A DNA stretch of 64,000 bases. Origin: Axinella damicornis (lineage: Eukaryota > Porifera > Demospongiae > Axinellida > Axinellidae). The position numbers were made by a program, and so were the translations under genes. Shown here piece after piece: positions 1-64,000 of the stretch. Where the stretch lies: assembly GCA_963931865.1 (NCBI GenBank), contig OZ007505.1, forward strand, positions 3,702,868 through 3,766,867, in the 5' to 3' direction. The notes under the pieces are model-generated. The model ran no database searches. It saw nothing but the letters and a program-made list of their open reading frames with translations, and was not told where the DNA came from. How positions within the stretch are numbered: the first letter of the stretch is position 1; each line of letters opens with the position of its first letter.

Positions 1-284
1 GCAGTAGCACCACACTAAAATACATACTCCAACTTGGACATGAGTGAATAGTGCAGTAATAGTGCAGAACCTGAATTACGTGTAGGATGTGTATTCATTG
101 TATCTTGTGCACCTGTATGAGAAATGGCCTCATTCTCAGGCCGTTCTTACTTCAACTTTTGGAACAGCCATGAGCATATGAGAGCTCATGCTACTATTGT
201 CAGTGTCATTTCAAGTTCCTCCCCCACCCTTCATCTCCCCACGCATACCATTTAAGACTCCTCCAAAAGTGTTCTCTGGTGCAG

Positions 285-3064
285 GCTTCCAAGATTCTTG
301 AGCGAGACTCACAGCGTCAGGAGCTGGCCAATTTGCGTCTCTCGCAGGCCGAGTTGAACAGTGCCTTGGAGGGACAGAGGGACGAGATACACCGGCTCAC
401 ACAACAGATCAACACCTTGGAGCAGCAGCTCAACAGGGTGAGGAGAGAGGGTCAGTGTAGCAAGTTAGCCAGATCGTCCGCTCAGACCTAACATTAACCC
501 ACTTGTCAGCGGTAGGAATGGTTGAGTTTAGCCCATTGTCCAGATCTACCTAGTCTAGCAAGCCTTGTGAACTATGACACTTGATAGTCGGGTTGCTAGC
601 TGTATGTATAGGCAGGACGATCAGAGTGGTGTTGTCTTGGATCTCATTATTGTTTTAGTACATTGTATGTGGCAGTATACCATCCTTTAAAGGTGATCAT
701 AGCCTATGAATTAATCAATGAAAACACAATCAATCATGCTGCTTGCTCCAGATCCACATGCTGGAATAGTGCTATTGATGCCCTCTCATTGGTCAATAAG
801 AAAATCCGAATGTTAAAAGTGGACAAGCAACCTGAAAGGGACAGAGTACAGGAATCAGCTCGATACTCCGTGATTTGCCAACCATTCATTCTTTACAAGT
901 TGACATAATCATGATGCTTGACCCTTGTCCCCACTCTAGCTGCGTCGACACTATGAGCAGGCAGTGCAGGAGCGCAATGACCTGGGGCTGCAGCTGATTG
1001 AGAGGAATGAGGAAGTGTGTGTGTTCTACGAGCGTCAGAATGTGAGCGATGGAGTGCTGAGGAAGGCAAACATGGAGCTGTCTGCCAGGGAGGATGAACT
1101 GCGCTTCCTCAGGATGGAGGTGAGGGACGGAGGGGAGGGGGAGGGGGAGGAGAAGGGAGAAAGCGGAGGGGGGCAAGCAGTCAGTATGTACGGTGGATCT
1201 CAGATTCCTGGAAGGGTGTTCTAATATGGTGAAGTAAGGAATGATATAGATGTCCTTACACCACATACTCAACACACACACACACACACCACTCTCAACC
1301 CTCCTCCAGCTCTCCAAGCTACAGAATGATGTACTAGTGAAGCGCAAGGCTCTGCCTGAGAAGACAAAGCTGGTGGCTGAGCTCACCACTGCTCAAGTGG
1401 AGGTGTGTGAGGGGGAAGGGAGGGGAGAAACTGTCTATGTATGTATCGGTTTTCCCTCCCTCCCTCCCTCCCTCCCTCCCTCTCCCTCGCTCACAGCTGA
1501 AAGTGTGTGAAGAGGAACTGCGTCGTCTAGAGCATTCAGTGGAGTGTCCCAGTGACCCCACCAGGCTGCGCTCACTCCCAGGGGAAAACCCCTCTTGTAA
1601 TGAGCTCAGGGAGAGGATTGAGAGACTTGAGGTAAGACAGTGTCTGTAGCTTTTCTCTGTATCCAGTACCTCATACCTACACACCCACACACCCACTCCC
1701 TCTTACCTACACACCCACACATCCTTCCTCTCACCCACACACCCTCGCTCTCACTCACACATCCTCACATCCTCCCTGCAGTCCCAGCTAGCAGGAAGTG
1801 AGCAGCAGCTTCTTGAGAAAGAGCTCCTCCACGAACAGGTGGGGAGGCTGGTGGAGCGTGTGGGGAAGAGGGTGGAGGGTGGGAGGGAGGGGACCTTGCA
1901 GGTGGCCAAGAGGGTGAGCCATTACCAGGCCAGGATCAAGGAGACCACACGGAGAATGATGGCTGCAGTCTCTGAACTGTCCATGCAACAGGTGAGAAGT
2001 GAATTCGAATTCTGTCTGTTAACGTTCATGTAAACCAATACACCTCAGTGGATTTTAGTCTCGTTCCCAGACCCTCAATATGTGTGGAAGGGGGTCTGGG
2101 AATGAGACTAGTGGATTTTTAGCTATTACAGTATGGTTCATTCACTACTACTAGTTCGTTGTGTATGGTGCACACATACGTACACATATTACACACACAC
2201 CCACACCCTCATACACATATTACACACACACATACACACGTCACACCTTCCGCAGGCCTCAGCACTTCGTCTCCAGCAGGAGCTGAAGAGGAAGGAGGAG
2301 GAGCTGGAGCATGCTTATGGCCAGCTGGAGGTTGGCAAGCCCCCCAGTGAGCAGGCAGAGAGGGAGTGGGAGAGGGAAGTGAGGGTGGAAAGGAGGAGGA
2401 CAGAGGAAGCCCATACTATGAAGAGGGTGAGGAGTGTGATGGTGGTGAGGAGTGTGATGGTGGTGAGGTGTGTGATGGTGCATGGTGATGGTGGTGAGGA
2501 GTGTGATGGTGCATGGTGAGGAGTGTGATGGTGGTGAGGAGTGTGATGGTGCATGGTGAGGAGTGTGATGGTTGTGGGAGTGTGATGGTGGTGGGGAGTG
2601 TGATGGTGGTGGGGAGTGTGATGGTGGTGGGGAGTGTGATGGTTGTGGGAGTGTGATGGTGGTGGGGAGTGTGATGGTGGTGGGGAGTGTGATGGTGAAC
2701 ATTGGTGGTGGGGTGAGGAGTGTGAAAATGTGGTCTTCACGAGTGGATACTACTGTTTTAGTCCTTGTGTGAATTTGTGCATGAAATCACTTATTGTGAA
2801 CCAATTGTAAGCACATTCACACAATCATTCCACACACACAATTACATTCCGCACACACAGCTAGTAGAGGAGGAAGAGTCCCGTCTACTCCCAGGAGGAA
2901 CTCTCACAACGGCTGACCCACGCCCCAATGCATACTTCCCCTCTGGGGAGGCAGATTTGCCTCTCCCAAAACCCTATGGCTCCCATGCTCCCTTTAAACC
3001 CTCACAGCCTGGAGCAAACATGAGGCATATCAGAAAACCACAACCAAAGCCAATTGATATCTAA
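285..3064 (+). CDS. CCDC146: CCDC146 orthologue, C-terminal exons (5' part outside window)
   Basis: Seven exons join in phase 0: 285-437, 940-1119, 1310-1402, 1497-1631, 1782-1991, 2256-2426 and 2861-3064 (stop TAA). Every one has AG before and GT after. Together they give about 381 residues, nearly all heptad-rich coiled coil, ending in a short basic proline-containing tail. Diagnostic stretches are the exon-2 motif [18 protein letters not shown] and the C-terminal motif ending [18 protein letters not shown], which I recognise from CCDC146. Vertebrate CCDC146 is a centriole, basal-body and sperm-flagellum protein, so a ciliary role is expected here from family knowledge. The first exon starts in phase 0 straight after an acceptor, so the N-terminal half lies to the left of the window. 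Introns are 90-500 bp and several are filled by simple repeats. No exact AATAAA was seen just downstream. Confidence 0.9.
2427..2720. repeat. GT-rich minisatellite in CCDC146 intron 6
   Basis: Imperfect units of about 18 bp, of the form GTGTGATGGTGGTGAGGA, are repeated more than a dozen times directly after the exon-6 donor site. The open frames across it are low-complexity artefacts. Confidence 0.85.
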
Positions 3065-3989
3065 TATTGCAGATACACTCTGGACTACAGATGTATGACA
3101 TTGTGGTATTATGTACATGTATGTGTTCATCTTCGATAAAATTATGCCGGTTAGCTAATAGGCATTACAAAAAGTATAGAAGAGTGATTCCTTAAGTACA
3201 ACAGCAGTTTGTCACAGCTCTATCCAAATGCTCAGGAACAGTGTTCTTGCAAGCCTGCATCATAGATAATACAGTACTGACGTCAGTACTGTATTATCTA
3301 TGCCTGCAGCATTATGCGCATGCAGTAACTTTTGCTATAAATATGCCCGGCGCATCGCGCACGCACATGCACAGGCGGTTTTGGCGGGCAACTCGGCGCC
3401 GTTGTGCGCATGCACCGTTGGCGCAGGACTATTTGCCAACTCAAAGATGAGCGGTCTCGGGGAGCTGCTACCACTAGTACCAGGTCTTTATTGTACACCA
3501 TTAGTAGAAACTCGGCATACCTATATCCTGTATTAGCTAAATGCCCAGAAACACTAGTGTTCTCTCATGTCTCTTGAAATTGCAAGCCTGCATGTAGCTA
3601 ATCATTTCAGCTACCACTATATATATACTAACAGCTTACCCTACTAAGTTCTGAAGCCTGAACCTAACTCTAGCTGTAACCGTCCTATCGTGCTGTGGCT
3701 ACCACCACTGACCAATTGGTGGTAGCCATGTCCGACATGATATGATTGGTGCAACGACTTGTATATAGACCCATTTCAGCTGATGTCATCGTATTGAGAA
3801 CATGAAAAACAGAGACCAGCTATTTTGGTGAATACAATGATGCACCACCAATGCATGGGTATATGGTTTGAATTGCGATTGCTATGTGGTCTTATAAACA
3901 CTAGCTTACCAGTGATGGAGGGAACCGTTACGATCGATACTGCATATAGAGAAAGTCATCAATTATTGGACACCATATTTGTACCCACT
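3065..3989. other. Intergenic stretch, no gene recognised
   Basis: It contains the palindrome listed separately, then a GC-rich, CpG-containing stretch (about 3310-3440) and a short open frame at 3447 starting MSGLGELLPLVP with no convincing continuation. Bases 3825-3960 resemble 12440-12600, so that part belongs to a dispersed repeat. Confidence 0.5.
3261..3302. repeat. Perfect 42-bp palindrome centred on TGACGTCA
   Basis: The two 21-base halves (3261-3281 and 3282-3302) are exact reverse complements with no spacer. The centre is a full CRE-type octamer, TGACGTCA, at 3278-3285. Confidence 0.95.
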
Positions 3990-5236
3990 AGCGCGGAAGT
4001 AGTACAATTGTGGAAGTGGGCGTGACCTTCCGTCGATAGTGCACGTCCATCTCAATGCGCGTTGCAAGTTTGGTCTTGCTCTCGTCTGGCTCTGAAGTTA
4101 TAATCTGTCAAAGATAAAATCTGAAACAGCTATAATCGGATGTATGTATTATCAGACGACACACCCCGTTGCTTCCTCTGAAGCAGCTTTCGGCTGGATT
4201 TCTGCAGCCTAGTGAAGCCCCAAGACCCTTCTGCTGCACGCCTGTTTTTTGGTGTTGTAGATGCCTCAGGCGGTGAAGGGTGTTAATGGAATGTTGTCCA
4301 TGTCTTGCCCTCTTTGATGGGACAGTGTATTTCACCGTGATTTGAGTCGCTGACATCTCTTTGGGGCCACGATGCGGGGGTGGAATGTGCAGCTTCTCAG
4401 CAGCACAATGGTACAAGCCTGATCTTCATACGCCGTATAGTTCTCGAGATGGAGCTGTTGTTAGTCTTTTCATCCAGTATTACATCAGAATCATGTTCGA
4501 TAGACTAGAAGAAAATGGAGAAGAACAGCTCCATCTCGAGAACTACGACTTGTACTGTTGTGTTGCTGAGAAGTTGCACATTGCAGTGATGTCCGCATCG
4601 TGGTTCCAAAGCGGTGTTAGCAGCGTCCATACTAAAACATGGCCGATCATAGAGGGTGAGACTTGGTCAACATTCCAATGACACCCCTCAGCGCCTGAGG
4701 CAGCTACAACACTGAAGTTTAGGCATGCAGCGGAAGGGTCTTTGGGCTTCACCAGACTGCAGAAATCCCGCTGAAAACTGGTACAGAGGAAGCAACAGGG
4801 AGCGGTGTCCAATAATGCATACAATTATCCGATTATAGCTGTTTCAGATTTTGTCTTGACAGATTATAACTTCAGCATTGTCCATACTAGCAGCGTCCAT
4901 ACTAAAACATGGCCGATCATAGAGGGTGAGACTTGGTCAACATTCCAATGACAACCCTCAGCGCCTGAGGCAGCTACAACACTGAAATTTAGGCATGCAG
5001 CGGAAGGGTCTTTGGGCTTCACCAGACTGCAGAAATCCCGCTGAAAACTGGTACAGAGGAAGCAACAGGGAGCGGTGTCCAATAATGCATACAATTATCG
5101 CTGTTTCAGATTTTGTCTTGACAGATTATAACTTCATGCAGAGCCAAACAAGAGCACCAAACATGCAACTCACAGCAGGATGGATGTGCACTATCGACGG
5201 AAGGTCACGCTCACTTCCGCAATTGTACAACTTCCA
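3990..5236. mobile_element. Fold-back element with partly duplicated right arm
   Basis: The left arm (about 3990-4490) pairs with the right side (about 4500-5236). The outer ends match, for example GACCTTCCGTCGATAGTGCA near 4023 against its complement near 5190. Near the centre, 4441-4460 and 4524-4543 form a near-perfect 20-bp inverted pair. Part of the right arm is tandemly duplicated, 4609-4875 and 4889-5135, nearly identical. No transposase-like protein is visible, so a non-autonomous element is likely. Confidence 0.75.
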
Positions 5237-7330
5237 TGCTGGCGCATCTGAATATGGATAATTACTCTATTATGTATTAGCATAAACCAAAGATAAGCAG
5301 CACAAGGACGGAAGTGTGATGTAAGTAAGTGCAATTGGAGTGTGTTCATGGCATGGTCCGCTAATATCCGCATAATGTAATAGCAAGTATACCTACCTGT
5401 CTGTCCTACACATGATGATCTGTCCGGTATACCGAACCACCCCAATCTTCATATCCATGGGGACATGGTCCCTCATGTTTGGGGGTTCTTGCATGGGACT
5501 GAAGTTTATGGTTATGCGGCAATAATAAACTTCTTATCCATGGTAGGTGGATAGCTAGTGTACAAGGATTTGGCCTTGTGGTGCCAGACACATCTCCTGG
5601 TTGGCAAAACAGCAGTGAAAAATGGTGTTTCTGTGAGCATTGGTGCTGGAGTCATCACAGGTAGCAAAAGGGACTTGTCGTTTCCTTCAGAACGAGAGTT
5701 TATTCTTTGTTGAAGTTATGATTGTGTAGATGGCGGGTCAATGATAAGGTATAGCCAGAAATGTGGGCATCCTTGTACTCTATGAGCAAAGTTGCCAACA
5801 AAAATGCTCATAACTATATAGAAATGTGTGATTATATAACTTGTTAACCGTTTACCAGCTAATGACGCCTTAAGGTGTCATGAGACTTTCAGCTTCATGA
5901 TGTCACATCCGGCAATGTCCTTGGGAGATAGGTTCTGCGACAGCAGAAAGGCGGGACAGGGGGAGGTGGGTGGGTGCACCCGGAGGGTGCAAACAGCATG
6001 GCCGTGTCTGGGCTCCGCGATAGAAAGGTCTTGGTCGGCACTGGTAGTGCCATTTCCACCGTTTTTGGCATAAATGGACTTAGAAAGTAGCTGTCTTGCC
6101 TTGTAGGGCCTCCATTTCCAGCATACATCGCCCATTTTTCAGCTACGGCAGGTTGGCATTTCTCAGGAGGCTTGATTGCAAGCTCGTTAATTGGTGGGTG
6201 TGGTTAAGTCACGTATATGCTCAGTATAGCTGAAATTACCTGTGTGAGCAGTTTCGAGCCCAGCAATGCCAGGGAACAGAAATTAGGGTATGTTTAAGTG
6301 TTCTATAGACTGAAAATGACCTAGAGAAAGAATTTGGCCCCTAAAGAGTTAAATTTTTTTTGTTGAGCATGCATGACCTAGAGGAAATTGCATGAATGCC
6401 ATGCTATGTATTGAGTGAGTTTGCTAGTATATGATGGTTACAAGTGCATGTACAGCTACTAAAATGTGGGGTCTGTGCTTAGAACAGTAGGAGAAGCACT
6501 CATGTTCCTTTTGCTGCAGTAGAAGTTGCTGATCATGACCATGCACCCAGAAGTGGCCACTAGCAAGACACTTCATTCAACAAAGTGGGGTAAATTATCA
6601 CAATTGGACCCTGGCCTAGGAACTTACTACTGGGTCTGGAGTACCTTCTGTCGAGTATGCACATGCAATAATGGCCCAAAACTTTGCTGGGGATATTAGT
6701 GCCTGGGAAGCTCAGACATGCCTTGTGTATGAGAGCAAAGTTAAGGCAGTTGTTCATACATTTCCTCATGCAGGATTGCTGCTGCTGCTGCTTTACATTG
6801 CTATTGTACACTGATGACTGATTGACAGCTGCCCTAGCTTGGTGACATCACAGCACAGAGTTCCACTCTCCACCACTGCACGGTACGGTGTCCTTTGGTT
6901 CTGGTTAACCATCATCAGAAAGTAATGTGGTAAGTCATCTGCACACAAACACAAAAAGAGCTATGAATGAATAGTCAACTGTTTACATTGCAACTCGGTA
7001 TACCTATGCCTGACTATTTCCTAATCCGCAAACTTTTTGTTACGTTTTCATTGCTATAAGTGCACATGCATAGAAATTAAGAAAATTGGGGCCATTGTTA
7101 GAAGTACTTTGTGAGACTTCGAAGTTGCAAAAAAAATGAATGGGTCTTGCACTGCTCACTGTAAGATATGCTATTGCTTTGTGTAAAAACCATTGTGAGA
7201 AAGAAGGAGGGGTCAATGATTCCTCAGCCAGTTTTCAAACACATATTAACACTGTGATGTGTAACTAAACACACCAAGCAAAACTATACCAGCATCTCAT
7301 GCAAGCAGAATGAATACATGATTAACAGTA
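5237..7330. other. Gene-poor stretch, nothing recognised
   Basis: Short open frames occur (for example 5878-6135 on the minus strand, which is GC-rich and overlaps a second frame), but none matches a family I know and none shows a consistent splice structure. Confidence 0.4.
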
Positions 7331-7399
7331 GTCTTTAGAACATGAAGAGAAGCTGTGAATAGTCACTCAGCATGACACTGCTAAGTGCTCCCATTTGAG

Positions 7400-7530
7400 C
7401 ATGCCACTACCTGCGGCTTTCATTGGACCTGCCCTCTCCTGGGACTGACCAATAGGATTACAGCTTATGTCAATAGAGGCTTTGTGACGTCACAATTGAT
7501 CAGAACTGAGTTGATCGGGTGATCTGTAGA
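7400..7530 (+). promoter_or_regulatory. Probable promoter of A1: two CCAAT boxes and a CRE
   Basis: ATTGG at 7422, CCAAT at 7449 and TGACGTCA at 7485-7492 lie 370-440 bp before the A1 start codon. The same three elements occur in the same order upstream of the paralogue A2 (22217, 22244, 22289-22296), inside an otherwise diverging alignment. Retention in both copies suggests function. Confidence 0.6.
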
Positions 7531-7861
7531 GGAAGTTGAGATCTGGTAGACTCAATCTGGGATCCTGGGATAAAATCCCAGTTTAATGAACTTCTACAGA
7601 TAGTCTACTGTGATTATCTGGCTGTCTACTGTCTGGAGTTTTCAGGAAAAGAGGTTAGCTGTACAGTGTGTAGCTAGTTTCCTCACAGCTAAAGTGAGCA
7701 CTCCTTGTCCCAAACTCCTAGCAGCTGTGATGAATAGAATTGGGTCTCACTGTCGAATACAAGAGCATGTTGTTCACTGACTCATCCTCGAATGTCCAGT
7801 ATGGACTATCCTTCTCTCTCACATTCATAGGTGTGTGAGTGTGTATCCCAAACCAAAGGCC

Positions 7862-10421
7862 ATGTCTACCAAGGATGAAGTATGTAAATGCATGCACGTT
7901 GGATCAGCAACCGTATTTGTATCATGTACACCACTCTGATCCACAGCTGTATGATCCAACAGCGAACTATGACAGTGACTCTGACAGTGAGCTGAACAAT
8001 GAAAGGGTTAGTCTTCTCCCCCTTTATATACATAGTTGTCTCTCTCTACCCCATCCATGGGTTATCTCTCCTTCAATAGTCCTTTCCTTCCCCTATAGGT
8101 TTTCCTTTCTGTACAAATTCATACCATCTACAATAGTAAAGTAATGATTGCTTGTCTTGATAACAACAGTGAATGTTCCAAGGTGAAGTTTAGTGCATTG
8201 AGACACGCAATATGTCTCTGTCACTTTCATTTCAGACCCGCTCCTGCAGTTCATCTCCCCCGACCAGCAGCTGCTTGAAAGATGCATTCATCCATAACCA
8301 CCTTGAGCGCAAGGGAGGGCCTCAGTCTGACAGGGGAGGAGCTGCAGCAGGTGCGAGTGCAAGTGGAGGAAAGGTATACAATGGGTACTGGTCTTTACAG
8401 ACTAACAGTTTTACAAGTCACAATTAATGTTTTGCCTAATTTAGATTGCCCACCTGTGTAATTCGTGTCCTTTATAGACAACTGGCGAACTGCAAAGTAA
8501 CACAATTCTACTGTTGTATATTGGATCTAGCTTTTCAAACGATCGTATGGTTTTGTCCTATCAGTAGGCCTGCATACACAGCATAAGATTCCAGAGTCAG
8601 AGTCTTTGCTTGGCGCTCGTACCATGAATACATTCAGGAACTACACGTACAGCATACAATACAGTAGTGCATCAAACTCTTGAATTGCGTACTGAAAGTG
8701 AACAGTAGTACAAACTCACTGCATCAGTGGCATAGCCACTTATTAGTGGTGGAGGCATGCAGCGCTACGCCCACCCAAATTTTAGCTGAGTACAACGATC
8801 TAGGTCACTGCTGCCCGTCTCCCACTGACAAAGCCTCACTGAAGTCCCTTCACTATAGTTGCTGTGTGCTGTTTGTATTCCCTATGGCTGTAGTCAGTGA
8901 TGAACGCATGGACTTGCCTAAGGATTGACCAGGCACATTCAAACATTGGGCCCAGGTTTGGCTATGCTACTGAACTGCATGCAGATCTGAGATCGGTCAC
9001 AGTATAAGTTTGATTGGAAGTGTAATACACTTCGATCGCTTCACTCGCTCAGCTACTGCTCATTTAGTCCAGTGCTCTGTGCAGAGGTCTGACGAACCCT
9101 CACCTCCACTTCCCAGTTGCGTCCATTTCAGCTGCTGCTTTGCGATTGCGTCCACCTTAGCTGCTGCTCCCATATTTGCACCTGCTTCAGCTGCTGCTCC
9201 CCAATTGCGTCTCTTTCAGCCCGATTGCCTCTGCTTCAGCCCAATTGCGTTCGCTTCAGCTGCTGTTCCCGAACGGCATCCGCTTGCAGCCCCAACCATC
9301 CTGGAAGGTTCCAGCCCCTACCCAACGTTCTAGCATTCTTTGCTGAGTTTGAGGTTCGGAGGTTGTAATAAAGTACAAAGGTCACTAGAGAAGCTAGTTC
9401 CTTCCCCCAAACACCCCACTTCAGTTAGAGAGACACACACATAAATCTTACAAGTAGCTTTGCTCACTTCGCTCGGTCAGCTACTTCCCCTCGTTCGCCT
9501 ACGTGAGTAATCCGGCGTCAGCAGCCCTCTGTGCACAACTGCTGCTCCCCGATTGCGTCCGCTTCAGCTGCTGCTCCCCGATTGCATCGATCCGCTTCAA
9601 CTGCTGCTCATCGTTTGCGTCCGCTTCAGCTGCTGTTCCCCGATTGCGTCCACATCAGCTGCTGCTCGCTGCTTGTGTCCGCTTCAGCTGCTGCTCTCCG
9701 ACGTTTCAACTGCTCCCCGATTGCGCCCGCTTCAGCTGCAGCTCCCCGATTGCGCCCACTTCTCAACTGCTGCTCCTGGATTGCATCCACCAGCTGTTCT
9801 GGAAGATTCCAGCCCATACTCGAACATTCTTCGTGGAGTTCGAGGTTCAGGTAGTAAATTGAAGTACGAAGGTCGCGCGTCACTAGTCTAGTCCCGCCCA
9901 TGCATGAACATCCCACTTCCGTTACGCACACACACACACACACACACAAACACACAGTAAAATCTTAATGGTGCAAGTTGAAATTGGTATAGGACATTCT
10001 CTTGAAATGGTCAGAAAGTGTAACCAGTAGTTATTTTCAGCTCTCCACCTGATGTAGAGACCACATTTGTGGCATGGGAGGGCCACGCAGGGAGTGCATT
10101 CCCCCATTCCAGAAGAAGAGAATGGTCAATTGAACTCCCTCTCCTGCTATTTCCATCAATGCAGTGTGAATGTTGCCTTGTGGTTCCTTTTACTCACAGA
10201 AATGTACAGGTAACGGGAAAAAGTGCCTCAAGGAGACTGAGAAACGATGGGATGGTAACAGATACAGCTGCTCTACAAACAAGAAACCAAATCCAAAAGA
10301 ATGGCTGAAGAAGCATAAGCTCTGCTGGCCCTGTGCAAATCAAGACAAGTGTCCAGTAGATAAAATGGCTGCGCTACCACCCAACTATCCTGGTCACAAG
10401 AGTCCAAATCAAGTTGACTGA
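7862..10421 (+). CDS. A1: small cysteine-rich (zinc-finger-like) protein, copy 1
   Basis: Four exons: 7862-7879, 7947-8006, 8236-8373 and 10200-10421, all in phase 0 with good GT/AG sites, encode 145 residues. The N-terminus reads MSTKDE then LYDPTANYDSDSDSE, an acidic tyrosine-containing segment. The middle is Ser/Gly-rich and contains the stretch LERKGGPQS shared with A2. The C-terminal exon holds CTGNGKKC, NRYSC, CWPC and KCPVD followed by LPPNYPGH, so spaced cysteines could bind zinc. Compared with A2, the HKFCKEC segment is altered (KHKLCWPC) and the spacing differs. The start was chosen because A2 has the same six-residue first exon and intron position. I do not recognise the family and its function is unknown. 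Intron 3 (1.8 kb) was enlarged by two copies of the 29-bp-repeat element. Confidence 0.75.
9036..9445 (+). mobile_element. 29-bp-repeat dispersed element, copy 1 (diverged)
   Basis: It starts with TTCACTCGCTCAGCTACT. The core has degenerate units built on GATTGCGTCCGCTTCAGC plus TGCTGCTCC, and the end resembles that of the other copies. It sits in A1 intron 3. The reading frames through the core are artefacts. Confidence 0.75.
9455..9968 (+). mobile_element. 29-bp-repeat dispersed element, copy 2
   Basis: The head is GCTCACTTCGCTCGGTCAGC. About eight 29-bp units follow, then a conserved tail (GGAGTTCGAGGTTCAG, CATCCCACTTCCGT), a CA microsatellite and GTAAAATCTTAATG at the end. Confidence 0.85.
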
Positions 10422-10767
10422 ATCCCCAAAAGGTACAGTAATCTATAACTATACACATACCCAACTGGCTGTATGTTGGCATATTCAATTTCAACCCAGC
10501 TGGGGCAGGAATTGAATTTGCCATGCCTTCAGCCAAATAAGGGCTATTTTCAGCAATTGTCTTACATTAGTGGAATTGTGTTACTGATCCATGGAACATA
10601 CTTCACGGTACAGTTGTGATGATGTGTGCCATTGTGTGGCTCCTGTTATTGCCATCATGAGAGTATCAGTCTTCTCCAGTAGCTTTTACCTTAGTCTTGT
10701 TCCCAGACAACCTGGGAACGAGACTACTTTTGAGTATAGTTACTATAGTATAATATTATTATAGTAG

Positions 10768-11250
10768 CTTCACTCGCTTAGCTACTTCCCCTTCGTTCGC
10801 CCACGTGAGTAATCCGGCGCCAGACAGCTCTCTGTGCAGAGCTGCTGTACCCCAATTGTGTCTGCTTCAACTGCTCCCTAGCTGATTGTGTCCGCTTCGG
10901 CTGCTGCTCCCCAATTGCGTCCGCTTCGGCTGCTGCTCCCCAATTGCGTCCGCTTCAACTGCTGCTCCCCAAACGCCTCCGCTTCAACTCCTGCTCCCTG
11001 ATTGCGTCCACGCACTTTGACTGCTGCTCCCCAATTGCGTCCGCTTTGACTGCTGCTCCCTGATTGCATCTGCTTCGACCTCTGCTCCCTGATTGCATCT
11101 GCTTGTAGCCCCAGCTATTCCAGCCAATGACTTCATGGAGTTCGAGGTTCAGTAAATTGAAGTATGAAGGTCACTAGAAAGTCTAGTCCCACCCCAGGAA
11201 CATCCCACTTCTGTCACAGACACACACACACACACGTTAAATCAATGATG
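10768..11250 (+). mobile_element. 29-bp-repeat dispersed element, copy 3
   Basis: Same head (CTTCACTCGCTTAGCTACTT), 29-bp core units, tail CATCCCACTTCTGTCACAGA and CA run. It lies in the roughly 1.1-kb gap between the convergent A1 and B1 stop codons. Confidence 0.85.
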
Positions 11251-11548
11251 ATGATATATCACCTACATGTATGCATGCATGCTAAAAATGGAACTGCTGT
11301 GGCAAAGTTTCATCTTTAGCATGGTCGTTGCTCCTTTCCTTCCCTCTGCTCTTTTGTAGCCAGTGCTCACTTCCAGAACTCATCATCATTATGAAATGAA
11401 TGATTATCTTAAATCAATGTTACAGTAACTATGTACTTGCAAAAATAGTTAAGCAGCAGCAGCTATTTTGTCCTCACAGTCAAAAATATTACAAAAGCAC
11501 TAGCACCAATGTCACTAAATTACAAAAACCAAAGTAAGAATGCACAAC

Positions 11549-14500
11549 TCAAACATGTGATTCTATGTCTATGGGTGTTTCTGGCTGATTGCCGCCTCCT
11601 TGGGTTCCCCCTCCTTGGGATTCCCCTCCTTGGGTTCCCCCTCCTTGGGATTCCCCTCCTTGGGATTCCCCTCCTTGGGATCCTCCTCCTTGGGATTCCC
11701 CTCCTTGGGATCCTCCTTCCTCTTCTTCCTTCTTATCCCATCGGTATAGGGTGAACTTGAACTTGCTGTGGGAATCACCTACTCTCACATCAACCGGGAT
11801 TGCATGACTTATTTGTTCGCGGGCTCCATCTGGTTTTGTGACTTCTTTCGTCTCATAGAATGGCTGACTTTGTGATCTGCAAGCATCTTGTTGTGGCCAC
11901 ATAGGTGGCCATCGGAACTCACTGGCATGGTGATACAAACGACCTTTAGGATGATCTTCAACATGCCGAGGATGTTTATAATTTCGAGCACGGAGATTTG
12001 AAGCATTGCGGTTCACCTGAGCATGGTGATCCAGATAAGCCTTAGGGTCCACTTCCCTAAAGCTAGGAAGAAAAATAGCAATTACCGCTTTGTTATAATT
12101 ATAAGCGTAGTAACTTCCAAATTCAAATTCTTACTACTTTTTGGGAGGGATGTATTCCTCAAACCGATCTCCAACATCAGTTCCATTGATCTCCAATGGG
12201 TGGATGGTTAGAAGAGTAGCAGAATCAGCGATGTAGTCCTCCTCCACAAGTTCAATCAAGATGTTCACTGCATTGGGCAAGGGACTAATCTACTCTGTCT
12301 CTCTCAATATGGCAGAATCTTTACAATATTGTATGTTAACTAAAACTACTTGAATAGACGCCATGGCTACTGTGCATATTTTTCTACTGTGCCAAAAGTT
12401 GTCGTCCAGTGCATGCACAATAATGTCCTATGGATCTGCAAGGAGCTTCTATGGTGATCTCGGTGAACGCAATGATGCATCAACAATGCTTCTAGTGCGT
12501 GTTGAATCAAACAAAATGGCATTGCTACATACAGCTATATATAAACCAGTGATGGAGGATACGTTTCAATCGATACTGCATATGCTGTCAATGTAATACG
12601 GTACACCAAGATGGCAGTACAAGCTTCGAAATGCCATGGAAATGTGATGCAAGTGCTATGGGTCTGTACCCACTGTTCAGCATCCAAATCATCAGCTTTG
12701 TTCTCATCGTCACCTTGCTCTCTGTTTCGTTTCCTTTACAATGGATGGACCGTTAGCCATGCCGCACATCCATCCAACTAAATCGTGAGGATGTTACGCA
12801 CACATATACATACATGTACAAATGCCAGCTTATCAGACTGCAGTTATGTATGTCATCAGCGTGCATCTTACAGAACTCTTCTGCAAATAAACGAAAGTTT
12901 TTGCGTCATCAGTGAACTATAACTTTCAAGACACGCGTGCATGAACCTAGCACAGTGGAGTCTTGGATGGCCACAACAAGGACGGACATGGATCCACTTC
13001 TTCAATGGCTAAAGCGATGGGGGCCTACGTCTCCCACTGTCAATGGGTACAGGCTGGACAGACGGTGTTACAGTACCTTGTGTGAAAATTCCTGTTTAGG
13101 CCTGTGCAGGTACCCCAACTCTTGGAAGCGCACACTGGACTGCATGGGGGTGGGGCTACAACTCGCTTGCGCTCGTCCCACAATGCAATGCATTTCCCTA
13201 CTTATCTTCATGACAGACACTGCAGTCAATATGTGTGGGATACGTGCCTCATGCATAGAGCCTGCAAACAGTGCTGACCCATTCTTGACCCATTCCTGAC
13301 CCATTCCTGGCCCAGCTATTAAATAACTAGGAATACGTATCCGCATAATTGCCTCGCGCGCACGCCGCGGCCGCATGCGCAGCCTGGCCACGTACTTACG
13401 AGTATGATAGATCTCTAGCTAACTTGAATTTGCGAGTGTGGAGCTGAGATAAACATGTCGATTACACTGACTGTTCGACTCCACATGTAGCTGCTCTAGC
13501 TCTGCAAGCCCTGAAGGCCCCGTTCGCTTGTACCCTAGCCTCTGGCTACGCGAGATTATTGTGGAGTTGCAGTATAAACAGATGTCGACTGTTTGACTCC
13601 GTATGTAGCTGTTTGACTCCATATGTAGCTGCTCCAGCTCTGGAGCACCGCGCGCTCGTCCACTGATCTGTTTCTCAAGGTTGTAGATCTCGCACCGTCG
13701 AGCCCTCGCAGCAAATAAAACTCAATTGGGTGGCAGGAAACCCGCAACATTCCTATCAACATTCCTGAGCGTGACATATTCCGGTACGTATGTACGTACG
13801 TATATAGTGAGAAATAGATCCCCCATTCAGAGCCTCGTGCTAATGCGCTCAGAAGCAGGAAAACAATGTTAGGCCTGTTGCTTCTTGAGGGTAATTACTT
13901 CTGGTGGCTCCAAGCAAAATTTATTGGCTGTAACAGTCTATTCAGTAGCTATTTTACATCAGAACAAGCTATTGCCAACACCGTTTTGTGCTCTGGCAGG
14001 GCTGTGGGTGAACAACACACAAGGTGGTGGTCACAGATCTCTGTTGCTGCCCTCAAGTACATTGTGGTTTCCTAGTTGAGTTACCACAAGTTTTAAAACG
14101 TCAGTAGCTAGCTCCAAACCTGTTGTTGCTCTGTACTGTGCGCTGTCAATAGGCCCGATGATGATGTAGTCACTGAGGAGTGTAGGGATATTCTTTTCAG
14201 GATCTTCCTCTTCGTCGCTTTCACCCTCACTCTCTTGTGTTGACTCCTGCTCCCTACCATGGCAATGATGGCAGCATCTTTCCTGCTCCTTTTTCTTCTG
14301 CTCCTTTTCCTCCATCTCTCTTTCTTTCTCCTTTCTTACGGCTTCAAGGCCTGGCCTCCAGATCTCCTCAATTTCAGGTAGAAACTACAAGGACATGATA
14401 TTCCTTATATGGTTAACAGTGGTACATAGTGGTACTTTGGTTGCCATGGAGATTGCTATCGCTACCTCCATGTATTTACACTAGCTTGTGCCACCATCTA

Positions 14501-17500
14501 CAACATTGGATACTATGTTGCCCTATAAGATGCAAGTCTCTGTTGCCATACCTATTAATGGTCAACAGCTCTGTTACAATCATGCTATTAAGCTTGTGAA
14601 CTAAAGAAGCCAAGTGGGTATATACCATAGTTCTTTACCACTAGCCACAATGTCTGGTTACCATGGATACCAAATCAAAGCTCACTATACTTGCCAGGTT
14701 GGTAATCAGGTATTGGATGGTGTTGTTCTAGAGCACATGCATGCCTCATGCACTGGCACCCATCCAGCAAGAGTTCTAAATGAGGTGCTGGTATAATTAG
14801 ATTACTTCACCATGTCAAATGTATCATTGCTACACTGGCTAGTAGCTACGGCTAGTTGCTTCCTCTAGCGTAGCTAGTACTATTGGCAGGCCATTAGTTT
14901 GACTGTAGTACTATGAGCTTCTCCTGTGGATCGGTTGTGTCTAAATCTCGTCACCACTAGTAGCACTTCCTGTGGGTGGAGCATCATAAACTGCAGTCCG
15001 ATGAGTGAGTCTCTCACTTATGGAACATAATTTCTCAGAATACACAATGCAAATGGAGCTGGGTTGGTAGTGCTGTCTTTGTCACCACTACTACGTCTAC
15101 GGGCTATACTGTCAAGCTCACATGACGTTGGCGATGTAATGTGACATATCTCTGGTAAACACACCGGATAATCATCCTGGGCTTTTGCCAGAGTATCATT
15201 CGAGGTCAGGATAGTGACCACTTGCAAGGAGGAGTCGATGTCCCTCTTGACAGGAAGCTCAGGGTTGTGATAGAAGGGGCTGAAGTTGATGTAACCAACC
15301 TGAGACAGGAGAAAAGAGATAGACTTGTTTCACCGACCGATAGACATCTATCCTTAGAATCACGGCAACTATAATGCATGTTGAATCATGTGTTTGTCAC
15401 ATGCTACTTAACCCTCCCATGAACCATAGGGTCGCAAAGAAATATAATACTGCTCCCGATGTCCCAGCCCTTCCACTTTCTGGACCACCGATTTCCAAGT
15501 CTAAAGCTCTTTTTGCTGTTAAAAACGGTGTGCTGGGAGAAGGCTCTCTTCTGGTCTGTCTTCAGACGTTCATGATACACAGATGACAATCAGTGATACA
15601 GATGTTACAAACTGAGCTGAGAAATGAGATAAATTGTGGGGACCATGCAGTTGACATTTGAACCCACACCGGCCTTTGAATATCTCAACTGGAGTGAGCT
15701 GTCTCGTCAGGGAGAAGCTCGGCCTTCTCCCACCACATGACCAGGAGATCTCATCATAGTCCCCCAACCACACACTGTATAGTCTACTTGACACTCACCC
15801 GGTTAAACAGCCTGCCAAGGGCATACGGAAAGCCAAACGAAGGAGAGCCAAACGTCACACACAGAGCTCCAAAATTCTCCCCTTCTGACTGGTCCCCAGA
15901 CTTGTTCCCCACTGACTTCACCACTCTGGACGCCAGTCCCAATACAACCCCTCGAATGGAGTCAGGGAGGATCTAGAGAGGAACACGTACAGAAATCCTG
16001 AGCTGGTAAACATCCAACTCAGTAGACAGTGTGTATTGTATGCCCAAACCATTTGCCATTTGCAGTATGAAAGCAGGGGAAGGCCTGCTGTGAATAGTGG
16101 ACACACTACCCAAGAGCCTAGTCTGCAATCATGCACCTCACCCTAAGGCGCTCGGCAATAACCCCATGCCTGCCTGCATCAGAAGTCAATTCATAGCTGC
16201 ATGACCAGACAGTAATTGCATGGAGGACTAACCAGCATTTTTTCATCTTCCAGGGTCTTGTGCTCCACTCCCAACCAAGGAAGTTGATCATCTGCACTCA
16301 CAGGAAATGTCCACTCAAGATCTGCCTTCTGATCTGCAGTGAAATTATCACACAAGCTACAAGTAGCTTTGCTCACTTCGCTCGCTCAGCTACTTCCCCC
16401 TCGTTCGCCTACCATGAGTAATCCGGCGCCGGACAGCTCTCTGAAGAGCTGCTGGTCCCCGATTGCGCCCGCTTCAACTGCTGCTGCATGCTCGCCGCTT
16501 GCGTCCGCTTCAGCTGCTGCTCCCGATCGCATCCACTTCGGCTGCTGCTCCCCGATTGCGTCCGCTTCGACTGCTGCTCCCCGCATCCACTTGCAACCCC
16601 AGCTGGATTCCAGCCCAATGTTCTCGAACAGTCTCCGCGGAGTTCGAGGTTCAGTAAATAAATTAAAGTACGAAGGTCGCACATCACTATAGTCTAGTCC
16701 CGCCCCATGAACATCCCACTTCCGTCAATCACAGACACACAGACACGTAAAATCTTAATGTATTGATAGCTAGTTGTTAAAGCCGATTGCTGACAAAATG
16801 CCGATTGATAATGGACTCCATGTAAAACCTGCTCCCTAATGCTAAGAGAGCTACACTTTCAAGATCAGCATAGTGATTTCATAACCGGCTAACACTATAA
16901 TCATGTCTTTTTCACTGTTGACCCTAGTCTTGTTCATATACCTTTAAATGGAGTCAAGTTGCGACCTCATGTTGTTAGTTAACGTGCCCTCCGGAAATCA
17001 TAACAATTACAACTCAAATCACCTTTGTCCCAAATCCGCCTCTTGAAGAGGTTCAGGCTCCTGCTCTCGGCATCATTTAGCACCTTCACCCATTTCGAAA
17101 TCTGCACCGCCTTAAACACCAGTCCAAGCCCACCATCAGTCCGGAACAGTCTCATCACCATGAAGTCGAGATTGCTGCTGATACGAGGACCCCAGAGGGA
17201 CAGCCAGGGGATCGCTGGGGTGTACTGTTCATGACGAAGACTACATTCAAATGATATTTTGGCAATTGTTTTTGATCCAAGTGCATCAGCATGGGGACCG
17301 ATGCACCAGAGAATTGACCAAGTCAGACCCAGGACAACCAGGCAAAGGAGAACGATGTTTGCAATTCTTACCAGGGAGATGAGGCGTAGGGTTGTGAAGA
17401 TGCAATATACTTGCTCTCCAGACAGTGGCCAGGAGCGAACTAGTGTCTCTCCCAAAGTCTGAGGGCAGAGAAAGGTTGAGTTGAAGTCAGTGAAGTAGAT

Positions 17501-18052
17501 AATTGTCGCGATCAGACCAGCAGTAGAAAAAATCCATTGGAGGACAAGCTTCCCTACGTAGACTACATAAATATCTTTCCCATTGATGAAGGCATTCTCA
17601 AGCTGCTCAAAAATGATGGCATTCTTTACAGAATAGTCTCCGCTAGAATCTTCTCTGAGTCGGTCCAGATCGGCAACGAGTTTGAAGAAGTAATCGAAAT
17701 TACCGCCGTAGTTGTTCAGCCAGAGGTAGTGCGGTATGAGGATTAATATGGCTTGGACCACCATGAACACGGGGTAGTACTGGCCGGGAGGGAGACTGGA
17801 CGAGCAGAAGTTATTGATGTAGTCCTGAACGCCACCTAAATTCTCGCTGACAGTCGCGTTCTGAGACACACACTGCACTCCACTGCCGCGGATAAATTCT
17901 GTGATGGTGTCGACGGCCGCCAGTCCGATGATGGCGGAGACCACGAAGACCACAATGGAGTCCCAGAAAAACTCGCGCGGCACCAGTCCCCTTCCTTCTT
18001 CATTCTCTGGCCTCCCTTCTAGACCCTTGAGTTCGACACCACCGACAGACAT
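11549..18052 (-). CDS. B1: LRRC8/pannexin-like four-TM protein with novel cytoplasmic region, copy 1
   Basis: Seven exons on the minus strand, phases checked: 17023-18052, 16233-16333, 15799-15972, 15165-15299, 14120-14384, 12135-12267 and 11549-12062, giving about 783 residues. Exon 1 starts at the ATG at 18052. It has four hydrophobic segments at about residues 31-50, 92-112, 158-177 and 219-250. The first extracellular loop has Cys61, Cys83 and a possible N-glycosylation site; the second has Cys186 and Cys207. After TM4, NLDFMVMRLFRTDGG... VLNDAESRSLNL follows the pattern of LRRC8 just before its leucine-rich repeats (family knowledge). No leucine-rich repeats follow: exons 2-7 encode an unfamiliar region with TFGSPSFGFPYALGRLFNR, VGYINFSPFYHNP, a charged helix, SDYIIIGPID and HSKFKFTLYRWDKK, then a GGESQ-repeat tail. 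Intron positions match B2 exactly. A large-pore channel is inferred, not shown. Confidence 0.8.
11586..11718 (-). repeat. 15-bp coding repeat, pentapeptide GGESQ tail of B1
   Basis: On the minus strand about eight 15-bp units encode GGESQ, GGGSQ or GGGTQ in frame. They lie between KKEEEE and the end QPETPIDIESHV. The paralogue B2 has no such repeat, so it expanded after the duplication. Confidence 0.9.
12270..14119. other. Long B1 intron (exon 5 to 6) with repeat fragments
   Basis: Bases 12440-12600 resemble 3825-3960. Bases 13470-13630 hold a direct repeat of GACTCC(A/G)TATGTAGCTG. No convincing gene was found on either strand. Confidence 0.5.
16355..16765 (+). mobile_element. 29-bp-repeat dispersed element, copy 4
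   Basis: Head GCTCACTTCGCTCGCTCAGC, core units with GATTGCGTCCGCTTC, tail GTTCGAGGTTCAG, CATCCCACTTCCGTCA and GTAAAATCTTAATG. It is inserted in B1 intron 1, and B2 intron 1 lacks it. Confidence 0.85.
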
Positions 18053-19690
18053 TTTGTTCTCAACGGGTGTGGCCTCGAGACTCGTTCCCAGACAAATTTA
18101 GAATGCGGAAGGGTAAGGACGCAATACAATGTTATGCTTCATGATTTTTGGTCCTGGAAAACGACAAACAAATGAGACATTAATTTTTAATTGGACGAAT
18201 GCAGGACATCGTGGGGCGAGCCTGAGTGAGTGAGTGCACGTGCAGAGCACGGAGCAGTAACTGTTGTATTAGCTATGCACACGACTAGCTGTCATCAGAA
18301 TCGGTATGGTAGTACAACTTGGGCCACCCATTATCACACATAAAGTACACACATAATATATCATGCACAACACACAAACTCGCTGGCTGCATGGAGCAGT
18401 CTAGCAGGCACATCATCAACTCAGGGCTATAGCTAATAGTGAGCTGCATGCACACTACAGTCCACGTGTGCTCTGCAGGATATGCAGATGCATGGCATGA
18501 ACAGATGAAAGCACAAGCACTCTCACCATCTTTCTTGACCCCCATGGACGTAGCCATTGATGAGGTTGGTCCATGATGCACATGACAAGTGACTCCAACA
18601 CATTAACAGAGGAATTCTTTGTTGCCCCTATCGCTCAGCAATTGTATAGGCAGGTCCATGAGTAGTCTCCGTCCTTGTTGTTGCCATGGAGGTACACTGT
18701 TCATTGTTCGTGTCTCAACTTGTTGCAGGCCGTAGATGAGTAGCTAGCTACCCAGCTTGGCATGTTTGAACTGCAGAAGTAAGGTTGCGATGATTGATGC
18801 AGAGATGTGATATGGAGGACAAGAGTGAAGATGTAGCTATTACTATAATTATAGCTGATCTGCATGCAAAGTTTCAGGTTGTGGATCACAATAATTTTTA
18901 TTCATGATCTCAATAATGAAATTGTGGAGGCATGGCCATATGCAAGCTGTTCACTAGCCTCGTTCCCAGGCTTTCGTTCCGAGAACGAGAACCTGGCAAT
19001 GAGGCTAGCTGTTCACCACTTACTATCATATAGTGGGATAAATTTCTTGCAAGTACAATTTTTTGCATTATTTTGTGATGGATGGCAATGAATCCTCAAA
19101 CTGAATTTGTACTGGCCCGCAAACATTTTAGCTCTAGTAGCCATATCGCTCTGTCACCACTTCCAACCTGTACCAGTACTGCCAGCTCCCAAGGGACTCC
19201 ACAGCATGTGAAAGAGGAGGTAGTCTAGCGCGCTGGACCCTCAAGTCTTCCCCAGCATGTTCTGCACTCATAGCTCACGCGCATACTAAGCGATCATGTG
19301 CTACAGAAAGCAAATAAGGGTTAGCTAACTAGTCTCGTTCTAGACCACCCCACAAAAGAAACATGCAGAGCATAGTAACGGGTGCACAATCTCATGTCAT
19401 GCACCATCCAGTATAGAAGTGCAGTGACCCAAGTATAGCAGGTTCTAGCCCTTAATTCCATTTTCATGAGCGAGCAGACCTCCAATAGGGTCGGCATTTT
19501 CACACATGAGTTACAACTTCTTTTAAGAGGTCATGCATTATGCATACTGTCCCAAATTTGAAATCGTATAATTATAGCTTCTTATAGATTCCCCTTTTGT
19601 TCAATTTTAGACAATGTACAATGTACCCATGATCTGTAGTACTGTATAGCTTCTCTGTTGGCTATACATGTGGGGAAAAAATTATTTTTT
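18053..19690. other. Upstream region of B1, no further gene
   Basis: Bases 18190-18300 resemble 35040-35190 and 51450-51560 (shared GGGGCGAGC core and CTGTCATCAGAAT or similar), a dispersed repeat that is also present upstream of B2. A short hairpin lies at 18955-19007. Confidence 0.5.
18955..19007. mobile_element. Short hairpin of the TAGCCTCGTTCCCAGGC family
   Basis: The left end TAGCCTCGTTCCCAGG pairs with the right end CCTGGCAATGAGGCTA. Similar ends recur at about 2058, 34744, 40424, 52430, 57723 and 60492. Confidence 0.7.
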
Positions 19691-20230
19691 TGAAATCCTG
19701 CCCAAAGGAGTTCCCTGATGACTGGTTTGTAACCTCTAAAATCGAACTTTCTGAAAACGTTCTCTCTTTGAATTGTTTAGGGCACTCAGAGAGATGAGTC
19801 TGAGACTGTGCCTCCGACTATTGTACAATGATGCCTTATGATTACTTACCTTGTACTTCTTTTCTGTTCATGCATTTAGGACTGAACAAGTTCAACTTAC
19901 CAAAGCTCAAAGTGTATGGACACATTAATTGATGAATATAGGCCAAGTTAATTGTGTTGCTAGCTAGCTAGGCTTTTTTCTGTAACAATTTTACTATACA
20001 ATGCATAAAAATTAATAGTGATATGGCTTCGATGGGAGAAGGATGGGGAGCATGCACAAAGGAACAGAAACTGACCCAAAGGTGACACAATACATTATAA
20101 TTATAAAATGGAAACAAGGACTTGCAGTTACATGCAGATAGGTGAAGAGCATAGAACACAATGCAGTGGGTGTGTGAAAAAATTAATGAGAAGTTCTAGT
20201 CTGAAGTGAATAGATAATCAGATTTTGAGC
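19690..20230. repeat. Right part of duplicated unit A (matches 37100-37700)
   Basis: Long co-linear similarity to 37100-37700 includes GGACACATTAATTGATGAAT, GCTAGCTAGCTAGGCTTTTT and TGACCCAAAGGTGAC. It marks the right extent of the segment duplication. No gene recognised. Confidence 0.8.
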
Positions 20231-22130
20231 CACGTTACGTACATCTCTCAATAGGACTGGTCAAGAGTTCATAATTATGTGTAACAATAAGAGTGTGCAA
20301 CTGCTATAATTATGGTTCCACTAGTGCAATCAGTGTGGCCTACCTGTACATAGGCTGTGTAAACTCTGGTAGTAATCACAATTTCACACTTAGGAGCATG
20401 CAGCTGCTACTACTTCACCACTGATTGCCTACGTCATACTGTGAACAGGAGGCTTGGACACTTCTAGAGGAGTCTCGTTCCGATATTGCAGTTGTTTCTT
20501 GCAGTTTTACTGCCGAGATGCATATGGTGGTAGCAGAAACCATAATTATGGCAGTTGCACACTCTTATTGTTATGAACTCTTGGACTAGCTGGTGTACTG
20601 GGACAAAATTAATATGCATCGAACTGCAAATGGGCATCGAACTGCCATGCCACACGCTGCATTTCGAGCGTTTGTGACTGTTGTGGCTGTACTATATATT
20701 CCAGGAACAAGGGCAGAGAAATCGTTTGTGACTGATGCATGAGGCAACACTATTCAAGGAAATGGGCATCCACTGCCATGCCATTTTGTCTAATCTGTGT
20801 GTCCTATTTTTGTTGAAAGGTATCCCTGCCTTGTTAGAATAACTAAAACGTTTACTGAGAGTGTAGTCACCTGTGTTGTCTTGAGCCTCCTGTTTTCTGT
20901 ATGTAGCTAATTAACTACTTCTGGCATTCCTCCTGCTGCCAACTGACTGTGTGGGCTTTCCCTGCCAGCTTTCATATCTTACCTTCGTTAATGTTGTTGT
21001 TGTTGTTGCATGGTAAGGGGGACCATCAAGAGAGTAGCTAAACGTTTGACACACTGGTACAGTCAAAGAACTAAAGAACTAGCTAACATTGTGTACCAGA
21101 TTTTAGACGAAATGGGAGCCATGCATGCATGAAGGACTCCTCCCCAAATTACACACCGTTGCTGCCTTAATTCCCATGCTGTTTTGTCACTGCAGTACGA
21201 AAAGTGCTTTTTCAAAAGTACAAATGAAGGGCTCAGGAGTCAGAACCATACCGGTCTAACTCATAATCAAGTACTGGAAATTCATGAATTGCACAAAAAT
21301 GGAGTAAAAGCAATGGGTATGAGCATGTGACCGAAATTCTTGAAATTTCAGTAGCTCCTGAAACACATTTTAACAGTATTCTCAAGTTTATGGGGCTAGT
21401 TCAATGTTTGTGGGTTAGACCGCTATGGTTCTGAGCCCTTCAAAAGAGAGAAGGTGTGACAGAAAGCCTGAGAATGACACTTATGAGACTTGCTGGTATA
21501 TGAATAATGTGAGACCTTCTCCAGAACAAACTTCTTGAGGGTGTGGATCCAGGAAACTAGCTGCACTCCACTCATCATCCCCTTTGGCCACACCATTCTC
21601 ACACCTAGTCATGCATGCTCAAACCAGTAAACTATTGGAAAAAGAAGAAGCCCAGAAGAGAACACTACTATGGCACATATAAGGTGGACTGAAATAATGT
21701 AATGTATTATTTACTGCCATGTGTAATCATTAGTATTGGAAAAAGAAGAAGCCCATGCAGAAGAGAACACTACTATGGCACATATAAGGTGGACTGAATT
21801 AATGTAATGTATTATTGTATGTATTTACTGCATGTGTAATCACTGTAATGATGTAAGTGCTAGCTGTACTGTACTGTGGGTGAGCTACAGAAATCTTGTT
21901 GCATTGGTATACTAGATCATCTTGAAATGGAACTGCATGATCATGATTACTGTTGCTATCATGATGGGAGGATGGGTAAAGGAACGCTTAGTATTGCATT
22001 AAGATAAAACTTGGCCATAGCAATAGTGTGAAACTCATTAGAACATCCTTGCAGCAAAGGGGTGAGAATTATGATACAGCAGAAGACCTTCATTTAGCCA
22101 ATCAGCTATTACAGTAGATTTTAGAACAAG
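20230..22130. other. Spacer between duplicated units
   Basis: No gene was recognised. It contains a tandem duplication at 21632-21843 of about 100 bp, sharing GAAAAAGAAGAAGCCC, AGAGAACACTACTATGGCAC and AGGTGGACTGAA. Confidence 0.55.
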
Positions 22131-22199
22131 TCTACAAGAAAGAAGTGATGAATATAGTCACTCTGAAATGAACTGCTAAGAGCTCCCATTTCAGAATGT

Positions 22200-22310
22200 C
22201 ACTACCTGCGGCTTTCATTGGGTCTGCCCACTCCAGGAACTGACCAATGGGATGAGAGCTTGTGTCAATAGAGACAAATAGGGCTTTATGACGTCACAAC
22301 TGATCATTTC
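22200..22310 (+). promoter_or_regulatory. Probable promoter of A2: two CCAAT boxes and a CRE
   Basis: ATTGG at 22217, CCAAT at 22244 and TGACGTCA at 22289-22296 have the same order and spacing class as in front of A1. The flanking sequence (CACTACCTGCGGCTTTCATTGG) is also shared. Confidence 0.6.
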
Positions 22311-22617
22311 CAGTCAGAGCTGAGTTTATCAGTGATCAGCATGCAGTGGAAGTTAAGATTTGCAAGTTTTCCGGAGTTCTTTACATGCACACCTGTGAAT
22401 GCTAATAGCTAGTGAAGTTGAAGGTGAGTTGACCCAGTGAAAATGTGACCCATACATATTTTTAAGTGTCTGGGACTCAGTGAAATAGTCCTCTGCATTG
22501 AACATGCTGAGAGCCATACTGTTCACTGAAGTCATCCAGACAGCTACTTTCCTCTTTCAGTATTTTAAGATTGCATATTGTTACGTAGGTGTGCACGTGT
22601 ATACCAAGCTAAGAGCT

Positions 22618-23577
22618 ATGGCTAGCAAGGATGAGGTACAGTTGACTTATTTGCATGCATGCAAGATCGGCAGCCTGAATTACACCATGTACTCTTGTGT
22701 ATTTCCACAGCGGTATGATCCAACAGTGAACTATGACAGTGACCCTGAAGTTGTGCTAAACAATGCAAGGGTTAGTCTTCACTCTCTCTCTCTCTCTCTC
22801 CCTCTCTCTAACATACCGTTTTGCATAATTCCCTCCTTTTCCATAAGTAATTCACTTTTCTCTGTACAAATTCATAACATTTGTACCATAGCTATATTGC
22901 GAGCTGTAGCTCATCTCCCTCCCTCAATCTTGAGAAATGTAGCTGTACACCACAAACCTCTAATTCACATTGATCACTGAAAGTCTCCCTCGACCTCTTG
23001 TACAACCAGGAAACCTCCGCCAGTTCATCTTCTTCCACCAACGGTTGTCTTAACGATATGTACATCTACAACCAGCTTGAACGCAAAGGAGGGCCTCAAT
23101 CCGGCAGAGGAGGAGCTAATGGGAAGAAAAATGGAGGGAGAGGGAACAAGGTAGGAAGGAAGCAAGAAGGGAAGGAAGAGGAGGATCAAGAGGGAAAAAA
23201 AGCAGCTGGGGAAGAAAAGGTATTTAAGTTGACATGTTTATAGCTGTCTAACTGGGATGTTGCAAATGGAGGTTGTTCCCAAGCCTGTAGTCCAGGAGGG
23301 GGGTGTGTAACATTCTGAGAGTAAGCCATTGGCCAGTTAGTAACTCGATCAACATGTTTCATCCTACCAGACTTGCCAAGGCTGTACAAAACCTGTACAG
23401 CTATATGATAACAACAGATACAGCTGCTCTGACCCTGCAAATGGCAATTTCCACAAATTCTGCAAGGAATGTGCTTATGGTGAAAAAGGGAATCCAGGCT
23501 GTCCAGCTGATGGTTGTCAGGGAACACTGCTTGATCCCAACTATCCAGGCCACGAAACAGCAAACATGGTTGATTAA
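22618..23577 (+). CDS. A2: small cysteine-rich (zinc-finger-like) protein, copy 2
   Basis: Four exons, all phase 0: 22618-22635, 22711-22770, 23010-23219 and 23371-23577 (stop TAA), giving 164 residues. It starts MASKDE, then RYDPTVNYDSDPEVVLNNAR. A Ser-rich stretch and LERKGGPQSGRGG follow, then a long basic/acidic linker (KNGGRGNKVGRKQEGKEEED) absent from A1. The last exon has a cleaner cysteine pattern than A1: CQGC, RYSC, HKFCKEC, GCPADGC, then LLDPNYPGHE. This looks like a RING- or PHD-like zinc-binding domain, but I cannot assign it to a named family. It lies convergent to B2 with a 1.05-kb gap, the same arrangement as A1 and B1. The lysine- and glycine-rich linker suggests nucleic-acid or nuclear association as one possibility only. 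Confidence 0.8.
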
Positions 23578-24630
23578 GGTAATGACTATGCCATTGGAGT
23601 CAATGGCAACCTTTTTTCTATCTGTAATCTACCGATAAATGGTAATGCACAATGTCATACATACTATAATATGCTTGTTGCCAATGGACGTGCAAAGTGA
23701 TTCCAGTCCACCTCAACTAGGTGAAATTGGATGAAAAAAATCATGTCAGTGAAAAGCACCCATCAATACAGGCGTTATGATCACTGTAGACCAGATTTTT
23801 GTGGCTGTCCGAACCCTGTCCTGTACAATGTGATACACCACTACCTAGATGAAGTGCGGACTGTGATGCTACGGTATACCATTATGGAATTACTGTCAGC
23901 CAGTCACATATAACCTCTTCTAGGTACAATGTGCATGTGACAGTGTCATTTAGTTAACCATAATTATTGGGAAAAACTAAAGCTAAATGTTACCTGACTT
24001 GTTTTTCTGGTTAACTTAAACTAGAACTAGAACTAACTAATAAACCAACTATAACTTAGCTAACCGTACTACAATACTGCAATGGCATGCATGCACCACA
24101 TGATCCAAATCTCAGGAATATAATTATATTCCCTGGAGAATCTGCATGTGCTCCCTAATGCAGTTCATGTGACAGGGTACTGTGATCATGGTAGCCCTTT
24201 CTATACCAGACTGCATGACCTGTAGCTATATACTCCAGTATGAAGCAGCTTAGCAATCACACATTGCAGCATAGTAGATGTATCTGTCCATATGTAAATC
24301 CCTGATTAGACTCGTATTATAATGTTCACTATAATAAGTATTCCATGGTGTTATGTAGCATCACATGTACATTGACTTATACTCAGTGTTGAATGGTCTT
24401 TGTAAGTAGTTGGATGGGGACAGCTAGTTTGGCCTGCTTTCAATCGTGTGAGTTTTTGCTGTATATTCCTTTGCCTATATCAGCCCCTATATGCTTGAGG
24501 ACAGCAATTGATCTTACGTTCACCCTAAGAATTAATAAGCACAAGTTTGATTTTGATGTACAAATTAAGAAAGTTGCTGATTATGTACAATTAGACGGAA
24601 GTCATGCAAGCGTAAAACAATAATTACAAA

Positions 24631-27600
24631 TCACGAATCATGATCACTAAAATCATCCAACATTGGTCCCTGCTCTTTTGGCTCCATATCTATTGTCGTA
24701 GCAGAAGAGGCGAGAGAAGGTGCGGGCAGGCCTCCTTTCGGTTTATTCTTGGTGTAGAAGGCAAACTTAAACTTGCCATGGGATTCTTTGCCTACTGGTA
24801 CCTCCCAAGTGAAAGAATTGACATACTTTCCTGCATCCCCCGGAACACCTACTGGATGAGACCAAACTAGTTCTTTTTCTTTAACTAGATGAGCCTTCAG
24901 TACTTTGGGGTCCGATTCAAAGAACCCACTGTAAGCAAGAAAGAGAAAGACACATAATCTCTTGCCTTGGCAACCAACATCTTACCACTATGATATCACC
25001 CAAAAGCCTTACAATTTTTCTGGAGGGACGTACTCCACAAACTTTTCCTCCACATCCACTTCACCAATCTTCATAGGGTGTACAGTTAGGAGAGTCGCTG
25101 ATTCAGCAATGTTACGCCTCACATGCTGCATTAAGATGTCCACTGTATGGGGTAAAGGCATTGATTAAGTCTTGCACAGATTTTGAAAGGTCTAAGTTTG
25201 ATTTGCCCACTGGACACAATGCCATGCACATGTGCATGGAGAGTCTGGGCACATGTGCATGGAGAGTCTGGGCACATGTGCATGGAGAGTCTGGGCACAT
25301 GTGCATGGAGAGTCTGGGTACATGTGCATGGAGAGTCTGGGCACATGTGCATGGAGAGTCTGGGCACATGTGCATGGAGAGTCTGGGCACATGTGCACAT
25401 GGAGAGTCTGGGCACATGTGCATGGAGAGTCTGGGCACATGTGCACATGGAGAGTCTGGGCGCATGTGCACATGGAGAGTCTGGGCACATGTGCACATGG
25501 AGAGTCTGGGCACATGTGCATGGAGAGTCTGGGCACATGTACATGGAGAGTCTGGGCACATGTGCATGGATAGAGAGTCTGGGCACATGTGCATGGAGAG
25601 TCTGGGCACATGTGCATGGAGAGTCTGGATTATAACCCAAAGAATGGTAGACTTACTTCAGAAGTACCACCACTTCTTCATCTTATACTAGTGACAACTG
25701 TACTCCTGGCAAATTCACTTTCAGAATGATGCCTTTATAGGTCACATGTCTCGCCTCATAGAAATCTCAGCAGACTCTGATTGCATCCCGCGGCACTAGA
25801 ACAGCTAGCCTCATTTCCAGGATGCTTGTAGGTGGCTAGCTCATCCCCAAGTAACACATACATACGTTCCAACGATAGTCAAAACGAGTAATGAAAGCCA
25901 ATGTGTTCCCTGGAGAGGCCACTTGAATGCTTGTCACTAAAGTGTCCATTCCTTGCTTGTCACCAAAGTGTTTCCTTGCTTGTCACCAATTCATTGGCTC
26001 CTTGCGCATGCTTATCGCCAAAGTGTCCCCTAAAATTTAATAACTAGAGTGTATTCGTTTAATACCTACCGGTGCACCTATCTCTCAATCTAAGATCCAT
26101 AGTGCACTGACATGGACACATGAATCCCCAAAAAGGATTGTTGGGACCTATATACACTTGAGCTGCTTTCCAATGGGTTAGCCAAGCTGAGCTGGTCTTT
26201 TCACAGTGACATGTTCCCAACACTACAGTAATTTGATATCAAATGTACAGTATAGTTGTACATCTGGACAACTGTTCAACCAGGCACCATTTTTTTATGT
26301 AGTGTTAAGGTTACGATGTACAATTCGATTAAATGTATTCTGATACCGGAAGCGCGTTCAACATGCAATTACCGTAATTGTCCATTCTTTTTTTGGCTCG
26401 CATTTTTGGTGATCCGGGTGATCTGGGTGATCCGGCAGTCCGGCTTTTACACAAGCCCCTCTTGAACCGTATAAGGGACTAAGCATTTGGGAATGCCAAT
26501 TACAACCAGTTAGCTAACCCTTCTTACATTTGAAGCCATGCTTTAACTGGTACATACCCTAGCATTTCAGCAAATGTTGGTCTATGTATAGCTAGGTCAG
26601 AGCATTGCTTGAAATGTGAGGGAGCCGCATGGGAACTGTGGCAGAGCAAGAGGACAGACACTTGAGTGTGTTACTTGTGACTGTTATCTTTGCTTGAATT
26701 AGTACCTGTACTACTGTGACCTGTAGCTACTCTAGTTTTACGCTAAAAGGATTATAGGTAGTGAATTCATTCAGCCCACAACACGCAGGTAGTGGAGTAC
26801 GGTAGGACAGCAGTTCACCTTGTTGTACATGTGGGGCTGTGATTTTGTTGCCAATAATGTAATTATACTCCTCTCCATTCTAGGACAGTAGCTTACCCTG
26901 TTGTGGGGCTTGCGATTTTGTTGCACACTCCTCTGTGTCCTGGGACAGTACACAACTCATGCACCCTGTTGTGGGGGCTGTGATCATATTGTCTGCTCCT
27001 CTACATCCTATAGGAAAGTACAATAGCTCACCTTAGGCTGTGATTTTGTTGTCTGTTCCTCTCTGTCCTTGTTGTGGCTGGGGCTGTGATCTAGTTGTCA
27101 GAGTGTACTCCTCTCTGCCCTCGTCTACAGAAAAAGCTCTCACTATAGAACCATCAGCAGTTTGTGCCTGTTTTGACGCTTGAAGGTACATGCTAAGTTC
27201 GAACTTAGCTTGGTGTTTGGTGCAGTGAAGCTGTGTGTCATGGAATTGTTAACATCCCATGATTCCCGTCAAGTCACATTATTTTGTGGTGTGTTTTGGT
27301 TGAAAAGACCAGTATAGACTGGACAGACTCAGTGCATGTGTCCTTGTTACTTGTGACTTGAATTACGAAGGGTTGGTCTTATAGTATGGCTTCAAGTGTG
27401 TTGGGCATGCAAGAGGGGATGAGTGCTTTGTGACTTGAATTACAAAGGGTTGGTCTTTCAAATGTGTTGGACATGCAAGAGGGGCTGAGTGCATGTGTTG
27501 CTTTGTGACTTGAATTACAAAGGGTTGGAGGTTATAGTATGGCTTCAATTGTGTTGGGCAATTCAAGAGGGGGATGAACTGGTTACTTTGTGACTTGAAT

Positions 27601-30600
27601 TACAAAGGGTTGGAGGTTATAGTATGGCTTCAATTGTGTTGGGCAATTCAAGAGGGGGATGAACTGGTTACTTTGTGACTTGAATTACAAAGGGTTGGTC
27701 TAAGTATAGGTTATATAGTATGGCTTCAAATGTGTTGAGCAAGAGGGGGACAAACAGGGCCAATGTGTTACTTGGCTTTAAATGAGTTAGGCAGAGGAGG
27801 TCCGACATGTTTATGGACGTACACGGATCTCCACATCACATTTGATTGGTAAACAGCTGAAAGACCAAACATGGCAACAGCTCTCTTTCTGTTTTGACAT
27901 GCCATCGCTTGGAATAGACTTAGAGTTGGAAGCTTGCTTTTTGGAAAGTTGGACAATTCCTACTCTTCTGTGATGCTGCACAGGTATACCTACACAGCAA
28001 TGCAGTCAAACTCAGAGTGCAATAAAAGTCCCTCTGATGGGTCGACTTTGAGGTAGATACAAATGGTAGCTGTCAATGGGTGAAATCACTCTCACTGTCT
28101 GTGTTGCCATGCAGTGGCCCCTAGGTATTTCTGTAGCATTAGGTGTGGATAATGCACTTGCCATAGTTTAGCTAGGGCAATACATGTTTACCAAAGATGG
28201 GAGTGGGTGTTCTTTTGAGTGTTTCTACATTCATGCATGGAAGGTGCCCATGTTTGTGGTTTTGCGTCAGTTAGCATCCGCCACTCTCCACTGCAGCTGG
28301 GTTTGCTGCTACCTAGGTTGAAGAGTTGTCTTCCCAAGTACACTTGGGCAGGTTCCGTAGAGCCCTCAGAACAAATGGCAATGGTGAAAGCACTGGTGTC
28401 AGAATGGGTATTATTGGGTGAGTATGAGCAACCCCTATTTTGCTAGCGTGGATGACGAGTCCTAAGGACAACAACCCCCAGGACCTTGGTTAGTCCAGCA
28501 CCCCTGTTAGCCCAAGAACCCCTGTTAGCCCAGAACACTGGAATTACACCAGCAGTCAAAGGATTATACAGGGGCTGCCTAACCCAACCTGTTGATGATT
28601 TGTCATCCTTCTTGTCATACTTCTTGTCGATGGGACCAATCACTATGTAGTCACTCTTGATGGGTACAATTTTCTTTTCTTCTTCCTCTCCCTTTCTCTT
28701 CACTTCCATGCTTTCACCATCTTTTGCTCTTCTTTCTCGCTCTTCCTTCTCCTTCTTTAGTCTTGCTGTAATGCCTGGCTTCCAGATCTCTTCTATTTCT
28801 TCCTTAAACTTTGAAGGAAAGGGTGCATGTACTCAAAGTTAATGACAATGCCTACAGAATGCTGCGTTGATGCAGAATGAGATTCATAGCCTCATTGCAG
28901 GTCTCCATCCCCCAGCTTTTGTTGCTTGTGCAAGCGGCAAAGGCTCGGAAGTGGAAGCCTGGGAACACGGCTATGACTTTCAATGGCCAGTTATAATGAT
29001 GTAGTACTGAAGGGTGTGACCCATTGTGGAATGCATGTAGTGCATGCATTGTGTAGCTAATTAGTGCACTCTGGCAATAATATGAGAAATATCTCTGGCA
29101 GATAATGCACTCGCCTTTGGTTTATGCATTACCTCGCCTGGTATCTTGCCATCGATCATTACTGTATATTGCCCTCACATAATAATTAAAATGCACTGTT
29201 CAAGTATTGCCTGTGCCATGGAACAGAGAGTAGCTACATAGCTTGCTTTCAGTTCGTGTAGCTATGCCGCAATATTGTAGACCACAGGCTCTGCCAGTTA
29301 TGTACAAACCTCAAAATTTGTTGCCAGGATATCATCGGATGTGAGAATGGTGACCATTTGCAAGGTGGTGTCAACATCTCTCTTAACGGGACAATCAGGA
29401 TTGTGGTAGTAGGGACTGAAGTTGATGTAGCCAACCTGTGACAGGGAAAGAATGAGGGAAAATGTGATCAAGTCCACTTGAGTAATTATAACTGGAGTAG
29501 GAGTACACAATATCACCGAAAAGTCCAGGTGTACAGATAGACGTATATAGGATTGCTTGTGGAATTGGAATGAGGTACGGGAATGAAACCGTAGAGCACA
29601 CAGAAGAAAGTGTGATAATGTAGGAAATGGCCGTAGTATCTCTGAGGATCAAGTTTGATTGCACCCTACTGCTCACTCTTGTCCATTGTCTTTCCATGGA
29701 TGACTCCGTTGAGATTGAGATCACAGTAGCCATAGCACAGCGCACTACTACCATAGCATTACTGCTCATTACTAGCTATAACCATCTCCCAATAAAATGT
29801 AAACCATGAACTTAGTTTATTGATGGATACCTGACCTTGATAATCAGGAATGGTAGGTTTAAAACCTCTTTGATGGCATGTCATAGCTACGAAAGTCAGG
29901 AAACTTCGCTAACAATGACCACTTACCCGATGGAATAGCCTGCCAAGAGCACAGGGGAAGCCGACCGAAGGAGAACCAAATGTCACACAAAGAGCTCCAA
30001 ACCTCTTCTGTGATCTGGCAGCAAACCCCAGGACAATCCCTCGAATAGACTTAGGAAGGATCTGACATGGTGAAATCAATGTGTGTGAGATTCAATACCT
30101 GTATATACTGTCCGCAACAACACAGCATTCACTCCATCAAACCCTTGTTACTAAGCACATGTGTACATGCCACATGATGGTGGATGAGGCTGGGGGGGGG
30201 GGGGGGGGGGGGGGGGGGTAGATGGTTAGTTGTCTCCCTCAGGTGATTCTTTGACAAGAACAGCTGACAAGATTTCTCTATTGCCGCTGAGATCAATCGT
30301 TGATTCATGCAACTTTAAGTCACTTGCATGTAACACATGATTGTACGTAAGCCATCTGGAACTGCAGATTTAAGTGAACATTGGTGTATTGCATTTTGAG
30401 TTTGTGTTTCGCGATTTGTGTGAACCAGAATCAGAACCATAAGTGAGTGCTCTTTGTCCAGTCCCTTGAAGTTGGTCTTGATAGACTACAACTGGTGGGA
30501 ATGTGGAATTACTGGTACCCACCACTGCCGCATCAGGACCAGGACAGTGAGTATATGAAGTGCAGGTACCTTGTTTCTGTACTCCTGCAAATCATAATTT

Positions 30601-32316
30601 GGACTACGTCCCTCAGCTGCTCTGTGGGGTCAATGACAAAACAATAGTAGGTACAAACTAACCAGCACTTCATGATCTTCCAGCTTCTTGTGTTTAATCT
30701 CGTCGGTGGGAAATTTCCACTTCAGGTCGGCTGTCTGATCTGCAGTGAAAGATGATAGAACACATGCAATCTGTATAACCTGACTCACTGATACAGAAAC
30801 CCAATTTTTTAGCAGATGTTATCTCTATAGCCTGGTATAAATTGACACATACAATTGTAATAATTGTGGCTTTGTTTGCCCACACACAACATGTGACGTT
30901 ACTCACGTGACAAAATGTCCCAGGCTTGCTGAGAGTAATTACTTAGGCGAGGTTCTACTATAATTGGGTGAGCGTGAGCAAGCCCCACACTAGTACGTTG
31001 TAGTAGAGTACCCCCTACTGTAAATCTGATTCAATAATGTACAGAAGTGAATGGGCAAGCCTTGTATGTAAGTGCAGTTGATAAAAAAACCCCTGTATTT
31101 TGTACTACAAGTCACCTGAGAAATCCGTATTAGTAGTGCTGGTCACGCGACAAATCTGTATCAGTACTACAAGACATGCGAGAAATCACTGCAACTCATG
31201 TGCGCTATACTGGAAGTGATCCACACTGGAGTCGGTTTGGGGTCTGCATGGGGCCGAGATTATGAGTTTTGTGGCAGAGACTTAAGCTGGTATACTGACT
31301 ACTTTTGCACTCCTGAAGAGGGCTGCTTTACATCTCTGTACTTCCGGAAGTTGAAGTTGAACTTGTCCATATACTCATGCATCCCATCTGGAATGGACAG
31401 CTGCCGTACAACTGCCAGTTCTTTGTGTGTCTCCGCCTTATGCCTCGTACGCAGGTCTTTTCGCCCCAGCGTTTACAGCTTACTGTACTAAGGATGGGTT
31501 GGATACCAGAAATGAATATATTGTTGCCAAGCAAGCTACGGTAATGCACGTTTGCGGAGTTCATTGGTGGAGGAATGTGCAATGAAATTCCAGGTTTGTA
31601 TGATAAAATCAGTATCTCCATAGTACAAAGCTGTCCAGGAAAATAGAAAATATCACTCGTTTGTTGCCTTTGGCATGTTACTCATGCTTAGTACTCGTAA
31701 CAATACTACAGCAACAGACTCGTGATATTTTCCGGTATAGTTTTGTGATACTTATATAGTATCAAATATGCAGAAGACAAAAGCAAGGAGCAACAAATGA
31801 CACCGGGAAGGAAGGGCTGAATAGTTATACTGACATCACCACTGATGCCAACAATGTACATGTACTATCACAAACTTCCTATGACCTCGCTGACACTCAT
31901 TATCTCCTATAGCTAGGTGGCTAAAATGCATGCAGCTAGCTATATAGCTTGCTCACACTCACCACATTTATTTTGGTACAGAACATAATAGTGCTTCAAG
32001 ACTATGTTGCATTGCTAATTTGAAGAGCTCATCAAACCAGTGTGAAGCCAGCAGCATGTACATGTACCACCAAGTGAGCACTTAAGGTAGGAAACACGGC
32101 ATCGGCGAAATCGCGCAATTTTGCTCATGAATAATTAATGAGATGACGTCACTCGCATACGGTTATTTAGAGTTATTGATCTGTTTACGTTTTCCCATGG
32201 CGGCAACCGGAATAAACAAGGGGGGCTTCTCTCTTTGATGCGGCTAGCGGCCCTTTCGAGTTTCAAATCGGTACTCTGATGTGGCCGTGCGGTACTTTGA
32301 AGATTTGTTTGAACAC

Positions 32317-32347
<31 letters not shown>

Positions 32348-34569
32348 GTAAGAAGCTATTCTGGCTTATTGAATGTAACGATGGGCTATCTGAGGGTGAA
32401 TAGCTAGGTGGAGTGAGCAGGAATGTTTGTGGGTCTGCTGAAGTGGCCGAAGAACAGCCTGGAAAGTGAACAGCCTCCGACAGCTCCCTGGGCAAGGTAC
32501 TCTAGAGAGTTGACCTTTCGGCATTACAGGCCCCGCCCATTTTCGTGTTAGGGCGAATTTGGCTGGTTTGGTAGCTGGACTGGGCTGGTGAGAGGGAGTA
32601 GATGTGTGGCCAAAACTCGGTAACCGAGAGGTGAACGTGGAAAAGCATCCCTATTTTTGCAGGGGGTAGGTTGACCTTTTGGAAACTGGCCTTGGCTTGA
32701 GTCGGTTTTAGTTGGTGTGCGTGGAATTTTTTTTGAAAGCCTAGGGTAGCCAAACCTCTGTTTTTGAGGGTGGCAGTGAGTTTTGGGCTGTAGCCTGCAA
32801 GTGAGGAGAGCAGGTGGTAAATCCATCCGTAGTTTTTGGGCCTGTTTTGTGTGTGTATTGATGATGGGGTCAGAGTGTGGGTGGGGCCTTGGAGAGGGTC
32901 CAAATTTTCAGTTTCGTAGAGGGCCTTAAAATTGAGTTTTAGGCCATTTTCAAGCAGAGGGAGCAGTTTGATGCAAAGTATTGCTGAAACTTGTGTACGC
33001 TTTGATGCTGCCCATTTATCCATCAACTTGGTTTCGGAGATCGCGGTACCCATGTTTCCTACCTTAAGTTAGAGTCTGCTGTACATATTATCGTGCAGAG
33101 GCTTAGCCTAGATGTCTTCCCTGGATCTAGGCACTCCGTAACGTTGACTAGTAGCTAGCTGCATGCCTTTGCATTTTGTCGTGCATAGCAAACAGTCTAT
33201 AGCTTAGTAACGTGTTATGACTGACTGTACAATCGATATACACCCCTCGTTACTTCCACTCTTCAATCTTCATTTGACTGTAATCAAGGGGAGGTCTAGA
33301 GGTCTGTGTGTCATTGGGACATTAATTCTTTGCCCTTCCATCTGGATACTTTGGATGATCTGCAGCAAGCCAGGAGACGAGGTGCATCTGTTGGTTGAAA
33401 TACTTGGGACTCACCTTACCAGGTTACAAAGTGAAGGAGTGACCAAAATTTTAGACAATTTGCAGTCTCAGAGATCCAAGGGACTTCATTTCCAAATGGC
33501 ACAAGTGCACTCTATTGTAGCAATCTCATTTACCTTTATCCAGAATATGCCTCTTGAGGAGGTTCAATCTTCGACAATCAGCATCGTTCAAAACCTTAAT
33601 CCTCCCTAAAATCTGTACTGCCTTCAACACCAACCCCAATCCACCATCTGTCCGGAACAGTTTCATCATCATAAAGTCAAAATTGGTACAGATGCGAGGG
33701 CCACTGAAGAAGGTGAACAATGTTAACTTCGTCCGGATGTAGTCGGGTTGGAGGCTGCATTCAAATGAGATCTTAGCTATTTCTTCTGACCCAAGTTCTG
33801 TAGCATGAACACAGCAGCACCAGATCAGAGACAAACCCAGCCCCAGGACAGAGAGGCAAGTCAGAATGATGTCTGCAATTCTAATCAGCGAAAGGAGATG
33901 CAGAGATGTGAAGACACAGACTACTTGATCTCCAGGCAGGGGCCACGATGGAGCCAGCGTCTCTTTCAACCTCCGGGGACAGACAAAGTTTGCATTAAAG
34001 TCGGTAAAGTAGGCAACCATTGCGATAAGACCAAGTGAGGAGAAAGCCAACTGAATGAGAAGCTTTACGCAATAGAGCCGAAAGATCCCTTTCTCATCCG
34101 TAAAGGCCATCTCGAGCTGCTCAAGGATAAGGGCGTTGCCCTTGCAGAAGTCTCCGCTAGACTCTTCTCTGAGGCGATCCAACTTAGCAGCGAGCTGAAA
34201 GAAGTAATCGAAATTGCCACCATACTGGTTGAGCCACAGGTAGTGCGGTATGCCGATTAGTATGGCGTGGACCACGATGAAGACCTGGAAGTATTGGCCT
34301 GGAGGAAGGCCCGACGAGCAAATACCGTTGACATATTTCTGAGCGTCTCTCATATTCTCACGGGTGGTCGCGTTCGTGGAGGTACATGCACACTCCACAG
34401 TACTGCCGCGTACATATTCTGCGATGGTGTCGACAGCGGCCAGTCCAATCATAGCGCACACCACACAGAGTACAATGGAGTCCCAAAAGAACTCGCGCGG
34501 TAGCAATTTCCCATCTCCTCCCTCTGGCCGCCCCTCCGCACTTTTCAGAATGTCTCCAGCGCCGGACAT
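24631..34569 (-). CDS. B2: LRRC8/pannexin-like four-TM protein with novel cytoplasmic region, copy 2
   Basis: Seven minus-strand exons: 33534-34569, 30663-30739, 29927-30061, 29310-29435, 28589-28808, 25013-25142 and 24631-24928, giving about 673 residues. Exon order, phases and junction residues match B1 one for one. Exon 1 starts at the ATG at 34569 and has four hydrophobic segments. Loop cysteines are Cys60, Cys62, Cys84, Cys187 and Cys208. The post-TM4 segment TNFDFMMMKLFRTDGG... KVLNDADCRRLNL resembles LRRC8 before its leucine-rich repeats. Cytoplasmic landmarks are TADLKWKFP, TFGSPSVGFPCALGRLFHR, VGYINFSPYYHNP, a Lys/Glu helix, SDYIVIGPID, ESATLLTVHPMKI and HGKFKFAFYTK. The C-terminal tail is non-repetitive, ending DDFSDHDS. 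Large introns hold tandem repeats and a TTAA-flanked element (32086-33063). A large-pore anion or metabolite channel is the best guess. Confidence 0.8.
25218..25628. repeat. 24-27-bp minisatellite in B2 intron
   Basis: About 17 units of GGGCACATGTGCATGGAGAGTCT, with 27-bp variants containing GTGCACATGG. Open frames of up to 176 codons run through it on both strands; they are artefacts of the period. Confidence 0.95.
26770..27125. repeat. Degenerate tandem repeat in B2 intron
   Basis: Units of roughly 80-100 bp with TGTGGGGCTGTGATTTTGTTG and CTCCTCT.. TCCT..GGACAGTA recur about four times. Confidence 0.7.
27350..27720. repeat. About 85-bp tandem repeat in B2 intron
   Basis: Five units share TTTGTGACTTGAATTACAAA, GGGTTGG, TATAGTATGGCTTCAA and GTGTTGGGCA. 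Two neighbouring units (about 27507-27680) are almost identical. Confidence 0.85.
30193..30219. repeat. Poly(G) tract
   Basis: An uninterrupted G run of more than 25 bases in B2 intron 2. Similar G or C runs occur at 51283, 54841, 56443, 56503, 57413 and 60405. Confidence 0.9.
32086..33063. mobile_element. TTAA-flanked element, terminal repeat GGTAGGAAACA
   Basis: TTAA at 32082-32085 and 33064-33067 flank inverted ends GGTAGGAAACACGG and CC(C)ATGTTTCCTACC. It lies in B2 intron 1; B1 intron 1 lacks it. A 183-codon minus-strand frame (32502-33053) starts just inside the right end. Its product is not one I recognise and may be chance or captured sequence. A T run of about 26 bases lies at 32320-32345. 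Confidence 0.8.
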
Positions 34570-35345
34570 GTTTCAAGAAGAATCCAGTATGGAATAGCGC
34601 TAGACCATTCCGTGATTTATATCGCCTGCCCCAGCGGCGGCAGGAAGGCGGTGCCCGGAGGCGCTCTGCGTGTCCGCAGAGGCGCGAAGCGCCGAAATTT
34701 TTTTCGCATGTATGAGGAAGCCCTCTTGGCTGGGGTGGTGGAGTTTCAATAGCCTCGTTCCCAGGCCTTCTCACCCCAGCTTTTGTCGCTTGCAGTAGAA
34801 CTAACCGACAAGCTTTGACCATAGATACGATACGTCTCTTATGCTTTGACACGGAACTTCCGTGTCACTATATGCGTAGGGCAACCGGCGGGGCAAGCTT
34901 ACTCTTCGCCTCATACCTTGCTCTGACCACGTGGATACTCGTCTGGATTCTTCGGATTGGCGTCGACCCCTTCATATTCAAAGTGAAGCCTGCTACACAA
35001 TCATAGCCTCGTTCCCAGGCCCCGGCGCGCCAGTTGCACCATGGACTATCACTAGACGAATGCAGAACATTGTGGGGCGAGCCTGAGCGAGTACATGCAG
35101 GTGCTGAATGTGCATGGAGCAGTTCCATGCGGTGAAATGTGCATGAAGCAGTTGCATGTGCATGCATGTCATCAGAATGTGAGTCTGTACTCTGACGGAG
35201 AGCATAGCACAACTTAAGGACACAGATCACACCAGCACAGCAGTCGGGCAGTCTAGTAGGTCCGGGAGCGGTCTCTGTCTTTGACTTCCTCGTTCTCTGC
35301 TAATATCAGATCTGTGTCAGACAGGTCACAGTGAGTTTAGTGTTA

Positions 35346-35930
35346 CCAAGGGCGCATCGAGCCGCCGAAGGCGGCGAGAGGGCATGATAGCGCACGTATA
35401 GACGGCATAGTGCTGAGTGTTACTAAAAATAACGTTTCCGGTTAAGCACGTGAAATTGCGTGCACGGTTCGGTTACAGACGTTCAACGGAACTTATTCCT
35501 TGGGCGTGCTACCGATGTCGGTACAGAAACGCCATCCAAGCGATCTCTAGCCCAAGTACTTCTTCTAGTCCGGGTAGCTCTCCTACCAGTGTAGCAGGCC
35601 AAGATTCGGAGAAAGTATCGCCGGATGCAAACAACATTCGCCGCTCTCGACAACAGCACAACGGCTGTTGCGTAAGTTGGAGGGAGGGAATGATAGCATC
35701 GAAAGGAGCTCACGCTAGGTAGTTAGGTCCTCGTCAAAGACGCTACAGACGGAATATCAGCCATCTCGATCGTAAGTACAAAAAGTGACCGCATAAGGGG
35801 CGCGCGTCTACGGTTCACGTGCGCTTATACAGTCCAAATTTGAATTCTATATTTAGTAACACTCAGCATTTTGCCGTCTATGTACGTTGCATGCCCTCTC
35901 GCCGCCTTCGGCGGCTCGATGCGCCCTTGG
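35346..35930. mobile_element. 585-bp inverted-repeat element with 5-bp target duplication
   Basis: TGTTA at 35341-35345 and 35931-35935 flank terminal repeats of about 75 bp starting CCAAGGGCGCATCGAGCCGC. The repeats hold an inner GCCGCCGAAGGCGGC hairpin. No recognisable transposase. It lies upstream of B2. Confidence 0.8.
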
Positions 35931-36044
35931 TGTTACCGAGTGCAGGCCAGTCAACTTCCCATCGGATAGCTGAAGCAGTCTAACAGGCACATCACACCGT
36001 GTTGGCTTCAGCTGACGAGGTGCTCTGCATGCAGGACATGCCCC

Positions 36045-36525
36045 CAATACATTAAGATTTTAACGTGTGTGTGTGTGTGTGTGTGTCTGTCTGTGCGTGA
36101 CGGAAGTGGGATGTTCGTGGGGCGGGACTAGACTAGTGACGCGCGACCTTCGTACTTCCGAATATACTGAACTCCGCGAAGAATGTTCGAGCGCTAGCGC
36201 TGGAACAGCTGGTGGTACAAGCGGATGCAGTCGGGGAGCATGCAGGAGTCGAAGCGGACGCAATCGCGAGGAGCAGCAGTTGAAGCGGACGCAATCGGGA
36301 AGCAGCAGCCGAAGCGGACGCAATATAATCGGGGAGCAGCAGTTGAGCAATCGGGGACCGGGAGCAGCTGCCGAAGGCTCAAGCGGACGCAATCGGGGAG
36401 CAGCAGCTGAAGCGGACGCAAGCGGCGAGCAGCAGCTGAAGCGGACGCAATCGGGGAGCAGCAGCTGAAGCGAACGCAAATGGTGAGCAGCAGTTGAAGC
36501 TGATCGATCTATGGTTGCACGCCAT
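36045..36525 (-). mobile_element. 29-bp-repeat dispersed element, copy 5 (reverse orientation)
   Basis: Read on the minus strand it has the core GATTGCGTCCGCTTCAGC units, the CATCCCACTTCCGTCACGCA tail, a CA run and GTTAAAATCTTAATG, matching the other four copies. Reading frames across it are artefacts. Confidence 0.85.
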
Positions 36526-36856
36526 TTTCTGTACTGCAAGCGACGAAAAGCTGGGCGGGGCCTGGGGGGGACGATATCAGGGTTGTTGGCTAATTTGGCC
36601 CATGTATACGTGACGTCACAACCGCAGTTACAGGCCAGAATGGCCACATTCAGCTGTGTACTTGGTTATCTTTGCTATTTGCTCCACAAGGTTAGGTTCA
36701 CCAGAATCTATTATTATGAAATTAAAGTATCACTGTATGACAATCTTTGTGCTGTAAGGTACATACAGGAGCAATTATTATTTTAACCAATGTATTGAAG
36801 CATTACTTAACGTTGGTTCAATGATCTTGTTGTTCATTAATTTATTAAGTCTGATT

Positions 36857-36960
36857 ATTTAAATACCAGTTTGCAGTGCATTACGGGTTTTAACGCAAGA
36901 GGGCAATCTATAGCTAACGGTCAAAGGCGAGATAATGCACAAGTCGAAGGTGAGTGCAAT
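36857..36960. repeat. Dispersed repeat, uninterrupted copy
   Basis: TATTTAAATACCAGTTTGCA through GAGATAATGCAC matches 41430-42860, where the same repeat is split by two transposons. It therefore serves as a pre-insertion reference. Confidence 0.8.
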
Positions 36961-37099
36961 TTCTGCCCGAGACCGTTAACTAGATTGCCCGAGTGCTCCC
37001 AGAAATTTTATTTTGGAGATCACAACCATCTTTAGTCTGTTAGAGCAGTTCTGGAGTGACCTAAATTAAATTGCCCAAAGTATAGCTTCTAGTATTATG

Positions 37100-37700
37100 T
37101 TTTCCCGAAAACCTGCACATATGAGTCCCCTCATGAGTTTATTCTGAGTTTGAATATGAAGAACTTGTTGTAACCACTAAAATCAAACTTTCTGAAACGC
37201 GCTCTCTTTGCTTGCATGGAGCATGCACTCAAAGAATGTAAAAGATGAGCGTAGGACTGTGCCTCCCTATTAATATTGTGTAATGATGCCTAAATGCATT
37301 TATGATTGCTTACCTTCTACTTCTACTTCTTCATGCATTTAGGGCTGAGCAAGTTCAACTGACCAAAGTTCAAGTGTGTGGACACATTAATTGATGAATA
37401 GGCCACGTTTTGTTGCTAGCTAGCTAGGCTTTTTTTCTGTAACAATTAACTGTGCAATGCATAAAAAAAAGTGATTTGGCTTCAATCTACCCAAACACCA
37501 AATTACCGGTATACATGTAGGAACACAGAGTCACAGACTGACCCAAAGGTGACGCAATACAGTATATCTATGCCCAAGGACTTGCTGTTATGTGCAGATG
37601 AATGGAGTGTGAAAAGTGAATGGTGTGTGAAAACAAATTGGAATTATTAGTCTGAAGTGAATGACAGATTTTGAGGCATGTTTCATCTCTCAGGGGCACT
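37100..37700. repeat. Right part of duplicated unit B (matches 19690-20230)
   Basis: Co-linear with 19690-20230. No gene recognised here or on to 38600. Confidence 0.8.
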
Positions 37701-38601
37701 GGGCAAATAAATGACTTGGTATAACGCAAAAGTGTACGTGTATATAAACAATTGAAAGTCACCGTGCAATACAAACAAAGGACTTTTACTTCCCACTTCC
37801 CACATTTGTAGACACACCAAACATGAGGACATGCATGAGGTTAGCATGCAGATAGTCTGCAAGTTAATTGTGCTGAACTTAAATACGGGTATACTTCAGC
37901 CAAGATGCTGAAGTGAGAACACCTTGTCTCATGCCATTTACAAGCTTATTGTTCAGCCATGGTAGATTACTCTCCTAGCACAAACGTTGCGTGCATTCCA
38001 GCCAATTTAATTTTCTCCTGGTCTCTGTCAAAATCGGCAAGATAAAACCGAGAGCCCATCCTGATAACTGGAAAATGAAGACAAGCCTAATTAGGTATAC
38101 CAATAATAGTTTTTGACACTGCTTTGAAACAACTCAGACTACACTTCCCATTTCATTGCAAAGCTGCTAGGTGCCTCCACTACAAATTAAAACAGACATT
38201 AAATAATTGAGGTCATTACCCAGTGACTTTTCACTCTTTCACAGCACATCCCATGTGGGTACAGTGCATGTACCATGATTGTATAACCATTCTTGGAAAC
38301 AGAACAATTTGTTGTTGCAATTGCAATAGAATTACAAAGCTCATTATGAAGGTAGCATAATATTGGTGAGTATAGCAAAATTCACAGAATTGAAAAAAAA
38401 CAAAACTATAATAGATGTGTATCATTCAGCAAAAGGGGATTGACTGCATGGTGCATGATTTACAATAAAAATGATACGTCTACACGATCAGGTACATCAA
38501 ACAAAGTATTACTGTCACACAAACAATAAAATTGATAGCGATTAACTCTCTGGCTTGCAATAATTAATAATATCCTTAGTTCGTCCTATACACAGCTCAC
38601 T

Positions 38602-39606
38602 TCAGACGTGCTCTAGTTTATCATGTTTTGAATACTTCAGTGGCCTGATAAAGGCAAACAGTATGAGTAGAAAAATCCGTACACATGCCAGCAATACCAC
38701 AACTCCCAGCAAGACAGCTGCAAATATCGCATTTCGATTGTTGTCTTCCTTATTCCAGTGCTCAACAACAACGCCTGTAAGAGCCCAAATGACTGTAGGA
38801 TAAAATACAACCACAAAGCGAGTGAGGCGATCCAGTACCGTGTTCTCGAGTACAAAATAAACCAAAACGATCGCAGCAAGTAGTGCCAAGATGACCGTTC
38901 CAGCGTTGGTCTCAAGGGCAGTATTCAGTCCTTGTCCTCCACCCGACCCACTTCCCAATACCTCAGCAGCAGCTGGAGTCGGGGAGTAGTACTGAACCAC
39001 AATTCCAATGTTAAGGCAGGTGGCGATAGTGACCCAAGAAGCGTACAGACCAAGTCCATTGAGCACAACAATGCGAGTGAACCACAAGTCGCATCGCAGA
39101 CCTTCTCTCTCCAAATCAGGTGTATTGCGATAAAGGTTGTATGAGAGTATGCCCACTGTCCCATAGAGTAACACAAATAGCACAACAATGAAAGCAAGTG
39201 AAACTTGTGCCAACACATTACCCCACGCATAAAGCCAGGCAATATTGAGGGCACACACAGCTGTGAAAGCAACATACACTCCCCAGAATATAGGGCGACG
39301 CGTACTGGGCCTACACGGACACACAAACGACCAGCCATACAGGAGCCACACACCCTGCCACGTGTAAATCAGTCCCCATATGGAAAAAACCCATCCAGCT
39401 GGGGTAACCTGGGTTTGGAACAAATCTCCTGTTCTGTTTTGGAACCCAAATCTCCTGACATCTCTTGTGGCGAATATATTAATGATAATATCGACAACGA
39501 AGGCCACAGTAACCAACGCGAGAAGTGCCACTTCAAACACCACCTTTGTTTTGGAATTCGTTGGGTAGCAGCGCTGCCGTTGCTCACGAAGTGGTTGCTT
39601 CTCCAT
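38602..39606 (-). CDS. Multi-pass membrane protein, TspO/MBR-like
   Basis: A single uninterrupted frame of 334 residues from the ATG at 39606 to a stop at 38602. It has about eight or nine hydrophobic segments. After the first segment comes the motif VTPAGWVFSIWGLIYTWQG, which I associate with the TspO/MBR (tryptophan-rich sensory protein) superfamily. A Gly/Ser loop (LGSGSGGGQG, near residue 220) separates the two halves, and the tail FIRPLKYSKHDKLEHV is basic and cytosolic. Classical TspO proteins are about 160 residues with five helices, so this is one of the longer related forms. In that family, binding of porphyrins or sterols is reported; no ligand can be inferred here. No intron is evident, unlike its neighbours, which may indicate retroposition or simply a single-exon gene. 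Nearby sequence shows no obvious partner. Confidence 0.7.
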   Translation of the reverse strand: MEKQPLREQRQRCYPTNSKTKVVFEVALLALVTVAFVVDIIINIFATRDVRRFGFQNRTGDLFQTQVTPAGWVFSIWGLIYTWQGVWLLYGWSFVCPCRPSTRRPIFWGVYVAFTAVCALNIAWLYAWGNVLAQVSLAFIVVLFVLLYGTVGILSYNLYRNTPDLEREGLRCDLWFTRIVVLNGLGLYASWVTIATCLNIGIVVQYYSPTPAAAEVLGSGSGGGQGLNTALETNAGTVILALLAAIVLVYFVLENTVLDRLTRFVVVFYPTVIWALTGVVVEHWNKEDNNRNAIFAAVLLGVVVLLACVRIFLLILFAFIRPLKYSKHDKLEHV

Positions 39607-40722
39607 AGCTAGTTTATTATAGCTACTGCTCTGCAGCCGCTCAGGTCGCTCTTCACTGTCTAACTGAAGGCTGCAATCATGGCGTTGTTAAAATATCTCA
39701 GCTGCGCACGATCCGCTGCAGTGAAGATTATGTAAAGTGGTGTAATGACATGTACGCGGTTACGCGATTACGGATATTCAAAGTCCGCATTACACCGCGG
39801 TTACATAAATATGGGGTGGCAAAGAGTAATATTATGTAGTGTTGCATCACGCCTAGGAGGGGTGTACATGACAATTTGCTGTCACGAGCCCTCGAGCACG
39901 AAGTGAATGTGCTGATTATAGCAAAGTCGCGTCGACTGATGGGGAGCTCGAGTTGACTGACTAGCTAGCTATATCATCAGCACCACTAGTCCTCACCGCT
40001 GATGTTCACCCAATAGCTCAGCTGAACTGTTTTAGCAAACTTCCATAGTTCACTTACCAGATCTCTGAGACTATGCATGAGGTCCTGGAGTATTATGTAG
40101 GTCACATGACATTGTACAATTACAACAATTAAAGACAGCTATAGCCATCATGTGATGTGGATATATATTGACCAACTGCATGCAGCATGTGGCCCTCCAG
40201 TTCCCATGCATGACTTATATGCTCTATAACTGTCTCAAGAAGTGATAGGTGCTATATTGTGCAGTTATAATTATGTCATGCACTTCAGGCTTGGCCCAGG
40301 TTGCTATAATATACTCGAGGGTAGCATGTGTAGATGGCACTAGCCCCAGATTCCAGTTAGTGGTAAAAGCAATGCAGTACTACATGTAAAGAGGATACAA
40401 ATTGTGTATTCCATGCATGCATGTAGCCTCGTTCCCGAGAATGAGAGCCTGGGAACGAGGCTAGCATGCATGCAGCATGTGCACTTCAAATTGTCAATAA
40501 TAACCAGAGATAAGTTGACCATGAATATTTTATGGGAAGGATACAGGGCTAAATTTGCTGAGTGTGCACACGATAGAAGTGACAATACATGCAACAGGTA
40601 TGCTAAAATATACTACACAATCAAATCAACAAACAAACAAACAAACAGGCAGAATATTACATTGAGGAAAGGTTTGATTACCTAAGACAAAGAACAGGAG
40701 ACAGGAGCTGCTCAAACTATTA
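39607..40722. other. Intergenic stretch between TspO-like gene and SHC
   Basis: Nothing gene-like was found. A perfect short hairpin of the TAGCCTCGTTCCC family lies at 40424-40463. Confidence 0.5.
40424..40463. mobile_element. Minimal hairpin of the TAGCCTCGTTCCC family
   Basis: TAGCCTCGTTCCC pairs with GGGAACGAGGCTA across a spacer of about 14 bp. It may be a residue of, or the smallest form of, the element at 41465-42040. Confidence 0.7.
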
Positions 40723-60402
<19,680 letters not shown>

Positions 60403-60491
60403 CTGGGGGGGGGGGGGGGGGGGGGGGCAATGGGAATGACCTTGGAATGAAGTTTAAAGCCTATAACGTTATCTTGTATGAGTACAATTGG

Positions 60492-60566
60492 TAGCCTTGT
60501 TCCCAGGCTCCTCCCAGCCTTTTCATTTTCAGTATATGGCAATAAGCTGGGGAGGAGCCTGGGAAC
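60492..60566. mobile_element. Hairpin element of the TAGCCTCGTTCCC family
   Basis: TAGCCTTGTTCCCAGGCTCC pairs with GGAGCCTGGGAACT. It lies in the region between SHC and the coiled-coil gene. Confidence 0.65.
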
Positions 60567-60859
60567 TGTAATGGTCCAAGTGATTCCATGAGTACAGAAG
60601 ATATAGTATCAGGTACAGTGAATAACTAGGCAAGTACGTTCCTCAGCAGGCTCCCATGGGCCATTCATTTCTCCAAAGATGGCCGAATGACAATGTCATT
60701 TATGCTGGCCATGAAAAAAGTGCAGTATTGTGGCCTACAAGATGCCATCAAGCCAAGAGACTACGATCCCTACCTGTGATAGGTGTGACAGTTTTCCAGG
60801 GGCAAACAATTGGCCAATAGCTACTGCCTTAGAGAGGTATGTTTTTGTGCCAAAACTGG

Positions 60860-61203
60860 CACATTTTGGAAACCATTCTCTACTGATTATGGCACGTTTT
60901 GACATGCAAATTCAGCCAAAATTGGCAGAAACAGCACTCCTGTTCTATAGGGTGACTGATGTGCCAAAAAATGGACCAGTCACCAATGAACCAAAATTGG
61001 TGTTGAGAATAGACTTGGAAGAGAACATTGCACTAGCAAGTATTTGACAGAGATATAAAGCTTGGCCACTGTGATCAGCATGAAATGAACCTTCAACTGA
61101 TATGCTAAAAGGACCTTTAATATTCACATTTTTGGAAAAAAATTGTGGTGTGCTGTTTCTGCCGCTTAATTCCATGTCAAAATGGTTTCCAAAATGTGCC
61201 AGG
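60860..61203. repeat. Inverted-repeat element between SHC and the coiled-coil gene
   Basis: CTGGCACATTTTGGAAACCA at about 60863 pairs with TGGTTTCCAAAATGTGCCAG at about 61182, so the unit is about 340 bp. Its right end abuts the coiled-coil gene's stop codon. Confidence 0.65.
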
Positions 61204-61205
61204 TT

Positions 61206-61915
61206 TCAAGGTCTGTCACCCAAGAAGTGGTGAAAGCTGGGTGCAGGACAGTGAGGTGGGCTGGAAACAACTGTATCCTTACTGGTGATTCCTTGCTCTC
61301 CCCTCTGCGACTGTCTGGACTGCAACAACCCGCTGACCAGCCGCATGTTTGGGTGAGGGGTACTACGATCGCTGTGAGTGATGGTCGACCTCGGCCTGCT
61401 GACTGCAGGAGGCCGGTTTTGAATCAGGGGGAGGGCACGGGCTATGGGGGTGATGAGAGCGTGGGATCGGAGTCCCCTGGCTGTGGCATACACCGGCTTG
61501 ATCAGGAACACCTGGGCCTTCTTTTCAATGTGGCTGAGGGTGTGCGTTAGTGAGTGTGCTAGGCTGACCCGCCTCACGGTGAGCCGTTCCATCTCAGTAG
61601 AGAACTCCACATTTCGCTTCTCATCAAGGTCGGCAATCTGCTGCACAATCATGGCTGCATGTTCTGAGTCTGAGTACGATCTTTTCACATGCTCAATGAG
61701 TCTGGTGGAGGTGGTCTTGTGTAGGCAGTGCCGGGTGAGGTGTGCCAGCCGCTTGGTTGGGATTGAGAGGTACTCCTCCATGCCGTCGCTCACCTGCGTG
61801 GGATAGATAAGGGGATGGGGAAGGAAGGGGGCTGGTTTATATCACATTTTGAGTCTTGCTAATCACTGATGTGTGTGGCGTGTGTGTGTATGTGTGCACG
61901 CACGTATGTGTGTGT

Positions 61916-61989
<74 letters not shown>

Positions 61990-63996
61990 ATGGGTACAAC
62001 ACCCACCTTGCGGTAGGTGGTGGGAGAGATGCAGTTGTCTTCGAGAGCAGTCTTGAGGGTCCTCTTGTTCCTCTCCGAGTCCAAACGTGTAAACATGATG
62101 CTCCCTCCCTCCTCATCATGGGTCTGGGGCAGGCTCTGACGTAGGGTGGCCATCTCCATCTTAAGATTCTCTACCTTGTTGGAAAGGTTTGCTATGGTCT
62201 CCTGTGGAGGAGAGGGGGAGGTGGAGGAGAGGGGGAGGTGGAGGAGAGGGGGGAGGTGCAGGAGAGGGGGAGGTGGAGAGTAAAGAGATAGTGTGAAGCT
62301 TTTCTAAACACAATCTTCAGACCACCCTAGGGCTGAACAGCAGACATGCACGATGTAATAGACCTTATATTCAGCAAAATGAAATTCTGTTGCTATGACA
62401 ACGACAAACCTTTGTACCTGTTGGTCACCATGCAGATAGGCTGCATCCCAGATTTGAAGTAAATTGGATGTAGAGTGTCCAAATATGGCTTGCCCTCCAA
62501 TGGAGATGATTTTGTATGCATGGACTTCAATGGGAAAAATTGGGAGGACACTGTCATCCGGTTTACTTCAAATCTGGGATGCAGCCTATCTGCATGGTGA
62601 CCATTGGGTACAGGGGTTGTCATTGTCATAGCAACAGAATTTCATTCCAGCCAAGTAAGGGCTATTGCCTGAAGTGTACCTTGCTCTCCTGTAGCTCGAT
62701 TTTGTGGGTCTCCTCTGTCTGCCGCAGTCGACGTTTGAGCTGTACCGTCACCTCCCTTAGTTCCTCCTCCCTTGTGCCATCCTCCCTCTCCTCCTCTCCT
62801 TCTCCCCTGTCCATCAAACCAACTCTTGCAAAGCTCTCTTGCAGCGTCTGCTCAATCTGATGAAGCATCAGTGCCAGACTGAACCTCATCTGTGTGATCT
62901 CACCCTGCACCTCCTGTCCCCTGTCCAGCGTATGTACCTCCAGAGATTTCAAATCCTCAACTTCGTTTGCAGTACTCTCGTACTCGGACAACAACTCCAC
63001 AACGGCATTCCTGAACTTCATCATCATGTCATAGGCTTTTGTCCACTCGGTCACAACAGGGTGGTCGAACGTGAGATGGAGCTGTGGAGAGGTGGAGTGG
63101 TGGGAGAGCCTGGACTGAGCCAGTATGCTGTGGATGGGGGGTCGTACTGGGGCATTGCTGGCACCAGAGGCAGAGTGGAGGGGTGAGCCAAATGGAGCAC
63201 GTTCGAAGCTAGTGACTGATTGTTGAAGAGACGAAGGAAAGAATGCCGGGCTGCCAAATTGCAATGTTGCATCGTCCTCAAAGGGTACTTCGTCCATCTG
63301 GAGGGCAACTGGGGGGATGGTGACAGAGGAGGAGAGGTCGGGAGGGAGTGATCTGGGTGTTGACTTGCCAGAAGGCTCAGACCACTGCACACTGCGATTT
63401 ACCAAGTCTCCCAGCGGTATTTTCTCTGTTGTCAGTCTCCCAGCGGCGCTCTCCACCTCCTGCTGAAGTTGATGCACCAGTGCCTGTTGCTCCTGCTGTG
63501 CCACCACTGTTTGCTGAAGCTCATGCTCAACTTGCTGCTTCTGTGCCTCCACTGCAGACAGCTGCTCCTGAAGGGAGTCATTCTGACATTCCATCTTACT
63601 GATCTGGTCATTCAAGTTTGACATGTCTTTCTTCAGGGAGCCCATCTCACTTCTGTGTGCGTTCTCAACCTCGACTAGCTGTACCCGAAGGGCTGTAACA
63701 GTCTTGCGGGACTTGGCCTTCACATCACTCAATTCATCTCTTAATTTCTTCTCTCTCGTTTCACCCTCCATTTTTACTCTACCCACATAGCTACTGGACA
63801 TCAGTGCTTCCTCCTTACCAACTTCCACAACCGTCTCTCCCTGATCATCATCCACACCTGTCTCCTCAGCTTCCACCGGACTGGCCCCACCTCCTTCTTC
63901 CTCCTCCTCTCTTGCCTCCATATCCTCATCTTCTGGTACATCAAAGAGATCTTCCTCCATCAAACTCTTCAGCTGGTCCTCATAGCGACCACGCAT
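61206..63996 (-). CDS. Coiled-coil protein, C-terminal exons, unrecognised (5' end outside window)
   Basis: Minus-strand exons 62680-63996 and beyond, 62007-62201 and 61206-61793, all phase 0, give about 700 residues. The frame stays open through the right edge, so the Met at 63996 may be internal. The first part has an acidic stretch (FDVPEDEDMEAREEEEEGGG) and then a long coiled coil (VEHELQQTVVAQQEQQ). A Pro/Ser-rich linker and a second helical block (WTKAYDMMMKFRNAVVELL) follow. The next exon has TRLDSERNKRTLKTALEDN. The last reads SDGMEEYLSIPTKRLAHLTR, then MERLTVRRVSLAHSLTHTLSHIE, then FLIKPVYATARG, ending in a basic disordered tail. The ordered, conserved-looking C-terminal block suggests a real family, but I cannot name it. 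The exact C-terminus is uncertain because a donor-like GTAAGG occurs near 61280. Confidence 0.7.
61870..61985. repeat. (GT)n microsatellite in coiled-coil gene intron
   Basis: GT-rich run with GCACG and GCATG interruptions. Confidence 0.9.
62379..62650. repeat. Inverted-repeat element in coiled-coil gene intron
   Basis: Arms of about 95 bp: AATGAAATTCTGTTGCTATG at 62379 pairs with CATAGCAACAGAATTTCATT at 62627, and GCATCCCAGATTTGAAGTAA at 62444 pairs with TTACTTCAAATCTGGGATGC at 62563. Non-autonomous transposon likely. Confidence 0.8.
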
Positions 63997-64000
63997 CTCC

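Follow-up and report, generated by a model that had tools for sequence, protein, structure and literature searches.

A sponge gene family that probably encodes large-pore channels belonging to the innexin/pannexin/LRRC8 superfamily, with a conserved cytoplasmic domain fused to the pore

Two tandem paralogous genes, B1 and B2, lie on the minus strand of a 64,000-nucleotide stretch of the genome of the sponge Axinella damicornis (the window, located on a 22.6-Mb contig), and they are likely to encode sponge large-pore channels of the innexin/pannexin/LRRC8 superfamily in which the pore is fused to a conserved cytoplasmic domain. We describe the gene structure, the spread of the family in the genome, the predicted pore fold, the cysteine pattern and the glycosylation sites of the outer loops. 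By sequence, the B1/B2 pore is closer to pannexins and innexins than to LRRC8, although the LRRC8 fold is its best match, and a pore-tail gene family, with matching gene models of exon 1 and exons 2-7 in B1 and B2, is confirmed.

Gene structure and spread of the family

The hand-checked models of B1 (783 residues) and B2 (673 residues) each comprise seven exons without internal stops, with GT-AG boundaries at all 12 introns and intron phases of 1,0,0,0,1,2 common to both genes. Identity between the two proteins is 61% over exon 1, 64% over exons 1-4 and 53% over the tail. Hand-checked models were used because automatic spliced alignment guided by the external relative P0020 added false small exons, which may also affect single exons among the ten further models (L036-L045) described below.

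B1 exon 1 (17023..18052, minus strand, as for every exon of both genes) is an open frame encoding residues 1-343, that is, the N-terminus, the four-pass pore module and the linker helices that follow TM4. The C-terminal region begins with a DLxWxF block in exon 2 (16233..16333), assigned from its GT-AG boundaries, a phase shared with B2, and the paralogs; exons 3-7 are assigned from the gene model and the paralogs. Exon 3 (15799..15972) encodes LPDSIRG followed by FGALCVTFGSPSFGFPYALGRLFNR, which resembles methyltransferase motif I; the NCBIfam model ovoA_Cterm gives weak matches at the corresponding position of three paralogs. Exon 4 (15165..15299; VGYINFSPFYHNPELPVKR), to which exon 4 of P0090 and of P0091 is closely related, would correspond to strand 2 in a Rossmann-like core, with Asn in place of the acidic residue. 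Exon 5 (14120..14384) runs from EIEEIW through a charged low-complexity linker to SDYIIIGPID, exon 6 (12135..12267) from VNILIELV through ATLLTIHPLEINGTDV to EEYIPPKK, and exon 7 (11549..12062), of which P0089 is a close relative, from FRWPP through DSHSKFKFTLYRW to a Gly-Gly-Ser-Gln repeat tail and the stop codon, whose final base is position 11549. The Gly-Gly-Ser/Thr-Gln repeat tail of B1 is encoded by a 15-bp repeat (11595-11717, 8.2 copies); the tail of P0089 is shorter.

In B2, exon 1 (33534..34569) is likewise an open frame encoding the pore module, and the gene model places exon 2 at 30663..30739, exon 3 at 29927..30061 (FGSPSVGFPCALGRLFHR), exon 4 at 29310..29435 (VGYINFSPYYHNP), exon 5, with EIEEIW and SDYIVIGPID, at 28589..28808, exon 6 at 25013..25142 (ATLLTVHPMKIGEVDV), and exon 7, with SHGKFKFAFY and the stop codon, at 24631..24928.

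How widely is the tail joined to the pore? The genome searched comprises 226.5 Mb in 120 contigs, and within it the pore query found 17 places, with 22 matches in all. With the tail of P0020 as query, 27 matches were found at E<=10, the highest E value being 2.25. Each of them lies downstream of a pore exon, in the same orientation and at most 6441 bp away, and together they serve 11 of the 17 pore places. At two of the six places where this query found no tail (L044 and L045), spliced models recover one. Spliced alignment of 14 further loci yielded ten usable tail-bearing models (L036-L045), half of which reproduce the phases 1,0,0,0,1,2 although these were not given to the program. The aligned models thus place the tail in 12 genes of this genome and in the external P0020 (13 aligned tails: L036-L045, B1, B2 and P0020), and a single weak match (E 2.25) makes L049 a possible thirteenth tail gene. 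Because the same exon set occurs in two tandem genes and in ten further aligned models of the same genome, chance is excluded. P0020 has pore and tail together in a single open reading frame of 699 residues, and its contig is 2522 bp long and bears the label 'lgn'; the genomic copies carry six introns, and we therefore read it as a spliced transcript. The joining of exon 1 to exons 2-7, which the preliminary description of this DNA had proposed, is thus seen in this relative. Second and third protein searches with the tail found nothing beyond P0020 and fragments. Thirteen further pore-gene places (L036-L040, L042-L049) lie on one contig at C7:13.12-13.77 Mb, a local expansion; beyond the C7 set, C14 has one more place and C6 has a fragment.

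The C-terminal domain

What might the conserved tail domain of some 250-300 residues be? Not leucine-rich repeats, as already noted in the preliminary description: none was found in the tail with Pfam, and an hhalign comparison with the LRRC8A repeats reached 0.4 SD. The four C-terminal motifs that had been singled out (FGSPSxGFPxALGRLFxR, VGYINFSPxYHNP, SDYIxIGPID and KFKFxxY) all occur, in that order, in both genes. The aligned tails start with [LI]P.S[IV]RG...G, followed by a block that in the divergent paralogs reads ALDISFGS.GY...LARAF..V..VNF.PFY.NE; there follow, in order, a short block ending in D-[ED]-[DL], the DFIVIGPID block, a helix with T[VA].L.L, and the blocks GCVLLTI.P..I.GK, F..Y.PP and CG.S...F.F..Y. 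This is the order of blocks expected of a class-I methyltransferase. The resemblance to class-I SAM methyltransferases (the OvoA C-terminal domain/OvoM, and CbiT) lies in RALDIGFGSxGYxxeLARAF with the block after it, and the later order fits as well; the tail differs in having Asn where an acidic residue is expected behind strand 2, and a glycine motif that is degenerate in B1 and B2, and its matches to methyltransferases are not significant.

Three of 12 tails match ovoA_Cterm, a methyltransferase model, exactly at the motif-I-like block (E 0.015-0.11), far under the NCBIfam cut-off, and one of these three tails gives a better score with a rhamnosidase model (E 0.0034). When a profile of the L042-L045 tails was compared with the PDB, OvoM and CbiT ranked first and second (E 0.25 and 0.46), again at the motif-I-like block, with DNA polymerase chains just behind them (0.64-0.88). 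A 12-row tail profile gave a methylase (E 0.13), which we take to be of the SPOUT class and not class I, and a riboflavin kinase (0.33). Pfam searches with the 12 tails gave two chance-like matches in one member each (SAM_5, 0.17; a coronavirus peptidase, 0.21), Pfam and PDB searches with alignments of two or three rows produced no usable match, and general methyltransferase consensus sequences scored 1.7 and 2.8 SD against the tail, little above shuffles, of which 3/60 and 2/60 did as well. Taken singly these matches are insignificant; jointly they make a degenerate class-I methyltransferase-like Rossmann domain a plausible reading of the tail, at about even odds. The alternative, to which we give slightly less than an even chance, is that the tail has an entirely new fold, or is a scaffold, with no relation to methyltransferases. 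It would account for the lack of a meaningful Pfam match in 12 members, and for methyltransferase matches that are short, not significant and in places equalled or bettered by unrelated models; it leaves unexplained why a single motif is hit by the ovoA_Cterm profile and by two PDB chains, all three being methyltransferases, and why the later blocks follow in methyltransferase order. The description of the tail as a region without a match has to be qualified by this weakly supported, degenerate motif order.

The pore module

To define the pore family we searched with exons 1-4 of B1 and B2 at E<=10 and scored 8000 candidates. This gave 87 proteins, two from the window and 85 from other public contigs, several of which hold at least two members (contigs being equated by identical bp count), with four on a contig of 648,692 bp. 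The alignment excludes exon fragments, which misaligned when mixed in. In a tree of 92 pore sequences B1 stands beside P0003 and P0004 (support 1.0), and B2 is their sister (0.84). Among GTDB prokaryote contigs and in IMG/VR, no relative was confirmed.

The claims that exon 1 of B1 and B2 encodes four membrane segments, with cysteines in both outer loops, are borne out. Hydropathy averaged over the 87 sequences places the segments at B1 residues 33-51, 94-112, 169-187 and 233-251, in line with the helices of the AlphaFold2 model of the B1 pore (29-55, 89-127, 160-185 and 221-251). Cys 61 and Cys 83 in loop 1 and Cys 196 and Cys 217 in loop 2 are each present in all 87 sequences, and the PHYLW at the end of TM2 is nearly as constant (P 86/87, H 87/87, Y 79/87, L 86/87, W 87/87). 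The block after TM4, LDFhhMRLFRTDGGLG..FK.VQI...KVLNDxxxRxLNL, is widely conserved across the family. Its end had been likened to the LRRC8 sequence just before the repeats; the block is real, and the top-ranked fold alignment stops at B1 326 and LRRC8A 401, a few residues ahead of the LNL motif in both.

By sequence, Innexin (PF00876) is the Pfam family most often matched (65/87 at E<=1, best 1.7e-7), followed by Pannexin_like (PF12534; 41/87 at E<=1, best 9.7e-5), and 21 of the 87 members carry a precomputed PF00876 label. B1 itself lies under the gathering cut-off of 25 bits for both families (20.8-21.0 bits for Innexin, 10.8-11.2 for Pannexin_like), and exon 1 of B2, searched by itself, matches no Pfam family at E<=1. 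The hhalign score of the pore profile against innexin stands 5.9 SD over shuffles. Against LRRC8A, a 78-row pore profile scored 17.7, which 18 of 60 shuffles equalled, and LRRC8 was rejected as the nearest relative by sequence. In the PDB, the 87-row profile found three sequences at E<=10, all of them pannexin-2; searches with B1 alone or with a B1+B2 profile found nothing meaningful.

Fold comparison ranks the families differently from sequence, LRRC8 being best in the former and pannexin in the latter. The AlphaFold2 model of the B1 pore matches the LRRC8 pore together with its intracellular linker, and it also matches the pannexin pore fold. INX-6 was absent among the 50 fold matches listed, which is no evidence against innexin kinship. 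The LRRC8/pannexin-type pore of the preliminary description stands as to predicted fold, and profile comparison of exon 1 did yield innexin and pannexin matches; as to sequence it needs amending, the pore being nearer to pannexins and innexins.

Could B1 and B2 then be LRRC8 homologs, volume-regulated anion channels in which the repeats were swapped for another sensor? The predicted fold of pore plus linker is shared with LRRC8, and the sponge tail stands where LRRC8 has its leucine-rich repeats. We regard such an origin as unlikely, since the LRRC8A sequence does no better than shuffles, B1 reaches 11 of the 25 bits required by Pannexin_like, the outer loops hold four cysteines and not six, and there are no leucine-rich repeats.

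Glycosylation sites and likely function

Of the 87 pore sequences, 84 have glycosylation sites in their outer loops. They lie between the loop-2 cysteines in 52/87 (15.4 +/- 3.2 in shuffles), the loop in which PANX1 has its site N255, and are depleted in the cytosolic loop between TM2 and TM3 (9/87 vs 32.8 in shuffles); loop-1 sites (41/87) are not above shuffles (36.5 +/- 4.4). These counts are descriptive because the 87 sequences are related and not independent. As far as an excerpt of one paper goes, outer-loop glycans are held to prevent docking, yet seven innexins with such sites form gap junctions (PMC8769644). An excerpt of another reports that sponges lack gap junctions (PMC10280926). 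The sites would favour a non-junctional, pannexin-like release channel, and from the sites together with the reported lack of sponge gap junctions, the most likely function of these proteins is that of a single-membrane release channel, for which the tail would serve as a gate or a sensor.

It is, in our judgement, decidedly improbable that B1 and B2 are true sponge gap-junction (innexin) subunits, with hemichannels of two cells docking to couple the cells. Innexin is the most-matched Pfam family, each outer loop has two invariant cysteines as in innexins, and seven innexins with such sites do form gap junctions; set against this are outer-loop sites in nearly the whole family and the absence of the innexin YYQW signature, which marks the start of TM2 and is without counterpart in B1 (QYYPVF) and B2 (QYFQVF). 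That exons 2-7 are a separate gene or decayed remnants outside the channel, as the long, self-contained exon 1 and the repeats inside introns might suggest, is strongly contradicted, to the point of being hardly credible, by GT-AG boundaries and consistent phases in B1 and B2, by exons that are all open in both, by tail matches that all lie downstream of pore exons, and by the single frame of P0020.

For the preferred reading, a large-pore channel fused to a cytoplasmic domain, we can sketch a mechanism. Six to eight subunits would form a ring, in which disulfides linking both outer loops would brace an extracellular cap. Docking of two hemichannels would be blocked by N-glycans on their outer surface, so that the pore would open to the outside, as in pannexins, and release ions or small signals, for example ATP. 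Hanging below the pore, the cytoplasmic domain would gate it. The most speculative step, which could as easily be wrong as right, is that this domain has a Rossmann fold like that of class-I methyltransferases, with a decayed cofactor site; because of that decay, sensing of a metabolite or partner would be more likely than methylation.

Comparison with known systems and implications

Pannexins (PANX1-3), a chordate family, show 12-17% identity to the sponge pore in fold alignments, and the sponge TM2, unlike theirs, carries PHYLW; we know of no comparable cytoplasmic domain in pannexins. Innexins (PF00876; C. elegans INX-6) resemble the sponge pore in the end of TM2, in four membrane helices and in a cysteine pattern with two cysteines per outer loop. 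They differ in that B1 and B2 fall below the Pfam cut-off, lack YYQW, have a long conserved tail and come from a phylum reported to be innexin-free. The difference from LRRC8 channels lies in the missing repeats, a sequence profile at chance and four as against six outer-loop cysteines.

According to the excerpts available of five papers, sponges lack innexins/pannexins, or none were found in them (PMC10280926, PMC9949713, PMC6391747, PMC9816575, PMC8769644), and among the excerpts of open-licence literature searched we recognised no report of a sponge member of the superfamily or of such a tail. Within the limits of these excerpts, what is new is that a pore fold already known occurs where the superfamily is reported missing from the phylum, together with a cytoplasmic domain that we did not find described. 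The new architecture put forward in the preliminary description is upheld as a pore with a tail other than leucine-rich repeats; overlooked there was that the host is a sponge, where the superfamily is reported absent. Most members of the family in this genome end in the new cytoplasmic domain, possibly derived from a methyltransferase. We offer only tentatively, and with somewhat less than even confidence, the full proposition that sponges have expanded the superfamily with a pore of innexin/pannexin-like sequence and LRRC8-like fold, fused to a decayed methyltransferase serving as metabolite sensor. If it is true, the plan of a large pore with a large cytoplasmic regulatory domain predates the chordate LRRC8 family, and the family is a candidate for signal release in a sponge body that has neither neurons nor gap junctions. 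The family bears on the reported absence of innexins and pannexins from sponges, it provides a named gene set for studying contraction, feeding-current arrest and osmotic responses without neurons, and the fused tail would be a new means of controlling such a pore.

Other features of the window and genome

A 23-bp minisatellite (25226-25628; 17 copies, 94% matches) lies in the intron that precedes exon 6 of B2. A 29-bp tandem unit (CTGCTGCTCCCCGATTGCGTCCGCTTCAG-like) occurs at 9536-9796, 10842-11104, 16448-16592 and 36219-36500, one of these places being inside B1 intron 1 and one reversed, which suggests an element that is dispersed and carries repeats within it. Two minus-strand frames are a 361-residue frame at 38602-39687, which looks like a polytopic membrane protein and has no Pfam match at E<=1, and a 316-residue frame at 47093-48043 with repeated [VL]YDN motifs that resemble tyrosine-phosphorylation docking sites. 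On the plus strand, opposite to B1 and B2, two similar cysteine-rich frames (23344-23577 and 10170-10421) have PNYPGH in common; the former has a weak zinc-finger match and the latter none. Across the whole window no Rfam family reached its gathering score.

In the genome at large, human cathepsin L gave 49 matches. Of 13 cathepsin-L-like stretches, five keep the active-site Cys and eight have Ser in its place (GQCGASYAFS, GQCSSSYAFS and others), a replacement that an excerpt of PMC6233156 gives as a mark of silicateins, the sponge spicule proteins. This points to a siliceous sponge as host, most likely a demosponge. Clusters of cathepsin-L-like and silicatein-like exons lie at C2:12.05-12.18 Mb and C4:5.26-5.31 Mb, some of the matches having in-frame stops, and one of the 13 stretches, compared with solved proteins, found cathsilicatein (2vhs) and silicatein alpha (6zq3) first.
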